This document shows, piece by piece, positions 1 through 64,000 of a stretch of DNA of 64,000 nt (within the stretch, counting starts at the first letter, position 1; each line of letters begins with the position of its first letter). The DNA lies in assembly GCF_900169565.1 (NCBI RefSeq), contig NZ_LT828648.1:3260501-3324500 (forward strand). Direction: 5' to 3'. Made by a program: the position numbers and the translations under genes. The stretch is from Nitrospira japonica (GTDB taxonomy: Bacteria; Nitrospirota; Nitrospiria; Nitrospirales; Nitrospiraceae). The notes under the pieces were generated by a model. That model made no database searches. It saw only the letters and a program-made list of their open reading frames with translations, and was not told where the DNA came from.

Positions 1-159
1 CTAGCGGTGGCCCAGGGAGAGCGCAAGGCGTCTGATGCCCGTGAGTATGTCATGGAGCAGATGACCTCCGAACAAATCACCCGTGGACAACAGATGGTCA
101 TGACACGGCTGCAAGCACAGCCTGGCGGCCATCAGCGGAGGTCAGACCCTCCACAATAG
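1..159 (+). CDS. C-terminal end of a Sel1-like repeat protein (partial)
   Basis: The window opens inside a reading frame that ends at TAG 157-159, leaving 52 codons. The visible tail contains Ala/Gly helix-turn spacing followed by MTSEQITRGQQMV, which resembles the closing 'R..MTPEQIAEAQ' segment found after the last Sel1/TPR-like repeat in many bacterial Sel1 proteins. Such proteins act as scaffolds for protein-protein contacts. The start and the repeats themselves lie to the left of the window, so the family call is an inference from a short stretch. It converges on lipA. Confidence 0.5.
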   Translation, partial: LAVAQGERKASDAREYVMEQMTSEQITRGQQMVMTRLQAQPGGHQRRSDPPQ

Positions 160-232
160 TATCGCCAGCACGAATCGTTTACCTCGAATAGCATCATTTA
201 TACCGAATACATCAAGTTCTTCCTGAACTATT

Positions 233-1180
233 TCACTCCTGGTTGCGGTCAAGGCCTGCATGATCGGACGCATGGTAGGAGCTGCGCACCAACGGTCCGG
301 ATTCCACATGGTGAAAGCCCAAAGCCAGCGCCTCCGTCTTCAGCGCATCGAAGAGCGCCGGTTCGTAAAATCGCTCAACCGGTATATGCTGTTTGGTCGG
401 CTGAAGATATTGTCCGATCGTCAAAATATCGCACTCGCCGCTTCGTAAATCACGCATGACCTGACGAGCCTCGTCGAGCGTCTCCCCCATACCCACGATC
501 AGGCCGGACTTCGTCGTCATGCCCTGCTGCTTGGCCTGCCGGAGCACTTCAATCGACCGCCCATACTTGCCCTGAGGCCTGATGGCTGGAAACAGCCTGG
601 CGACCGTTTCGATATTATGGTTCAGGATGTCCGGCCGCGCGCAACAGACCTCGTTGAGCGCCGCCGCATCACCGCCAAAGTCCGGAATCAATACTTCGAT
701 CGTGCAATCGGGATTGAGTCGTCTCGTCTCGCGGATCGTCGCCGCAAACATCCCTGCGCCTCCATCCGACAACTCGTCACGATTTACGGACGTCACCACC
801 ACGTGCCGTAGACCCAGAGCCCGAACCGCTTCGGCCACCCGCCCCGGCTCCTTCAAATCGAGTGGCAACGGTTTACCGGTCTGCACCGAGCAATAGTGGC
901 ACCGCCTGGTGCAGATATCCCCCAGGATCAGAAACGTGGCGGTCCGTGCGTTCCAACATTCCCATCGATTCGGACAACGGGCTTCTTCACAAATCGTGTG
1001 AAGCTTGAGTTCCTCCAGCACCCGCTTGATGTATAGGTAATCGGGCCCGGTCTGCGCCTGCACACGGAACCACGCAGGGAGCCTGGGCCGTGACATGTCC
1101 GAAGAGGACAGTCCATCAGCGCTCTGAAGCCTGGATGGAGCGTCAGGCCGCCCGATACGATCGACAGGGATCAAATCCAT
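233..1180 (-). CDS. lipA: Lipoyl synthase LipA
   Basis: Radical-SAM enzyme that inserts two sulfurs into protein-bound octanoyl groups to make the lipoyl cofactor of 2-oxoacid dehydrogenases and the glycine cleavage system. Visible signatures are the auxiliary-cluster motif CEEARCPNRWEC, the radical-SAM triad CTRRCHYC, and the C-terminal RSSYHA carrying the serine ligand of the auxiliary cluster. The ATG at 1180 was chosen because it lies 5 nt after the stop of the upstream gene; an internal ATG at 1096 (MSRPRLPAW) would give the more usual length, and neither has a clear ribosome site. It is the last gene of a closely spaced minus-strand run with other Fe-S related genes. Confidence 0.95.
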   Translation of the reverse strand: MDLIPVDRIGRPDAPSRLQSADGLSSSDMSRPRLPAWFRVQAQTGPDYLYIKRVLEELKLHTICEEARCPNRWECWNARTATFLILGDICTRRCHYCSVQTGKPLPLDLKEPGRVAEAVRALGLRHVVVTSVNRDELSDGGAGMFAATIRETRRLNPDCTIEVLIPDFGGDAAALNEVCCARPDILNHNIETVARLFPAIRPQGKYGRSIEVLRQAKQQGMTTKSGLIVGMGETLDEARQVMRDLRSGECDILTIGQYLQPTKQHIPVERFYEPALFDALKTEALALGFHHVESGPLVRSSYHASDHAGLDRNQE

Positions 1181-1185
1181 GGTGT

Positions 1186-1575
1186 TCAGTTGCGGGCCGT
1201 GCGCGTGCGAAACCAATACATCAGCGAATCAAGCCAGCCGCCGGAGGTGACCGATTCCTGAGGCGGATCGGGATATTCGACCCAGGGCTCCTGCGAACCC
1301 AGGTACGACTCGCCTCTAAATGTCATCTGGGTTTTCAGCTGGCGATAGCCGCGGGACTGGAGCATATCCGTCAACGCCGGCAATACCGCATCGCGGACAG
1401 GACACCAGCCGGTCGAGAGTCGAAGGTCTTCGTACTGCAGATGGGCCCGATAGCCCGGATCGGCCTGTTCCAATTCGACGGGGCGACTAAACCCCCGCTC
1501 GCGTTCATCCAGACCGGCCAGCTGGTGCTTCTCGATCCAGTTTTTCGGCATCAGCCTCCGATGCCCTTCTGACAC
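1186..1575 (-). CDS. Hypothetical protein, 129 aa
   Basis: I do not recognise this family. The protein is soluble-looking, without a signal peptide or membrane segment. It has a charged N-terminus (a second ATG at 1551 gives MPKNWIEKHQL) and an aromatic C-terminal stretch (GGWLDSLMYWF). It sits 28 nt after the preceding gene and 5 nt before lipA, so it is probably co-transcribed with lipA. A role linked to lipoylation or the neighbouring Fe-S genes is only a guess from position. Confidence 0.7.
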   Translation of the reverse strand: MSEGHRRLMPKNWIEKHQLAGLDERERGFSRPVELEQADPGYRAHLQYEDLRLSTGWCPVRDAVLPALTDMLQSRGYRQLKTQMTFRGESYLGSQEPWVEYPDPPQESVTSGGWLDSLMYWFRTRTARN

Positions 1576-1603
1576 GAACAGTCAGGTCGCCCGCCTGCCC
1601 CCG

Positions 1604-1978
1604 TCACTCCAGGGCTCGAAACACTGCGACCAAATCGCTCAGCGCGGAGGTCTTGTGCTTGAGCGCGATCCGTTCCACCTGCATCGTTTCGTGGACTTGC
1701 CGATCCGCCGACGCGCCCCGCAAACAGGCCTCGCCGAGCGCGAGGATGCGATCGCACTCTTCCGTCAACTTCTTCTTCACCACGGGATTGACCGACAGGA
1801 TATCCATGAGCTGGCGCCTCGTGTCGGTCAAATGCTTTTTCAGTTCCGCGTCGGGATAGGCCTTCCGAGCCGATTCATCCAGGCAGCGATCCAAATACTG
1901 CGCAAGAAATACATACAACCGGACCAGCGCGGCAGCGATGTCAACCTGTTCCGTGGCGGTTACGGCCATGATGGTCAA
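1604..1978 (-). CDS. Hypothetical helical protein, 124 aa
   Basis: Predicted to be almost entirely alpha-helical, with long amphipathic stretches and no transmembrane segment or recognisable motif. Two cysteines (in EECDRIL and GEACLRG) are present but not arranged as a metal site. Either the first ATG or the one three codons later (MAVTATEQ) could start it. It lies 31 nt after the Rieske gene and 28 nt before the next gene, in the run from apbC to lipA. Function unknown. Confidence 0.7.
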   Translation of the reverse strand: MTIMAVTATEQVDIAAALVRLYVFLAQYLDRCLDESARKAYPDAELKKHLTDTRRQLMDILSVNPVVKKKLTEECDRILALGEACLRGASADRQVHETMQVERIALKHKTSALSDLVAVFRALE

Positions 1979-2009
1979 TCCTTTTCTTGTCTCGCGCGAG
2001 ACAGGGAGA

Positions 2010-2315
2010 TCAGAGGAGCACTTTCACGTCCGAGCCGTCGACTTTGACCTGATAGACTTCGACCTTCCCCGACGGATTGTTCACACAGGTTCCGGTGGTG
2101 ACGTTGAATTGCCAACCATGCCACGGGCAGGTCACCACCTCGCCTTCCACGTCACCTTCGCCGAGCGGCCCTCCGCGGTGAATGCAGGTATTATCGATGG
2201 CGTGAAACACCCCGTCGACATTGAAGAGGGCAATGGCCTTCCCCTGCGCTTCCGCTACGATTCCGTGGCCTGGCTTAATATCCCCGCTTCCCGCCACCCG
2301 TACGAACTCTCCCAT
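2010..2315 (-). CDS. Rieske-type [2Fe-2S] ferredoxin
   Basis: A 101-residue single-domain Rieske protein, expected to be a soluble cytoplasmic electron carrier like the BphF/NirD-type small subunits. Cluster ligands are visible as CIH (C44, H46) and CPWH (C63, H66), with the intervening HRGGPLGEG loop typical of the fold. There is no N-terminal membrane anchor, so it is not a cytochrome bc Rieske subunit. Its partner oxygenase or reductase is not adjacent; the nearest functional neighbours are the Fe-S carrier gene upstream (27 nt gap) and lipA further down. Confidence 0.9.
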   Translation of the reverse strand: MGEFVRVAGSGDIKPGHGIVAEAQGKAIALFNVDGVFHAIDNTCIHRGGPLGEGDVEGEVVTCPWHGWQFNVTTGTCVNNPSGKVEVYQVKVDGSDVKVLL

Positions 2316-2342
2316 GGATCCCCCTCCCCCAGTGTGACGCTC

Positions 2343-3218
2343 TCATTGCTTGCCGAACGGTTCTTTGATCTTCTTCAATAGGCTGTCGATCGAGGCGCCT
2401 TCTTTCTCCGATCCACCCAAGCGGTTCATGAGCTTCTGGGCGATGTCCCTGAACGCGGCGGCCTGCGGCGATTCCGGGTGCGCGACGACGATGGGATGAC
2501 CACTGTCACCGCCGTCACGAATAGCCGGATCGATCGGAATGCGCCCCAGGAAAGGCACCCCCAGTTTTTCAGCGGCGCGCTCCCCTCCCCCGTGCGAGAA
2601 GATCTCCGTCCGCTCACCGCAATGCCCGCAGACGAAGAAACTCATGTTCTCGATGATGCCCAACAAGGGCACGTTGACCTTCTGAAACATCGCCATGCCC
2701 TTTCGCACGTCATAGAGGGCCACTTCCTGCGGCGTCGTCACGGTCACCGCGCCGGCCAACGGTACCATTTGAGACAAGGACAACTGGACGTCTCCGGTAC
2801 CGGGCGGAAGATCGATCAACAGGTAGTCCAGATCGCCCCAGAGCACGTCACGAAAGAACGCCTGCAAATACTGGTGGACCATCGGCCCGCGCCAGACCAA
2901 TGGGGCCTCCTCCGGAACCAGAAATGCCATCGAGATTAATTTGACCCCGTAACTCTCCACCGGAAGGATTTTCCCGTCCTTCTGCTCCGGACCGGCGGTA
3001 CTCCCCATCATCATCGGAATGTTCGGCCCGTACAGATCCGCATCCAGCAGGCCGACCTTCGCTCCGCTCAATGCGAGCGCGCAGGCAAGATTGGATGCGA
3101 CGGTCGATTTACCCACGCCGCCTTTACCGCTGCTGACGGCAATGACGTGCTTGACTCCGGAAATGAGCGTGTCTTTGGCTTGCGTCGATTGCGCCTGGTG
3201 AGTATGTTCATCCGCCAT
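2343..3218 (-). CDS. apbC: Mrp/ApbC-family Fe-S cluster carrier ATPase
   Basis: P-loop ATPase of the Mrp/NBP35 family that carries and transfers [4Fe-4S] clusters to target proteins. It has the deviant Walker [10 protein letters not shown] at residues 31-39, [10 protein letters not shown] just after it, [11 protein letters not shown] as the switch region, and the cluster-binding pair C197-x-x-C200 within FFVCGHCGE. Length (291 aa) suits the short bacterial form lacking the N-terminal DUF59 domain. It heads a close-set minus-strand run with a Rieske protein and lipA, both Fe-S proteins, which supports a maturation role for this neighbourhood. Confidence 0.93.
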
Positions 3219-3311
3219 CGGAACGACCTCCTCTCACGAACCAGACCCGGCCTCCAAGCCGAACGGCCCGCATGCTCGCATCATAAGCGATGGAGGAAGA
3301 GAAAGAAATGG

Positions 3312-3329
3312 GCCGGTTGGGCCAACCGG
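3312..3329 (-). terminator. Possible terminator hairpin after the desaturase gene
   Basis: CCGGTTGG (3313-3320) pairs with CCAACCGG (3322-3329) around a single base, in practice a 6-bp GC-rich stem with a small loop. On the minus strand it is followed by a moderately T-rich stretch. It lies 28-45 nt after the desaturase stop and before apbC. The tail is weak, so this is tentative. Confidence 0.35.
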
Positions 3330-3356
3330 GATGGGACGACCGGGGAATAGAAATGG

Positions 3357-4208
3357 CTATTCCGCAAATACCGTCGGATCCAGCCGGCGAAGATTCGTCG
3401 CCAGTCCAAAGAGCGACAGGGAATAGATGATCCACTTCGACGGATCAAAGTTGTACCACTGGGGACCGTTGCGATAGTCGCGCGCGTAGGTATGGTGATA
3501 ATTATGGTACCCCTCCCCGAAACTGACCAAGGAGATCAGCCAGCTGTCCCGGCTGCTGTCACCGTTGCCGTGCGGTTGCGTGCCATACATGTGGCAGAGC
3601 GAATTGATGGCGAACGTCGAATTCAACACCATGAACATCCGAAACATGCCGGCGAGCATAAAGCACCCGATCGCCCCCTGGATTCCTCCATGCAAGAATC
3701 CCAGGATGAGGGGAAAGGCAAGACCGGAGATGACGATGGCGTGGTAATTCCGGTGCTGCCACATGATCATCGGATCCTTGCGTAACTGCCGTTCATAGTT
3801 TTCGGTGCGGTGGGGTGTATTGACGAACAGCCACCCGCAGTGACTGTGCCAAAAACCCTTCTGCGCGTTATACGGGTCTTCTTCCTGGTCGGTTCGGGCA
3901 TGGTGGCGGATATGATCGGAGCACCACCGCAACGCGGAGTTCTGCAGCGCCCATCCTCCGGCGATCAACAAGATTGCCTTGACCCACGGATGGCATTCGA
4001 AGCTGCGATGCGAGATCAAGCGGTGATAGCCCACCGTGATGCCCATGCCGGTCACGATGTACAAAAAGCCGAACACCACCCAGTCAAACAGCGTGTAGCC
4101 GTAAAGAAATCCGAACAGCGGCGTTCCGATCAACGTCACGGCCGCCACCAGGCAGAAGAGGATGAACGTCTTGTACGCAAACGGCGAAGTCCACTTGGTA
4201 TCGGGCAT
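3357..4208 (-). CDS. Membrane fatty acid (acyl-CoA/acyl-lipid delta-9) desaturase
   Basis: Integral membrane di-iron desaturase that would introduce a cis double bond into membrane acyl chains. The three histidine boxes are intact: HRLISH (62-67), HIRHH (99-103) and HNYHH (235-239), separated by hydrophobic membrane pairs. Its 283 residues and box spacing match the stearoyl-CoA desaturase-like bacterial enzymes. No cytochrome b5 or ferredoxin domain is fused, so electrons must come from a separate donor; the nearby Rieske ferredoxin is a conceivable but unproven candidate. It is transcribed divergently from putA. Confidence 0.93.
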   Translation of the reverse strand: MPDTKWTSPFAYKTFILFCLVAAVTLIGTPLFGFLYGYTLFDWVVFGFLYIVTGMGITVGYHRLISHRSFECHPWVKAILLIAGGWALQNSALRWCSDHIRHHARTDQEEDPYNAQKGFWHSHCGWLFVNTPHRTENYERQLRKDPMIMWQHRNYHAIVISGLAFPLILGFLHGGIQGAIGCFMLAGMFRMFMVLNSTFAINSLCHMYGTQPHGNGDSSRDSWLISLVSFGEGYHNYHHTYARDYRNGPQWYNFDPSKWIIYSLSLFGLATNLRRLDPTVFAE

Positions 4209-4299
4209 CCCTACTCCTCGCGTTGATATGAAGAAAAACCGGCGATCAGTCTGTCCTGGCGGTCACCCACTGCCCCGTCACATACGAGACATATAGTAG

Positions 4300-4343
4300 C
4301 GAACTATTGAATAATTTTCAACAAAATCATTGCGGTGTATACT
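4300..4343 (+). promoter_or_regulatory. AT-rich divergent promoter region, putA/desaturase
   Basis: An AT-rich island in otherwise GC-rich DNA lies between the divergent desaturase and putA starts. On the plus strand TATACT at 4338-4343 is a good -10 candidate for putA, but no convincing -35 is found at the right distance (TTTTCA is a weak option). Low confidence for the exact elements. Confidence 0.35.
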
Positions 4344-4374
4344 GTGTCAGATTGCCCCCGAGCCCTATCTGTCC

Positions 4375-7326
4375 ATGAGACCTGCGCCGCCCGACCTGGA
4401 ACTCGCCATCCGTCGAATCGGTGAAGACCTCGCTCGATTGTCATCCGGCCAAACTCCAACGGTCTTTGAACGGCGCTGGTGGTCCCAAGCCGCCATGAAC
4501 ATGGCGATGCATGACCAGGCGTTCAAAACCCAACTGTTCCGCTTTATCGACGTGCTGCCCGCCGTTCCCAATGACGAACGCGTCGTGTCCTTGGCCCAAG
4601 AATATTTCGGATCCATGACCGACCGCGCGTTCGGTTTGCGGTGGGGATTGAAGGCCTTGTCGGCGACCGGCATCGGTGCACGGCTCACCGGCCACGCCAT
4701 TCGCTCCCAGGTCGAACAGATGGCAAGAACGTTCATCGCCGGTTCGTCCATCGACGACGCCGTGCCGGTGCTGAAAGATCTCCGCCAAGACGGAAAGCGA
4801 TGGTCGGTCGACCTCTTGGGAGAAGCCACCATCAGCGATCAGGAGGCCGACCGCTATCGCGACCGTTGCCTGGAGGCCTTGCGGACATTGGCCCGTTCCA
4901 CCGCCGCAGAGCACGACTCCGGCGACCTGGGCCGCGACCAGTTCGGAACCGTGCCGGCCGTGCAGTTATCCCTCAAGTTATCCGCGCTGACTCCCCATCT
5001 TGACCCGATCGATCCTGATGGCACCTATGATTCGATCGCGCCCCGGCTGCGCGCCATCGTCGACGTCGCCAACCACCTGGGCGCCTCGTTGATTTTCGAC
5101 ATGGAGCAAGCCGAAACCAAAGACGTGATCATCGAGGTTTTCACACGATTGTTCTCCGAAACGGCATACACAACGTTTTCCCATGCCGGCATCGCGCTGC
5201 AGGCCTATCATCGGGAAACCGTTCGCGACGTCGACCGGCTGATGGAGTGGGTCCGCGTGCGCCGAACCCCGGTGACTATTCGCCTGGTCAAGGGAGCCTA
5301 TTGGGACAGCGATACCATTCACTATCGTCAAAAGGGATGGCCGATTCCCCTTTTCGAGCACAAAGCCGACACGGATGCCAACTTCGAAGAACTGGCCCAC
5401 ACACTATTGACGCATGCGTCGCTGATTCGGCCGGCATTCGGCACGCATAATCTGAGGACGCTCGCCTGTGTCGAAGCGCTGGCGGAATACCTGGGACTGG
5501 GACCGGAGGTGTATGAGTATCAGATGATCTTCGGCATGGCCGAACCGTTTCAGCACGCCATCGTCGAACGCCATCGCCGCCTTCGGCTGTATGCGCCGGT
5601 CGGCGAGCTGCTTCCCGGTATGGCCTATCTCGTGCGCCGACTGCTGGAAAACACTTCGAACGAATCGTTCCTCCGCAAGGAATACGTGGAGTCCGAGCCG
5701 CTCCAGCACCTGCTCGATCCGCCCGCCGCACACCGGACAGAACCGGTGCTCCAAGCGGATGCCGACACCACGTTCCGAAACGAACCGACCCTGGACTTCT
5801 CCCAGCCCGCCGCGCGCGATGCCATGCAGCAAGCCGTCAAGACGGCCCAAACTCGGCTCGATCGACAGTGGAACGTTCCCTTCCTCGCTTCCTCACCGTC
5901 CGGCCCGGTCCTGCTCTCGCATAATCCTGCGCAACCGAACGAGATCGTCGCACGGATTCCCGCGGCTTCTGGTGATGACGCCAACCGCGCCGTCGGGGCT
6001 TCCCTCACGGCTTGGGGCGCGTGGCGCGAGACGACGGGGGAATACCGGGCGGAGATCTTGATCCGTGCGGCGGCGCTGATGCGCGGCAGAAAGTCGGAAC
6101 TGGCGGCATGGGAAGTCATGGAATGCGGGAAACCGTGGCGCGAGGCGGATGCGGACGTCGCCGAGGCGATCGATTTTCTCGAGTTCTACGCACGAGAATG
6201 GCTGCGGCAGGGAGTTCCGACACGATTGGGGCGGATGCCCGGAGAATTGAACCATCGTGTCCTCGAGCCGCGAGGCGTCACCGTCGTGATCTCTCCCTGG
6301 AACTTTCCCTTGGCCATTCCGACCGGCATGGTATCGGCCGCCCTGGTGACCGGGAATCCCGTCATCTTCAAACCGTCGGAGCGGTCCTCACTGATCGGCT
6401 TGCTGCTCGTCTCACTGCTGCATGAGGCCGGAGTGCCGAAGGACATCCTGATCGGCCTGCCTGGAGGCCCGGACATCGGACAGGCGCTGGCACGGCATCG
6501 CGACGTCGCGACGATCGCCTTTACCGGATCGAAGAAGGTCGGGATCGGACTTCTGCGTGAGACGGCGACGGTGTTACCGGGTCAAAGAATGGTGAAACGC
6601 GTGATCGCGGAAATGGGCGGGAAGAATGCCATCATCATCGACGACACGGCCGACCTCGACGAGGCTGTCACCGGAGTCGTGGTGTCCGCGACCGGCTATG
6701 CCGGACAGAAGTGCTCGGCCTGTTCGCGGGTCATCGTGCACGAGGCCGTGTACGACATTTTTGTCCGTCGCCTGCAGGAAGCCCTCCGCTGCCTGCGTAT
6801 CGGAGACCCCGCGGAGCCCGGCATCGACATGGGTCCGGTAATTGATGCGAGAGCACAATCGACCATCCTCGAGTACGTCGAGATCGGCAAACGGGAGGCT
6901 CACCTGATCGAAGACCGCAAACGCCTTTCGTCAGGTTGGTATGTCGGCCCGACCCTCTTTGCCGACGTGAAGCCTGACGCGCGGATCGCGCAGGAGGAGA
7001 TTTTTGGACCGGTCCTGGCCGTCATGAAGGCCGTCTCATTCGACGAAGCCCTTCGCATGGCCAACGCGACGGATTACGGACTGACCGGCGGGGTCTATTC
7101 ACGCAGCCCGGCCAACCTCGACCTGGCAACCCGGCTCTTTGACGTGGGGAATCTATACCTGAATCGGCCCATCACCGGCGCACTGGTTGCGCGCCAGCCG
7201 TTCGGGGGCCACCGGCTGTCAGGGATCGGCGCGAAGGCCGGTGGTGAGGACTACCTGCTGCAATTCGTTACCGTGAGAATCATCAGCGAACAGACCTTGC
7301 GCAGGGGATTCGCCCCGGCCGAGTGA
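4375..7326 (+). CDS. putA: Bifunctional proline dehydrogenase / L-glutamate-gamma-semialdehyde dehydrogenase PutA
   Basis: Oxidises proline to glutamate in two coupled steps. The N-terminal half is an FAD-dependent proline dehydrogenase barrel (roughly residues 70-430; signatures include RLVKGAYWD and AFGTHN). The C-terminal half is an NAD-dependent aldehyde dehydrogenase (about 500-965) with ISPWNFPLAIPTG, the general base Glu746 in EMGGKN and the catalytic Cys780 in GQKCSACSR. At 983 residues it is a short PutA without the DNA-binding ribbon-helix-helix, so it should not be its own repressor. ATG 4375 is preferred over an upstream in-frame TTG (4330). Its last 108 nt overlap the convergent secreted-protein gene. 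Confidence 0.95.
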   Translation: MRPAPPDLELAIRRIGEDLARLSSGQTPTVFERRWWSQAAMNMAMHDQAFKTQLFRFIDVLPAVPNDERVVSLAQEYFGSMTDRAFGLRWGLKALSATGIGARLTGHAIRSQVEQMARTFIAGSSIDDAVPVLKDLRQDGKRWSVDLLGEATISDQEADRYRDRCLEALRTLARSTAAEHDSGDLGRDQFGTVPAVQLSLKLSALTPHLDPIDPDGTYDSIAPRLRAIVDVANHLGASLIFDMEQAETKDVIIEVFTRLFSETAYTTFSHAGIALQAYHRETVRDVDRLMEWVRVRRTPVTIRLVKGAYWDSDTIHYRQKGWPIPLFEHKADTDANFEELAHTLLTHASLIRPAFGTHNLRTLACVEALAEYLGLGPEVYEYQMIFGMAEPFQHAIVERHRRLRLYAPVGELLPGMAYLVRRLLENTSNESFLRKEYVESEPLQHLLDPPAAHRTEPVLQADADTTFRNEPTLDFSQPAARDAMQQAVKTAQTRLDRQWNVPFLASSPSGPVLLSHNPAQPNEIVARIPAASGDDANRAVGASLTAWGAWRETTGEYRAEILIRAAALMRGRKSELAAWEVMECGKPWREADADVAEAIDFLEFYAREWLRQGVPTRLGRMPGELNHRVLEPRGVTVVISPWNFPLAIPTGMVSAALVTGNPVIFKPSERSSLIGLLLVSLLHEAGVPKDILIGLPGGPDIGQALARHRDVATIAFTGSKKVGIGLLRETATVLPGQRMVKRVIAEMGGKNAIIIDDTADLDEAVTGVVVSATGYAGQKCSACSRVIVHEAVYDIFVRRLQEALRCLRIGDPAEPGIDMGPVIDARAQSTILEYVEIGKREAHLIEDRKRLSSGWYVGPTLFADVKPDARIAQEEIFGPVLAVMKAVSFDEALRMANATDYGLTGGVYSRSPANLDLATRLFDVGNLYLNRPITGALVARQPFGGHRLSGIGAKAGGEDYLLQFVTVRIISEQTLRRGFAPAE

Positions 7327-8109
7327 GGCTCTCGAAGGCTTGATCTCGAACGATTCCAGTTCTTCCACGATCTCCGTAATCAGGCCGCGGTCCTGCAACG
7401 GAGACAGTTCCTGCCGCTCGACATATTTGACCAGCCCCACGCCCTTGACGAACCAGGCGGCCATGACGTCTGTCCCTGTCACGGTTTTCTTTGCGGCGGA
7501 CAGCTGAATGGTCATCTGCATTCTGGCTTCGATCTTCACGGCATCTGGAAACGTCCCGGCCGGAACGGTAACGGCTTCCTGCCCCACGACCGTCGAGCTA
7601 CCCTGCACGTCGGCCTTTTCATTGACTCCGTCCTGGTCCATGTCGGTCCCGAAATCCAGTTCCTTCTTGTCGAACTGCGAAAACGATGCGGCGACCTTCA
7701 TGGGAAACCGGACGATTTGATAGGGAACCAGCTGCTTTTCCAACGGCGTTCCGGGTTCCGACCCATAATAGACGATACCAACCGTATCTCGACGATAGAA
7801 ACTGTCGGAGACACCATGATTCCCGGGATTGGTGTCGTGAAACGTGGTCACCGTGACACCCTTCAGGGACTTTGTTCCGGTCACGGACGACACGTTTTGA
7901 AACGACTTGTGCTCGATCGTCTGGACCGGCCCTTCGGTGATCTGCCCCCGATACTCCCAATGGCTGCCGATCGTGTCCGGAAAATAGTCCTGCGATCGGG
8001 CGATCGTCCCGTGGTCCTCTGCCGCGAAGGAAGCGGATGGCGAGAGACCGATGTACAGAGAGCAAAGCAGGATCACGAGCAGATTGATTCGCCCTGTCGC
8101 ACGCAGCAT
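7219..8109 (-). CDS. Secreted/periplasmic protein of unknown function
   Basis: The ATG at 8109 is preferred because GGAGG (8118-8122 on the complement) sits at a good distance; two upstream in-frame ATGs exist. The protein begins with a signal peptide (LLVILLCSLYIGLSPSASFA) and continues as a beta-rich domain with DTIGSHWEYRG, a Ca-loop-like stretch DMDQDGVNEK, and VPAGTF followed by KGVGLVKYVE. This layout is common in lipoprotein-like periplasmic proteins of the DUF3108/TapB type, but I do not assign a family. The last ~36 codons are encoded opposite the end of putA and may be a dispensable tail. Confidence 0.8.
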   Translation of the reverse strand: MLRATGRINLLVILLCSLYIGLSPSASFAAEDHGTIARSQDYFPDTIGSHWEYRGQITEGPVQTIEHKSFQNVSSVTGTKSLKGVTVTTFHDTNPGNHGVSDSFYRRDTVGIVYYGSEPGTPLEKQLVPYQIVRFPMKVAASFSQFDKKELDFGTDMDQDGVNEKADVQGSSTVVGQEAVTVPAGTFPDAVKIEARMQMTIQLSAAKKTVTGTDVMAAWFVKGVGLVKYVERQELSPLQDRGLITEIVEELESFEIKPSRASLGRGESPAQGLFADDSHGNELQQVVLTTGLRADP

Positions 8110-8226
8110 GCGCGATTCCTCCATCATCACCAGTCTGTGACCGTATCATAGGCTCGCGTGACGCGGCAAGCAGACCGGCTTGCCGCGAGCTTGCCTTGAC
8201 TGCCCATCCAAATCATAATCCCGCCC

Positions 8227-9000
8227 ATGCGTCACGCACAGATAGTATCGGAAACCGATCGCGGCGGCATCGCGCGCGGCAAACGTCCGGCCGTCCTCGT
8301 GACCGGCGCTTCGGGGATCATCGGCCGAGCCATCAGCCTCGCCTTTGCGGCAACCGGATGGCACATCGGGATTCACTATCACCGCAATACGCAAGCAGCC
8401 GGCGCGACGCTCGAGCAAGTCCGCGCAGACGGTGGCGAGGGAGCCCTATACCAAGCGGATCTCCGGGACAGCCGTTCCATGAGGCAGATGGCCGAAGCCT
8501 TCGCCAAAGACGCTCCGCAGGAATGGGCCTGCGTCTGCAACGCCGGCATCGGTGCCAGCGACATGCTCATCCGTCAGCGGGTAGACCGGTGGTCCGACAT
8601 CATCGAAACCAATCTGACAGGCACCTTCCACTGCATGCAGGCGGTTGGACGAATCCTCTGCGCCGGGAACGGCGGCTCGATCGTCGTCATCGGATCTCAT
8701 GCCGGCTTTCATGGCACGACCGGACAGGCCGCCTACGCGGCTTCCAAAGCCGGCTTGCTCGGATTGATGAAAACGGCCGCACTGGAATGGGGCCCTCGCA
8801 ATGTGCGCGTGAACTTGTTGCTGCCGGGCTGGCAGAAAACGCCGCTCTCTCAAAGCGCGATGTCCGACGATGACACCCGGATCGACCACGCCCTGCATCG
8901 AACGCCGTCGATCGAATCGGTGGCGCGCATGGTCGTCCATCTCATACAGGCGGAGGACGTCTCAGGTCAGATTTGGAATTGTGATAGTCGACACCTCTAA
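8227..9000 (+). CDS. Short-chain dehydrogenase/reductase, FabG-like
   Basis: NAD(P)-dependent Rossmann oxidoreductase. It shows the cofactor motif TGASGIIG near residue 26, CNAG, a serine in VIGSHAG, and the catalytic YAASK pair of the classical SDR family, with FabG-like length. It ends 33 nt before bioD and both are on the plus strand, so co-transcription is likely. A role as a 3-oxoacyl reductase feeding pimelate/biotin synthesis is an inference from that neighbour only; FabG-like SDRs have many substrates. Confidence 0.85.
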   Translation: MRHAQIVSETDRGGIARGKRPAVLVTGASGIIGRAISLAFAATGWHIGIHYHRNTQAAGATLEQVRADGGEGALYQADLRDSRSMRQMAEAFAKDAPQEWACVCNAGIGASDMLIRQRVDRWSDIIETNLTGTFHCMQAVGRILCAGNGGSIVVIGSHAGFHGTTGQAAYAASKAGLLGLMKTAALEWGPRNVRVNLLLPGWQKTPLSQSAMSDDDTRIDHALHRTPSIESVARMVVHLIQAEDVSGQIWNCDSRHL

Positions 9001-10381
<1,381 letters not shown>

Positions 10382-10407
10382 CTTGTCATTGTAACGTTAA
10401 AACTCTC

Positions 10408-10533
10408 GCAGGCTGTTCCAAAAGTCTGTTCTGCGAGACCGAAGTGGAACGAGGACCCGAGACCTACTCTGTTTGGTACGTCGACGGTCTGCGTGGCACC
10501 GGAACGAAGCCGGCGGACTTTTTCAACACCTGT
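10408..10533. repeat. REP-like palindromic intergenic element with terminal inverted repeats
   Basis: The whole gap between thiE and accC is filled by a 126-bp element. Its left end (GCAGGCTGTTCCAAAAGTC) and the reverse complement of its right end (ACAGGTGTTGAAAAAGTCCG) match imperfectly over about 20 bp. The centre holds nested AGACC/GGTCT arms around TACTCTGTTTGGTACGT. The element abuts the accC stop codon. From memory, closely similar palindromes with GGCTGTT...AAAAAGTCCGCC ends are scattered through Nitrospira genomes; that recollection was not checked. It may fold into a long hairpin and act as a bidirectional terminator. Confidence 0.7.
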
Positions 10534-11873
10534 TAGCCGGCAAGGAAGCGGTCGAGGAACGTCGTCGAGACATGCCCCTTTTGGAAGTCCGGGTCGTTGA
10601 GGATGCGCTTGTGGAGCGGGATGGTCGTCTTGATGCCTTCGATGATGAACTCGTCGAGCGCGCGACGCATGCGGGCAATGGCTTCCTGCCGGTCGCGGCC
10701 GTGAGTGATCACCTTGGCGATCATGGAGTCGTAATAGGGCACGACCAAGGCGTTAGATTCCATCGCCGAATCCACCCGAACCCCGAACCCGCCGGGAGCG
10801 CTGTATCTCGTGATCAGACCGGGCGACGGCGTGAACTTTTCAGGGTCCTCGGCATTGATGCGGCATTCGAGGCTGTGCCCGCTCAGCTTGATGTCCTGTT
10901 GCTTGAAGGAAAGCGGCTCTCCGTCGGCCAGTCGGATCTGCTCCTTGATCAGATCGATCCCCGTGACCATCTCCGTGATGGGATGTTCGACTTGGATCCT
11001 GGTATTCACTTCCATAAAGAAGAAGTTTTGGTCCTTGTCCAGAAGAAACTCCACGGTGCCGACGTTACGATAGTGCACCGCCTTGACCGCTTCCACCGCG
11101 GTCCGCCCGATTTCCCGGCGAAGCTTTTCGTCCACGGCCGGGGAAGGTGTTTCTTCGACCAACTTCTGGTGCCGCCGTTGAATCGAACAGTCACGTTCCC
11201 CGAGATACACCACATGGCCCCGGTGGTCGGCCACGATCTGAACCTCGATGTGACGCGGCTCCAAAAAGTACCGCTCGAGATAGACGCTGTCGTTTCCGAA
11301 CGTAGATTTCGCTTCCGCTTGTGCCGCCTGAAATGCCCGCCCCAGATCGTCCGCCTTGTTGACCACACGCATGCCGCGTCCGCCGCCACCGGCGGCCGCT
11401 TTGATGATCACGGGATAGCCGATCTTTTGGGCGGCCTCAATGGCTTCCTGCTCGCTCTTCAGGCCGCCCGGACTTCCCGGCGTGACCGGCAGACCTCGCT
11501 TGGCGACAATCTCTCGAGCCTTGGCTTTGTCCCCCATGAGAGCGATGTTTTCGGAGGTGGGGCCGATAAACTTGACGCCGATCGATTCGCACACTTCGGC
11601 GAAGTGGGCGTTTTCCGAGAGGAAGCCGTATCCGGGGTGGATCGCATCCGCGCCGGTGATCTCGGCGGCGCTCAGCACATTGGGAATGTTGCGATAACTG
11701 AGTGCCGCTTCCGCAGGCCCGACGCAGACCCGTTCGTCCGCGGCCCGGACATGCAATCCACTGGCATCGGCCTCCGAATGGATCGCCACCGTCTTGATAC
11801 CGAGCTCTTTGCAGGCCCGGATGACGCGAAGCGCGATTTCCCCCCGATTGGCAACGAGAACTTTCTTGAACAA
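10533..11873 (-). CDS. accC: Acetyl-CoA carboxylase biotin carboxylase subunit AccC
   Basis: ATP-grasp enzyme that carboxylates biotin on AccB in the first step of fatty acid synthesis. It starts [19 protein letters not shown], and has the glycine-rich ATP lid [13 protein letters not shown], the [11 protein letters not shown] metal/catalytic segment, and the usual 446-residue length. It is the last gene of the aroQ-efp-accB-accC run and ends directly against a palindromic repeat that could terminate transcription. Confidence 0.97.
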
Positions 11874-11931
11874 GCCGTGACTCCGATGCGATGAGGTGGT
11901 CAGTCTGTCATTCAGAACGTGTCACGGAACG

Positions 11932-12504
11932 CTAGGCCGTGGCCTTGGGATCGATGCGAAAGAGGGCCTGCCCGTACTCGACCGGCTTGGTGCTTTCGGC
12001 GAGGATCTTGACGACCTGGCCGTCGACTTCGGACTCAATTTCATTCATCAACTTCATTGCCTCGACGATGCACAACACCTGTCCCCGTTTGACGAAATCA
12101 CCTTCCTCGACATACGGATCGGCATCCGGGGACGGCGACCGATAAAACGTGCCGACGATGGGAGAGGTGATCGTGACCAGACCCGCCGTGTCCTCGGCCG
12201 CGCCGCTGGGCGCCACCGCCGGTTGAGAGACAGCGATCGCGCCGGTCGGAGCGATATCGGTCACGGCTGTCGTGATCGTCTTGACCCCGACCTCATGCCG
12301 AATCCTGATACGGACCCCTTCCCGCTCCAATTCCAATTCGGTCAGATTGTTCCGCTTGAGCAAATCGACCAATTCCTGGATGTGCTTGGATTGGTTTCCC
12401 GTCAGGAAGGGCCGTCCTGCATCTCCGGCCCCCCCCGCCAGGCTCTGCGGCAGAACGATGGGAGTCTCTCGTTTCTTCGGGCGACGAGGCTTACCCCGGG
12501 TCAC
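11932..12504 (-). CDS. accB: Acetyl-CoA carboxylase biotin carboxyl carrier protein AccB
   Basis: Carries biotin between carboxylase and carboxyltransferase. The C-terminal biotinyl domain has the acceptor lysine in VEAMKLMNE and a 'thumb'-like insertion ([17 protein letters not shown]) typical of true AccB. The N-terminal part (about 45 residues, rich in Arg/Lys/Pro) precedes the helical [16 protein letters not shown] segment. The start ATG overlaps the efp stop by 4 nt (ATGA), indicating translational coupling. Confidence 0.95.
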
Positions 12505-13061
12505 CGGACGCGCTCCACATAAGCTCTTGTGCGGGTGTCGATCTTAATCACGGTGCCCACCTCCAGATAGAGTGGAACCTTGATCGTCGCACCGGTCTCG
12601 ACGACGGCCGGCTTGGTGCCGCCGGATGCCGTATCCCCACGGACGCCCGGTTCCGCATCCACCACCTTGAGCTCGATGAAAATCGGCAACTCGACGTCGA
12701 TCGGGCGATGCTCATAGATCAGAATCTTGGCGACCATGTTCTCTTTGAGGAGATCCGCGTTATCCCCGAGTTGCTTCTTGGCAAAGGTCAGCTGCTCGTA
12801 GCTCTCCGTGTCCATGAACGTATAATCGTCACCCGTGGCATAGAGGAACTGCATGTCCCGTTCTTCAAGGTCGGGCTCCTCGAAGCGCTCGCCGGACCGA
12901 AAGGTTCGATCGAGTACGTTGCCCGATATGTAACTCTTGAGTTTGGTACGGACAAATGCCCCGCCCTTTCCCGGTTTCACGTGCTGAAACTCGACAATGT
13001 AGAACGGCTCCCCGTCAAGCAAGAGCCGTACGCCTCCTCGGAAATCAGTGGTCGAAATCAC
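12501..13061 (-). CDS. efp: Translation elongation factor P
   Basis: Three-domain factor that rescues ribosomes stalled at polyproline. The tip loop reads [10 protein letters not shown], so Lys32 is the residue expected to be modified or used unmodified; no modification gene is seen nearby. The C-terminal OB domain ends with the [11 protein letters not shown] segment typical of the family. Length 186 aa is normal. It lies between aroQ and accB in a gene order known from many bacteria. Confidence 0.96.
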
Positions 13062-13113
13062 TCGATGCTCCCTTCACGTTGATTGAATCGTAGTTGGCCA
13101 AGTCATGCGTGCA

Positions 13114-13614
13114 TTAGCGGCGACCCGTCCGCCGATGAGACGTTGCCGCCTTGGAAGAGGGTTGCGTCCTCGGAGGTCGCGCCGTGAGATGCCCGTGCAG
13201 TCCCCGAAGCGCCAACAGATACCCCGCCGGCCCGAGCCCCGAAATCTGCCCAAGCGCCACTCCAGCGACATAAGATTGATGGCGGAAATCTTCCCGCTGA
13301 TGAATGTTGGATAAATGGACCTCGATCGTCGGCAGACTCACGGCCGACAGGGCGTCTCGAATCGCCACGCTGGTGTGCGTGTAGGCCGCGGGATTGATGA
13401 TCACCCCGTGACACCCGCTTCGGGCCTCCTGAATCCACGACACCAATTCTCCTTCGTGGTTGGATTGCCGGATGTCGACCTCGACGGACAGCTCCTCCGC
13501 CAGCTTGACGATATCGCCATCAATGGCGTCGAGAGCGACGGACCCGTAAATACCCTGTTCCCTGGTGCCCAGCAGATTCAGATTTGGACCGTGTAATACG
13601 AGTATCCGTAGCAT
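13114..13614 (-). CDS. aroQ: Type II 3-dehydroquinate dehydratase AroQ
   Basis: Shikimate-pathway dehydratase of the small dodecameric class. The protein from ATG 13614 starts with [18 protein letters not shown], followed by the flexible-loop tyrosine (QGIYGS), [28 protein letters not shown] with the catalytic His region, and [11 protein letters not shown]. The upstream extension to 13707 has no family resemblance. A basic C-terminal tail of about 20 residues ([18 protein letters not shown]) is longer than usual. First gene of the aroQ-efp-accB-accC run. Confidence 0.95.
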
Positions 13615-13718
13615 GAACAACTCTGTGGTCGGATGCAACGCTCGACAGGCGGCCTTCACGGGCGACCGGCAGGGCGGCATTGTAACAGGCCGCCAGGTAT
13701 CGGTCAAACTGCTGAATT

Positions 13719-14522
13719 CTATTGAGAACTTAAGGAACCGGACCGATCCGATCCGTTGCGATCACGTCGGGCCCGCTCGATGGAGCGGAGCCAAGCCTCC
13801 AGCTGTGCGACGGTGCCGGCATGGGGAGAGGGGGCGGAAACGGGGTCGACGGAATTCGGTGAAGGCTCGGGAGTGGCCGCAGCCCCATCTTGCCCGGCCT
13901 GATCGACGGCTGCGGCTGGCACAGGGTCCGCGACCTCGTGCGTCGTCGTCGCGGCAGCCGAAAGGTCCTGAAACGGAGTTCGCGGATCGACGGTCTCTGT
14001 TCGGTCCGCTTCCTCCGATACGGGAGAAGTCGAGACGGCCGTGGGAACGATTGGAGCGACAGGACGTATGTGTCCCGGCGTTCTGGTCGTCAACTCGGAT
14101 GATTTCCCCAGTTTTTCCCTGATGGCCCGCGCTTCTTCGTCCCGAGGGTTCAACGCCAGGATGACCTCGCAGCTTCTTAACGCCTCATCCGATGCGCCTT
14201 GAGCCACGTAGATCTTGATGAGGGTCCGATGCGCACGAAGGTTTTCCGGGCTCACCCTGACCGCTTCTTCAAGGAGAGCTTTGGCTTTCGTTGATTGTCC
14301 AAGTTGATCATAGGCTCGACCAAGCACGACCATTGCCGTGATGAAGCCCGGATAGAACTTCAGGCCGTCCTCCAGCACACCGGCGGCTTCCTGCCACATG
14401 CCGGCCTTGCAATACTCTTCCGCCAGCGGCAGGAACACCTTGGACTGAGGATCTTTGGCCAATTGCAAGGCCATCCGGTCGATTTCCATGGCACTGGCCG
14501 AGAGTTTCTGATTCGATGGCAT
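13719..14522 (-). CDS. Tetratricopeptide-repeat protein
   Basis: The N-terminal half (about 20-140) contains three to four TPR units, for example [36 protein letters not shown] and [16 protein letters not shown]. The second half is a Pro/Ala/Thr-rich, low-complexity linker ending in a short conserved-looking helix [15 protein letters not shown]. No signal peptide or membrane segment, so probably a cytoplasmic scaffold. It lies 3 nt after coaBC and about 105 nt before aroQ, within the long minus-strand block. Partner unknown. Confidence 0.85.
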
Positions 14523-14525
14523 CGG

Positions 14526-15773
14526 CTACTCCTCCCCCGTCATAGGCCTGCGAACGGCCGTACGCGCCAGCCGTAGGGCGGCATCCAGGATGTCGTCTGC
14601 AAGCCGGCGCTTGGATCGCAGTCCCAACTCGCTGATGGCCCCGTCTCGATCAATCAATGTCGCGGCATTGTGATCGCTGCCGAAGCCGGCACCGGGAGTC
14701 GTCACATCGTTGGCCACGATGAGGTCGACGCCTTTGGCATTCAATTTCTGACGGGCATGCCGGAGTAAATCCCCCGTTTCGGCGGCGAAGCCGACCAGAA
14801 GTTGGCCCGTGCGCCGGGCGGAAAGATCCGCAAGAATATCGCCGGTGGGCTCGAGATCCAACACGGGGTTCGTGAGGTCACGCTTCTTCAATTTGTTGAC
14901 GGCCCGGTGCTTCGGTCGAAAATCCGCAACCGCCGCCGACATGATCACCACCGTCGACCAGGACAACCGCATGGTCAGCGCCTTGGACATTTCCTCCGCC
15001 GTTTCGACGGAGACGACCTCAACTCCGGCCGGATGAGGCAGCGCGGTAGGACCGGTGACAAGGACGACTGACGCGCCTCTGGCTTGCGCGGCTTCCGCCA
15101 GCGCGTATCCCATTTTTCCTGAACTTCGATTGGAAAGATATCGTACAGGGTCGATCGGTTCCTGCGTGGGACCGGCGGAAACGAGCACCCGGTGGCCGCT
15201 CCAATCGCGCCGGGGCAACAGCACCGCTTGGATCGCGTCGAGTATCGCCGATTCCTCGGCCAGCCGTCCTTGTCCCAGGCGACCAGAGGCCAGAGGGCCT
15301 TCCTCGGGATCCAGGACGGTCACGCCGCGCCGACGCAGGGTGTGAACGTGCTCGACAACGGTCGGATGTGTCCACATGCCGCCGTCCATGGCCGGCGCGA
15401 TGATCACGGGACAAGCGGCCGCCAGCAACATCGTCGTCAAGACATCATCGGCCAAACCCACCGCCGCCTTCGCGAGAAAATTGGCCGTCGCGGGAGCCAC
15501 GACGATGACGTCGGCCCTCTCGGGCAACGTCAAGTGCTTCATTTCCTGATGGGCTTCGAAAAGGTCCGCCGCTACAGGACGCCCTGAAAGCACCTCGAAG
15601 GTTAGGGGCGTCACGAACTTCGCGGCCGCCCGCGTCATCGCGACGTCCACCTGCGCCCCTTCGCGTACCAAGGCGCGCAAAAGATTGACGGCTTTGTAGG
15701 ACGCGATGCTCCCCGTTACTCCAAGAATCACGTGCTTGCCGGCGAGCGTCGGTCCGATCTGCCCAGCAACCAT
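14526..15773 (-). CDS. coaBC: Bifunctional phosphopantothenoylcysteine decarboxylase / phosphopantothenate-cysteine ligase
   Basis: Catalyses two consecutive steps of coenzyme A synthesis. The N-terminal flavoprotein CoaC half starts GKHVILGVTGSIASYKAV and contains the PAMDGGMW segment equivalent to the PxMNxxMW substrate motif (Asp in place of the usual Asn). The CoaB half starts at VLVSAGPTQEPIDPVR and contains VAEAAQARG-type Rossmann elements, KLKKRD and LVGFAAETGD. Length (415 aa) is normal. It follows rpoZ by 13 nt, an arrangement (gmk-rpoZ-coaBC) seen in many bacteria. Confidence 0.95.
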   Translation of the reverse strand: MVAGQIGPTLAGKHVILGVTGSIASYKAVNLLRALVREGAQVDVAMTRAAAKFVTPLTFEVLSGRPVAADLFEAHQEMKHLTLPERADVIVVAPATANFLAKAAVGLADDVLTTMLLAAACPVIIAPAMDGGMWTHPTVVEHVHTLRRRGVTVLDPEEGPLASGRLGQGRLAEESAILDAIQAVLLPRRDWSGHRVLVSAGPTQEPIDPVRYLSNRSSGKMGYALAEAAQARGASVVLVTGPTALPHPAGVEVVSVETAEEMSKALTMRLSWSTVVIMSAAVADFRPKHRAVNKLKKRDLTNPVLDLEPTGDILADLSARRTGQLLVGFAAETGDLLRHARQKLNAKGVDLIVANDVTTPGAGFGSDHNAATLIDRDGAISELGLRSKRRLADDILDAALRLARTAVRRPMTGEE

Positions 15774-15786
15774 GGTTGCTCCTCGG

Positions 15787-16146
15787 TTACTCCTCGGCTT
15801 CAGGCTCTGGAGCCTTTGGCGTGTCGTCGACGTAGACGCTCAGCTCTTTCTTGATCTCACGGGCATCCTCACCGGTCATCATGGCCATGCGCTCGCTTTC
15901 GCCCTCCTTGCCGCGCTTGGCTTCTTTCATCGCATCGCGGGCTTCCTTGCCCATGAGGTACTTGGCTTCACCGCGCAGCACCTCGTCCAGCGCCACGGTG
16001 GTTTCCTTCGTGAAGCGGGAGGCACCGAACGGACGCGAGCCTTGGAGAATGTGCTTGGCTCGTTGAGCCGCCACGATCACCAATCGGTGACGGGAATCAA
16101 ACTGGTCCGGCGTATATTGCGGCAACAAATTCAGCATCTCGATCAT
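15787..16146 (-). CDS. rpoZ: RNA polymerase omega subunit
   Basis: Small subunit that helps assemble RNA polymerase and contributes to ppGpp response. The core shows SRHRLVIVAAQRAKHI and the downstream TTVALDEVLRGE segment. At 119 residues it is longer than E. coli omega and carries a charged middle (KEAKRGKEGESERM) and an acidic tail (APEPEAEE). Its place directly after gmk and before coaBC is the classical context and strengthens the call. Confidence 0.93.
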   Translation of the reverse strand: MIEMLNLLPQYTPDQFDSRHRLVIVAAQRAKHILQGSRPFGASRFTKETTVALDEVLRGEAKYLMGKEARDAMKEAKRGKEGESERMAMMTGEDAREIKKELSVYVDDTPKAPEPEAEE

Positions 16147-16167
16147 GTGGATGAAACCCCTTTCTGG

Positions 16168-16875
16168 TTAATGATGATCTGTTCGATTTTCCGATTGCGA
16201 CTCGTCGGCGAGAAGAAAATCGCGCTCGATCCACGCCGTATCCATCCGCGCGGTTTTCGATCGTTCCGCGAGGAAGATCGTCTCCAGTTCGCGAAGGGAA
16301 CGACCTAACTCGTCGTTGCGGACGACGTACGTGTATTGCCGATAGTTCCACACCTCTTCCTTGACCTTCTGCAACCGGCGTTGAATCTCTTCGGGAGCAT
16401 CGGAAGCCCTCGTTTGCAATCGAGTGCGCAACGCGGCCATGGAGGGAGGAAGGATGAAAATCGACACGGAATCGTCGAATTTCTTCTTCACCTGCAACGC
16501 CCCCTGAACGTCAATTTCCAGCAACACGTCGATTCCTTGATCGAGTTTGTCGGTCAAAGATTTTCTCGGCGTCCCGTAGAGATGACCGTACACACGCGCC
16601 CACTCGACGAACTCATGACGGTCGATCATTTCCTGGAACGTGGCTTCTTCGATGAAAAAATACTCACGGCCGTGTTCCTCGCCCGCCCGCGGCTTTCTGG
16701 TGGTACAAGAAATGGAGTGCCAGAGACCCGGGATGCTCGCGACCAGTTGTTTGCACAGCGTTGTTTTTCCGGTTCCCGACGGCGCGGAAATGATGAACAA
16801 GACGCCGTGACGGTGGAGGGACGCACCCATCGGTCCGGCAGGTGATCGGGCTGGATTTTTGGTCGTGACGCTCAT
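16168..16875 (-). CDS. gmk: Guanylate kinase
   Basis: Phosphorylates GMP to GDP. It has the P-loop SAPSGTGKTTL, the GMP-binding segments SCTTRKPRAGEEHGREYFF and FVEWARVYGHLYGTP, and EIDVQGALQVK with FILPPS. The N-terminal ~25 residues before HGVLFIISAP are extra to the fold. Its ATG overlaps the yicC stop by 4 nt, so the two are translationally coupled. Confidence 0.96.
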   Translation of the reverse strand: MSVTTKNPARSPAGPMGASLHRHGVLFIISAPSGTGKTTLCKQLVASIPGLWHSISCTTRKPRAGEEHGREYFFIEEATFQEMIDRHEFVEWARVYGHLYGTPRKSLTDKLDQGIDVLLEIDVQGALQVKKKFDDSVSIFILPPSMAALRTRLQTRASDAPEEIQRRLQKVKEEVWNYRQYTYVVRNDELGRSLRELETIFLAERSKTARMDTAWIERDFLLADESQSENRTDHH

Positions 16876-17750
16876 TCGACGTTCTGCACTTGTTCTCGAA
16901 TTCGTTCGAGCTCGGCCTTCATATGGACGACCTGAGCGGCGATTTCGGCATCGTTGGCCTTGGAACCGATTGTATTGACCTCACGCCCCATTTCCTGGAG
17001 CAAGAAATCGAGGGTTTTACCTATAGATTCCGATCGGTTAAGCGTTTGCTCAAACTGTACCATATGGGAGTCCAATCTGACTATTTCTTCCGCAATGTCG
17101 CCACGATCCGCATACACGGCCAATTCCTGCAGCAGGCGGGATGCGTCAGGGGGTTCGCCGCCCATCAATTTTTCGACCCGGCTCCGCATTCGATCGAATT
17201 CAGCCTGGACCACTCGGGGAGCCATCGCCCCCACGATCGTCTTCCGCTCCCGAATCGCACCAAGCCGTGCGAGCATGTCCTTCGCCAAGGCATCCCCTTC
17301 CCGCCTTCTCATCGCCACGAGGTCGTCCAGCGCCTTGACCGCCAGTTGTTGAGCCAGTTTGGAGAGCTTTCGATCCTCCACCGGCTGGTCGATAATGGAC
17401 ACCACGTCACGCTGTCCGGCAATCAGGCCAATATCAATGGATCCGCTCAGCTTGAGGGTTTTTTTCAAGGCGCGAAGTGCCTGATGGTACTGCTTCGCCA
17501 AGCCCTGGTCAACAGCCACCGTATGCGACCGTCCCTTTCCGCTCTGGACGGTTATGGTGAGATCAATGCGACCACGGGCACAAACCTGCTGCGCCGCTTT
17601 CTTGATGGTGTCTTCCAAATGATTCAGTGGGCGCGGCAAGCGGCAGGCGATCTCAAGGAAGCGATGATTGACGGACCGCACCTCGACCGCCACCGAACCA
17701 TCCTGCCACGGTGCCTGCTGCCTCCCGAATCCTGTCATGCTTCGAATCAT
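16872..17750 (-). CDS. yicC: YicC-family endoribonuclease-like protein
   Basis: The ATG at 17750 gives the canonical family start MIRSMTGFGR and overlaps the nth stop by 4 nt; an in-frame extension to 18110 runs through nth and is not coding. The 292-residue protein has the family C-terminus LDFLLQEMGREVNTIGSKAND. YicC proteins are stress-related RNases (the E. coli protein degrades the sRNA RyhB). The gene is usually found beside gmk, as here. Confidence 0.93.
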   Translation of the reverse strand: MIRSMTGFGRQQAPWQDGSVAVEVRSVNHRFLEIACRLPRPLNHLEDTIKKAAQQVCARGRIDLTITVQSGKGRSHTVAVDQGLAKQYHQALRALKKTLKLSGSIDIGLIAGQRDVVSIIDQPVEDRKLSKLAQQLAVKALDDLVAMRRREGDALAKDMLARLGAIRERKTIVGAMAPRVVQAEFDRMRSRVEKLMGGEPPDASRLLQELAVYADRGDIAEEIVRLDSHMVQFEQTLNRSESIGKTLDFLLQEMGREVNTIGSKANDAEIAAQVVHMKAELERIREQVQNVE

Positions 17751-18409
17751 GCGGGCCCTTTCTGTTTCCACGTACAGTGCGCGTAAATCGGACAACGTTC
17801 GCATTGCGGGCGCCTGGCAGTGCAGACATACCGTCCGTGCAGCAGCAAGCGCTGCGAGACGGCCGTCCAGCGCGCGGGCGGAAGCAGCCGTTGAAGATCC
17901 TGTTCGATGCGGGTCGGATCGTCCGAGGTCGTAAACCCAAGGCGGTTGGCGACTCGTTTGACATGGGTATCGACGACGATCGCCGGCTTGCCGAAGGCAT
18001 TGCCTAATAGGACGTTGGCGGTCTTTCTTCCAACTCCCGGCAGACCGACCAATTCTTCCATGGTCTCCGGAACCTTTCCGTGAAACTTCTCCTCCACGGC
18101 GCGACCACAAGCGATGATGTTCTTCGCCTTGCTCTTGAAGAATCCCGTCGAACGGATGACTTCTTCCACGTCTCGCTGCGAAGCCTGTCCCAAATCCGCC
18201 GGTGTGGGATACCGCCGGAACAGCGCGGGGGTAACGCGGTTGACCCGTTCATCCGTGCATTGTGCGGACAGGATGGTGGCAATGAGGAGTTCCCATGGAG
18301 TTCGATGGTCGAGTTCCATCTCGGCGGCCGGCATGGAACGGATCAAATTTTCAGCGATCTTGCCGAGACGCTCCTGACGTGCCTTCTGCTGGAGTTGCTT
18401 GGGGATCAT
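17747..18409 (-). CDS. nth: Endonuclease III (DNA glycosylase/AP lyase)
   Basis: Base-excision repair enzyme for oxidised pyrimidines. Signatures are LSAQCTDERVN, the helix-hairpin-helix GLPGVGRKTANVLLG with the catalytic Lys, VVDTHVKRVANRLG with the catalytic Asp, and the C-terminal [4Fe-4S] ligands CTARRPQCERCPIYAHC with the normal 6-2-5 spacing. Length and order are standard. The stop overlaps the yicC start. Confidence 0.96.
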   Translation of the reverse strand: MIPKQLQQKARQERLGKIAENLIRSMPAAEMELDHRTPWELLIATILSAQCTDERVNRVTPALFRRYPTPADLGQASQRDVEEVIRSTGFFKSKAKNIIACGRAVEEKFHGKVPETMEELVGLPGVGRKTANVLLGNAFGKPAIVVDTHVKRVANRLGFTTSDDPTRIEQDLQRLLPPARWTAVSQRLLLHGRYVCTARRPQCERCPIYAHCTWKQKGPA

Positions 18410-18442
18410 ATCGGTCGAAATGGCGGTCCGATTGTGCAGCGC

Positions 18443-20098
18443 TCAACCGCCGGATGCAAGCACGAGGACATCGGGCCCCTTGACGGCAGGCATTCCCGTA
18501 TCAGGCACGAGCAGCGTCAACTGCTGTTCCAGATGGCGCAGCAACGGATGAAGGGTATCCGGATGAATCGCCGAAATCCCGACGGCGCCATAGCGGCGGC
18601 ACAGCAAGGCCGCCTCGTCCGGGGGAAGTCGATCGCACTTATTGAACACGAGCGTGCGCGGAAGCGCGTCGAGGTTCAGATCTCTGAGAATCGTCACCAC
18701 TGCCGAGATCTGGACATCGATGTCGGCTGCGCCGGCGTCCACGACATGAACCAGGAGATCAGCCTCTCGCAATTCTTCCAGCGTGGTACGGAACGCTCCC
18801 AACAGCTCCTGCGGAAGATCCCGGATGAATCCCACCGTGTCGGTGACAATGACCTGCCGGTCCCGGGGAAATCGGAGACGTCGGCTGGTCGTATCGAGGG
18901 TTTCGAACATCCGGTCCTGAGCGGATACATGACTCTTGGAGAGGACGTTGAGCAGCGTCGATTTTCCGGCGTTCGTATATCCGACCAACGAAAGCACCGG
19001 CATCCCGTGCCGATTCCTGCGGGCGCGACGCTGGTCTTGATGTCTGGCGAACTGACGCAAGTCCTGCTCCAAATGCGCAATGCGCTCTCGGATTCTTCGA
19101 CGATCGGTCTCCAATTTAGCCTCGCCAGGCCCCCTAGTTCCGATACCACCGCCCAGTCGCGAGAGATCCGCGCCCTTCCCGGACAGGCGGGGCAGGAGGT
19201 AGCGGAGCTGGGCCAGCTCGACCTGCACCTTGCCCTCCCGGCTGTGGGCGCGTTTGGCAAAAATGTCCAGGATCAATTGGGTCCGATCGATCACGGGGAT
19301 ATCGGTCACTTCGGAAATGGCCCGCGATTGCGCCGGAGACAATGTCTGATCAAAAATCACCATGTCGGCGCCGCGATGAAGCGTTTGGATCAGCACATCC
19401 TTCAGCTTTCCCCTTCCCAGCAAATACCGTTGATGCCCTCCCGTTGTTCGTTGCGTCAGGCGATCGATGACTGAAATTCCCGCCGAAGCCGCCAGCTCCG
19501 CGAGCTCTCCGAGCCGGTCCTCCTGTTCCGCCCGGCTCATGGATGAGGCGCTGACCAGCAAGGCCGACGCCACCCCTTCTTTGGTCGCGTGGCCACGCAC
19601 CCTCTGCAACCCGGCTTCCAGTTCCTCGATGAATACATCGAACACCACGGGAGACTGGTGAAACGCCGTCGTCTTGAGGACATTGAACAATTGGCCCGTG
19701 CCGTTCGGCGGAAGCAGGTGCGCAAGATACAGATTGCCAGGCAGCCCGTCGGAGTCCACGGAGAGCACGCCGATCAAATCCAGACGCAGATACGCAAGGT
19801 CCGTCAGCAGTTCCTGATTGATCGGCTGATCGTGCAATTGCGTTCTGATCACGCGAAGTCCGCGCAACGATTGAACGCCGGCCCTGAACCGTGCCAATGT
19901 CGCCGGAGACAACGTCAGGTCGGTTCCCACGACGATCTCCTGCATCTGGCCTTTTCTGGTCAACACCACCGCGATCGGACGCCGAATGTCCAGAGTGATC
20001 TGGCACATCGTTCTCGCCAATTCCGGGGAGAGCACCTTATCTGGAGGCACGCGCCGCCGATACAACCGTTCGATGGCGTCCAGCTGGCCCGCTTTCAA
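18443..20098 (-). CDS. hflX: GTPase HflX (long form)
   Basis: Ribosome-associated GTPase that splits stalled or hibernating ribosomes under stress. The HflX core shows GGHQRYLLGRGKL, LSRLGGGIGTRGPGE, G1 GYTNAGKST near residue 373, G3 DTVGFIRDLP and G4 NKCD. At 551 residues it is longer than E. coli HflX (426) because of an N-terminal domain of about 150 residues (RRPIAVVLTRKGQMQEIVVG and SVDSDGLPGNLYLAHLLPP) that I associate with HflX from deeper-branching bacteria. Follows tsaD by 45 nt. Confidence 0.93.
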   Translation of the reverse strand: MKAGQLDAIERLYRRRVPPDKVLSPELARTMCQITLDIRRPIAVVLTRKGQMQEIVVGTDLTLSPATLARFRAGVQSLRGLRVIRTQLHDQPINQELLTDLAYLRLDLIGVLSVDSDGLPGNLYLAHLLPPNGTGQLFNVLKTTAFHQSPVVFDVFIEELEAGLQRVRGHATKEGVASALLVSASSMSRAEQEDRLGELAELAASAGISVIDRLTQRTTGGHQRYLLGRGKLKDVLIQTLHRGADMVIFDQTLSPAQSRAISEVTDIPVIDRTQLILDIFAKRAHSREGKVQVELAQLRYLLPRLSGKGADLSRLGGGIGTRGPGEAKLETDRRRIRERIAHLEQDLRQFARHQDQRRARRNRHGMPVLSLVGYTNAGKSTLLNVLSKSHVSAQDRMFETLDTTSRRLRFPRDRQVIVTDTVGFIRDLPQELLGAFRTTLEELREADLLVHVVDAGAADIDVQISAVVTILRDLNLDALPRTLVFNKCDRLPPDEAALLCRRYGAVGISAIHPDTLHPLLRHLEQQLTLLVPDTGMPAVKGPDVLVLASGG

Positions 20099-20143
20099 CC
20101 CGGTAATATGACCAATTACGTCAGAAATGGACGACCTCCCTTG

Positions 20144-21226
20144 TCAGACGGTTTCGATTACCTGCAGGGGTGACAGCGGATCCATCGTGACCAGAGCCTC
20201 CGCGTCATCGGCCAGGCGTCGACCCGCCGACAATGCGTTTCTCCCCGCGGCGGCGATCATGGCCGCATTGTCGGTGCAGTACTGCAACGGCGGGATGCTG
20301 AGCAACACACCTTCTCGATGCGCTCGTTCCGTCAACAGAGCGCGGAGTCTTGAATTGGCGGACACGCCTCCCACGACCGCCAAAGCCGCCACGCCGCAGC
20401 GGCCTACGGCGGTGAAGGCCTTCTCGACAAGCACACTGACAATGGCCTCTTGATAGCCGGCGGCCACATCGGCCCGAATGCCATCGAGATGCGCCTTATC
20501 CATGCCCTGCAGGCGATAGAGCAACGACGTCTTCAGCCCGCTGAAGCTGAATTCGAGGCTGCTCTTCCGCATGGACCGCGGAAACCTGATCTTTCCCGGA
20601 TTCCCCGCTTGCGCGAGCTTGTCCAGTGCCGGCCCTCCGGGAAATCCCAAGCCTAGCATCTGGGCTCCCTTGTCGAACGCTTCCCCGGCAGCGTCGTCCC
20701 TTGTACGGGCCAACAGTCTGGTGGCTCCATCTTGTCCCCGGTGATAGAGATGAGTGTGCCCTCCTGAAACGACCAGCACCACGCATGAACGAGGAAATGA
20801 TGGATCCTTCAGCCACGCGGACGCGATGTGCCCTTCCAAGTGACTGACCCCAACGATCGGAATGTTCAGTGCAAATGCCAGCGCCTTGGCATAGTTCAAC
20901 CCTACGATCAGGGCGCCGGCAAGTCCGGGACCTTCGGTGACCGCCACGCCTGCGAGATCCTGCCAGCTCAAACCTGCTTCATCTATGGCACGGGCCGCGA
21001 TCTCCTCGATCTTTTCGATATGCGCCCGAGAAGCCAGCTCCGGCACGACTCCTCCGAACCGAGCATGAACGCTGTGCTGCGAGGAGATGACGTTGGAGAG
21101 AATCGTCCCGTCGCCGCGGATGACCGCCGCGGCGGTTTCATCACACGACGTCTCGATCCCCAAGACCGGACCGTCGGTCCCACGGGCGTCGGATATCCCG
21201 GAGTAGTTCATTTTAATTTGATTCAT
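20144..21226 (-). CDS. tsaD: tRNA N6-adenosine threonylcarbamoyltransferase TsaD
   Basis: Transfers the threonylcarbamoyl group to A37 of ANN-decoding tRNAs. It has the ASKHA start VLGIETSCDETAAAV, the metal-binding histidines in VSHLEGH, LVVSGGHTHLY and GGVSANSRLR. ATG 21226 was chosen; another ATG at 21211 is equally close to the conserved start, while the upstream extension enters the clpC terminator. The partner genes tsaB, tsaE and tsaC are not in the window. Confidence 0.95.
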   Translation of the reverse strand: MNQIKMNYSGISDARGTDGPVLGIETSCDETAAAVIRGDGTILSNVISSQHSVHARFGGVVPELASRAHIEKIEEIAARAIDEAGLSWQDLAGVAVTEGPGLAGALIVGLNYAKALAFALNIPIVGVSHLEGHIASAWLKDPSFPRSCVVLVVSGGHTHLYHRGQDGATRLLARTRDDAAGEAFDKGAQMLGLGFPGGPALDKLAQAGNPGKIRFPRSMRKSSLEFSFSGLKTSLLYRLQGMDKAHLDGIRADVAAGYQEAIVSVLVEKAFTAVGRCGVAALAVVGGVSANSRLRALLTERAHREGVLLSIPPLQYCTDNAAMIAAAGRNALSAGRRLADDAEALVTMDPLSPLQVIETV

Positions 21227-21251
21227 TGCCCTCTGAGCCGGTGCTTCGGCG

Positions 21252-21299
21252 TAAAAACACCTCGACCCTTGCCGCGTACGACGCAACAAGGGTCGAGGC
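21252..21299 (-). terminator. Rho-independent terminator of clpC
   Basis: A perfect 12-bp stem, CCTCGACCCTTG (21260-21271) with CAAGGGTCGAGG (21287-21298), encloses a 15-nt loop. On the minus strand it is followed by TGTTTTTA. It lies about 52 nt after the clpC stop and just before the tsaD start, so it should separate clpC from the tsaD-accC block. Confidence 0.88.
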
Positions 21300-21350
21300 T
21301 TGATGATCGGTCGATGATTCGGATCGCGCGGACCGGCCGGCGACTATCAA

Positions 21351-23777
21351 TTACACACCAGCCATCGCCTCCTGTTCAATGAAGACGGGAGCACCGTCGC
21401 GCAGCACCACTTTGATCTTCCGGCTATCCTTGAAGCGGCCCTTGATCATCTCTTCGGACAGCGGGTCTCCGATGGCCCGCTGAATCGTCCGGCGCATCGG
21501 CCGAGCCCCGTAGAGCGGTTCATACCCTTCCTTGATGAGCCACTGTTTGACCTCGTCGTCGACCTCGATCTCCACGCCTTTTTCCAGAAGCCGGAGATTG
21601 AGCTCGCGCAACAGGATGTCCAGGATATTGAACAAATGGGACTTGTCCAATTGGTGGAACACCACGATCTCGTCAATGCGGTTCAAGAATTCCGGGCTGA
21701 ATTGACGCCGCAATTCTCCGAGAACCTCTTCCTTCTTGTGGCGATCCTGTTCGGCTTCGGTGCTCTGGAATCCCAAAGACACGCCCTTCTGGATCAATTT
21801 CGTGCCGATGTTGGACGTCATAATCACAACGGTGTTCTTGAAATCGACTTTGCGGCCCAGGCTGTCGGTCAAGACTCCGTCGTCCAGCACCTGCAGAAGC
21901 AGATTGAACACGTCCGGATGGGCTTTCTCGATTTCATCGAACAAAACCACCGAATAAGGACGACGGCGCACACGCTCCGTCAATTGCCCGCCCTCCTCGT
22001 AGCCGACATATCCGGGAGGAGCGCCGAACAGACGGCTGCTCGTGAATTTCTCCTGATACTCCGACATGTCGATGCGGATCAGCGCGTCCTCGGTATTGAA
22101 CAAAAACTCCGCCAGGGTACGAGCCAACTCAGTCTTTCCGACTCCGGTTGGTCCCAGGAAGATAAAGGAACCGATGGGCTTCTTGGCTTCCTTGAGGCCC
22201 GCGCGGGAGCGGCGGATCGCACGACAGACCGCGGAAATCGCCTCGTTTTGGCCGACCACCCGTTTATGGAGGAAATCCTCCATCCGCAGCAACTTGTTCG
22301 ACTCTTCTTCTTCGAGCTTGAAGAGCGGAATGCCCGTCATTTTGGAGACGACGTAGGCTACGTCCTCCTTGCCGATCGTCGGCTTCTGCTTTTCCTGATT
22401 CTTTTTCCACTCGCGCTTGGACTCGTCGAGCAACTTCCTGAGCCGTTCCTCTTCTTCGCGATGGCGAACGGCTTCCTCGAAGTTTTGCATCGAAATCGCC
22501 AACTCTTTGTCCCGCGACACCTTCTTCAGCTCCTGCTCCATTGCCTTCAACTCTCCGGGCAACGCATAGGTCTGAAGCTTGGCGCGCGAACCGGTTTCGT
22601 CGATCAAGTCGATCGCTTTATCCGGCAGGAACCGATCGGTGATATACCGATCCGACAGCTTGACCGCTTCGACGATGGCATCCTCCGTGATCTCCACGCC
22701 GTGATGCTCCTCATAGCGGTCGCGAAGTCCTTGAATGATCCGAACCGTTTCGTCGAGGCTCGGCGGCTGCACGTAGATCGGCTGGAACCGCCGCTTGAGT
22801 GCGCCGTCTTTTTCGATGTGCTTGCGATATTCATCCAGCGTCGTCGCGCCGATGCACTGAATTTCTCCGCGCGACAGCGCGGGCTTCAGCATGTTGGACG
22901 CGTCGATCGATCCCTCCGCCGCACCGGCGCCCACCAACGTATGCAGTTCGTCGATGAAGATGATGATGTTTCCGGCTTGCACGATCTCCTTCATCACCAC
23001 CTTCAAACGCTCTTCGAATTGGCCGCGGTATTTGGTCCCGGCCACCAGGGACCCGAGATCCAACGCGATCACGCGTCGCGACAAGAGGTTGTCGGGAACT
23101 TCGGATTGGATGATCCGCTGGGCCAACCCTTCGACAATCGCCGTCTTTCCGACGCCGGACTCGCCGATTAATACCGGATTGTTCTTCGTGCGGCGGCTGA
23201 GGATCTGCAACACCCGCTCGATTTCGTCCGCCCGTCCGATGACCGGATCCAACTGACCTTCCTGGGCCATCTGGGTGAGGTCACGACCGAATTCATCGAG
23301 CGCCGGCGTATTGCTTTTGCGATCACGCTCGCGCGGAGCGGACTTGCGCAAGAACGTCACCGTCAATTGCCTGGCCGTCAGGAGATTCGCGCCGAGGCTG
23401 CGAAGAATCTTGCCGCCGATCCCCTCCTCTTCCCGCAGAAGTCCGAGCAGAAGGTGTTCGCTGCCGATGTGATTGTGCCCAAGCAACCGGGCTTCTTCGA
23501 CGCCGTACTCGATGACCTTCTTCACGCGGGGGCTGAACGGGATTTCGCCGAAGGTCATGGTCGTCCCGCCGCCGGGCAAGTTTCGTTCGATCTCCAAGCG
23601 GATCTGTTCCGTGGAAAGACCCATCTTCTTCAAAATCATCAGGGCGATTCCGTCGGACTCGCGAAGAATGGCCAGGACCAGGTGCTCGGTCCCGAGATAA
23701 TCGTTCTGATGACGCTCGGCCTCTTCCCGCGCGAGGATGATGATCTTCCGACCCTTGTCCGTGAATCGTTCGAACAT
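21351..23777 (-). CDS. clpC: ATP-dependent Clp protease ATP-binding subunit ClpC
   Basis: Hsp100 unfoldase that feeds substrates to ClpP. The order is a double Clp-N repeat (about 1-145), AAA+ module 1 with Walker A GESGVGKT near residue 207, a UVR-like coiled segment around 430 ([18 protein letters not shown]), AAA+ module 2 with [11 protein letters not shown] near 542, and the C-terminal D2-small domain. The UVR segment and size (808 aa) indicate ClpC rather than ClpA or ClpB. AAGGAGG lies just upstream of the ATG, and a strong sigma-70-type promoter is found at 23855-23883. No ctsR/mcsA/mcsB genes adjoin it. Confidence 0.95.
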
Positions 23778-23854
23778 CCTGCCTCCTTCTTGATGGTCTA
23801 GCTTGATGGGCTAGGGCTGACCCGTGGAAGCGAACCCTTCGAAAAATATGCCTA

Positions 23855-23883
23855 ATTTTAACTAGAAGGATGTGCAGTGTCAA
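23855..23883 (-). promoter_or_regulatory. Sigma-70 promoter of clpC
   Basis: On the minus strand TTGACA (23878-23883) is followed by exactly 17 nt and TAAAAT (23855-23860), a near-consensus housekeeping promoter about 75 nt upstream of the clpC ATG. Confidence 0.8.
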
Positions 23884-23962
23884 GGTTGGATGGGAATCGC
23901 ACGGCGCTTACGCGCGGAATGGGAACGTCATGTCTCCACAACAGACCACATCATGCGATTCG

Positions 23963-23992
23963 TTGACTTCAAAAGAACCATCCCGATAGAAT
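23963..23992 (+). promoter_or_regulatory. Probable sigma-70 promoter of nadK
   Basis: TTGACT (23963-23968), an 18-nt spacer, and TAGAAT (23987-23992) precede the nadK ATG at 24047 by about 55 nt. It is divergent from the clpC promoter in the same intergenic region. Confidence 0.65.
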
Positions 23993-24046
23993 CCCGAACT
24001 TTTCCCGGCCGACCCGCTGCCTCTGGACAAGAGAGATGCACCATCG

Positions 24047-24907
24047 ATGAAAAGCAAGAGCATCGGCATTTTGACCAAGCCCAAATTCCCCGAAGTCAAG
24101 ACCACTCTGCAAGCCGTGGTGTCCTGGCTGCGTGCCAGGAACATCGATGTGATCTTGGATACGACCTCCGCCGCCCTTCTCGAAGAAAAGGGCGGCCTTC
24201 AGAAAACCCAATTGGCTCAGAAGGCCGACGTACTGCTCATCCTGGGAGGAGACGGAACGATGCTCAACGCCGCCCGCCTGGCAGGCGAACGCGGCATTCC
24301 CATCCTCGGCGTCAATATGGGAGGCCTGGGATTTTTGACCGAGGTGCGACTCGAACACCTCTACCCTTCCCTGGAGCGGGTCTTCGCCAACGATTTTGTC
24401 CTTGATGAGCGCCTGATGCTCAAGACGCACGTTCACCGTCACGGGGAGACCGTCGCGCAAGGCATCGTGCTCAATGACGTCGTCGTCAGCAAGGGAACTC
24501 TGGCGCGGATGATCGAATTGCGGATCTCCATTCACGGACAATTCGTGACGAATCTGCGTGGAGATGGCTTGATCATCAGCACCCCGACCGGGTCCACGGC
24601 CTATTCCCTATCGGCCGGTGGGCCGATCCTCGAGCCGGCTGTGCATTCGCTCATCCTGACGCCGATCTGTCCCCATACACTGACGCACCGGCCGCTGATC
24701 GTGCCGGACAATGTCGAGATCGACGTCACTCTCACGAGCAAAGATGAAGGCGCCATGGCGACGCTGGACGGACAAGTCGGCATCGCGCTGACCCAGGGGG
24801 ATACGGTCGCATTGAGCGTCTCGGAGTTGCGAACCAGGTTGATCCGCTTTCCGGAAAGCACGTACTACGACGTCTTGCGTGAAAAGTTGAAATGGGGAGA
24901 CGGCTAG
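24047..24907 (+). CDS. nadK: NAD kinase
   Basis: Phosphorylates NAD to NADP. The GGDG motif is in LILGGDGTMLNAARL, the NAD-binding segment in VLNDVVVSKG, and the conserved TPTGSTAYSLSAGGPI is intact. Length 286 aa is typical. It stands alone between the divergent clpC and the convergent ferredoxin-reductase-like gene. Confidence 0.95.
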   Translation: MKSKSIGILTKPKFPEVKTTLQAVVSWLRARNIDVILDTTSAALLEEKGGLQKTQLAQKADVLLILGGDGTMLNAARLAGERGIPILGVNMGGLGFLTEVRLEHLYPSLERVFANDFVLDERLMLKTHVHRHGETVAQGIVLNDVVVSKGTLARMIELRISIHGQFVTNLRGDGLIISTPTGSTAYSLSAGGPILEPAVHSLILTPICPHTLTHRPLIVPDNVEIDVTLTSKDEGAMATLDGQVGIALTQGDTVALSVSELRTRLIRFPESTYYDVLREKLKWGDG

Positions 24908-24939
24908 CGTGGAAGATGTCCGGATGGAACGATGCGTTT

Positions 24940-26286
24940 CTATCCCTGCTCGACCAATCGGATCATGTCCTGATTCGTCGCAAATTTGAATTCGCCGATG
25001 CAGTCGTCTTTGGCCTGTTGAGCCTTCTCCGCCGCTTCCAACACTCGAAGCCCCTTGACCCCGACCGGATGGCTCTTCCGTTCCCGAAGCGTCGCCTGAA
25101 GTTTCTCGACTACGGACTTCGGATTTCCCGGTGCCGGCTTGGTGAGCAGATATCGGCCGACGACCTCGGCGCACCAATCTCCATCACGTTTGGCCACCCC
25201 GACAAGCCCTTCGCTGGCTTTTCTGGCCCAGCCTGCGAGAAAGACTCCATCCAGAACCTTTCCCGTGGAATCATCGTACGCCTGAAACAATGCGTCGTCC
25301 GGATCATTGTTGGTCTTGACGGGATTCGTGACGAACACTCCGCTCTTATAGGGCAAACCGACGGTTTCATCGACCTTGTCGCCGACCGCAAAGACGACAC
25401 TGTCGCAGGGAAACTCATAGAACTGCTTGAGTCCGACGGCAGCCGTGTCCTCGCCCTTCGGCTCAAGCTTGTTATCTTCCATCTCCAACCCGCGAACGCG
25501 GTTGTTTCCGTCGACGAGGATGCGCTTGGGTGACGCCAAAAACTTGAAGCTCATTTTCGCATCACTGTTTTTCGGCTCGCACTTCGTAAACTCCCCAAGC
25601 AGTCCCTTCAGGATTTCGTCGGGCTTCTGACCCACCGCAATGAGCCGGTCCTTGATGCGCTCCACTTCCTTGGTGATGTCATCCACATCCATGTTGGAGC
25701 AGACCGCGCGGATCTCTTTGGGATTGTACTTTCGCTCCGCAGGACCGCGTCGGACGATGGCCGTCACCCGCTCGACCTTCTTATAGCGGGTCAGCCAGTG
25801 GGCGATATCCACCATGACGTCGCCAGCCCCGATAACGGCCACGTGCCGACCGACGTCAAACGGGCGGTCGCCAAATCCCGGAAGCCGGTTGAAGTGATAC
25901 ACCACGTCTTTGGCGTGAAAGACCCCCGCAGCCGTGTCTCCTTCGACACCGATGGCTTTAGTCCCCTGCGCACCGATGGAGTACACCACCGCGCTGGCGC
26001 CAAGGTTCCGTAGGTCTTCGACGGATAGATCCTTGCCCTTCCCGATCGAGACGTTTCCAAAATAATGCACGTTCTGCTGCTCGAGTAATTCCCAGTACTG
26101 TTTTTTGAGACCGCCGCGCAGCTTAAGCTTGGAGGGGAAGATGCCGTATTCGGCCAATCCGCCGAATTTGATGTCGCGATTCAGAATAATGACTTCGTGT
26201 CCCGCTTTGGCAAGGGTTCCGGCCACCGCCATCCCGGCAGGTCCCGCTCCGGCGACAATTATCACATGGGCTGCTTTTGCGCTCAT
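24940..26286 (-). CDS. FAD/NAD(P)-binding oxidoreductase, adrenodoxin reductase (FprA)-like
   Basis: Flavoprotein with an N-terminal FAD-binding GAGPAGMAVAGTL motif, a second nucleotide-binding motif VIGAGDVMVDIAHWL, and a C-terminal FAD segment GVFLAGWARKASEGLVG. The order and the last motif resemble ferredoxin/adrenodoxin-NADP reductases and the related GltD-like small subunits, but there are no Cys-rich Fe-S motifs, so it should take electrons from a separate ferredoxin. The C-terminal ~60 residues are charged and extra. Exact electron partners are not shown by the sequence; the nearby TCA-cycle genes make ferredoxin-NADP exchange plausible. Confidence 0.8.
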   Translation of the reverse strand: MSAKAAHVIIVAGAGPAGMAVAGTLAKAGHEVIILNRDIKFGGLAEYGIFPSKLKLRGGLKKQYWELLEQQNVHYFGNVSIGKGKDLSVEDLRNLGASAVVYSIGAQGTKAIGVEGDTAAGVFHAKDVVYHFNRLPGFGDRPFDVGRHVAVIGAGDVMVDIAHWLTRYKKVERVTAIVRRGPAERKYNPKEIRAVCSNMDVDDITKEVERIKDRLIAVGQKPDEILKGLLGEFTKCEPKNSDAKMSFKFLASPKRILVDGNNRVRGLEMEDNKLEPKGEDTAAVGLKQFYEFPCDSVVFAVGDKVDETVGLPYKSGVFVTNPVKTNNDPDDALFQAYDDSTGKVLDGVFLAGWARKASEGLVGVAKRDGDWCAEVVGRYLLTKPAPGNPKSVVEKLQATLRERKSHPVGVKGLRVLEAAEKAQQAKDDCIGEFKFATNQDMIRLVEQG

Positions 26287-26499
26287 ACGATCGTTCTTTC
26301 CCCGTGTAGAGAGATAAAATGGTCTAGAACCTCAAGAGTTCCGCGGACTTTAGCATAGGGATTCCGCCGCTGTCAAAATCAAATCCGGCTCTTCATCAGA
26401 CATACGCGCGATGCCGTCATGCTCCGCGATTCTCTGCCCGCTTTCGCTGGTCGCTGCGATCCGGAGGGTCCCCTCCCGTTTATGCGCGCATCGTCCCGG

Positions 26500-27957
26500 T
26501 CAACCTCCGGCGCTTCCGACCGGTCCTCCTGGCTCTGTCATTCGCCAGGGATCGAGCAGTTCGGTCAGTCGCTTTTCCGGAAGGACGTGCTGCTCCTGGG
26601 CAACCTGGCGAACGGTTTTTCCGGACTTGAAGGCGTCTTTAGCCAGTTTCGCCGCCGCTTCATACCCGATCTCGGGCGCCAGTGCGGTACACATGGCCAA
26701 GCTTTCCTCGATCAGGCTGTTGCAGCGCGCTTCATTCGCCTTGATGCCCTCGATGCACTTGGCCGAGAAATTATTCGAGGCCGTTGCCAGCAACTCAATG
26801 GACTGGAGAAGGTTGTACGCCATTACCGGGAGCATGACGATCAATTCGAAGTTCGCCGCCTGTCCGCCGACGGTCACCGTGACATCGTTGCCGACCACTT
26901 GAGCGCAGACCATTGTGACGGATTCGGCGATGACCGGATTGACCTTCCCCGGCATGATCGAGGACCCGGGCTGCGTTTCGGGCAAACTGATTTCTCCGAG
27001 TCCGCAGCGGGGACCGGACCCCAACCAGCGGACGTCATTGGCGATTTTCGTTAGGCTGACGGCCAACGTCCGCAAAGCTCCGCTCGCCTCGACCAGCGAA
27101 TCCTGAGCCGATTGCGCCTCGAAATGATTGACGGCTTCTTGAAACCGGCATCCGGTCTCCTGGGAAATGATGGCCATGACTTTGCCTGAGAACTCAGGAT
27201 GGCAATTCAAGCCCGTTCCAACGGCCGTTCCGCCGAGCGCAACCTCGCTCAGGGCTTCCTGCGCCCGCTTCATTCGAGCGATCCCCAACTCGATCTGTCT
27301 GGCATAGCCGCCGAATTCCTGACCGAGCCGAACGGGCGTGGCATCCTGCAAATGCGTCCGCCCGATCTTGACGACCTTATCGAACTCTCTCGCCTTGTCC
27401 TCGAGCGCCCTATGCAACCGGGACAGCGCCGGAAGCAGCTGCCGCTGGATCGTCTCCGACGCCGCGATATGAATGGCCGTCGGAATGACGTCGTTACTCG
27501 ACTGGCCGAGATTCACATGGTCGTTGGGATGCACGAGTTTGCTGCCTCGCGCGCCTCCGAGCAATTCGGTGGCCCGATTGGAGATGACTTCGTTCGTGTT
27601 CATGTTTGTCGAGGTACCCGATCCGGTCTGAAAGATATCGACGGGAAATTGAGCGTCGAGTTTCCCCTCCACGACTTCCGCGGCCGCTTGCCTGATCGCG
27701 TCCGCATGGCGCTGATCGAGTAAACCGAGCGAGTGGTTTACCGACGCGGCCGCCCGCTTGATCAGCCCCATGGCCCGAATGACGGACCGCGGCATGCGCA
27801 AGGAGCTGATGGGAAAATTCTCCACCGCCCGCGCAGTCTGCACGCCATAGTAGGCGTCAGCCGGCACGGCCAGTTCTCCCATTGTGTCACGTTCGATTCT
27901 GGTGGCCCCGTCGGACGAGCTGGGGGCGGTGGCATGGCTATCGCGCGTCTGCTTCAT
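26500..27957 (-). CDS. fumC: Class II fumarate hydratase
   Basis: Interconverts fumarate and malate. Diagnostic segments are GSGTSTNMNTNEVI, HPNDHVNLGQSSND, GRTHLQDATPVRLGQEF, GGTAVGTGLN and the superfamily signature GSSIMPGKVNP. The ATG at 27957 (MKQTRDSH) was preferred; it gives 485 aa with a ~25-residue unstructured lead. The cluster-free class II enzyme is oxygen-tolerant. The gene is divergent from the small gene at 28040. Confidence 0.95.
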   Translation of the reverse strand: MKQTRDSHATAPSSSDGATRIERDTMGELAVPADAYYGVQTARAVENFPISSLRMPRSVIRAMGLIKRAAASVNHSLGLLDQRHADAIRQAAAEVVEGKLDAQFPVDIFQTGSGTSTNMNTNEVISNRATELLGGARGSKLVHPNDHVNLGQSSNDVIPTAIHIAASETIQRQLLPALSRLHRALEDKAREFDKVVKIGRTHLQDATPVRLGQEFGGYARQIELGIARMKRAQEALSEVALGGTAVGTGLNCHPEFSGKVMAIISQETGCRFQEAVNHFEAQSAQDSLVEASGALRTLAVSLTKIANDVRWLGSGPRCGLGEISLPETQPGSSIMPGKVNPVIAESVTMVCAQVVGNDVTVTVGGQAANFELIVMLPVMAYNLLQSIELLATASNNFSAKCIEGIKANEARCNSLIEESLAMCTALAPEIGYEAAAKLAKDAFKSGKTVRQVAQEQHVLPEKRLTELLDPWRMTEPGGPVGSAGG

Positions 27958-28039
27958 AGGTTCGACTCCGTCATAAAGGTTCTGGCTTACGAGGGCGCCA
28001 TGATAAACTCCGCCCATTAGTCGGCACAAGGGTGGTCTC

Positions 28040-28270
28040 ATGGATTCTGCATATGTGATCGTGGAGACCTACGCCGGCAATAAGGGTGAACGTACGCCCC
28101 GATCGTTCACGCACGGGAAGATGCATCGCATCGTCACGGACATCCTCGATCGGTGGTATACCGAAAGCCACTGTTATTTTCGCGTGCGGGCGGACGACAG
28201 TCTGCGGTACGTCCTGCGGCATCAGCTTGATGAGGAATCGTGGGAATTGGTGATGCGGGAACTGGGCTGA
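28040..28270 (+). CDS. Small conserved-looking protein, 76 aa
   Basis: Not recognised. The protein is short, acidic/basic mixed and probably a single alpha/beta domain: VIVETYAGNKGER, then RSFTHGKMHRIVTDILDRW and FRVRADDSLRYVLRHQ. It has a clean ATG and ends 5 nt before a strong terminator, which supports it being a real monocistronic gene. No metal or membrane motif. Confidence 0.75.
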   Translation: MDSAYVIVETYAGNKGERTPRSFTHGKMHRIVTDILDRWYTESHCYFRVRADDSLRYVLRHQLDEESWELVMRELG

Positions 28271-28275
28271 CAATG

Positions 28276-28303
28276 AAAAGGCCCGTCTTGCGGACGGGCC
28301 TTT
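28276..28303. terminator. Bidirectional terminator hairpin
   Basis: GGCCCGTC (28280-28287) pairs with GACGGGCC (28293-28300) around TTGCG, flanked by AAAA on the left and TTT on the right. It sits between the stop codons of the 76-aa gene and the convergent heat-shock gene, so it can serve both. Confidence 0.88.
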
Positions 28304-28331
28304 CCCACCTCAGCGTCTGAGTACTGCCTTT

Positions 28332-28781
28332 TCAGGCAACTTTGACATCGACCGCCTTCGGCTTCACCCGTTCCGTCTTCGGCAGGTGCAAGGCCAGGAT
28401 TCCATCCTTGTATTCCGCCTTGACTGCGGTATCGTCAACCGATTCGGGCAACGTGAAGCTGCGGACGAAACTCCCGTAGGAGCGCTCGACCCGGTGAAAC
28501 TTCTTGCCCTTCTCTTCCTTGTCTTGACGGCGTTCACCCTGCAACGTCAGCACCCCGTCTTCGACGGTGACCTTGACGTCTTCCTTCTTCACCTCCGGCA
28601 GCTCCGCTTTGATCAAATACTCGCCGTCGGTCTCACTGATGTCCACGGTCGGCATCCAATCCGCCACGGTCAACGCTTCCTTCCCATTGCCGGTGCGTGG
28701 CGCCGGACGGGCAAACATACGATTCAACCTCTCCGACATATCTTCCAACTCGCGAAACGGGTCCCAGCGTACAAGAGCCAT
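28332..28781 (-). CDS. Hsp20/alpha-crystallin small heat-shock protein
   Basis: ATP-independent holdase chaperone. From ATG 28781 it starts with the family's ALVRWDPFRELEDMSERLNRMF, continues into the alpha-crystallin domain (VDISETDGEYLIKAELPEVKKEDVKVTVEDG and the YGSFVRSFTLPESVD strand) and ends with LPKTERVKPKAVDVKV, which contains a short oligomerisation tail. At 149 aa it is a normal class A type. No CIRCE or clear sigma-32 box was found upstream. Confidence 0.94.
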   Translation of the reverse strand: MALVRWDPFRELEDMSERLNRMFARPAPRTGNGKEALTVADWMPTVDISETDGEYLIKAELPEVKKEDVKVTVEDGVLTLQGERRQDKEEKGKKFHRVERSYGSFVRSFTLPESVDDTAVKAEYKDGILALHLPKTERVKPKAVDVKVA

Positions 28782-28919
28782 GTTCGACCTCCTGTTCGTC
28801 ATCACTATGATTGATGGTTAACGTGTTTGGCGCTGCGCCGCACATTCCACTCACGGTTGGGAGATAACTCGGACCGGTGTCAAGTCAAGAGGGCCGGCGG
28901 CGGAGAAGGCGACAATGGC

Positions 28920-30056
28920 TCAAGAGCGCTCGTTTAGCGGTACATATGAACGGTTGTGCTCACCGGAATAGATCTGGTCCGGACGAAACAGCTTGTTCTC
29001 ATGCAGTTGCTCCAGCCAGTGAGCGAGCCAGCCGGACACCCTCGCCATGGCGAACAACGGGGTGAAGAGATCGACGTCGATTCCCATCTTGTCGTAGATG
29101 ATCCCGGAATAGAAATCGACGTTGGGGTAAATCCCCTTCGCATCCAAATGTTCTGAAGCCGCCCGCTCGACTTCCACAGCCACGTCGTAAAGCGGCGAGG
29201 AACCACAGGCCTTGAACAGTTTGACCGAGAGCGATTGCAGGATGACGGCTCTCGGATCCTTGACTTTGTACACCCGGTGGCCGAAACCCATCAGTTTCCG
29301 CTTGTCGGCCAGACGTTGTACGACGAACTCTCGGGCATGACCGGGAGTACCGATTTCCTTCAGCATCTGTACGACTTCTTCGTTGGCTCCCCCGTGCAGC
29401 GGTCCCTTGAGCGACCCGATGGACGAAGCCACGACGGTATACGGATCGGCCAGCGTCGAGGCCGTGATCATGCCGGTGAACGTCGACGCGTTCATCGTAT
29501 GCTCGGCATGGAGGATCAGACAATCGTCGAATACCTCGCTCCAGACGGCGGGCGGCACCGATTCCGTCATCATGTACAGAAAGTTCTCGCTGAACTCGAG
29601 ATCGTCGCGCGGCGGGATCGCCTCGTCACCCCGTCGCAGCCTGGCCCATGCCGCGACGATCGTCGGGAGCTTGGCGACAAGACGAACCGCCGACCAATAA
29701 TTATTCTCCACGTCCTTGACGTTGCGGCCCGGATAGAACATGCCGAGCGCGGCGACCGCGGCTTGGAGCGCGTCCATTGGATGACCGTGCTCCGGGAGAC
29801 ATTTCATCAAATCGATGATCGTGAATTTCACACGCCGGTGACGCGTGACGTCCTCCGTCCACTTCGACAGTTCGCCTCGGGACGGCAGATGGCCGAACAG
29901 GAGGAGATAGGCTGTCTCTAGATACGAAGAGCTGGCACAGAGTTCCTCGACCCGGATTCCGCGATATTCAAGAACGCCGCGTGCACCGTCCACGTCGCTG
30001 ATGGCCGACTTGGCGGCCGGAACACCGGCAAGACCGGGCATGAAATCGTGTGGCAT
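28920..30056 (-). CDS. gltA: Citrate synthase
   Basis: Condenses oxaloacetate and acetyl-CoA. Catalytic segments are present: GSLKGPLHGGANE and MGFGHRVYK (the two histidines) and NVDFYSGIIYDKMG (the aspartate). ATG 30056 has GGAGAG at a proper distance and gives 378 aa, the size of the dimeric type II-like/short bacterial enzymes rather than the E. coli hexamer. In a Nitrospira-like autotroph the physiological direction is not evident from sequence. Confidence 0.93.
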   Translation of the reverse strand: MPHDFMPGLAGVPAAKSAISDVDGARGVLEYRGIRVEELCASSSYLETAYLLLFGHLPSRGELSKWTEDVTRHRRVKFTIIDLMKCLPEHGHPMDALQAAVAALGMFYPGRNVKDVENNYWSAVRLVAKLPTIVAAWARLRRGDEAIPPRDDLEFSENFLYMMTESVPPAVWSEVFDDCLILHAEHTMNASTFTGMITASTLADPYTVVASSIGSLKGPLHGGANEEVVQMLKEIGTPGHAREFVVQRLADKRKLMGFGHRVYKVKDPRAVILQSLSVKLFKACGSSPLYDVAVEVERAASEHLDAKGIYPNVDFYSGIIYDKMGIDVDLFTPLFAMARVSGWLAHWLEQLHENKLFRPDQIYSGEHNRSYVPLNERS

Positions 30057-30176
30057 AGTCTCTCCTGCTCGGGCGACTACTCGTCCGTATGGATCGATGC
30101 GATACCGGCGACACGGGAGAATGCGACGGTCGGCACCTTGCAATCACCTACCCCGCTTGGCATACTGACTTCAGTC

Positions 30177-30419
30177 GTGACGTGGAAGACGCGCATACTA
30201 CGGCACCGCCTGTCGGTAATGGCGATTCTCGGCACCCTCATTCTTATCTCCAGTCTCATTTACCTCTGGACACCGGCCGGACAACCTCAACGTCGGACGA
30301 TCAAGGCAGTCGGAACCAGTACATTGGGCCACGGTTCTCCCCCGGCGACCATTCCTCAACATTCCACGGCCACCGGCGAGGACGGCATGATGACCCAGAA
30401 AACGAGGGGTAACCAGTGA
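30177..30419 (+). CDS. Small single-pass membrane protein (start uncertain)
   Basis: One strong transmembrane helix (VMAILGTLILISSLIYLW) is followed by a short Ser/Thr/Gly-rich tail. The start shown is a GTG at 30177; an ATG at 30219 directly at the helix or an upstream ATG at 30048 (which would overlap citrate synthase) are alternatives. The stop overlaps the GTG of the next gene (GTGA), arguing that both are translated together. Function unknown. Confidence 0.5.
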   Translation: MTWKTRILRHRLSVMAILGTLILISSLIYLWTPAGQPQRRTIKAVGTSTLGHGSPPATIPQHSTATGEDGMMTQKTRGNQ

Positions 30420-30799
30420 GAGCCTTTCTGTGTGCGGCACTCGGTGCGGCTCTTCTCGTCGGCAGCGCCAATGCGGCGTCCGGCGAGGACGACTTGTTGA
30501 TCTTCGCCGTCGTCAGCGCCCCGCCCAAAGACCGATCCCGCGTGGCGGTAAAGGCATCGGTCAATGACACGGTCTCGGATACGAAGCTGCTGGCCTCCGA
30601 ATCCATTTTGAACAACCTCATCTGGAAAAAGCTGGAAATCTGTCATGCCCTCCGGATCGAGGGCACCAAAGCCGCCGACGGATACAAGGTGGTGACCGTC
30701 CGGGTCATCGATGCCAGCATGCTTCCGATGACGTTGCAATCCTTTGCCGGGGATTGCCTCATCAAAAAGGCCATCGAGATCGCGCCGTTGGTGGATTAA
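30416..30799 (+). CDS. Small secreted protein, 127 aa
   Basis: Begins with a GTG overlapping the previous stop. A clear signal peptide (FLCAALGAALLVGSANAAS) precedes a ~105-residue domain. The mature part alternates beta and helix (LLIFAVVSAPPKDRSRVAVKA, NNLIWKKLEICHALR, YKVVTVRVIDASMLP) and contains two cysteines that could form a periplasmic disulfide. I do not recognise the family. Probably periplasmic and paired with the preceding membrane protein. Confidence 0.7.
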   Translation: MRAFLCAALGAALLVGSANAASGEDDLLIFAVVSAPPKDRSRVAVKASVNDTVSDTKLLASESILNNLIWKKLEICHALRIEGTKAADGYKVVTVRVIDASMLPMTLQSFAGDCLIKKAIEIAPLVD

Positions 30800-30811
30800 G
30801 ACCCCGGAGAA

Positions 30812-31183
30812 TCACGTTGCCCGGCACTCGAAGCAGCTCGTGGGTTCTTCCGGTGCATCGCACTCGTCTCCGGTCAACGGAAACAGCTGCTCGCAGAGAC
30901 GGCAGGTTCGAATTTCAAAGTACGCCGTGCCCTCCTGATCGATGTCGGTGGGCAACAGCAATTCAAAAGGATCATATCCGATCATCGTCCCATCGGAAAA
31001 TTTGACGACGGCGAGTCGATCGTTGAAGACTTCGAAGACGGCCTCTTGGCCTTTTCGATCGACAAGATGCCCGAGCACGAAGACCGGCTGCCCTTTGCGT
31101 TTGATGCGGAGATCACGCAACGTGCGCTGATCGGTGGTCGCGCAGGAAAATTGACCGCTCGAACTGGTGCCGACAGTGGGCAT
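30812..31183 (-). CDS. Small protein with C-terminal cysteine cluster
   Basis: The N-terminal 85 residues look like a beta-rich domain (GQPVFVLGHLVDRKGQEAVFEVF, RLAVVKFSDGTMIGYDPFELL). The C-terminus has C-x-x-C in TCRLCEQ, then DEC and SCFEC, compatible with a zinc ribbon. No signal peptide. Start ATG has no obvious ribosome site. Function unknown; it converges on the secreted-protein gene with only a 12-nt gap. Confidence 0.65.
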   Translation of the reverse strand: MPTVGTSSSGQFSCATTDQRTLRDLRIKRKGQPVFVLGHLVDRKGQEAVFEVFNDRLAVVKFSDGTMIGYDPFELLLPTDIDQEGTAYFEIRTCRLCEQLFPLTGDECDAPEEPTSCFECRAT

Positions 31184-31274
31184 GGCAAAGACGAAAAAAA
31201 GAACAATTGTTTAGCATGTACCATAGGGGTAAAAATGGCGTCAAGCGAGGATCCACCCGTCAGAAGGAGTCGAC

Positions 31275-31625
31275 ATGCCCGATATGATCATCTATGAGAA
31301 GCCGACCTGTTCGACGTGCCGTCAAGCCGTCCAACTGGCCAAAGACAGTGGGAAATCGTTCAAGACCGTCAACTACTATACGACCCCGTTCACGAAGGCC
31401 AAGCTGACGGCGCTGCTGAAGAAGGGCCGATTATCTGCTCGTGACGTGCTGCGGACGAAGGAGGACGTGTATAGAGAGCTCGGCCTGGCTAAGAAGAATT
31501 TATCCGGCGACGAACTCATCGACTTAATGCTCAAACACCCCGACTTGATTCAACGTCCGATCGTGGAAGCGGGTGACAGGGTGCTTTTGGCCAGGCCGGC
31601 CGACCAAATCAAGCAGCTCTTGTAG
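31275..31625 (+). CDS. ArsC/Spx-family thioredoxin-fold protein
   Basis: 116-residue glutaredoxin-like arsenate-reductase family member with CSTC at residues 12-15 region, KTVNYYTTPFTKAKL, and the C-terminal NLSGDELIDLMLKHPDLIQRPIVEAG that matches the ArsC/YffB arrangement. No arsenic resistance genes adjoin it, so it may act as a general thiol oxidoreductase or regulator rather than as a dedicated arsenate reductase. TTGTTT...TAAAAA with a 17-nt spacer lies just upstream as a weak promoter candidate. Confidence 0.85.
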   Translation: MPDMIIYEKPTCSTCRQAVQLAKDSGKSFKTVNYYTTPFTKAKLTALLKKGRLSARDVLRTKEDVYRELGLAKKNLSGDELIDLMLKHPDLIQRPIVEAGDRVLLARPADQIKQLL

Positions 31626-31724
31626 CAGGGTTCACGCTCCGGCCGGCCTCGTGCCGGCAGTCGGAGTCCTCAACGCATGGCAGGAGCCGCTTTCCGCTGG
31701 ATCAACCAGCGCAGCCTCGCCCGG

Positions 31725-32936
31725 TCATCCCGTACCATCCGGCTTGAACAACAAAGTCCCCGAGCGACTCACCCGCACCGTTACCTCGCCGTTCAACACT
31801 TGCTGGATCAAATTTCCCGCCACTTCCCGACGCCATCCGCGCAAGAGAGGAAGAGCGATTTCGCTCTTTTTCTCCCTGGCCTCGACCAATGCTTGAATGT
31901 CGGCACTGGTCGCAAGCAAGGTCGGAGCGATTTCCGCTTCCGCCGCACGGGCCTTTAGGACGGCTTGAAGAAACTCGACGACCCCGACGGACTCAGGTTC
32001 AGATCGCCTTTCCACCGGCACTTGCGGCCACGCCGAGGGAGGCAGGGCCAGTGAGCGTTCCACCGTTTTTACAATGTGTTCGCCGTTACGTTCGACCTCG
32101 GAACTGTGGACTCCTCTGAGGGTCTTGAGTTCATTCACGGTCCTCGGCGGATGCCGGGCCAATTGCAACAGGACTTCATCCCTCAGTACCCGTCCCCGCG
32201 GTACATTGCGGCGCTTGGCCTCGCTTTCACGCCAGGCGGCCAGATCACGAAGCACGGCGGCGTACTTGGGCTTGAGCCCTTCCCAGCCCCTGATTCGCTG
32301 ATAGCGTTCAAGCGGATCCCGGCCCTTCTCACCCACGACCGACTCCAGTCGGGCGAACTCTTCGTGGGCCCATTCCAATCGGCCCAACGCCGAAAGCTTC
32401 CTGACGAGATGCGCATGAATCGGAAGAAGGAACTGAACGTCCTCGGCCGCGTAGGCGATCTGATCGTGCGAAAGCGGGCGCGCACTCCAGTTGGTGAAGG
32501 TGTGGGCCTTCGCGAGCCTGGTGCCGACGATGCGCTGCACCAGATTCGCATACGCAGATTGAGCGCCGAATCCCAACATTGCGGCGGCAATCTGCGTATC
32601 GAAAAACGGCTTCGGAATCTCTCCGGCATGCACCGCGAACAGATCCAAATCCTGCCGGCCGGCATGGACGATCTTGTTCACTCCCGGATTGCCGATGAGT
32701 TCCCAGAACATGTCGAGCGGACCGTCGGCCTGCACGGCGGGAAAGTCGATGACCGCCGAAAGCCCGGACGAGGCGATCTGAATGAGTTCGAGCTTGGGAA
32801 CGAAACTCTCTTCCCCGACGAACTCGGTGTCGAGGGCAAGCTCCGCGCTGGCCTGCAGCTGGTGGCATAGCCGTTCGAGATCCGCGCGCGTGGTGATGTA
32901 AACGGGCTCGCTTGGTGTGGTCACGCTCTGATTCAT
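31725..32936 (-). CDS. rnd: Ribonuclease D-like 3'-5' exonuclease
   Basis: DEDDy exonuclease involved in tRNA 3' processing. The first motif is LDTEFVGEESFVPKLELIQI, the second is NKIVHAGRQDLDLF, and the third lies in SHDQIAYAAEDVQFLLPIH with the tyrosine. An HRDC domain follows in the middle (LARHPPRTVNELKTLRGV). Length 403 aa is normal. Its ATG overlaps the stop of the upstream J-domain gene by 4 nt. Confidence 0.92.
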   Translation of the reverse strand: MNQSVTTPSEPVYITTRADLERLCHQLQASAELALDTEFVGEESFVPKLELIQIASSGLSAVIDFPAVQADGPLDMFWELIGNPGVNKIVHAGRQDLDLFAVHAGEIPKPFFDTQIAAAMLGFGAQSAYANLVQRIVGTRLAKAHTFTNWSARPLSHDQIAYAAEDVQFLLPIHAHLVRKLSALGRLEWAHEEFARLESVVGEKGRDPLERYQRIRGWEGLKPKYAAVLRDLAAWRESEAKRRNVPRGRVLRDEVLLQLARHPPRTVNELKTLRGVHSSEVERNGEHIVKTVERSLALPPSAWPQVPVERRSEPESVGVVEFLQAVLKARAAEAEIAPTLLATSADIQALVEAREKKSEIALPLLRGWRREVAGNLIQQVLNGEVTVRVSRSGTLLFKPDGTG

Positions 32937-33520
32937 TCCGCTGGGCTGTACGGTCGATCCGGCGGCCTCATCGGTTCGGTATTGGTGAGACTGAGATACT
33001 CCTTGAGGAACTGGTAAGCCTCCAGCATGCGGCGGAGTTCCGGCTCGGAGCTGCGATCTCCCTGGTTCGCGTCGGGATGGAGCTGTTTCGCCTTGTGGCG
33101 AAACGCCGTCGTGACGTCGGCCAGCGAGCTTCCGAACTCGACGCCCATAATGGCATAGGCGTCCACGGCATTGTTGACACTCGAGCTCTGCGAGAGATCC
33201 CCGCCCCCGCCGCCTGCCGCTTTCAACATGTCCGCCAGGTTGAGCTTCCGCCGCCGCCGCCTGGGGCGTTCCCGAATCTCGCTGTCCAGGTCATCCCAAC
33301 GATCCTCGACAAATTCCAACCGCGACTCCAGACGCATGGCGCCTGACAGATCGGACACGCCTTCCAATTCCTCTTCGATCTGGAGCAGCGACTTGACGAT
33401 CTCGTCCAGCCCTTGTTCCACGCGAAAATAGCTGTCGACACGTTCCTGCATCATGGTATCCACGGCACAATCCATACTTTCCTCGGTTTTCGAGCGGAGC
33501 GAACTGATGCGTTTTTGCAT
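32933..33520 (-). CDS. Protein with C-terminal J domain
   Basis: ATG 33520 was chosen because AGGAG (33525-33529, complement) lies at a good distance; earlier ATGs exist. The first ~85 residues are strongly helical, probably coiled coil (EQGLDEIVKSLLQIEEELEG, RLEFVEDRWDDLDSE), followed by a basic RRRRR patch. The last ~60 residues are a J domain (DAYAIMGVEFGSSLADVTTAF, HPD at about 148-150, EAYQFLKEYL), so the protein should recruit a DnaK partner. It is coupled to rnd by a 4-nt overlap; a joint role is an inference. Confidence 0.8.
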   Translation of the reverse strand: MQKRISSLRSKTEESMDCAVDTMMQERVDSYFRVEQGLDEIVKSLLQIEEELEGVSDLSGAMRLESRLEFVEDRWDDLDSEIRERPRRRRRKLNLADMLKAAGGGGGDLSQSSSVNNAVDAYAIMGVEFGSSLADVTTAFRHKAKQLHPDANQGDRSSEPELRRMLEAYQFLKEYLSLTNTEPMRPPDRPYSPAE

Positions 33521-33640
33521 CCCGCTCCTGAATTTCATGTACTTACCCGCCGAAAATGGCATACACATCCCGTGGGGTTTGCAAACGCCGCGCATTCTAG
33601 CATAGGCGGCCCAGTGGTCAGAAGCGCGGAGATGGACCCT

Positions 33641-35083
33641 TCACGTCGAAGAGAACTGATCACCGATCTTGTTGCGGCGCCGTGCCACACCGGTTTCGTG
33701 CGCAGCGGCGGAGACCGCTTTGGCCACTTTCGGCACCACTTCCTTATCGAAGACACTGGGAATGATATAGTCTTCGGTCAACGTTGTACGGGGAATCGAC
33801 TCGGCCAATGCCTTGGCGGCGGCAAGTTTCATCGGTTCGTTGATCGCCACCGCTTGCACATCCAACGCGCCGCGGAAAATTCCGGGGAACGCCAGGGCAT
33901 TGTTGATCTGATTGGGAAAATCCGACCGGCCCGTCGCGAAGATGCGACAATGTGACGCGGCCAACTCCGGCGATACCTCCGGGTCGGGATTGGCCATCGC
34001 GAACACGATCCGATCCGAAGCCATCAGATCGAGGTCTTCAGCCTTCAAGAGATTTCCGACGGATAAACCGATGAATACGTCGGCTCCCCTGAGAGCGTCT
34101 TGGAGCGTGCCGGCCGGCTGCAGCGGCGTCAGACAGGACAGGAGATCCTGGCGGCAGGCACGCAGGCGTTCACCATCCCCTTGCAAAATGATTCCCGGTT
34201 TATCGCAGCCCACCAGATGCGATACCCCTGCCGCCAGCAGCATTCGGCAGCAAGCCGTACCGGCGGCACCAAGACCATTGACGACGACCCACACGTCCTC
34301 GATCGCTTTACCGACGACCGCAAGCGCATTGGTGAGAGCCGCGAGAATCACCACCGCGGTGCCATGTTGATCATCGTGCATCAGCGGGATCGCCAACGAC
34401 TCCTTCAGACGCCGCTCGATCTCAAAACAGCGCGGCGCGCTGATATCCTCTAGATTGATGGCGCCGAAACCCGGAGCAATCGCTTGAACCGTTCGTACCA
34501 CTGCATCTACTTCCTGCGTATCAAGACAAATCGGCCAGGCATCGATGCCGGCCAGTTCCCGGAACAACATGGCCTTGCCTTCCATGACCGGCAATGCCGC
34601 CTCCGGGCCCAGGTTGCCGAGTCCGAGAACCGCGGATCCATCGGTCACGACCGCCACGCTGTTGCTCTTGGTGGTGAAGGCATAGGCTTTGGATCTGTCC
34701 TTGGCGATCGCCTGTGAAACCCGTCCGACGCCGGGAGTGTAGACCATGGACAGGACATTGCGGGTGTTGATCGGCACCTTGCTCTGTACCTGGATCTTCC
34801 CACCCAGATGGAGCAGGAAAATTCGATCGGAGGCCGATAGAACTTTGACGTCAGAAAGCGCTCCAAGGCGCATGAGCACATGCTCGCCATGCGCCTCGTC
34901 GCGAACATCGAACGTCACGTCCCTGATCATGGACGCGCTGGTAGCTGAGACAATGTCGACCGCGCCGAGATTCGCGCCCTCCATCGCCAAGACGGCCGCG
35001 ACATTTGCGAACATGCCCGGCTTGTTGGCCAGTTCAAGGCGAACGGTCAACCGGTAATTGGAATAAGGACCGAGATCGTTCAT
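33641..35083 (-). CDS. Malic enzyme with N-terminal ACT domain
   Basis: Oxidative decarboxylation of malate to pyruvate. The N-terminal ~85 residues are an ACT regulatory domain (RLTVRLELANKPGMFANVAAVL). The catalytic part starts at SMVYTPGVGRVSQAI, with DGSAVLGLGNLGPEAALPVMEGKA and the NAD-binding GLGAAGTAC; FAMANPDPE follows near the end. The ACT-malic enzyme architecture suggests control by a small metabolite. Start chosen at ATG 35083; an in-frame GTG at 35110 is possible and neither has a clear ribosome site. Confidence 0.92.
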   Translation of the reverse strand: MNDLGPYSNYRLTVRLELANKPGMFANVAAVLAMEGANLGAVDIVSATSASMIRDVTFDVRDEAHGEHVLMRLGALSDVKVLSASDRIFLLHLGGKIQVQSKVPINTRNVLSMVYTPGVGRVSQAIAKDRSKAYAFTTKSNSVAVVTDGSAVLGLGNLGPEAALPVMEGKAMLFRELAGIDAWPICLDTQEVDAVVRTVQAIAPGFGAINLEDISAPRCFEIERRLKESLAIPLMHDDQHGTAVVILAALTNALAVVGKAIEDVWVVVNGLGAAGTACCRMLLAAGVSHLVGCDKPGIILQGDGERLRACRQDLLSCLTPLQPAGTLQDALRGADVFIGLSVGNLLKAEDLDLMASDRIVFAMANPDPEVSPELAASHCRIFATGRSDFPNQINNALAFPGIFRGALDVQAVAINEPMKLAAAKALAESIPRTTLTEDYIIPSVFDKEVVPKVAKAVSAAAHETGVARRRNKIGDQFSST

Positions 35084-35170
35084 GGCCACCGGTCGGGACG
35101 ATGCAGTCACTCATGAGAATACCATAAGAAGGCGATTGTAACGGGCTCGACATTCCCCGACGGAGTTCCA

Positions 35171-38100
35171 ATGCAAGCATGGGATCATGTTTCATTGATC
35201 CCCTCTTCCACGGAATGCTATGGTGAGGAGATGTCCGCGCCGTCTCGTCCCCCTAATCGACTCGTTCACCAGACGAGTCCATATCTGCTTCAGCATGCCC
35301 ATAATCCTGTGGACTGGTTCCCATGGGGGCCCGAAGCTCTCGAGCTTGCCAGGACACGGAACCGCCCGATCCTCTTGTCGATCGGCTATTCCGCATGCCA
35401 TTGGTGCCATGTGATGGAGCGCGAATCGTTCGAAAACGAATCCATCGCCGCGCTGATGAACCGGCACTTCGTGTGCGTCAAAGTGGATCGGGAGGAACGG
35501 CCGGACCTGGATGAAATCTACATGCAGGCCACCGTCAGGCTCAACCGAGGCCAGGGTGGCTGGCCGATGACGGTGTTTCTGACCCCTGAACAGCAGCCGT
35601 TTTTTGCCGGAACCTATTTTCCTCCGGATGACCGATGGGGACGCCCGGGATTTCCCGCCATTTTGAAGAAAATCGCGGAAGTCTGGGAACGAGACTCCGG
35701 TAGCCTTCGCACCCAAGCGCAGGAACTGACCGATCGCTTGACGCAGGAAGCCCATGCCACATTCCCCATGACGGTCAGCGAGACGGTGCTGACTGAGGCG
35801 GTGCGCGAGTTCCGCGATGAATTCGACGCGCGTTACGGCGGATTCGGCTCAGCCCCAAAGTTTCCCCCGGCCGCCGGTCTCTCCTTGTTGCTCCGCTGCC
35901 ATCGGCGCTCCGGCGATCCGAGCATCCTTCAGATGGTCACGAAGACGCTCGATGCCATGTCGGCCGGCGGCATCTACGACCATATCGGAGGAGGATTTGC
36001 ACGGTATTCCACGGACGAACGGTGGCTGGTTCCACACTTCGAGAAAATGCTCTACGACAACGCACTCCTGACCAGATCGTATTTGGAAGCCTTTCAGGTC
36101 ACCGGAAAGGCCGCTTACCGCGCGATCGTCCAGGAAGTGCTCGACTATGTGCTACGCGAAATGACCGGCAAGACCGGAGGTTTCTATTCCTCAACCGACG
36201 CGGATTCAGAAGGAGTCGAAGGCAAGTTCTTCGTATGGACGCCGGCACAGGTCCGCGCCGTTCTGACGAATGAGGAAGATGCAACCCGATTTTGCGCGTG
36301 CTACGACATTACCGAGCAGGGCAATTGGGAGCATCAGAGTATTCCGAACCGACTCCGGCCGATCGAGGAGGTCGCGCGGGAGCTCCGGATTTCCATTGAC
36401 GAACTCCAGAACACTGTCGATCGGTGCCGTCCCCTCCTTTACCAATCCAGGGCACAACGGCAACCTCCCGGACTCGACGACAAAGTGATCACCGCATGGA
36501 ATGGGATGATGCTCGGCACCCTGGCGGAAGCGGGGCGCGTGCTGGGGATGCCGCGATACATCGAGGCATCCAGACGGGCCGCCGACTTTTTGTTGACCGT
36601 TCACCGGACAGCCTCCGGTCGCCTCCTGCGGACGTCACGCAATGAGCACGCCCATCTCGACGGCGTCCTCGAGGATTATGCCTTTCTGGCGGAAGGGCTC
36701 ATTGATTTGTTTGAAGCCTGCGGCATGGACCGCTATCTGTCGGCGGCGCAGTCGCTCGGAGAACTAATCCTGACATCGTTCCGAGACGAGGTACACGGAG
36801 GCTTTTTCACGAGTTCACGCGAGCACGAAACGCTGATCATGCGCAGCCGTGAAGGACCGGACGGCGCCACCCCCAGCGGAAACGCCGTGGCAGCCTTCGT
36901 GCTCGCACGACTCGCACATCATGGTGACCGGCAGGACTTCCGCGAGGCAGCCGTCGGCGCCATTCGCGCCTATGGAAAACAGATCACCCGCTATCCCAAG
37001 GCCTTCGCCAAAAGCCTGGCCGTCGTCGATTTCGTGACGGAAGGTCCCCTTGAAATCGCATTGGTCGGTCGTGAAATGGATCCGGCACTGCAGAGCTTCA
37101 CGGACGCGCTACGTTCAATCTACTTGCCCAATCGGATTCTTGCCGTGACGCATCAGGTGGACGGGACATCAACGCATCCACTCTTGGCCGGCAAGACCAC
37201 GGTCAATGGAACGACGGCGCTCTACCTATGCCGTGATTTTACCTGCCAGCGTCCCATTACGGATCCAGGCGAAACAGTCGCCGCAGTCCATACTGCGCAG
37301 AAGCCCTCTTCGGCAAACGCGGGGGACCGATCTCTCAATGGACAGATGCTCGCCGGCTTCGCAACGGCGGAAGGAACCGCCAAGTATGCCGCACGGCAGG
37401 TCAATCATCCCAACGCACCTCCCGGGTTGGAAAACGGTTACGTCCCGTTCGGGGCAACCGGTCTCACCGTGTCCAAAGTCGGTTTCGGCACATACCGCAT
37501 CGATATGAGCGACAGGGAATACACTCTCGCCTTAGAAACAGCGCTGCGAAACGGCGTGAACTTAATCGATACTTCCACCAATTACATGGACGGCGACAGC
37601 GAGCGAGTCATCGGTCTTGCCATACGACGTCTGAACGCGGAAGAGGCTCTGTCCCGTTCCGAACTCATCATGGTCTCAAAGATCGGATATGTTCAGGGCC
37701 AGACTTTGGCCCGGGCCACGGCCCGAGAGCAATCCGGAACCCCGTATCCTGACATGGTCAAATACGGCGAGGGGATCTGGCATTGCATTCATCCCGAGTT
37801 TCTCGCCGACCAGTTGACGGCCTCGCTCGACCGGCTGGGATTGCAAGGATTGGACGTCTGCCTATTGCACAACCCAGAATACTTCCTATCGGAGGCAGGA
37901 CGTCGCAAGGACGCGAATCTGGAAGAGATACGCGAGAGCTTTTATCGACGGATACAGGATGCATTCGCATTTTTCGAATCGCAAGTGGCGCTCGGTCGAA
38001 TCCGTTGGTACGGTGTCTCCTCCAATTCCGTCGCGTCCGAAGCCGACGCCACGGATGCCACGTCGCTTTCTCGCTTTCTGGCCGCTGCGGAGGCAGCGGC

Positions 38101-38914
38101 GGCCTCACAGGGGCAATCCCAGCACCACTTCGCCGTGCTGCAATGTCCCATGAATCTCTTTGAGGCGGGCCCGCTGCGTACTCACAACACCGGAAATGGC
38201 CTGCAACAAACGGTCTTGAGTTTGGCCGGGCAAAGCCGCCTGGCGGTATTGGTGAACCGGCCGTTGAATGCCATGGCTGATCCGAAAGGCGGAATGTTAC
38301 GGCTGGCTGACCTTCCCCACGAAGGCCATCCAGTTGATGTGGAAACTCAAGTGAAGAAGGTCGGACAACTGGAGCAGGAGTACCGCGACACGCTGGCGTC
38401 TTCGATTTCCAATCCGCAGCAGGGTCTACAGCCAACCGACTTTTTCAATTGGGCGACCGAACTGAAACCACTGGAGGGACGCCTTCACGGCCTGGAACAT
38501 TGGGAGCAGATCGAGCACCAAGTGATTGCTCCTCATGTAAACCAAACCATGCAGGCGGTGCCGCGCCTGCTGGCTCCAGAGATGGCGGATCGATGGGAAG
38601 AATGGCGGGAACGTTATGTCCCTGAGCTCTTGAATTTGCTTCGCGGTCTGCGGCATCACGCCACGGAAAAAAGCCGCCAGCGAAGGCTGGCCGTCACCGC
38701 ACTGCTCGACCCCCTTCTCCCGGAAAACCGGCGCATGGAGTCGCTCTCTCGTAAGGCCCTCTGGATCGTCAGCAGCACCCCAGGTGTGACTTGCGTGCTC
38801 AATGGGATGCGATCACCGTCGTATGTGAAAGACTCTATCGAGGTGCTTCGGTGGGCGAATCTAGCGCAGGCACATTCAATATACGACCGGATGCCAGCTT
38901 CAACGGACGTGTAA
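35171..38914 (+). CDS. Fusion of DUF255/YyaL thioredoxin-like protein with an aldo/keto reductase
   Basis: A single 1247-codon frame. Residues ~21-180 are the DUF255 thioredoxin-like domain ([20 protein letters not shown] and C76-H-W-C79). Residues ~200-690 are the six-hairpin (N-acylglucosamine epimerase-like) part of the YyaL/SPATA20 family ([34 protein letters not shown]). After a ~60-residue linker, residues ~755-1240 form an aldo/keto reductase with the tetrad in [11 protein letters not shown] (Asp, Tyr), MVSKIGY (Lys) and LLHNPE (His). The two halves are normally separate proteins. GGAG before ATG 35171 supports that start. Cytoplasmic; substrate unknown. It faces the polysaccharide locus tail-to-tail with 2 nt between stops. 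Confidence 0.9.
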
Positions 38915-38916
38915 TG

Positions 38917-40308
38917 TTACTTGTGGCTGCTAATCAGGCGCTGCAAATTTCCAATCCATGAGACGTCCTCGTCGGCCGACGCCTTCCCCTGTTTCTTGAG
39001 CCGGGGTCGGCCTCCCAGGTCCCTGGCGCGAAATGCCGCATCTCGGTAGTGGGAATTCGCTTGAGCGACCCGGCGATAGAGCAACATCGCCTCTTCCTGC
39101 TGGCCCGTCGCCTCCAACGTTCTCGCGAGAAAATATTGCACGTCCAGCACTTCTTTTCCCGACGCCGACTGATCGTTCAATGCCGTGCGAAAGGCATGCA
39201 GCGCTCCATCCGTGTTTCCCATCGCCCTATGACAGAGACCGATCTGGGCATAGGCCCGCAGCCAATAGGCGGGGTTCTTGGCCACCCGCTCGAATATTTC
39301 CACCGCTTCATCCAATCGTCCTGTCTTTTTCAGCTCCAGCGCCTCGTCATAATCGATTCCCGGTAGCCGTTCCCGCCTCATGATCGATGTATCCGCATTT
39401 GAAACGGCCGCCTGGGCAGCCGGAAGGGCGGTCTCGATTTCTGCCGCATCCTCGGGAGCGTTGGCCAGAGTGACCAGATCTTCCTTGCCGGCCAGGGGAA
39501 GAATTCCTCCCCTACCCCGATCCAAAGCAGCCTGCGCGACGATCTTCGATGTGATGACTCTCTTCTGCTCGGCAAAACCATAGGTCAAGGCGATATCGCA
39601 TACCTGATTGATGAGTCGTGGATTCCCACGTGTCAGGCGATGCACCAAGGCGCACGCTCTTTTAGTGAAAAGGCCGGTCTGTCCCCCTGCAACCTGAAGT
39701 CGGTGACTGATGACATTGGCCGTATCGACGTCGGTCAACGGCTCGAGATGATAGTCCGCCACGATCCGTTGCGCGAATTGACTCATGTCGATGCGTTTCA
39801 GCAACAACTGCAGATCCGGCTGACCCGAAAGAATGATCTGGAGCTTCAGCTGCTTGCCGTCGTTCATATTGGACAACAACCGCAATTCCTCCAACAGCTC
39901 GGCACCGAGACTCTGCGCTTCGTCGATGATCAAAATGACCCGGCGGTGCTGGCGGGACTCCTGGCTGAGGAACTCAGAAAAGATGTGATACGCCTCAACG
40001 GGATCCAATCGCTTCTTCGCCAATCCCAGCGACAGAAGAATCCAAGGCAGCAAGTGCTCAACGTCATAGCGCGCGTTGGTCACCAGACCGATCGAAAACT
40101 TCCCGCGATGCTCGGACATGAGTTTTTGCAAGAGTGACGTCTTTCCCATGCCCGGATCCCCGGTCAACACCACGAACGGAGCCTGGCTCAGCAAACCGTA
40201 TTCCAGCAAGCTGTAGGCTGCGCGATGCGTCGACCCGGCATACAGGAAGTCGCTGTCGGGCAACAGCGCGAAGGGTTTCGTCTTGAGACTGTAAAATGAT
40301 TCGTACAT
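38917..40308 (-). CDS. PEP-CTERM-locus-type AAA ATPase with C-terminal TPR domain
   Basis: Related to the ExeA/GspA-like 'secretion ATPase' found in exosortase loci. It starts MYESFYSLKTKPFALLPD; Walker A is LTGDPGMGKTSLL and Walker B LIIDEAQSLG, followed by LSGQPDLQLLL (about residues 1-270). A linker leads to TPR units from ~320 on (YDEALELKKTGRLDEAVEIF, AYAQIGLCHRAMGN). GGGAG before ATG 40308 decides the start. The TPR tail is clearly homologous to the separate protein at 62898-63413. Last gene of the export/sorting block. Confidence 0.9.
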   Translation of the reverse strand: MYESFYSLKTKPFALLPDSDFLYAGSTHRAAYSLLEYGLLSQAPFVVLTGDPGMGKTSLLQKLMSEHRGKFSIGLVTNARYDVEHLLPWILLSLGLAKKRLDPVEAYHIFSEFLSQESRQHRRVILIIDEAQSLGAELLEELRLLSNMNDGKQLKLQIILSGQPDLQLLLKRIDMSQFAQRIVADYHLEPLTDVDTANVISHRLQVAGGQTGLFTKRACALVHRLTRGNPRLINQVCDIALTYGFAEQKRVITSKIVAQAALDRGRGGILPLAGKEDLVTLANAPEDAAEIETALPAAQAAVSNADTSIMRRERLPGIDYDEALELKKTGRLDEAVEIFERVAKNPAYWLRAYAQIGLCHRAMGNTDGALHAFRTALNDQSASGKEVLDVQYFLARTLEATGQQEEAMLLYRRVAQANSHYRDAAFRARDLGGRPRLKKQGKASADEDVSWIGNLQRLISSHK

Positions 40309-40341
40309 ACGCGGACTCCCGGTCAAATCATCATGAGAGAT

Positions 40342-41169
40342 TCAATGGGTCAACAACTTTCGCATGCCTGCTGGGCTGAGATCGGAACGGCCGGCCTTGT
40401 TGATGACCGTGCCCAAGACAGGCCGTCGATCTTTTACCAATAACAATGCCCGTTGCAGTTCCTCCACTGTGGTTTTTCCCTCCTCGACGACCAACAGTAA
40501 CGCATCGGTATAGGGTGAAAATGCCAGCACGTCGGCGGTATGGAGCAAGGGCGGGAGATCGAAGATGACCACTCGGGAAGGATAGCGATGCTTGAATTCT
40601 TCGACCAACGCCAACATCTTGGGCGAGATGAGCACCTCTGCCGAGTTGGGGATCGCCCGGCCCGCCGGAAGAACCACGAGCCGTCCCATGTCGGGATGAA
40701 CGAGAAGATCTTCGACCGGCTCGTTGTCGAGCAAGTAGTCTGCCAATCCCCGGCACGCTCCCATGCCGAAAACTTCATGGATACCGGGGCCTTGTAAATT
40801 TGAATCGACCAGCAACACGGTTTGGGTCATCTCCATCGCCAGGCTAACGGCAAGATTCGCCGCCACCAACGTCTTGCCTTCGCCGTACCCGGGACTTGTG
40901 ACGCCTAGGACGTTCCAGTCGTGCTGACGAAGTCGCTGCAGGATCTGCGTTCGCAAGATCTTGTACGCATCGACGTACGGGCCCTTGCCGTAAGCCGCCA
41001 TGACCCGCTGTCGGCGAAGGACGGGTGTGGGCACATCGAGCGACCGCGTGCGTGTATAGACGATCGGCTCGAACTCCGACTGATCGTTATTCCGTCCGGT
41101 CGACCGAGGACTCGCCGAATGTTTCCCTCGATCTTTGAACAATTGAACCGCCGCTCGTAACCGATCCAT
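40342..41169 (-). CDS. CpsD/CapB-family (BY-kinase-like) ATPase of the exopolysaccharide locus
   Basis: Cytoplasmic partner of the Wzz-like protein encoded just upstream. The deviant Walker A is in TSPGYGEGKTLVAANLA, Walker A' in VLLVDSNLQGPG and Walker B in VVIFDLPPLLHTADVL. The usual tyrosine-rich C-terminal tail is absent (it ends GMRKLLTH), so autophosphorylation control may be lost or occur elsewhere. ATG 41169 has AGAGG upstream; the in-frame TTG at 41175 is not needed. Lies 38 nt after the Wzz-like gene. Confidence 0.9.
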   Translation of the reverse strand: MDRLRAAVQLFKDRGKHSASPRSTGRNNDQSEFEPIVYTRTRSLDVPTPVLRRQRVMAAYGKGPYVDAYKILRTQILQRLRQHDWNVLGVTSPGYGEGKTLVAANLAVSLAMEMTQTVLLVDSNLQGPGIHEVFGMGACRGLADYLLDNEPVEDLLVHPDMGRLVVLPAGRAIPNSAEVLISPKMLALVEEFKHRYPSRVVIFDLPPLLHTADVLAFSPYTDALLLVVEEGKTTVEELQRALLLVKDRRPVLGTVINKAGRSDLSPAGMRKLLTH

Positions 41170-41207
41170 GATCAATCCTCTCGTATTGACGTTGTCAGCT
41201 TAGTCGG

Positions 41208-42980
41208 CTAGTCGATTCCAAATCGTTTCATCATTCCGAACCACAGTACGTCCAACGGCACGATAAACACATGGATGGCCGTCAGCACCGATACCGCTGC
41301 GCCCAGTCCCACCCCCTTGAACACCAGACGCCGACGGAGGCTTTGAGCCAAATCCTCCTCATTGGGCATGAACGGAATGACGGCCAGAGGGAACAATTGC
41401 GTCAGCTGAGCCAATTGCTCCGGCGTGCGGATGGAATGGTCCAATGCGTCCACCGCCAATCCGGCCCCCAATCCGCCCACTGTAGCCAGGATGATTCCCA
41501 CGAACGCCAACGCCAGCCGATTCGGCTTGTCTGGCTTCTCCGGCAAGCTCGGCGGATCAATGAGGGAAAACCGTTCACCTTTCCGCTGCACTTCCAACCC
41601 TTCCGACACCTTGGCCTCCAGCAGTCGGGATCGAATATCCTGATACTTCTGCGCCGACGTGTCGCGATCCCGTGTCAGCGTCAGATATGCCGGCTCCAAT
41701 TCCGGGGTTCGCTCCAATCGCGTCGTGTATTCCTGTAGTCGTCGCTTCACATCCGCTCTGGTTTTTCTGAGGGCGTCCAAAGAGGAGACGGCTGAATTGA
41801 GCTGTGCCTGGAGGTTGATATACGCCGGATTCTCCGGCCGGATGGACGGGGCTTTTGCCCTGGCGCCACTCAACCGGTGCACTTCCCGCTCCAAGGCGCC
41901 GATCTTTCGTTGTGTGGCGACAACATCCGGATGATCCTTGCCAAGTCGATCGGACTGCGTGGCCATGGTCGCGCGGGCATCGATCAACGCTTTCGATGCT
42001 TCTTCCGGCTCTGAACGAAGGCCTGTCTCTCGTTCAAGGGCCTCGATCTCCTGACTCATCTTGATGATGTCCGGATGATCCAAGGAGAAGTTCGCGGAGG
42101 CCCCCGCATACTCCGCCCGTAGGGCCCGCAGACGCTCGGCGGAATCCAGAATACGCTCGCCGTTCACGGACATGATCGGCGTATTGGGCTTGATCGTGGC
42201 CAGCTCACCTTCCAGATAGTTTCGCCGTTCTTCCAGCGTCCGGCTCTGCTGATCGATGTCCACCAGCTCGCGGTCGGCCTGGTTCATCAATTGTTGGTTG
42301 AGCGGGAGCAGTTCTGGCAGTGCACCCTTCGCGCGTTGTTTGAATGCGGCGATCTGATCATCGAGATGGCTGATATGCTTGGCCAATCCTTCCGCTTCCT
42401 GCTGGAGAAACGCCGTGGCTTCCTGCGCTTGGCGCTCACGGCTCTTCAGATTCTCGCCGAGGAATAAACTGGTCAATTCGTTGGCTACTTTCTGCGCCAG
42501 TTCGGGTGACTGGCTTTGATAGGCCACGGTGAAGGCAATAGTGGCTTTCGTCGGATGTTGGGTGCGCTTGTCGACGACATCGGCGCTGATCACTTCCACC
42601 TCAATATCATTGATGAAGCGCTTGACGACCTCTTCGACTGGACTTCTTCGTCTGAGATCCTGATAGAGATCGTACTGCTCCACGACTTTCCATAAAGTGG
42701 TGCGGCTCATGACTTGCTGCTTGATCGTTTCAATCCGCTGGTCGGCATAACTCGTAATCGTCGAGCGAACGAGGTCTGACGGTATTTCCTGTTCCTCGAT
42801 AAGAATGGTCGCGGTGGATCGATAGGTCGGCGGCCACATGAAGACAGCCGTCAGACTCAACACGAGGAGACTGGCGAACGTCCAAGCCATGATGGCGCGC
42901 CTGCGGGAAAAGACCACCAGGAAATCCTGCAAGGTCGGCTGAGAAGACGGACTCGATTGTGAATGTTGTTGGTGCATCAT
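41208..42980 (-). CDS. Wzz/GumC-like polysaccharide chain-length determinant protein
   Basis: Inner-membrane co-polymerase that sets chain length with the kinase downstream. TM1 is at about 31-49 (MAWTFASLLVLSLTAVFMW), then a large periplasmic domain with long coiled-coil stretches (KSRERQAQEATAFLQQEAEG, IEALERETGLRSEPEEA) and TM2 at about 490-510 (ALAFVGIILATVGGLGAGL). Unusually, a further hydrophobic helix occurs near the C-terminus (GAAVSVLTAIHVFIVPLDVL). This third helix and the ~590 length resemble the exosortase-locus chain-length proteins. Sits 6 nt after the outer-membrane protein gene. Confidence 0.9.
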   Translation of the reverse strand: MMHQQHSQSSPSSQPTLQDFLVVFSRRRAIMAWTFASLLVLSLTAVFMWPPTYRSTATILIEEQEIPSDLVRSTITSYADQRIETIKQQVMSRTTLWKVVEQYDLYQDLRRRSPVEEVVKRFINDIEVEVISADVVDKRTQHPTKATIAFTVAYQSQSPELAQKVANELTSLFLGENLKSRERQAQEATAFLQQEAEGLAKHISHLDDQIAAFKQRAKGALPELLPLNQQLMNQADRELVDIDQQSRTLEERRNYLEGELATIKPNTPIMSVNGERILDSAERLRALRAEYAGASANFSLDHPDIIKMSQEIEALERETGLRSEPEEASKALIDARATMATQSDRLGKDHPDVVATQRKIGALEREVHRLSGARAKAPSIRPENPAYINLQAQLNSAVSSLDALRKTRADVKRRLQEYTTRLERTPELEPAYLTLTRDRDTSAQKYQDIRSRLLEAKVSEGLEVQRKGERFSLIDPPSLPEKPDKPNRLALAFVGIILATVGGLGAGLAVDALDHSIRTPEQLAQLTQLFPLAVIPFMPNEEDLAQSLRRRLVFKGVGLGAAVSVLTAIHVFIVPLDVLWFGMMKRFGID

Positions 42981-42986
42981 GAATTC

Positions 42987-44180
42987 CTAGTTCGACATTG
43001 CCAGTTTGGGCGGGAAATACGTCAGCGTCAGCATGGCTGCATTGGATGTGGCCGTATTAGTGAACGTGTCCACATCGCGCCAGCCATACGTATAAGAAGC
43101 TTCCAGTTTCCACCAATCGAAGAATTTCCAGCTGAGCCTTGGCGAGGCCTGCGCGTATCGCTGGCCAGGGAATGCCCCTCCAGAGGCGGTATCGGTAACG
43201 CCTGACACGAGATAGCCGGCCGCGTCGAACGACGCCGTCACGGTTTCGGTGAGGTCATACGAGGCCAGCACGCCGATTCGATCGGTCTGAATCAACAGTC
43301 CGAAGCCGCTCGGGACCACGTCCCGCGATGCCTTGACTTTGATCGATGCATGTTCAAACGCTTGCGTCACGCTCGCCCCAAACACCCAAATCGTCTTGCG
43401 ACTCTTCATCGAGTCGGTCGCCGTCTCCGTGGTTGAGCTGACATACCGCGATCCACCGTACACGTTCGCCGTCAGCGTTTCGGTGAACGAATGGGTGAAT
43501 TCCGCCGTCACACCGGGGAAATAGGCGCGAAAGGGCGATGACGAATTAGTCGTATGAAAATTCGTATAGGAGCCAGTGACCTGCAGCGTATTCTGCTCAT
43601 TCAACTGGTAGCCCAGGCCCGCGGAGGCGCCCAATAGTTGGTAGTCCACCAATCCAAGCCGCAGTCCATCCTCGTACGAGGCATCGGCAAATTGAAACGC
43701 CGTTTGGAGGGACAGTTTTTCCGTGAGCATTCTCGTCCAGGTCGGATTGGCCGACCAGAGGTCTCGTTGCGTAAACCGCAAGACCACACCTGTGGCCAGG
43801 AGTTCCCCCATCAACGTGTTGTCCCTCGTGTATCCTCCGGTGAATCCGAACACGTCGCGCTCCGTTTTGTACCGCAGAGTCAGCGGGAGAAAAATATTGG
43901 TGAACTGAGTGGCTTCCCCTCCGTAATACGAGACAAAATCCGCGGCCACGCGGCCGCTGGCCTCGAACCGCTCGGTCTTTCCGGCAAACTCCGCGGCCGG
44001 AGACACCCAATATCCGTAGGTGGCCTCATGCGGAAAGGGGGTCAGGATCAAGTTGCTGTTGTAATACGCCTTCGTCCCGATCGACGGAAGAATCGACCAT
44101 TCCGCTGCTCCCACAAGATTCGACAGGGTAAGGCTCAAGAGCGTGCTCCATAAAATGACCCGTTTGACCAATCGGTGCAT
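42987..44180 (-). CDS. Outer-membrane beta-barrel protein of the exosortase/EPS locus
   Basis: Signal peptide (ILWSTLLSLTLSNLVGAAE) followed by ~370 residues of alternating amphipathic strands with aromatic ends (TNIFLPLTLRYKTERDVFGFTGGY, FTHSFTETLTANVYGGSRYV) and a last strand ending in TYFPPKLAMSN. This matches the PEP-CTERM-associated outer-membrane proteins (TIGR03016-like) found beside Wza/Wzz homologues. Probably the outer-membrane pore or a porin-like export partner. Start taken at ATG 44180; ATG 44195 also possible. Confidence 0.82.
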   Translation of the reverse strand: MHRLVKRVILWSTLLSLTLSNLVGAAEWSILPSIGTKAYYNSNLILTPFPHEATYGYWVSPAAEFAGKTERFEASGRVAADFVSYYGGEATQFTNIFLPLTLRYKTERDVFGFTGGYTRDNTLMGELLATGVVLRFTQRDLWSANPTWTRMLTEKLSLQTAFQFADASYEDGLRLGLVDYQLLGASAGLGYQLNEQNTLQVTGSYTNFHTTNSSSPFRAYFPGVTAEFTHSFTETLTANVYGGSRYVSSTTETATDSMKSRKTIWVFGASVTQAFEHASIKVKASRDVVPSGFGLLIQTDRIGVLASYDLTETVTASFDAAGYLVSGVTDTASGGAFPGQRYAQASPRLSWKFFDWWKLEASYTYGWRDVDTFTNTATSNAAMLTLTYFPPKLAMSN

Positions 44181-44237
44181 GTTGCGCCAAGGCATCTTCC
44201 GTCACGTGTTTCTCGGACACGGTCTGGGCTCAAACGG

Positions 44238-44843
44238 CTATGGCACCATGACCACGTCGCCGCGCTGCAGGAGAATATTCTGCTCAAGATCATGCCCCTT
44301 CCTCACGTCGCCATAGCGAAAGTGGAATACCTGCTGCTGGCCTTTAACACGCCGGACGATTTTGATGTCGTTCTCGCCTGCGAAGGGCGTCAATCCTCCG
44401 GCCAAGCTCAAGGCCTGCAACACGTCGGTATAGTGGCCGATTAGATATTCACCGGGCTTGTTGACCCTCCCGACCACGTATACCTTGTAGCTCAAGACTT
44501 TCATGACGGAGACGGACACATTGGGATTAGGAATAAACTTGATAAGCCGCTTGACGAGATCGGCTCTGATCTCTTCAACGGTGCGGTCTTCCGCTACGAC
44601 GTCTCCGACGAGGGGAAACGAAAACATGCCGTCGGGACGGATAACCACTTCTCTGGTCAGTTGCTCGTCCTTCCACACCGACACGAGAAGAACGTCTTCC
44701 GAACCGACCCGATATCCCGGTCCTATCTGAGCCCCCGCAGTTCCCGAGTCGGATGCACCGGGAGCCGGAACGTTTGCCGCACACGACACGACAAAACAGA
44801 GCAGACTCAAGCCGGCGATCATGAAGAAGTTTGCGCGAGACAT
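44238..44843 (-). CDS. Wza-like polysaccharide export lipoprotein
   Basis: Short outer-membrane polysaccharide export protein. The signal ends with lipobox VVSC (Cys21), then the polysaccharide export domain (YRVGSEDVLLVSVWKDEQLT, FSFPLVGDVVAEDRTVEEIR) and one SLBB domain (KVYVVGRVNKPGEYLIGHY). It lacks the long C-terminal alpha-helical pore of E. coli Wza, as is usual in exosortase loci; the neighbouring barrel may provide the outer-membrane channel. ATG 44843 lies 10 nt after the PrsT stop. Confidence 0.93.
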   Translation of the reverse strand: MSRANFFMIAGLSLLCFVVSCAANVPAPGASDSGTAGAQIGPGYRVGSEDVLLVSVWKDEQLTREVVIRPDGMFSFPLVGDVVAEDRTVEEIRADLVKRLIKFIPNPNVSVSVMKVLSYKVYVVGRVNKPGEYLIGHYTDVLQALSLAGGLTPFAGENDIKIVRRVKGQQQVFHFRYGDVRKGHDLEQNILLQRGDVVMVP

Positions 44844-44853
44844 GATGCGAATG

Positions 44854-47244
44854 TTACCCCCTGATTTGTGCGAGCACCTGCTCAGCTTCCTCACGGCCGG
44901 GAAATGCGTCCGGCACTTTGAGAGACTTGGTCAAATAGACACGGGCCTCGGAAGCCTTACCTGACTGATAATAGGCAATGCCCAGGTGATAGTTGATGAC
45001 CGAGGTGTCCGGAGACTTCCCGACGGCATCCCTGAGCAATCTGAGCGCCTCTTCCTGATGTCCCATTTTCAACCTGACCCAGGCGAGTGTATCCAAAAAA
45101 GCCGGGTGTGGCGCTTCCTTTTCGAAATCACGACTCAGTGCAAAAGCCTTCTGCAGACTGACTTGATCGCGTTTGTAGTCCACAAGCAGCACCGCAAGAT
45201 TGTTCGCGGCCAGAATATTGCGGGGATTGATCCGCAATGTCGCTTCATATGCCTGCATGGCGGCGTCCATTCGACCCCCGTCCGATTGAGCCGACGCCAG
45301 AAGCATGGACAATTCTTCACTCTCCGGCGCGGCCGACAGTCCCGCTTGAATAATCTGCACCGCCCGAGCCGACTGCCGTTGCGCCAGCCACATGCTCGCC
45401 CAGTTGATCCACGGAGCGGTCCATTTGGGATGCAGTCGCGTCGCCTCACGAAACTGCTCGTCGGCCGGTCCATATTGCCCCGCAAGCGTCAGCACTTCTC
45501 CGAGAAGACCATGTCCAAAACGATGGGTAGGATTGGCGGCCAGTATCGTTTCCAGCCTTTGTTGAGCTTGTGCCACCCGCCCTCGTACAATGTCCAACTT
45601 GATCACGGCGAGGAGCGCATCCAAGTCATTCGGCGCCAACATTGCGGCGCGCGCATAGGCGGCCGCCGCCTCATCGAGTCTGTTCCGTGCCTGGAGATAG
45701 CGCCCTTCCGCCATGTGAAACGCATAGGAGGCTCCCGCGGTTCCGCGCAAACGTTCAAGGGTCCGCCCCGCCTCGTCGAGATTTCCGGTCAGGAGGTCCA
45801 GGTTAATGAGCATTTCAAGCGCGGATATATCGTCAGGCCGTTGTTTCAGAAGATCGTCGAGTCTGGCCCTCGCCTCGCGGTGTCGTCCGCTCTGGCTCTC
45901 CAGAATGGCGAGAGAGCGACGGGCATCGACTTGCCCCGGATACAGCGCCACGGCGCGCTCGAAACTTTCCCGAGCCAATGCCGGTTCCTTGTTCAGCAGA
46001 TAGGCCTGCCCGAGCAGGAATTGAACCGTGGCCTGTTCCGGCTGATCATGCAGCACGGTTCGAAACGCCTGCACCGCGTCCTTGCCGTTGTGATTCGCCA
46101 ATGCGATCTTGCCGGAGAGGGTCAAGGCCTCCGCCGATCGTGGATTGTCTTTTAATGCCTCACCTACTTCGCGTTCCGCCTCCGCCTGCCGGCCTTCCTC
46201 GAGATTCATCTCGGCCAATTTGACTTTGGCTTCGAGGCCAATCGGCTTGTCCTTGTATTCGTCCACCAATTCAAGATAGCGAGCCCGCGCCTTGTCCGCC
46301 GACCCATGCCGGCGGTAGAGCCCGGAAAGAGCAAACTGGAGTTTTCCAGAATGCGGAAGGTGCTCGACGGCTTCTATCAACGCTCGTTCGGCGGCAGAGA
46401 CATCCTTACGGGTAACCAGAAAGTCGGCCAACATCAATCGTCTCGCCTCGCTGTCCTGATCCAGGGCGACGGCTTCACGGAGAACAGATTCGGCCTCTCG
46501 CTGCGCACCCATGGTGTCAAACAACCTGGCGAGCTTGAGTCGATGGTCAAAAGACGCCGGCTCCGCTTCGATCATGACGCGGATGACGGCCTCTCCTCCT
46601 TTCATATCGCCGGCTTCCAGTAACGTGTTATGCAAATTGTTCAACACATCCATCTCGTGCGGATGCGTCTGCAAAGCCCGCCGAAGGATCACCTTCGCAT
46701 TCGCAAAGCGTCGCTGCTGCCGATACAATGTCGCCAGGAGAATTGCCACGTCAGGTTCGGCGGGAAACTCCTGGGACAAGGCCTCGGCCTTTGATACGGC
46801 CGCGGGCACCATGTCGTCCGTCGAACCGAGCACGGCGATCTTGAGCGCCAACGCCTGGGGGTGGCGAGGCTGTTTGGCCAACACCTTGTCTGCCGCGGCC
46901 GTCACATGTTCGCTCAATCTCGCTTCCAGGTAATATTTCGCCAGCGCAATCAACGCCCCACTATGATCGGGGACCAGTTCCACAACCTCCTGGTAAAGCT
47001 TCACGGCATTGCGCCAATTCTTTTCCTTTTCCTCGACCTGTGCGAACAGGAAATACGCGTCTGCATCTCTTGCGTCGATCTTCAGCACGTTGCGCAGCGC
47101 CACTCTGGCCTTCGGGTAGTTACCGGCTTCGATATGTTCCTGCGCGAGATTGCGATACTTCGTCTTCCGCTCCTCAGGGCCTCCACAGCCCAGAAAGGCA
47201 GTCGCAACCATGCATAGCATCAGGAGCGCCACTTGACGTTTCAC
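44854..47244 (-). CDS. prsT: PrsT-type TPR-repeat lipoprotein
   Basis: The GTG at 47244 gives a lipoprotein signal with lipobox FLGC (Cys20) and a purine-rich ribosome site; an in-frame extension upstream runs into the preceding gene and is not coding. About 20 TPR units fill the rest, from NLAQEHIEAGNYPKARVAL to INYHLGIAYYQSGKASEA. The 796-residue architecture is that of the PEP-CTERM-system TPR lipoprotein PrsT, thought to act in the periplasm in exopolysaccharide-linked protein sorting. Exact role is not settled. Confidence 0.88.
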   Translation of the reverse strand: MKRQVALLMLCMVATAFLGCGGPEERKTKYRNLAQEHIEAGNYPKARVALRNVLKIDARDADAYFLFAQVEEKEKNWRNAVKLYQEVVELVPDHSGALIALAKYYLEARLSEHVTAAADKVLAKQPRHPQALALKIAVLGSTDDMVPAAVSKAEALSQEFPAEPDVAILLATLYRQQRRFANAKVILRRALQTHPHEMDVLNNLHNTLLEAGDMKGGEAVIRVMIEAEPASFDHRLKLARLFDTMGAQREAESVLREAVALDQDSEARRLMLADFLVTRKDVSAAERALIEAVEHLPHSGKLQFALSGLYRRHGSADKARARYLELVDEYKDKPIGLEAKVKLAEMNLEEGRQAEAEREVGEALKDNPRSAEALTLSGKIALANHNGKDAVQAFRTVLHDQPEQATVQFLLGQAYLLNKEPALARESFERAVALYPGQVDARRSLAILESQSGRHREARARLDDLLKQRPDDISALEMLINLDLLTGNLDEAGRTLERLRGTAGASYAFHMAEGRYLQARNRLDEAAAAYARAAMLAPNDLDALLAVIKLDIVRGRVAQAQQRLETILAANPTHRFGHGLLGEVLTLAGQYGPADEQFREATRLHPKWTAPWINWASMWLAQRQSARAVQIIQAGLSAAPESEELSMLLASAQSDGGRMDAAMQAYEATLRINPRNILAANNLAVLLVDYKRDQVSLQKAFALSRDFEKEAPHPAFLDTLAWVRLKMGHQEEALRLLRDAVGKSPDTSVINYHLGIAYYQSGKASEARVYLTKSLKVPDAFPGREEAEQVLAQIRG

Positions 47245-47264
47245 AATTTCACCTCGCCTCACCT

Positions 47265-48899
47265 TTAGAACCACACGCGTATGCCCAGGCCGAACAGGAT
47301 CCACAACGACACAAACCCTAGCTGTTTCACCCGATCTGAAAAAGAATGCAGCAACAGTTCGAAGGAAAAGAACAGCACGATCAACTTGGCGGACAGTACC
47401 CCCAGCATCGAGACATCCACACTGACCTCCGGAAGCAGCGGAAACATGACGGCCAGAAACACCATCAAGTAGTCGAGCGGTGTCGTCTGAAACCGGCTTT
47501 CCTCGCTGAAACGGAGACTGAGCAGCACCATGATTGCCACGACGAGAAAGAACACGTTGTGAGTCACGGCGAACCCCGAAGCAGTCCGCAGCCACGAATC
47601 TTCATGGACGTACAGCAGGAAGGTCGTGCCCACGTACAATCCGCCGCGAACAAAATAGGGAACGAGCCGCGGCAGCACAGCGAGTCCTACCAACACAACC
47701 GCAAAGAGACCTATCGAGAGATACCCCACGTCGGAGGGAACGTTCGCGGGCAGAAAGACCGTCGCAATCAGGAAAAACGGGACCACGATGGCCAGAAATC
47801 GAATCGGAAGATCGGCCAGCCAGGATCCGTTCAGAAACTTTATCATCCGTCCCTGTGCGTTCCAGCCTGGCCTCCGCGACGCCGGTAAGGCGATCAGTCC
47901 GCGGCCGGCTCCGATGAAGAGGGCAAGCACGCTTCCGGCGATGACCAGATACAATGGCACAATGAGAAAATCGGAACGCCAGCGTAACGCATACGCCAGA
48001 CCGACCATGCCGGCCTGGATGGCATAGATGACCGTCACCGCCTCAAAATGTGACAGGCCGATCGCCAGTAATTTGTGGTGAACGTGCGTGCGGTCGCCGA
48101 CGAAGGGAGACCGGCCCTCGGCCAGACGTTGTCCGAAGACGCCAAGCGTGTCCAGAAACGGCAACCCGAGGAGAAAGAGCGTCAAACTCGGACTGAACGG
48201 CCCGCGCGTCGAGTCGGTTACGACGATGGCAAGCACGCCCATCATGAATCCGAGCAGCTGGCTTCCGCCGTCACCCATGAAAATCTTTGCCGGGTAAGTG
48301 TTGTACCGAAGGAAGCCCAGGAGTCCTCCGAGAAACGGAACGGTCAGGATGAGGACCATCGAATCGCTCGAGAGATAGGCAAGGTATGCGATTCCGCAGA
48401 GGCTCAGGAAGGACAAGCCCCCTGCGAGTCCGTCCAACCCGTCGGCCAGGTTGACCGCGTTGGACACCGCCACCAAGAACAGCAGCGTCAGCGGGATCCC
48501 GGCCCAAGCCGGCATGGCAATATCGAGGACAAAGGGCATGTCGTGGAAGCGAATCTCGCCGACGAAAACCACGGCAAGCGACGCCAGCAACTGCCCCACC
48601 AGCTTGGTCCGATAGCCGAGATTGACGCGATCGTCCCATACTCCGAATCCGAGAATGACGAGGCTGCCGAACAGCACCGACAGAGTCCTATGATCCTTGG
48701 GTGCCCACCAGGCAATGGACAGACAGGCGGCGACGGCAAAGGCGATGCCTCCGACTCTGGGAACCGGATGCGCGTGCACCTTTCGATCCCCCGGCACATC
48801 CATGATCTGAAATCGCCCGGCAATGAGTCGCAATGGCGGAATCAATGCCATGCAAACCAGAAGGGATGTCATGAAGCTGAAAAATAATTCGCCATTCAT
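47265..48899 (-). CDS. WecA/MraY-like initiating sugar-phosphate transferase with extra membrane domain
   Basis: Transfers a sugar phosphate to undecaprenyl phosphate to start the repeat unit. Family signatures are D89-D90 in GVWDDRVN, NLADGLDG at 150-157, FMGDGGS at 207-213 and HVHH at 272-275. After residue ~340 a second set of about six hydrophobic helices follows (e.g. FLAIVVPFFLIATVFL, VGYLSIGLFAVVLVGLAVL, LIVLFFSFELLLHSF), not part of WecA, which makes the protein 544 aa. It lies 60 nt after the exosortase gene. Confidence 0.9.
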   Translation of the reverse strand: MNGELFFSFMTSLLVCMALIPPLRLIAGRFQIMDVPGDRKVHAHPVPRVGGIAFAVAACLSIAWWAPKDHRTLSVLFGSLVILGFGVWDDRVNLGYRTKLVGQLLASLAVVFVGEIRFHDMPFVLDIAMPAWAGIPLTLLFLVAVSNAVNLADGLDGLAGGLSFLSLCGIAYLAYLSSDSMVLILTVPFLGGLLGFLRYNTYPAKIFMGDGGSQLLGFMMGVLAIVVTDSTRGPFSPSLTLFLLGLPFLDTLGVFGQRLAEGRSPFVGDRTHVHHKLLAIGLSHFEAVTVIYAIQAGMVGLAYALRWRSDFLIVPLYLVIAGSVLALFIGAGRGLIALPASRRPGWNAQGRMIKFLNGSWLADLPIRFLAIVVPFFLIATVFLPANVPSDVGYLSIGLFAVVLVGLAVLPRLVPYFVRGGLYVGTTFLLYVHEDSWLRTASGFAVTHNVFFLVVAIMVLLSLRFSEESRFQTTPLDYLMVFLAVMFPLLPEVSVDVSMLGVLSAKLIVLFFSFELLLHSFSDRVKQLGFVSLWILFGLGIRVWF

Positions 48900-48959
48900 C
48901 GCCGTATGACCCTTGGTCTCCTCTGAACAACCCCACTCACTGTCTGCCGCTGCCGGTGC

Positions 48960-50540
48960 TTAATCTGGAACGAATCGTCTCAGTTCAGGTTCGATCGCCA
49001 TGGCAAATTCCATGACCCTTCGATCCGCCGACGCTTCCGTTTCTCCTGAACCGATCAGCGAAGCAATCCTCACCAGGGCCCCATCGGTCCGGTCCATCGT
49101 CATCGCATCCCACAGAAGATAAAACTTCACGAGATACTCGCTGGCCAGGGCGCGATTGCGCTGCTTGAACCAATACAGCACCACCTGACGCTGATCTTCC
49201 TTCTGGATGAGGACGCGGTTGGCGACGATGGCCGAGCTGGAGCGGACCGAAGACGGAACGGTCACACGTTCAAAGGACGATATTTCCCAGCCGCCCCCCG
49301 GCAGACAGCTCTGGGGCGAGTGCGCGGACTGTCCCTTCTTTTGAGACCGATAATAGGCGCTGTAGAAGTTGACGGGGCTGCCGCCGGAGGCGCGGTAGTC
49401 AGCCAACACGTAGTCGTCGAAACGAAGAAGGTCGATGAACTGTTTTTCGAGATGAAGCGACGTGCCTTTCCAGCCCTGCAGGACCATCGGGAAATCCACG
49501 AATTGAGCCCGCGCGGGAGGACGCTCTTCCCGTTGATCGATCGCCGCCGATGCCATGGCAAAGGGCACGAGCAAGGCCACGCTATAGAGATAGACCGGTC
49601 CGGGAAAGGACGGCCGCAAGACCGCGGAGGAACGGACTGGTATGTCCGTCCGCGCTCCGCGATCGGACATGGCCAGATTCGCCGAGGAAAGAACGCGACG
49701 CGCGGAGACTCCCTTGGAGGGAATCTTGGAAAGGATCAACATCTCGAGCAGCAGCACTCCCAAGCTGCTCATGAACAACACCCAGCCCTCGAACAGATGG
49801 TAAAAGCCTTCCGCAGCGCCTTGGCCGTACAGTTCTACCAGGATGCCGATGACTCCGATTCGAAATCCGTTGATCAGAATCGAGATGGGGATCGCGGATA
49901 CGACCAACACGACCCGCTTCCATGTTTTGTCCTGATACAAGTACGCGCATAGCAGAGCCAGCGCCGTCAGAGGGAACAGGTATCGGATCCCGCTGCAAGC
50001 CTCGATGACTTGCAATTGGACGGAACCGAGATCGATGACGTTTCCTTCACGAAATGCGAGGACTCCTACAAGTTGAAGAAACCCGACTCCCAAAGCGGAC
50101 GACCATAACTGCAATTGGCTCGCGAGGCCCGCGTAGATGAACGTCGGCAAAGGAATCGCCGCAAGGAGATAGCCCAGGGGAAAGGCGATGACCCTCGTTC
50201 TCGGAATTCCGATCAACGAGACCGTCAACCCCACGATGACCATCCAGAGCGACACGTGAAGAATGAAAAATACGGTGGTAAGCTCCCCCACCCAATACAG
50301 CAGCAAACCCGCCGTGATGATGACGACTCCCCACACAGACTTTTCAACCCTGACCTCCGCGATGCGATGGCGCAGCCGCCAGATCAAGACCAGCGAGACA
50401 AACGGAATGAAGAGGCCGAATCCGTAATCTTCGCTTCCCCACCACAGACGAAGAAGAAACTCCAGGCTGTCCGCATACATGTATCCCAGCAGGCCCACGG
50501 CCGCGACCGCGCTCATGATAAGTGACAGGCTGGTGTTCAT
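48960..50540 (-). CDS. xrtD: Exosortase (XrtD type) fused to an EpsI domain
   Basis: Membrane transpeptidase expected to cleave and process the VPLPA-CTERM protein encoded just upstream. Residues 1-280 carry about eight membrane helices and the catalytic triad Cys182 (EACSGIRYL), Arg227 (NGFRIGV) and His248 (FYHLFEGWV). Residues ~300-526 are an EpsI (DUF3485) domain with FPMVLQGWKG and QSCLPGGGWEI. The fusion is the form I associate with the VPLPA-CTERM-specific exosortase XrtD, which agrees with the neighbouring substrate. A 10-bp inverted repeat lies in its leader. Confidence 0.92.
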   Translation of the reverse strand: MNTSLSLIMSAVAAVGLLGYMYADSLEFLLRLWWGSEDYGFGLFIPFVSLVLIWRLRHRIAEVRVEKSVWGVVIITAGLLLYWVGELTTVFFILHVSLWMVIVGLTVSLIGIPRTRVIAFPLGYLLAAIPLPTFIYAGLASQLQLWSSALGVGFLQLVGVLAFREGNVIDLGSVQLQVIEACSGIRYLFPLTALALLCAYLYQDKTWKRVVLVVSAIPISILINGFRIGVIGILVELYGQGAAEGFYHLFEGWVLFMSSLGVLLLEMLILSKIPSKGVSARRVLSSANLAMSDRGARTDIPVRSSAVLRPSFPGPVYLYSVALLVPFAMASAAIDQREERPPARAQFVDFPMVLQGWKGTSLHLEKQFIDLLRFDDYVLADYRASGGSPVNFYSAYYRSQKKGQSAHSPQSCLPGGGWEISSFERVTVPSSVRSSSAIVANRVLIQKEDQRQVVLYWFKQRNRALASEYLVKFYLLWDAMTMDRTDGALVRIASLIGSGETEASADRRVMEFAMAIEPELRRFVPD

Positions 50541-50665
50541 GGGTGGTACGCAAAAGTCGAGTGTCTTAAGAAACGTGTCACGAGGCCGTGCTTACGGGAG
50601 AAGGATATAGTCGATGATCGGACAAGGTCGACGGCCGAAGGTCCGGACACGTCGAATCCTCTACC

Positions 50666-50699
50666 CTGCATCCTCCGTCGATCGGCCGAGAGGATGCAG
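50666..50699. repeat. Perfect 10-bp inverted repeat in the xrtD leader
   Basis: CTGCATCCTC (50666-50675) and GAGGATGCAG (50690-50699) are exact reverse complements with a 14-nt spacer. They lie 126-159 nt upstream of the xrtD ATG and about 45 nt after the VPLPA gene terminator. No T-run follows, so an operator or a leader hairpin is more likely than a terminator. Confidence 0.7.
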
Positions 50700-50743
50700 C
50701 ATTTGATCCATGGTCGTGCCACGCCGTTTGTCGGCCTATTCAT

Positions 50744-50783
50744 AAGAAAGGGCTTGGCACCCCTGATGGGGAGCCAAGCCCTC
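50744..50783 (-). terminator. Terminator after the VPLPA-CTERM gene
   Basis: GGGCTTGGC (50750-50758) pairs with GCCAAGCCC (50773-50781) around a 14-nt loop, which can itself pair (CCCC/GGGG). On the minus strand it is followed by TTTCTTAT. It lies ~20 nt after the stop, so the substrate gene can be transcribed separately from xrtD. Confidence 0.85.
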
Positions 50784-50803
50784 GCGTGTTGGCGACGCAA
50801 CGG

Positions 50804-51469
50804 TTACGCTTGCGTTCCCTTGAAGCTTCGCAATCCTCCCGCACCCAAGCCTACCAGAGAGATCAGACCGGCGCCAAAAAGGATCATCGCCGCCGGCAAT
50901 GGGACGGCGGTGAGACTGCTCAAAGAGCCCTGGATCCTGACCAAGTTTCCGTCGGCATTTTCAAAAATCAGCCGCCACCTGCTGCCGGTGAGAGAGGACA
51001 AGCTGGGCGGATTCTGCATGTCCGTGTTTGCAAAGAGACTGCCTTCACGGTCCAAGTTGAGGTCGAACCGCATAGGAGAATACCCGTTGATCGGAAGACC
51101 GGTCGCCGCCGTCACAAGCCTCCACCTGTCTCCGAACGTCCCACCAAGATCAATCCCCTTGGCCACTTGAACGGTATTGGCACCAGCCATGTAGTTCGAC
51201 GTGTATCCGCCGATCGCCAACGTCATGTTGGTGACCACGCCGGGGTAATTTCCGCCGGTGGCCGGACTATTGTCGAACTGGAATGTTCCGGAAACCGGAG
51301 ACATCAGATTCACCGTCGGCATCAGTCCACCGTTGACTTGACTGACTCCGCCGGTGAACGAATAGGTGACGAGGGCCGCATCCGCACCCGTCCACGGACC
51401 GACAAGCGACAACAGCAGGATCACCGAAAACATGATCCGCTTCATCGCCGATTGCTGAGTCATTCTCAT
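50804..51469 (-). CDS. VPLPA-CTERM sorted extracellular protein
   Basis: 221-residue secreted protein. An N-terminal signal peptide (residues 1-31, FSVILLLSLVGPWTGADA) precedes a beta-rich body with TYSFTGGVSQVNGG and GTFQFDNSPATGGNY, typical of PEP-CTERM family exoproteins. The sorting tail is VPLPA at 189-193, a hydrophobic helix (AMILFGAGLISLVGLGAGG) and a basic end LRSFKG. GGAGAAG before ATG 51469 fixes the start. It is expected to be cleaved by the XrtD encoded next and released or bound to the exopolysaccharide. Its promoter looks sigma-54 dependent. Confidence 0.93.
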   Translation of the reverse strand: MRMTQQSAMKRIMFSVILLLSLVGPWTGADAALVTYSFTGGVSQVNGGLMPTVNLMSPVSGTFQFDNSPATGGNYPGVVTNMTLAIGGYTSNYMAGANTVQVAKGIDLGGTFGDRWRLVTAATGLPINGYSPMRFDLNLDREGSLFANTDMQNPPSLSSLTGSRWRLIFENADGNLVRIQGSLSSLTAVPLPAAMILFGAGLISLVGLGAGGLRSFKGTQA

Positions 51470-51515
51470 GACACTTCTCCTTCGTAAAAGTGGTACAACG
51501 TGACGCACGCTGTAC

Positions 51516-51533
51516 CTCAGCAAGAGCCAGACC
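51516..51533 (-). promoter_or_regulatory. Sigma-54 (-24/-12) promoter of the VPLPA-CTERM gene
   Basis: The minus strand reads GGTCTGGCTCTTGCTGAG: GG at 51533-51532, exactly 10 nt, then GC at 51521-51520, with TTGCT as the -12 block. Predicted start of transcription is near 51508, giving a ~40-nt leader. An almost identical site is found at 63478-63495. The rest of 51534-51773 shows no gene. Confidence 0.75.
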
Positions 51534-51773
51534 TGAGACGCGCACGACTATCTCGTTGAAAATTCGAACTGGGAATAATTGTCCTGTCTCATGAGTGTCT
51601 GGACTAGCCTACGAGTGCAGTTCAATTCTGAATCGATACAAGACGGCGATACATGCAAGCACATGACACACGGTGGAACACACGTCGTCATCATGATGCG
51701 CATAGCGTCCGAATGCACCTATTCAAATGTACCTATCGAGCGTAGGCCGATCGGGACCCGTTCGGGAAAATAC

Positions 51774-52532
51774 TCAGGCGGCGAAGAGATGATGACGCAG
51801 GGCCAACCAGATAAATTTCGGAGCGGAGACAACATTACGTTTCCACATGCGGCGGGGTTCCAGCATGAACCGATACATCCATTCGAATCCCATCCGGCAC
51901 ACCCAAGAGGGCGCGCGTTGGTACGTTCCGGCATAAAAGTCAAAGACCGCGCCAATGGACCCGATAACCGGCACCCGGAGTTGCCGCCTGTTTCGCTCGA
52001 CCCATTTTTCCTGCTTCGGCGCGGTCATCCCGACCCATAGCACGTCCGGCCGAGCCTCGTTAATGTGACGGATCATCTTGCTGTTTTCGGCTTCATCCCA
52101 TTCGCCGAATGGCGGAGAGAGCACCCCGCAGAGCGTCAGAGATGGAAACTCCATGACGAACCTGGCGGCGATCAAATCAAGTACCCGCTGTGAAGAGCCG
52201 AAAAAAAAGACCCGCCCTGCCCCGCGGGCTTGGAGGGCGTTTAACACGGCGGCGAAATAATCCAATCCGGCAATTCTGGGACCGATCTGGAGACCGGTGA
52301 CGCGTGCCATCAACGATACCCCGACTCCGTCCGCCACGACGAACTCCGCTTGAACCAACGCCCGCTGAAAATCAGGATCATCGTGGGCCACCACCAGGGA
52401 GTGAGGATTTGCGCAGGCGAAAATCCGTTGCGATACGGACCCGTCGATCGCTTGCACGGATTCTTCGGTCAGCGCGGGGAGCGCTTTCCGATCGATGGGA
52501 ACCCCCAGCAATACTCCGGCTTCTCGATTCAT
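51774..52532 (-). CDS. WecG/TagA/CpsF-family glycosyltransferase (GT26)
   Basis: Adds the second sugar to the lipid-linked primer in surface glycan synthesis. Family segments are FACANPHSLVVAHDDPDF, VVADGVGVSLMARVTG, FFFGSSQRVLDLI, and DVLWVGMTAPKQEKWVERNR, with GSIGAVFDFYAGTYQRAP near the end. No signal or membrane anchor, but the C-terminal amphipathic region is expected to touch the membrane. Overlaps the preceding GT4 stop by 4 nt; last gene of the repeat-unit block. Confidence 0.94.
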   Translation of the reverse strand: MNREAGVLLGVPIDRKALPALTEESVQAIDGSVSQRIFACANPHSLVVAHDDPDFQRALVQAEFVVADGVGVSLMARVTGLQIGPRIAGLDYFAAVLNALQARGAGRVFFFGSSQRVLDLIAARFVMEFPSLTLCGVLSPPFGEWDEAENSKMIRHINEARPDVLWVGMTAPKQEKWVERNRRQLRVPVIGSIGAVFDFYAGTYQRAPSWVCRMGFEWMYRFMLEPRRMWKRNVVSAPKFIWLALRHHLFAA

Positions 52533-53731
52533 GACGCCTTCCTTGAGAGTTGAGTGTGCTCCCCCATCGCCGCCTCATAGACCGCTATCAGCATTTCGAA
52601 GTTCCGTTCTGCCGAAAACTTCGATTCATAGGCATGGCGTGCTCCCTGACGGAGCGTGGCACGATGGGAATGATCATGCCAAAGCGCCTGCACTTTCGCT
52701 GCCAGATCGGCTGCATTTCCTGCTTCAAATCGTGTTCCTGTGACGCCCTCCTCGACAATTTCCTCCAAACTTCCAATACGGGACGCAATGATCGGTGTCC
52801 CAAGAGCGTAGGCATCGGCAATCACCATGGGAAAGCCTTCGTACCATTCTGACGGCACGATCTGAAATGCCGCGCGACTGACCGTATCGATGACGGTTCG
52901 CCGGTTGCAAAAACCGAGAAATTGGATCGGCAAATTCTCTCGCGAGACATATTCCTCCAAGGACTTTCGCAAGGGACCGTCTCCGAGAACTCTCAATGGT
53001 ACGCCCTGCACCGTCTTCCAGGCAGACAGGAGCGTATGAACGCCCTTCTCTTGGCTCAACCGGCCGACGTAGACGGCAAATCCTCCTTGGCCGTCACCCG
53101 GAACATGGATGTCCGAGACAAAGTTCGGCTTGATTGCGACTCGCTCTCGCGGCAAGCCGCCGGCGATCAGACGTCCGGCAGCGAACTCCGTGAGCGCAAT
53201 GTAGCGATTCACGAGCGACCCGTACGTGTCTCGCCATCGATTGAAAAGCAACATCCAGACCAGGGCGCCCGTGGCGGGCAGCGATCCTCTGTAACATCGG
53301 TGACGCAGCGCAGAGAAGAGGCCGCCGCCTATACACTTTTCACAGGGAGTTCCGTTGCGAAGCAGAAGTCCCCCGGGACAGATCAACCGGAAATTGTGAA
53401 GGGTTTGCACGACAGGCACACCGTTGTCCCGGCAAGCGGCATAGGCGCTCGGGGAAATGATGGGGAACGTATTATGGAAATGGACGACATCCGGTCGGCT
53501 CTTGCGCAGAACCCATTCGAGGTCTTGATAGCTCCGGTCCGACCAGGCTGTTTCATGAGCCACTCTCAGCCTGCCGGCCAGACTGGAATCGTCGATGTCG
53601 TCGTTGAAGCGCTCGAAAATGGTCACGTCGATTCCATGTCGTCTCAGCAACGTCACCTCATTCTGGAACACTTGATCTTCGCCGCTTGGCGCACTCGACC
53701 GGTAGTGGTTATGCGCGACCAACACTTTCAT
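52529..53731 (-). CDS. GT4-family glycosyltransferase
   Basis: GT-B fold retaining transferase of the exopolysaccharide pathway. N-terminal domain starts KVLVAHNHYRSSAPSGEDQV, then HFHNTFPIISPSAY and PVVQTLHNFRLICPGG. The donor-site half shows YVGRLSQEKGVHTLL and the E-x7-E type region SEWYEGFPMVIADAYALGTPII. Cytoplasmic. Four-base overlaps on both sides show tight coupling with the polymerase-like gene and the GT26 gene. Sugar specificity cannot be read. Confidence 0.93.
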   Translation of the reverse strand: MKVLVAHNHYRSSAPSGEDQVFQNEVTLLRRHGIDVTIFERFNDDIDDSSLAGRLRVAHETAWSDRSYQDLEWVLRKSRPDVVHFHNTFPIISPSAYAACRDNGVPVVQTLHNFRLICPGGLLLRNGTPCEKCIGGGLFSALRHRCYRGSLPATGALVWMLLFNRWRDTYGSLVNRYIALTEFAAGRLIAGGLPRERVAIKPNFVSDIHVPGDGQGGFAVYVGRLSQEKGVHTLLSAWKTVQGVPLRVLGDGPLRKSLEEYVSRENLPIQFLGFCNRRTVIDTVSRAAFQIVPSEWYEGFPMVIADAYALGTPIIASRIGSLEEIVEEGVTGTRFEAGNAADLAAKVQALWHDHSHRATLRQGARHAYESKFSAERNFEMLIAVYEAAMGEHTQLSRKAS

Positions 53732-55107
53732 GATTTCTCACCTATTGGATATAGCGTGTCGGCTGAAACCTGCACCATTTGGCTGGCGATACGTTTGGCC
53801 GTGGCGGCGCAGACCGTGATGGCGAGAAAGATCAGGAGGTTCGGATGCAAGACCTGAAATGTCGGACCGGTGAGACTTCTGATGCCCAGCAGCAGCAGCG
53901 CGCTCATCAATAGCAGCCAGGTCGGTCTCCACCATTGGCTGTCTTGGTGACCGAGTATCGAAGGACGGCACGCATACAGCGAGAAGCACGAGCAAATGAG
54001 CGCCGCCATCAATAGGCCGAGTCCGATCACACCGAGATCCACCAAGACCTCCAGATATGTGTTATCCACCGACGACACGTTCGCCAGCGCATCGATCGAG
54101 AGAGACCGGTGTCCGGCATAGTAGCCGTGGCCGACGAGCGGCGACGTGGTGAACGCACGCCAAATTTCAGGCCAGAACTCCGTCCGTCCGGACATGCTGA
54201 CGAATACGGCCTTGGATTGACCGCGCAGGACGTACGCCTCGACATAGGTATAGGCTGCCAGGGCGACCAGACCGGCCGCCGAGATCATCATCAGCCCCAA
54301 CACACGCTTCTTTCCAAACCAAAAGATCGCGACTGCTGCAAGCAGAAACCCAAGGAGCGACGTACGGCTGTGACCCAGATAGATCGTCAGCGCCCCCAGG
54401 CCCAACAGACATAGGGAACTCAGCACGCCGATGCCTCGCCCGTAGAGAAACGCCACCAGCCCGCCGACGCCGACCATGGCGCCGAATTGAGTCAGGGAAT
54501 TCGGGTTAATTCTGGGGAATTGCCCCCAGTACTCATACGCCTGACTGCCTCGGCCAAACGTTTGTCTGACAAATGCGAGCTTCGGCTGTAGTACGCCTCC
54601 GACCAGAGCCGTGAGCACCAGAAACAAGAGAATCAACCACAACACCTGCAGGGCGCCGTCAATATCATCAAACGTGTTGAGGCTGACCGCGATGGCAAGG
54701 AACACCGACGCTGCCGCGAAGACCTCGAATCCTTTCCACAAGCTCAGCAACGGATTCACAGAATAGATGTACGAGCTCATGGCGAACAGGGAGAAAAAGA
54801 ACATCATGGTCAGTGCGGCACAGCATCGAGAAAATGGAAACCCGCGGACGCTGAAAATCACCCACGAGACGAGACAGAGGACGATCAGGAGGCAGATCCG
54901 GATCACACGGCTCTCGTCGATCGCGTCAACCGAAAGAGTCGCTTGACTCTGCGCAGTGAGCAATACGGATGTGAAAAGACCGATCAACAGGAGGCTGACC
55001 ACAGGAAGACGTTTGACGGAACACACCCACTCGTTCACCGGATGAAACACGGCCAATGAACCGACCATGACGAAGGAAATGGCAAAAATTGCAATATTGA
55101 TAAGCAT
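53728..55107 (-). CDS. O-antigen ligase/Wzy-like polymerase
   Basis: Polytopic inner-membrane protein of 459 aa with about 11-12 hydrophobic helices and a large periplasmic loop containing GRTEFWPEIWRAFTTSPLVGHGYYAG, followed by VDNTYLEVLVDLGVIGLGLL, which is the characteristic Wzy_C/RfaL-like loop region. It would polymerise or ligate the flipped repeat units. Its place between glycosyltransferases and near a flippase gene favours polymerase. It begins 27 nt after the large fusion gene. Confidence 0.88.
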   Translation of the reverse strand: MLINIAIFAISFVMVGSLAVFHPVNEWVCSVKRLPVVSLLLIGLFTSVLLTAQSQATLSVDAIDESRVIRICLLIVLCLVSWVIFSVRGFPFSRCCAALTMMFFFSLFAMSSYIYSVNPLLSLWKGFEVFAAASVFLAIAVSLNTFDDIDGALQVLWLILLFLVLTALVGGVLQPKLAFVRQTFGRGSQAYEYWGQFPRINPNSLTQFGAMVGVGGLVAFLYGRGIGVLSSLCLLGLGALTIYLGHSRTSLLGFLLAAVAIFWFGKKRVLGLMMISAAGLVALAAYTYVEAYVLRGQSKAVFVSMSGRTEFWPEIWRAFTTSPLVGHGYYAGHRSLSIDALANVSSVDNTYLEVLVDLGVIGLGLLMAALICSCFSLYACRPSILGHQDSQWWRPTWLLLMSALLLLGIRSLTGPTFQVLHPNLLIFLAITVCAATAKRIASQMVQVSADTLYPIGEKS

Positions 55108-55134
55108 TGGATGACGTGCAGGGGCTTGGTTGCG

Positions 55135-58100
55135 CTATGAAGAGCCTGTGGTGTCCTTGCGCAGACGATCCCGGATTACTTGAATAAGCCTCTGTCGCAC
55201 ATCTCGGGGCGATTCAAGTTCGACGCCCCCGGTCTCATCCGCCAGAAGCTTCCGCCGCTGTTCTGCGCCGATGGCAAGGCGGATTCGCTCTACCCCGATC
55301 GCCGTAGCCAAATACCGGCTGTCATCGATCCCTTCCCGAAATCCCTCCCACTGCAGCGTCGGGATGGGATATGACAACGTCGGATAGGTCATGTTATGGG
55401 CTCGCCACTTCGGATCGGCCCAGTCATCCCAACCAAACGATCCTGTCTGGTACGCGTAATCACACGCGCCGTCGAATCCGTCGAGCCAAAGGGAGATGCC
55501 GTACCGTTCCCGATAGGTGAACGGCTTTTCTTCGCCGGCTTGAGGATCTCCGTAGGCCCAGGGCGTGATACCGACCCTCTTGCCGACTTGGGACGTCTTC
55601 ACCGTTCCGCGCGGCAACACCGCAACGTCGAGCAGGCCGCTCAATGCCTCAAGGTTGCCGGAATTGAATGCGACGAAATTCTTGGCGCCCAGCTCATGGG
55701 CGATTTGAAACGCCTGCCGATTCTTCAGAAGTGTTTTCGCATCCTTCTCATCCAGATTGTAGACGTACAGATCGGAAAACCCGAAGGTATGGGCGGCCGC
55801 GAGCACCGCCATGAGCTTCCGCGAATACGATTGCCTGTCGGCAGCTTCCGTCACCTTCCAGTCGACATAGAGCAAGTCCCTTCCCTTGAAATCGGCTGCG
55901 CGCATCCGCTCCAGCGCGATAGACAGACTTCGCAGGTCGCGATCCGTCGCATAGTCGTGATCAATCGCGATATTCGTCAGGCCGTGTGCGCGCATATCGG
56001 AAAACTCGGCCTGGAGCTGCCCGACCGTCTTGGCTCTGGCATCCAATCCCGGCTGCCCCCTGTTCAACCAGGCGAGGTAATACAAGGCATAGTCGATAAC
56101 CGGCTCGGCAAGTCGAACCGGCAGCACGTCAACCGTCAATCTTAGCTGCGTGGCAATCTGATCGTTCCCGCTTCTGAACGTAATCGTGACGTCCCCATCG
56201 TAGCGTCCGCCCGAGGCGTCCGGCGGCACCGTAATGCTGAGCCATACCTGCTGATTGGATCGGGCGGGGACGGTAAAAGGAAGCAGGCGATCGGCATCCT
56301 GCAGCCGGTCCACATTCTTGATCAGGTTGACCTGCTCCTGGTGGTCGACGCGCACAAGATCCGGGTCATGGAGCAGCAGCTCGGGAACCAGGATTTTTCC
56401 GCCTCCATGCTGTCGATGGATCGAGTCACTGGCCTGATACCACGCCTTGACCACTCGAATGTCGATAGCCGCAGGAGGGAGGCCATCCGCTCCCCCCGCC
56501 TTCTTCAGCCCGGTTGTCGCAATGGTGACCAGTTCCAACTCCCGGTCACCGGAACGGATCACGAAGCTGGCCGGTTCCGTTTCTCCACGAGCGGCCGTGA
56601 CCATCAGACTTGTGTCGGGAGACGTATTCGGTACGGGATCGGAATACGGCAGGATGTACCCGTTGCTGATGGGTTCCGTCACCGTTAAGAGTTGATACTG
56701 GCGCGCCCCGACCGACCAGGCCTTGGGCCGAACGTGGGATGCCGTGTTGTCCTGGGTCGCTCCCACTATGGTCCACGTGGCACGGCCGTCGTAAAACTCT
56801 CCCCGATTCCCCTTCACGGTCAGCGGGTGGGATCCGGCCACGTTCTTGTATCGCTGCATCAGCCCGATACTGAGCGCGTCGGCAAGCGGCAATATTGGGA
56901 AGCATAGCAAGATCCCGATAAGAATTCCCAACAACCTGACTCTTCCAAGCGTCGCGGCTCGACGCGGGTCTGTCGCAAGCCGAAGGTCGCTCGAATCTAC
57001 GCTGGGTGGCGCCTGAAGCGCACAAGACCGATACCATTCTTGGATGGTTTTCCACCTGTTATCCCAAAGATAGTGTTCGGCCACGCGCTTTCTGGCCTGC
57101 GCCCTCAGGTGCGAATACACTCTGGCGGTGCGGCATACGTCGTCGAGCGCGGCGGCCAGGTTACGCACCGTATCATCCGGATCCCCGACCGTGATCACAC
57201 GGCCGCACTCGTTGGAAACCATTTCACCTGGTCCCCCATAGCCGAGGCAGACGACCGGAAGCCCATGCGCCAACGCCTCTAGAACAACCATCCCTCCACC
57301 CTCAAAGCTCGGGAAGAGAAACAGATGGGCCTTCTCCATTTCCTTCAGCGCAAGCGCGCGAGGCAGCCAATCGATGAATCGCACGCGATCGCCTATGCCG
57401 AGGGTTCGGGCCAGCTCTTGGAGAGCCGGGCGCTGCGGCCCCTTTCCGACAATCACGAGCACGGCCTTGGGGCGCGAATGAGCAAATTGTGCAAAGGCTC
57501 GCATTGTGAGGTGGAAGCCTTTCAACGGAACAAGACGCCCTATGCTGAGCACGCGAAACTCTTCGGTCGTATCTTTATCGACCTCAGCGCTATCCGGTAT
57601 GGACTCGACGCCGATCGCCGGATGCGCCACGAATTTTCCCCGTCCCAGCAGCGACAAGGGGAACCGGGCGCCGACCGATCGATCGATCCCGACGATGAGC
57701 GAGGCACGCATTGCCGACAGGGCGAAACACGGATCCACCGACCGCATGAAGGACTGGAATGCCCTTCGGAGACGATCGCTTGCCAATGCGTCCCAGCTGA
57801 ATGACAGCCTGGATGGAACCGTCGGATGGCTGCCAATTGGTCCCCACACGAATGGGAGCGGCAAAAAGGCGAGAAAGGTAAACAGCCAATCGTTGACGAA
57901 CGTCACATGATGCGCCAAATCGAAGCGGACGGTTTTACAGAGACGCCGTGCAGCATGCCAGGCTGCGAATTGCCACAGATAATAATAGGTCCTCACTCCC
58001 CGTTGGCCTCTTTTCCAGAAGCTCGCCCAACGAGGCAAATCCACATAGACGAAATGCAACGCAGGATTTGGCAAAGCAGCCAGCGCCTGTTCGATCTTTT

Positions 58101-59340
58101 CGCGGTTATTGGCGCGAGTGATGACCCACACGTCGTTGGTTCGACTGATCGCCTGACACATGTTCCAACCCACGCCCGGCTCCGATCCAGCGTCCGGTTC
58201 GCACGCGTACGCCGCCACGAGAACTTTTTGCGGATGGGCTGCATGTCCCGCTTCCGTCAGCACGTGCTGGACACACTCGCGCAAGTATGCGGAGAGCCCC
58301 GATGATCCGGCGGATTCACGCGTCGACAGCATGGCCAGGTACAGCAGTGCGTACCCCTGCACGTCCCTGGAGGACACGCGAACGCTGCGGACCAGTGATC
58401 CGAGCATGGGATGACTGGACACGTTCAAGATCCGCCGCATCGCTTCCTTCGGAGTTGTGCGTTTCAACAGCCGTTCCACCATGAAGATTCGATGAAAGAC
58501 ATCCGCAAACAGCGGCCGTTCTGCGGATCCATATTCCCAATCGAAGACGTACAGGGATCCGTCGGCCAATGTCAGGGTATTCCACGGTGCATAATCACCA
58601 TGGCTGTACGCGACCTTTGCGGTACGGTCGCTGAAAATCTCTCTCCACGCTTGCATGGCATGATGGAGAACGGCCTCGCTCTCCGGATCATTCATACCTG
58701 CGGCAAGTTCCATGAGCCCAAACGCCCGCTCGATCTGATGGATCGGCCGCTCTGCCCGATCCACGTCGCTCAGTTCCTTGAGAAACTGCGCCTCTTGATG
58801 CGAGATCCCGACGGGACTTCGACGTCCTGGGGCCGATGGTGCGCTCACGATGAGCAGGGTACTCTCGGGGCCATCCTCGATGGCCAGTACGTTCGGGATG
58901 ATTGCGTTGGTAAAACCCACCCGCTTTAATTTCGACAGCATCGCCGCTTCACGGCGAAGAAGCGCTGCGACCCGATTGTTCGTACCCAGCTTGACATACG
59001 CCGTCACTCTGCCGGATTCCGTCACTTGGGCGGTCATCTTTCGATGAGGTCCCTTGGTGCCAGGAGAAAAAGACACAGTGAGACGGGAATTTCCCAACTT
59101 CGCCCGAATGATCTCTCTCACGGTGTTCAATTCAACCGATTGCTCCGCCGTTTCGGGAGCCGTAAATACGGCGCGTCCGATGGCGTCGGGCATGACCTGG
59201 ACTATCTTCCTGACAAGACGACCGGGGAACGAAAACGGATGGTAGAGATGAAACGCATTCGCCAAGGTATCGTCATCCCCGACCCAGAGCTTCGGATCGG
59301 AGGAATGGGGAAAGCATCGCCATGACTGCATGATTGACAT
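55135..59340 (-). CDS. Three-module fusion: APH-like kinase, GT4 glycosyltransferase, membrane helix, periplasmic DUF4091/glycoside-hydrolase-like domain
   Basis: One uninterrupted 1401-codon frame. Residues ~60-360 resemble the aminoglycoside-phosphotransferase fold (AYVKLGTNNRVAALLRRE, catalytic SHGDYAPWN at 246-254, metal motif FDWEYG at 266-271). Residues ~370-775 are a GT4 enzyme (ACEPDAGSEPGVGWNMC, SIGRLVPLKGF, LFPSFEGGGMVVLEALAHGL). A single membrane helix at ~802-822 (LLGILIGILLCFPILPLADAL) precedes ~580 residues that look extracytoplasmic: beta-sandwich, TIM-barrel-like part and a DUF4091-type end (LQWEGFREGIDDSRYLATA). The ATG shares one base with the upstream stop (TAATG), supporting this start. 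Likely topology: kinase and transferase inside, hydrolase-like part in the periplasm. I know of no standard protein with this order. Confidence 0.88.
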   Translation of the reverse strand: MSIMQSWRCFPHSSDPKLWVGDDDTLANAFHLYHPFSFPGRLVRKIVQVMPDAIGRAVFTAPETAEQSVELNTVREIIRAKLGNSRLTVSFSPGTKGPHRKMTAQVTESGRVTAYVKLGTNNRVAALLRREAAMLSKLKRVGFTNAIIPNVLAIEDGPESTLLIVSAPSAPGRRSPVGISHQEAQFLKELSDVDRAERPIHQIERAFGLMELAAGMNDPESEAVLHHAMQAWREIFSDRTAKVAYSHGDYAPWNTLTLADGSLYVFDWEYGSAERPLFADVFHRIFMVERLLKRTTPKEAMRRILNVSSHPMLGSLVRSVRVSSRDVQGYALLYLAMLSTRESAGSSGLSAYLRECVQHVLTEAGHAAHPQKVLVAAYACEPDAGSEPGVGWNMCQAISRTNDVWVITRANNREKIEQALAALPNPALHFVYVDLPRWASFWKRGQRGVRTYYYLWQFAAWHAARRLCKTVRFDLAHHVTFVNDWLFTFLAFLPLPFVWGPIGSHPTVPSRLSFSWDALASDRLRRAFQSFMRSVDPCFALSAMRASLIVGIDRSVGARFPLSLLGRGKFVAHPAIGVESIPDSAEVDKDTTEEFRVLSIGRLVPLKGFHLTMRAFAQFAHSRPKAVLVIVGKGPQRPALQELARTLGIGDRVRFIDWLPRALALKEMEKAHLFLFPSFEGGGMVVLEALAHGLPVVCLGYGGPGEMVSNECGRVITVGDPDDTVRNLAAALDDVCRTARVYSHLRAQARKRVAEHYLWDNRWKTIQEWYRSCALQAPPSVDSSDLRLATDPRRAATLGRVRLLGILIGILLCFPILPLADALSIGLMQRYKNVAGSHPLTVKGNRGEFYDGRATWTIVGATQDNTASHVRPKAWSVGARQYQLLTVTEPISNGYILPYSDPVPNTSPDTSLMVTAARGETEPASFVIRSGDRELELVTIATTGLKKAGGADGLPPAAIDIRVVKAWYQASDSIHRQHGGGKILVPELLLHDPDLVRVDHQEQVNLIKNVDRLQDADRLLPFTVPARSNQQVWLSITVPPDASGGRYDGDVTITFRSGNDQIATQLRLTVDVLPVRLAEPVIDYALYYLAWLNRGQPGLDARAKTVGQLQAEFSDMRAHGLTNIAIDHDYATDRDLRSLSIALERMRAADFKGRDLLYVDWKVTEAADRQSYSRKLMAVLAAAHTFGFSDLYVYNLDEKDAKTLLKNRQAFQIAHELGAKNFVAFNSGNLEALSGLLDVAVLPRGTVKTSQVGKRVGITPWAYGDPQAGEEKPFTYRERYGISLWLDGFDGACDYAYQTGSFGWDDWADPKWRAHNMTYPTLSYPIPTLQWEGFREGIDDSRYLATAIGVERIRLAIGAEQRRKLLADETGGVELESPRDVRQRLIQVIRDRLRKDTTGSS

Positions 59341-60728
59341 TAGATGTTACGCAATCGTGTTGCGCACTCCTGTACGAGCACATGTGAGATCCGAAGCACG
59401 ACGTCTTCCGGGGTACCATCCGTTCGAACCGCGCACATATGCCCCCAACGAGGCAACTCTTCCTGATACTGGCGCATCTGCTCGGATATGGATTCAGACG
59501 ACAATTCCGGTTTCCGTGCATGGACGACGTCCGGCTCGTTCACGAGTAGAATCGTGACATCTGGGTTCGGAACCAGCCTGGCCCCCAGCCTCAACAGCCA
59601 GGACGGCAGCGCGAAACCATACCGCTGCGGATTGACCACAACGTCGGCGAAATACCGCTCCCCGACAATCAGAGTCGTCCGGGCTTTGCGGGGATAGATG
59701 ACGAGCCAGTATCCGACTGCGAAATCCATCAGGTAATACAGAAAACGAACACAGGACGTGACCCGGCCATACGCGGCATCCTGGGGCGGGGCAATGCCTT
59801 CCGATCCTCCTGCACTCCGGTCTGTGTCCCGCCTGCTGAGCTTGGGAAACAGGTTCGGACGCCAGTGAAATCGCCAGGTAGCGCGAAACGCCCGCTCAAG
59901 CTCTATGGGCAAGAGGCCGGCCACCGTTGATTTCCCGCTCCCGTCAGGTCCGATCAACACCACAAACAGACCGCTCGGCCGCAGGAATCTCCGAAAACGT
60001 CGAACCCATGAGAGCAGTTTCCCTCCCAGATAGGAAAGCAGGTGCGCCCGTCGAAATCGACTCTCCAATCCAGTTCGCAGCTGATTCAGTAGATCGGTGG
60101 CTGACTGGACGTCCTCGGTTCGGCACAGACTGTCCAATTTCTCGCGCCCTTCAACTCCGAACCATTCCGTAAGCGGTCCTTCGAGCTGCTTCGCGCAGTT
60201 CACGAGGCCCTGTTGCAGCCCCATGACCTTTTGTTGTGCGAAAGCTCCCTTCATTACCCGTTTGATCAGGGTGTACAGAACCTCCTTGTCGGCAGATAAT
60301 CGAACGACACCGGAGATCCTGGCTCGCCCGTCAAGGAGTGCCGGAATTGGGACATGGTATCGGTTCACTCCAAATGGATCGCATAAACAGTCCAGGTGCA
60401 GGTACAGCCCGCGACGATCGGTAATTTTGAGAATATAGTAGTACCCGTGCAGGACGTCATAGTGGAGACAATGGACGATCTGAAGCCATCCTTCCGCTTC
60501 CATTGCACGCAGGATCGGGGTCACGACGGTCCGTGGATCAGCTAAGAAACCGATATCGACGTCGCCTGCGATCTCTCCCTCTCCATACCTGACCGGATGA
60601 AGGAGCGCGTACTCGACTCCGTCACGGTCGAACCTCGCCAGGATTTCGCACAGCGCTTTACCGCTCTCACCGGCGGGCGCCGCACTTCCCAACGTCATAG
60701 GAGCTTGGACTTGAACGGCGGTCGTCAT
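59340..60728 (-). CDS. Nucleotidyltransferase-like domain fused to a thymidylate-kinase-like P-loop domain
   Basis: From ATG 60728 (4-nt overlap with the methyltransferase stop) the protein has 462 residues. The N-terminal part contains EYALLHP and GDVDIGFLAD, like the metal motif of nucleotidyltransferase folds, and YLHLDCLCDPFGVNRY. The C-terminal ~210 residues start with Walker A VLIGPDGSGKSTVAGLLP at about 255-270 and show the kinase-like GERYFADVVVNPQRYG. It is not a canonical Tmk (too long, different lid), so a role in phosphorylating a glycan precursor is possible but unproven. Stop overlaps the next start. Confidence 0.82.
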   Translation of the reverse strand: MTTAVQVQAPMTLGSAAPAGESGKALCEILARFDRDGVEYALLHPVRYGEGEIAGDVDIGFLADPRTVVTPILRAMEAEGWLQIVHCLHYDVLHGYYYILKITDRRGLYLHLDCLCDPFGVNRYHVPIPALLDGRARISGVVRLSADKEVLYTLIKRVMKGAFAQQKVMGLQQGLVNCAKQLEGPLTEWFGVEGREKLDSLCRTEDVQSATDLLNQLRTGLESRFRRAHLLSYLGGKLLSWVRRFRRFLRPSGLFVVLIGPDGSGKSTVAGLLPIELERAFRATWRFHWRPNLFPKLSRRDTDRSAGGSEGIAPPQDAAYGRVTSCVRFLYYLMDFAVGYWLVIYPRKARTTLIVGERYFADVVVNPQRYGFALPSWLLRLGARLVPNPDVTILLVNEPDVVHARKPELSSESISEQMRQYQEELPRWGHMCAVRTDGTPEDVVLRISHVLVQECATRLRNI

Positions 60729-61423
60729 GAAGCGATCTTGGGCGTTGCAACCACGATGATGGTGCCGGCCAACACCGGCACGAGTTTGAACAATGGCTGG
60801 CCGATCGCAAACTTGACCTTCTGTTTCCAACTGTAGGGAGGCTCCGTATAGGCCCCGTACATTTCCGCGATGTCGTACCCGTGACGCTCGAACAAATGGA
60901 GAAGCGTCTCCGGCGAATAGAAGCACACATGCTCGACATGCTCGACATATTGGCCGCTCCAGCGACGGAGCTGATAGTGCAGTCCGAAGGCGTTGTTGGT
61001 AGAGACGATGAAGCTTCCCGTCGGCTTCAGAAATCGCCTGACTCCTTCCAACATGGAACCGGGCTTGGTGATGTGCTCCAGCAGGTCTCCCGCCAAAACG
61101 ATGTCGAAGGTCTCCTTGAGGTCGAGTTTTTCCAACTCTTCGGCATTACCCTCGTGGAGATGGCGGAAGCCCATCTCGCGCATGGTATCGAGACTCTTCC
61201 CGTCGAGGTCGACGCCGTGCAGTTCACCGGCCTCGTCACGCAGCATCCAATGGAGAAGACTCCCTCGCATGAGCCGATCCTTGAGATACTGTCCTGAGCT
61301 GCAACCCAAATGGAGCACGCGCCGACCGCGGCACCTTTCCTGGAGCAATTGGGTCCGAGACAGATACTGAGACAATGTGGTCATACGATTTTCACTCCTC
61401 TCGATAGCCCTTGCGATCTTCAT
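60725..61423 (-). CDS. Class I SAM-dependent methyltransferase
   Basis: 232-residue Rossmann methyltransferase. Motif I is RVLHLGCSSGQYLKD, then the acidic end of strand 2 (LHGVDLDGKSLD), FDIVLAGDLLEHI and FLKPTGSFIVSTNN. A C-terminal hydrophobic region (FKLVPVLAGTIIVVATPKIA) may pack into the fold or touch the membrane. It lies 6 nt after the flippase gene and overlaps the next gene. Likely methylates a sugar or lipid-linked intermediate of the exopolysaccharide; substrate unknown. Confidence 0.9.
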   Translation of the reverse strand: MKIARAIERSENRMTTLSQYLSRTQLLQERCRGRRVLHLGCSSGQYLKDRLMRGSLLHWMLRDEAGELHGVDLDGKSLDTMREMGFRHLHEGNAEELEKLDLKETFDIVLAGDLLEHITKPGSMLEGVRRFLKPTGSFIVSTNNAFGLHYQLRRWSGQYVEHVEHVCFYSPETLLHLFERHGYDIAEMYGAYTEPPYSWKQKVKFAIGQPLFKLVPVLAGTIIVVATPKIAS

Positions 61424-61429
61424 GCGCCC

Positions 61430-62767
61430 TTATTCATTGGCATGCGCCAGTCGCGGCTTGTGTTCCTCACTTGCCGTGTGCATATAGCGAATTCGCAGGC
61501 TGCACAGCACGAAACATTGCGTCAGACAGAGCACGAGCATCGCACCGCCAAGGCCGTAGTGCTTAATGACGGGATAGCCGAGCACCATCGTGGCCAACGC
61601 ACCCATCGAGCTGGCGAGATAGATGGACTTGGTATCCCCCACCACTCTCAACGCCGCGGTCGTCGGCCGCTGCAACATGCCCAAGAGGTAGTACCCTCCC
61701 CACCACCAGACGATCCATCCATATCCTCGATATGTCTCGCCGAAAAGAAGCGATAACCAATACTCCGACCACAAGCCGGCAATGGCGGCGAGAATGAGTA
61801 CCGCCAAGGAACCGACGAGAAGAGCGCGGCGAAGATACCCGTCAAGCCCGGCACGGCCAAACCTGGCATACTCGGCGGCGGCCCGGACCGGAATGAGCGT
61901 TTCCATCGAGAGGAAAAGAATGTTGGCAGCACCCAGAATGGCGAGGGTCGCATTGAGTGCACCGACGGCAGAAACCGAGAGAACTGCGGCGACGACGTAC
62001 AGGACCGACTGGCTTCCGAACCAATACGCCACATTGTTGGCAACCAGCCATTTCCCAAATTCCCAGTGCTGCCGTGCGACCGTCCCGGCAGTCTTCAACT
62101 GCGTGATCCTGAGTCTCATCACTCCTTCATGCTGGAAAATCCCGATGAAGAGGGCGGCTGCCGAGGCCGCGCTAACCATCCACAACGCCCCGGCGGCACT
62201 CAAGGTCGACGTCGTGGCGAGTAGGAACAATGCGCACAGACGGAACCCATGAGTGCAGAGGTCATTGAGGAGCGCGGATCCCGTGCGACGCACCGTCAGA
62301 AAATAGCGTCTGAGATAGTCCTGCGCGAGGACAAACAGGGCGGCGATGCCAAGAGGTACGGCCAGAGATCCCAGGGTCCAGTCGGGAATCGAGAGGGACA
62401 ACAACACTCCCGGAATGGCAATCACGCCCACGCAAGCCAACCCGAATAGCAGTGCGACTTGCAGCACGCGGTCATAATAGGGCGCGGAGTCTTCGCACCC
62501 CAACCGCGGTCCACGAACCTGCATGGGAGAGACTATGAGCGCCATTTGAATTCCGGCCAGGAACACCAACACCCCCCATGCCAATACGAATCCACCGAAA
62601 TCTTCAGGATTGAGATACTTTGCAAGGATCAGCGTTGTAAGAAAATTCGACGCGCTGACGAGGACTTGGTCGGCCAAGACCATGACACTCTCGCCGCGTC
62701 CGACTCCTGACACCGCATGGGGAATTCTCCGAACCGTCTCGGCCCACGAGCCCAATCGTGAAACCAC
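61430..62767 (-). CDS. Wzx-like polysaccharide flippase
   Basis: Integral membrane protein of 445 aa with about 12 helices, of the MOP/polysaccharide transporter type (ASNFLTTLILAKYLNPEDFGGFVLAWG at the start; LNATLAILGAANILFLSMETLIPV; a positively charged helix PVIKHYGLGGAMLVLCLTQ near the end). It would move lipid-linked repeat units to the periplasmic face for the Wzy-like polymerase. First gene of the tightly packed synthesis block; no sigma-54-like site was found directly in front of it. Confidence 0.9.
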   Translation of the reverse strand: MVSRLGSWAETVRRIPHAVSGVGRGESVMVLADQVLVSASNFLTTLILAKYLNPEDFGGFVLAWGVLVFLAGIQMALIVSPMQVRGPRLGCEDSAPYYDRVLQVALLFGLACVGVIAIPGVLLSLSIPDWTLGSLAVPLGIAALFVLAQDYLRRYFLTVRRTGSALLNDLCTHGFRLCALFLLATTSTLSAAGALWMVSAASAAALFIGIFQHEGVMRLRITQLKTAGTVARQHWEFGKWLVANNVAYWFGSQSVLYVVAAVLSVSAVGALNATLAILGAANILFLSMETLIPVRAAAEYARFGRAGLDGYLRRALLVGSLAVLILAAIAGLWSEYWLSLLFGETYRGYGWIVWWWGGYYLLGMLQRPTTAALRVVGDTKSIYLASSMGALATMVLGYPVIKHYGLGGAMLVLCLTQCFVLCSLRIRYMHTASEEHKPRLAHANE

Positions 62768-62897
62768 CTACATGCTCCTCACTTTCCGTCATAGACGGCC
62801 GTTCGATACGACGGTCATCACCCCATCGATTGATAAGAGTCCGCACCGGCGAAGAACTTCGCGGTTGATTCGGCGGCACATGTGAATGGGAGACCGT

Positions 62898-63413
62898 TTA
62901 GCGAGTATGCCGCAGGAAACCTTCCCAGACCTGCAAGGCCTGTTTTGCCCAAGGATTGCCGCGACGAGACCGGTCGGTCGGATCCGACGGCTTCCTGACA
63001 CTCAGCGCTCCGATTCGCTCAGCGACATCTCGAAATCCTGGATCCTCGCGCCGAAGCCACCGGTACGCTTCGAGCGCGTCGTCGGCCCGACCGAGCGATT
63101 CCAATGTCCGTCCGAGGACATACAGTAATTGCACGGTCTCCCGGGCCGAGGCGGTGGGCGATTTCAACGCCCTGCGGAAGGACGTGACGGCCTGTTCATA
63201 TTGCCGAATCGATTTATGACACAATCCTATTTGAGCATAGGCTTTAAGTGCATATTGAGAATCGGCGGCGGCACGTTCGAACTGATCGATGGCTCGTTTG
63301 AAAAGACCGGCCTTCTTGAGCGCCACTCCGCGCTCGTACCATTCCGCGGCCTCGCCGGTTGCTTCGTTTAAGATTCCAGTCGTCGTTCCTTCGGGCGTCG
63401 TTGGTTCCAACAT
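62898..63413 (-). CDS. TPR protein related to the tail of the locus ATPase
   Basis: The ATG at 63413 (MLEPTTPEG) is preferred because the predicted sigma-54 start site lies near 63470, so a frame extending to 63485 would begin upstream of the transcript. The 171-residue protein has no signal peptide. It contains TPR units (EWYERGVALKKAGLFKRAID, KAYAQIGLCHKSIRQYEQAV, YVLGRTLESLGRADDALEAY). It aligns over about 120 residues with the C-terminal domain of the ATPase at 38917-40308 (AYAQIGLCH shared exactly, GRTLE versus ARTLE). Probably a cytoplasmic scaffold or a competitor for the same partner. Confidence 0.85.
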   Translation of the reverse strand: MLEPTTPEGTTTGILNEATGEAAEWYERGVALKKAGLFKRAIDQFERAAADSQYALKAYAQIGLCHKSIRQYEQAVTSFRRALKSPTASARETVQLLYVLGRTLESLGRADDALEAYRWLRREDPGFRDVAERIGALSVRKPSDPTDRSRRGNPWAKQALQVWEGFLRHTR

Positions 63414-63477
63414 AGATATACACTCCGCGATATCCACTCCGCTGCTGGCATCTGTGTTCACAACAAGACAGATAGAA

Positions 63478-63495
63478 CTCAGCAAGAGTCAGACC
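63478..63495 (-). promoter_or_regulatory. Sigma-54 (-24/-12) promoter of the TPR gene
   Basis: The minus strand reads GGTCTGACTCTTGCTGAG, preceded by T: TGG, exactly 10 nt between GG and GC, and TTGCT. It matches the site at 51516-51533 in 17 of 18 bases. Predicted transcription start is near 63470, some 57 nt before the ATG at 63413. Confidence 0.75.
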
Positions 63496-63571
63496 ACGGC
63501 GCATAAAAGAGAAGCAGTGATGCGTCAAGGAGTTAGCCACCTATTTGCTTAGTGAAATGGCACGACTGAAG

Positions 63572-63593
63572 GGCAAATCGTACAAAGTTTGCC
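63572..63593. promoter_or_regulatory. Candidate activator site upstream of the sigma-54 promoter
   Basis: GGCAAA (63572-63577) and TTTGCC (63588-63593) form an inverted repeat with a 10-nt spacer. It lies about 100-125 nt upstream of the predicted sigma-54 start site, where enhancer-binding proteins normally attach. No matching repeat was found upstream of the second sigma-54 site. Confidence 0.4.
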
Positions 63594-63617
63594 GAAAGTG
63601 TGCAGGAGAGAGGGGGA

Positions 63618-63645
63618 GACTCTGGACTCTGGACTCTGGACTTTG
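63618..63645. repeat. Short tandem repeat, 7 bp x 4
   Basis: Three copies of GACTCTG and a fourth GACTTTG follow each other directly, just after the end of the epimerase gene on the minus strand. Copy number may vary between strains. Confidence 0.85.
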
Positions 63646-63660
63646 TCCTGACGTGGATCG

Positions 63661-64000
63661 CTAAAACTGAACTTCTCGGAGCGCGTGACGATTGTCAAAG
63701 AACCAGCGGATCGTCTTACGGAGTCCGTCACGAAGATTGTGTCTGGCTTGGAACCCAAAGAGTTGCTTCGCCCGGTTCACATCGAGACATCGCCGAGGTT
63801 GCCCGTTCGGCTTGGTCGTGTCCCATTCGATTCGTCCCTTAAACCCGACTTCATCGGCGATCAACTCGGCGAGATTACGAATCGTCACTTCCTCTCCCGT
63901 TCCCAAATTAACCGGCATGTCTCCGTCGTACGTTTCTGCGGCTGATAGAATGCCTTCCGCGGCATCCTCCACGTACAAAAATTCCCTGCTGGGAGATCCG
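63661..64000 (-). CDS. GDP-L-fucose-synthase-like NAD-dependent epimerase/reductase (partial)
   Basis: Only the C-terminal ~113 codons are inside the window; the frame runs off the right edge. It begins with GSPSREFLYVEDAAEGIL, the substrate-loop motif of GDP-L-fucose synthase and related SDR epimerases, then PVNLGTGEEVTIRNLAELIA, WDTTKPNGQPRRCLD, and ends DGLRKTIRWFFDNRHALREVQF. The match to GDP-L-fucose synthases is good, which suggests fucose or a similar deoxysugar in the polysaccharide. The catalytic SYK residues lie outside the window. Confidence 0.85.
   Translation of the reverse strand, partial: GSPSREFLYVEDAAEGILSAAETYDGDMPVNLGTGEEVTIRNLAELIADEVGFKGRIEWDTTKPNGQPRRCLDVNRAKQLFGFQARHNLRDGLRKTIRWFFDNRHALREVQF

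Follow-up and report, generated by a model that had tools for sequence, protein, structure and literature searches.

A probable kinase-glycosyltransferase-hydrolase gene fusion in an exosortase exopolysaccharide cluster of Nitrospira japonica

Introduction

The pseudomonad 'orphan' BcsA-like and NdvB proteins, with their GT2-membrane-GH17 organization (PMC10237404), hold a cytoplasmic glycosyltransferase and a periplasmic hydrolase in one membrane protein, an arrangement that the protein described here may share. AlgL (PMC8829089), PslG (PMC9075953) and Myxococcus xanthus EpsB (PMC7484181) are glycan-cutting enzymes encoded together with the synthesis genes of the polymer, as is the hydrolase of our locus. 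Why clusters for polysaccharide synthesis include polymer-cutting enzymes has yet to be answered, as noted for PslG (PMC9075953). Here we analyze a window of 64,000 nucleotides from Nitrospira japonica, in which a single reading frame encodes a kinase-like domain, a glycosyltransferase and a hydrolase-like domain.

Results

The fused open reading frame (ORF) sits in an XrtD exosortase/Wzx/Wzy cluster with the following members (positions are those of the window):

48960..50540, minus strand: exosortase XrtD with EpsI domain (TIGR04152, 534.8 bits, cut-off 400)
53728..55107, minus strand: Wzy/O-antigen-ligase-like polymerase (PF04932, 3e-17)
55135..59340, minus strand: fused ORF, 1401 aa; kinase, GT4, internal signal/anchor, GH123-clan hydrolase
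59340..60926, minus strand: NTase and thymidylate-kinase-like P-loop protein, 528 aa as listed (PF02223, 1.7e-5; same pair in relatives)
60725..61423, minus strand: SAM methyltransferase (PF13489, 5e-16)
61430..62767, minus strand: Wzx-like flippase (weak MatE match; homologous flippases in relatives' cassettes)

An earlier note on this DNA had described an exosortase polysaccharide locus, and the exosortase, which scores above the TIGR04152 cut-off, bears this out together with a VPLPA-type C-terminal sorting signal (AVPLPAAMILFGAGLISLVGLGAGGL) near the end of the neighboring ORF 50804-51523. The fused ORF runs from an ATG at 59340 to 55135 and comprises 1401 codons with zero internal stops. 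The genome is one closed contig of 4,084,817 bases, and the self-match of the fused protein is stop-free. The single 1401-residue frame reported in the same note is confirmed, and so is the TAATG junction with the preceding NTase-P-loop gene, whose stop codon overlaps the start of the fused ORF by one A. Homology extends over residues ~7-772 and ~830-1396, all in the same frame, indicating that the frame does not arise by chance. Domain and structure searches divide it as follows:

58243..59139, minus strand: APH/choline-kinase-fold domain, residues ~68-366 (PF01636, PDB profile match, AF2 fold)
58579..58602, minus strand: kinase catalytic loop HGDYAPWN, residues 247-254 (sequence)
57025..58230, minus strand: GT4 glycosyltransferase, residues 371-772 (PF00534, 1e-28)
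57277..57303, minus strand: GT4 EX7E motif, E680-E688 (sequence)
56935..57024, minus strand: linker, residues 773-802, Arg-rich ahead of the hydrophobic segment (5 Arg in 785-803)
56875..56934, minus strand: hydrophobic segment, residues 803-822, with prolines and a terminal A-D-A followed by L; captured signal peptide or signal anchor
55153..56793, minus strand: GH123-clan (beta-N-acetylgalactosaminidase-like) hydrolase, residues ~850-1396 (PF22680, PDB profile, AF2 fold)
55747..55752, minus strand: catalytic-type Asp-Glu pair D1197-E1198, invariant in 12 hydrolases

A Pfam scan of the full-length protein gave no kinase match, and the kinase emerged from the N-terminal part alone and from structure. 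With residues 1-775 alone, PF01636 matches at 27.2 bits against a cut-off of 23.2 (E 3.9e-6), and a PDB profile search finds the choline kinase LicA at 1.9e-8. The AF2 model (pLDDT 88.7) superposes on FN3K with a Z of 17.5 (3.5 A over 255 residues) and on APH(4) with a Z of 17.1. The residues expected of the kinase fold are present (Lys K117, Glu E131, H247-D249-N254 of HxDxxxxN and the metal-site Asp D267), with 9 columns invariant in 14 sequences; FDWEYG lies at residues 266-271 of the fused protein, and H247, D249, W253, N254, D267, W268 and E269 are invariant in 14 homologues. By predicted fold and catalytic residues, the N-terminal domain belongs to the APH/choline kinase superfamily. It has this fold and these residues in common with LicA, aminoglycoside phosphotransferases and fructosamine-3-kinase, although identity to them is just 12-16%.

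The GT4 domain also matches PF13692 (5e-26), and both glutamates of its EX7E motif, E680 and E688, are invariant among fused homologues. Residues 372-772 show full-length similarity to the GT4 protein EpsH of Myxococcus xanthus (NF041879), but at 110 bits against a cut-off of 800 the domain falls outside the EpsH equivalog.

In the hydrolase part, the N-terminal beta domain PF22680 is matched at 28.2 bits against a cut-off of 27 (E 2e-6) and recurs in 12/12 hydrolase homologues. A sequence match to GH123_cat/DUF4091 (PF13320) is found in two of the 12 (best 1.6e-6); up to an E of 1, the window protein gives no such match. The PDB profile match is 8k2f (2.6e-15), and the AF2 model (pLDDT 93) fits solved GH123-clan enzymes over almost its full length, NgaDssm 8k2j among them (Z 24.9, 3.2 A, 445 residues). 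In the PDB profile alignment D1197-E1198 aligns with the DE of NgaCa, so that predicted structure and alignment together point to a GH123-fold barrel domain with a catalytic-type Asp-Glu. The whole-domain fold, the N-terminal beta-domain and the DE pair are common to the GH123-clan beta-N-acetylgalactosaminidases NgaCa (Group 1), NgaDssm (Group 3) and BvGH123 (PMC11087588), whereas identity to these characterized enzymes is 11-18%.

The order of kinase, GT4, hydrophobic segment and hydrolase thus agrees with that given in the earlier note. Its APH-like kinase with HGDYAPWN and FDWEYG is confirmed by PF01636, the invariant residues and the fold match, its GT4 transferase by PF00534 and the EX7E motif, and its large hydrolase-like C-terminal part proves to be GH123-like, as judged from PF22680 and the predicted-structure match.

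We next consider the joint between GT4 and hydrolase. The strongest hydrophobic stretch of the fused protein is 801-819 (KD mean 2.4); the second best (1.58) falls inside GT4. The segment has a short core (803-814), prolines at 815 and 818, and A-x-A at -3/-1. Because separate hydrolase homologues begin with signal peptides that align to 803-822 and the segment ends in a signal-peptidase-like A-D-A site, this 'membrane helix' is most likely the hydrolase's captured signal peptide. The single membrane helix that the note had placed at ~802-822 therefore holds as a hydrophobic segment but is better read as a captured signal peptide with a cleavage-like site, which makes a single membrane-spanning enzyme one of two likely outcomes. 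In either case, the predicted topology, with kinase and transferase in the cytoplasm and the hydrolase-like domain in the periplasm, is upheld as likely.

A sequence scan found no in-frame start codons within the linker, and TTG803/804 are the only in-frame starts able to open a hydrolase that includes the hydrophobic segment. Their anti-SD energy (-3.3 kcal/mol) equals the background mean, supporting the note's view that no internal start has a ribosome site. With this energy and no charged n-region, an internal translation start for the hydrolase is unlikely. We infer that the ribosome makes one chain of ~155 kDa.

We then compared the modules among genomes. Kinase and GT4 are fused in two other Nitrospirota genomes (G084 and G366; three including the window) and are neighboring separate genes in eight more that reach the Deltaproteobacteria (G091, G117, G317, G229, G339 and L056-L058), showing that the two form a tightly linked pair. 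The GT4 tree does not separate a single kinase-GT4 fusion from a repeated one. In G084, G286 and L056-L058, a separate hydrolase gene with a signal peptide lies next to the same modules. Within the class, 17/18 hydrolase genes have frames of 589-663 aa that lack kinase and GT4, and only that of the window lies in a frame of 1403 aa. GTDB contributed 78 loci with 86 hydrolase frames, every one without a GT4 or kinase part, and the triple fusion was not found in relatives, the phylum sample, class-wide searches or these loci. Seven long hydrolase frames from elsewhere (1033-1482 aa) were checked as possible other GT fusions and contain no GT; where Pfam matches anything in them, it is lectin-like, CBM9, mannanase-type or sorting domains. 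The cassette hydrolases form one clade (100/95) in the tree. In the cassette of Nitrospirota and Deltaproteobacteria, fusions occur at four different joints, each in at least one genome. Homologues that are always separate genes, which the note had named as refuting its reading, are thus what we see at the hydrolase joint but not at the kinase-GT4 joint. The fusion as a conserved design does not stand, with homologous hydrolases separate in every other genome examined; the triple fusion is probably derived and lineage-specific and brings together two members of one conserved EPS cassette.

Discussion

Taken as a whole, the locus is best explained, with reasonable though not high confidence, by a lineage-specific gene fusion in a conserved Wzx/Wzy exopolysaccharide cassette, in which the hydrolase was joined in frame to the GT4 end at its signal peptide. 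On this reading, kinase and GT4 would fold on the cytoplasmic side, where they would either attach a sugar to the lipid-linked repeat unit or modify one that it carries. The hydrophobic segment with its Arg flank would enter the Sec channel N-in/C-out. Once folded in the periplasm, the hydrolase would cleave the Wzy-made polymer at a beta-N-acetylhexosamine (GalNAc-type) linkage. Such cutting may trim the polymer or clear stalled polymer. The coupling of synthesis and editing proposed in the earlier note gains indirect support from the clustering of the same modules in distant bacteria and from the different joints fused in different genomes.

Within the gene fusion, one bitopic protein and two products of signal-peptidase cleavage between ADA and LS are about equally likely. 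The chance is a little under even that signal peptidase I always cuts after A822, so that kinase-GT4 stays in the cytoplasm and the hydrolase is set free in the periplasm. The core, the prolines and the A-x-A are what one expects of a cleavable signal peptide, and separate homologues carry cleavable-looking signals at the same place, although an internal signal after an 800-residue cytoplasmic part is unusual. Bradyrhizobium FbcH (cytochrome b-c1) provides a precedent for such a polyprotein. If the chain is always cleaved, the fusion is functionally neutral and means nothing mechanistically beyond fixed 1:1 synthesis. An uncleaved bitopic protein at the Wzx/Wzy complex, with GT4 inside and hydrolase outside, is plausible at clearly less than even chance: the frame is continuous without an internal start, the inner flank is Arg-rich, and the same architecture is modeled for the GT2-membrane-GH17 'orphan'/NdvB proteins (PMC10237404). 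However, the segment resembles a cleavable signal more than a long anchor, and every other hydrolase found is separate. Only tentatively, at roughly one chance in three, do we go further and propose a single-pass enzyme that stays uncleaved at this complex and in which GT4 and a sugar/lipid kinase build inside and the GH123-type hydrolase cuts the product outside, so that editing is tethered to synthesis.

Because one genome only displays the triple fusion, a sequencing or assembly error remains a rival, in which a missed stop, for example through a single-base error in the ~30-codon linker, merges two adjacent genes. The fusion is unique among all homologues searched, and several linker codons are one substitution away from a stop. 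Yet a split hydrolase needs a start, for which TTG803/804 alone are available, lacking ribosome-site support and leaving the positively charged n-region upstream of both, and the genome is one contig; we consider such an error improbable. A hydrolase domain that only binds glycan and is catalytically idle is similarly improbable: the DE pair does not vary and the fold is kept in full, even though identity to characterized enzymes is low.

The gene fusion that we favor differs from the known systems in several respects. Unlike NgaCa, NgaDssm and BvGH123, the window hydrolase belongs to a biosynthetic cluster and is joined to a GT, and its substrate is a prediction. AlgL, PslG and EpsB are separate proteins of other families. 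By linking the cutter to one particular pair of transferase and kinase, the fusion predicts that they act on the same repeat unit and offers one gene on which to test a shared target. Our comparison also reveals a cassette of NTase, P-loop kinase, APH-like kinase, GT4 and GH123-type hydrolase common to Nitrospirota and Deltaproteobacteria. The 'orphan'/NdvB families, which combine GT2 and a transmembrane region with GH17, are unrelated to the window protein, and their architecture is conserved whereas ours is a single instance. A GT-membrane-GH architecture already has a precedent in these GT2-GH17 proteins; the domains of the window protein are instead GT4 and GH123-like.

Domain organization of the fused ORF

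We examined the reading frame of the fused ORF, which runs on the minus strand from an ATG at 59340 to 55135 and comprises 1401 codons without a stop. The host genome is a single 4.08-Mb contig, and the whole protein matches itself there without internal stops. In alignments, homology extends along both sides of the joint between GT4 and hydrolase, with residues 7-771 matching G366 and 88-772 matching G084 (both Nitrospirota genomes), and residues 830-1386 matching genome G286 and 850-1390 matching G084. The reading frame is therefore secured at the joint, confirming the single frame proposed in the earlier note. The TAATG junction with the gene in front, where one base is common to stop and start, is likewise as the note describes. 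The frame contains three modules.

Residues ~68-366, minus strand: kinase domain (Pfam APH, LicA profile match, AlphaFold2 model)
Residues 371-772, minus strand: GT4 domain (PF00534, 1e-28)
Residues ~850-1396, minus strand: hydrolase (GH123 N-terminal domain, NgaCa profile match, predicted structure)

The proposed APH-like kinase is upheld by a Pfam APH match (E 3.9e-6, in a scan limited to the first 775 residues) and by a profile built from 14 kinase homologues, which matched the choline kinase LicA at 1.9e-8. The top structural matches of its model (pLDDT 88.7) are FN3K (Z 17.5, 3.5 A, 255 residues), APH(4)-Ia (Z 17.1) and LicA (Z 16.9), which are tied because their Z scores differ by less than 1. 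E131, H247, D249, N254 and D267 are invariant across the 14 homologues, and K117 nearly so. The GT4 assignment likewise stands, with an EX7E motif at 680-688; the domain resembles EpsH, at a score far under the EpsH cut-off. Its identity to the GT4 of L057, a Deltaproteobacterial contig, is 49% over 403 residues.

The C-terminal domain, initially described as DUF4091-like, has a predicted GH123-type fold. A GH123 N-terminal domain is present in 12 of 12 hydrolase homologues, and the profile search matched NgaCa (8k2f) at 2.6e-15. The model (pLDDT 93) superimposes on NgaDssm 8k2j (Z 24.9, 3.2 A, 445 residues) and NgaCa 8k2g (439 residues). D1197-E1198 is invariant among the hydrolases and aligns with the NgaCa DE motif, described as catalytic and probed by point mutation (PMC11087588).

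A signal peptide-like segment at the joint

Residues 803-822 are indeed the only strong hydrophobic segment, as expected from the single membrane helix proposed earlier, but their composition points to a signal peptide. Five Arg directly precede a 12-residue core with two prolines and A-D-A, so that by sequence the segment would have the tripartite layout typical of cleavable signal peptides. Separate homologues carry a signal peptide before a conserved 'W-T/S-I-x-G-A' strand (e.g. MDKKSILIIMVFAMVHVSIGAAQA, then AD, in G286), and 803-822 aligns at this position, in approximate register since the region is poorly conserved. In agreement with the earlier note, the linker before TTG803 contains no in-frame start codon and TTG803/804 have no ribosome-site signal. 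The positive n-region lies upstream of both. The hydrolase would thus be exported best if translated within the fusion, which argues for a real fusion over a simple sequencing error.

Relatives arrange the same modules differently

In G084, the hydrolase is a protein of 609 aa that bears a signal peptide and is encoded next to Wzy, and a separate 789-aa kinase-GT4 adjoins the NTase-P-loop gene. G286 and G440 encode a separate hydrolase followed immediately by a separate GT4. On three Deltaproteobacterial contigs (L056-L058), hydrolase, Wzy, NTase-P-loop, kinase and GT4 are consecutive separate genes, with Wzx just upstream on L056 and L058 and a 4-base overlap between kinase and GT4 on L057. 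Kinase and GT4 are also adjoining separate genes in G091, G117, G317, G229 and G339. G366 has a single 1018-aa frame of thymidylate-kinase-like P-loop, APH-like kinase and GT4 (L051:7894-10950), and a right-handed beta-helix protein (L051:6530-7921), perhaps a substitute polymer-modifying enzyme, lies between GT4 and Wzy, at the site that the hydrolase takes up in the window. A separate overlapping gene occupies the place of the NTase half there, making this another fusion of the same cassette.

At each of four joints, at least one genome carries a fusion. NTase and P-loop are joined in the window, G084 and L056-L058, P-loop and kinase in G366, kinase and GT4 in three genomes, and GT4 and hydrolase in the window. 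Fusion at one joint after another suggests that the products associate physically or stoichiometrically. By the GT4 tree, kinase and GT4 may have fused once or more than once.

Hydrolases encoded in the cassettes (window, G286, G084, L056-L058) group as one clade (support 100/95) that excludes the common secreted homologues, among them those of Nitrospira and Planctomycetota. In a search of one genome per species, 17 of the 270 genomes of the class carried hydrolase genes, 18 in total; their open frames span 589-663 codons in 17 of 18, and 1403 in the window's alone. Neither GT4 nor kinase was found on any of 86 hydrolase frames at 78 GTDB loci, in a scan of two peptide patterns and their best 80 matches that a distant fusion could escape. 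Across relatives and the class and GTDB samples, the triple fusion is a single instance.

The L057 hydrolase (161-2266) has a ~150-residue insertion between the DE pair, which is kept, and the C-terminal part, and ends early. The L056-L058 kinases have HRD in place of HGD in the catalytic loop and ~110-160 additional N-terminal residues that, by eye, look like a degenerate methyltransferase fold.

Other features of the window

The gene upstream of the fused ORF (59340-60926) encodes a 528-aa NTase (DVDI motif)-thymidylate-kinase-like fusion, whose position beside an APH-like kinase is conserved in Nitrospirota and Deltaproteobacteria. Its listed GTG start overlaps a methyltransferase gene by ~200 bases, which makes a start further into the frame probable. 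A protein with a VPLPA-type sorting signal at its end (50804-51523) is a likely substrate of the adjoining XrtD exosortase; similar proteins occur near the G366 and G286 cassettes. A 1247-aa ORF (35171-38914, plus strand) combines a DsbH/DUF255 thioredoxin-like domain with an aldo/keto reductase domain.

Proposed role and comparison with known systems

The analysis shows module identity, catalytic residues, linkage and fusion joints; family knowledge adds a likely pathway. In the cytoplasm, GT4 would add a sugar onto a lipid-linked unit, and the kinase would phosphorylate a sugar, lipid or other acceptor in the same pathway. The unit would be flipped by Wzx and polymerised by Wzy, and outside the inner membrane the predicted hydrolase may act on beta-N-acetylhexosamine bonds, in trimming or in clearance, comparable to AlgL, which clears the periplasm (PMC8829089).

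Cluster-encoded hydrolases are already known, including PslG (PMC9075953) and EpsB (PMC7484181), and in GT2-GH17 'orphan' proteins a periplasmic GH is proposed to be linked across the membrane to a cytoplasmic GT (PMC10237404). The fused ORF would share this GT-membrane-GH layout but differs in its combination of families. As far as our searches reach, that combination, the added kinase and the probable origin via signal-peptide capture are new.
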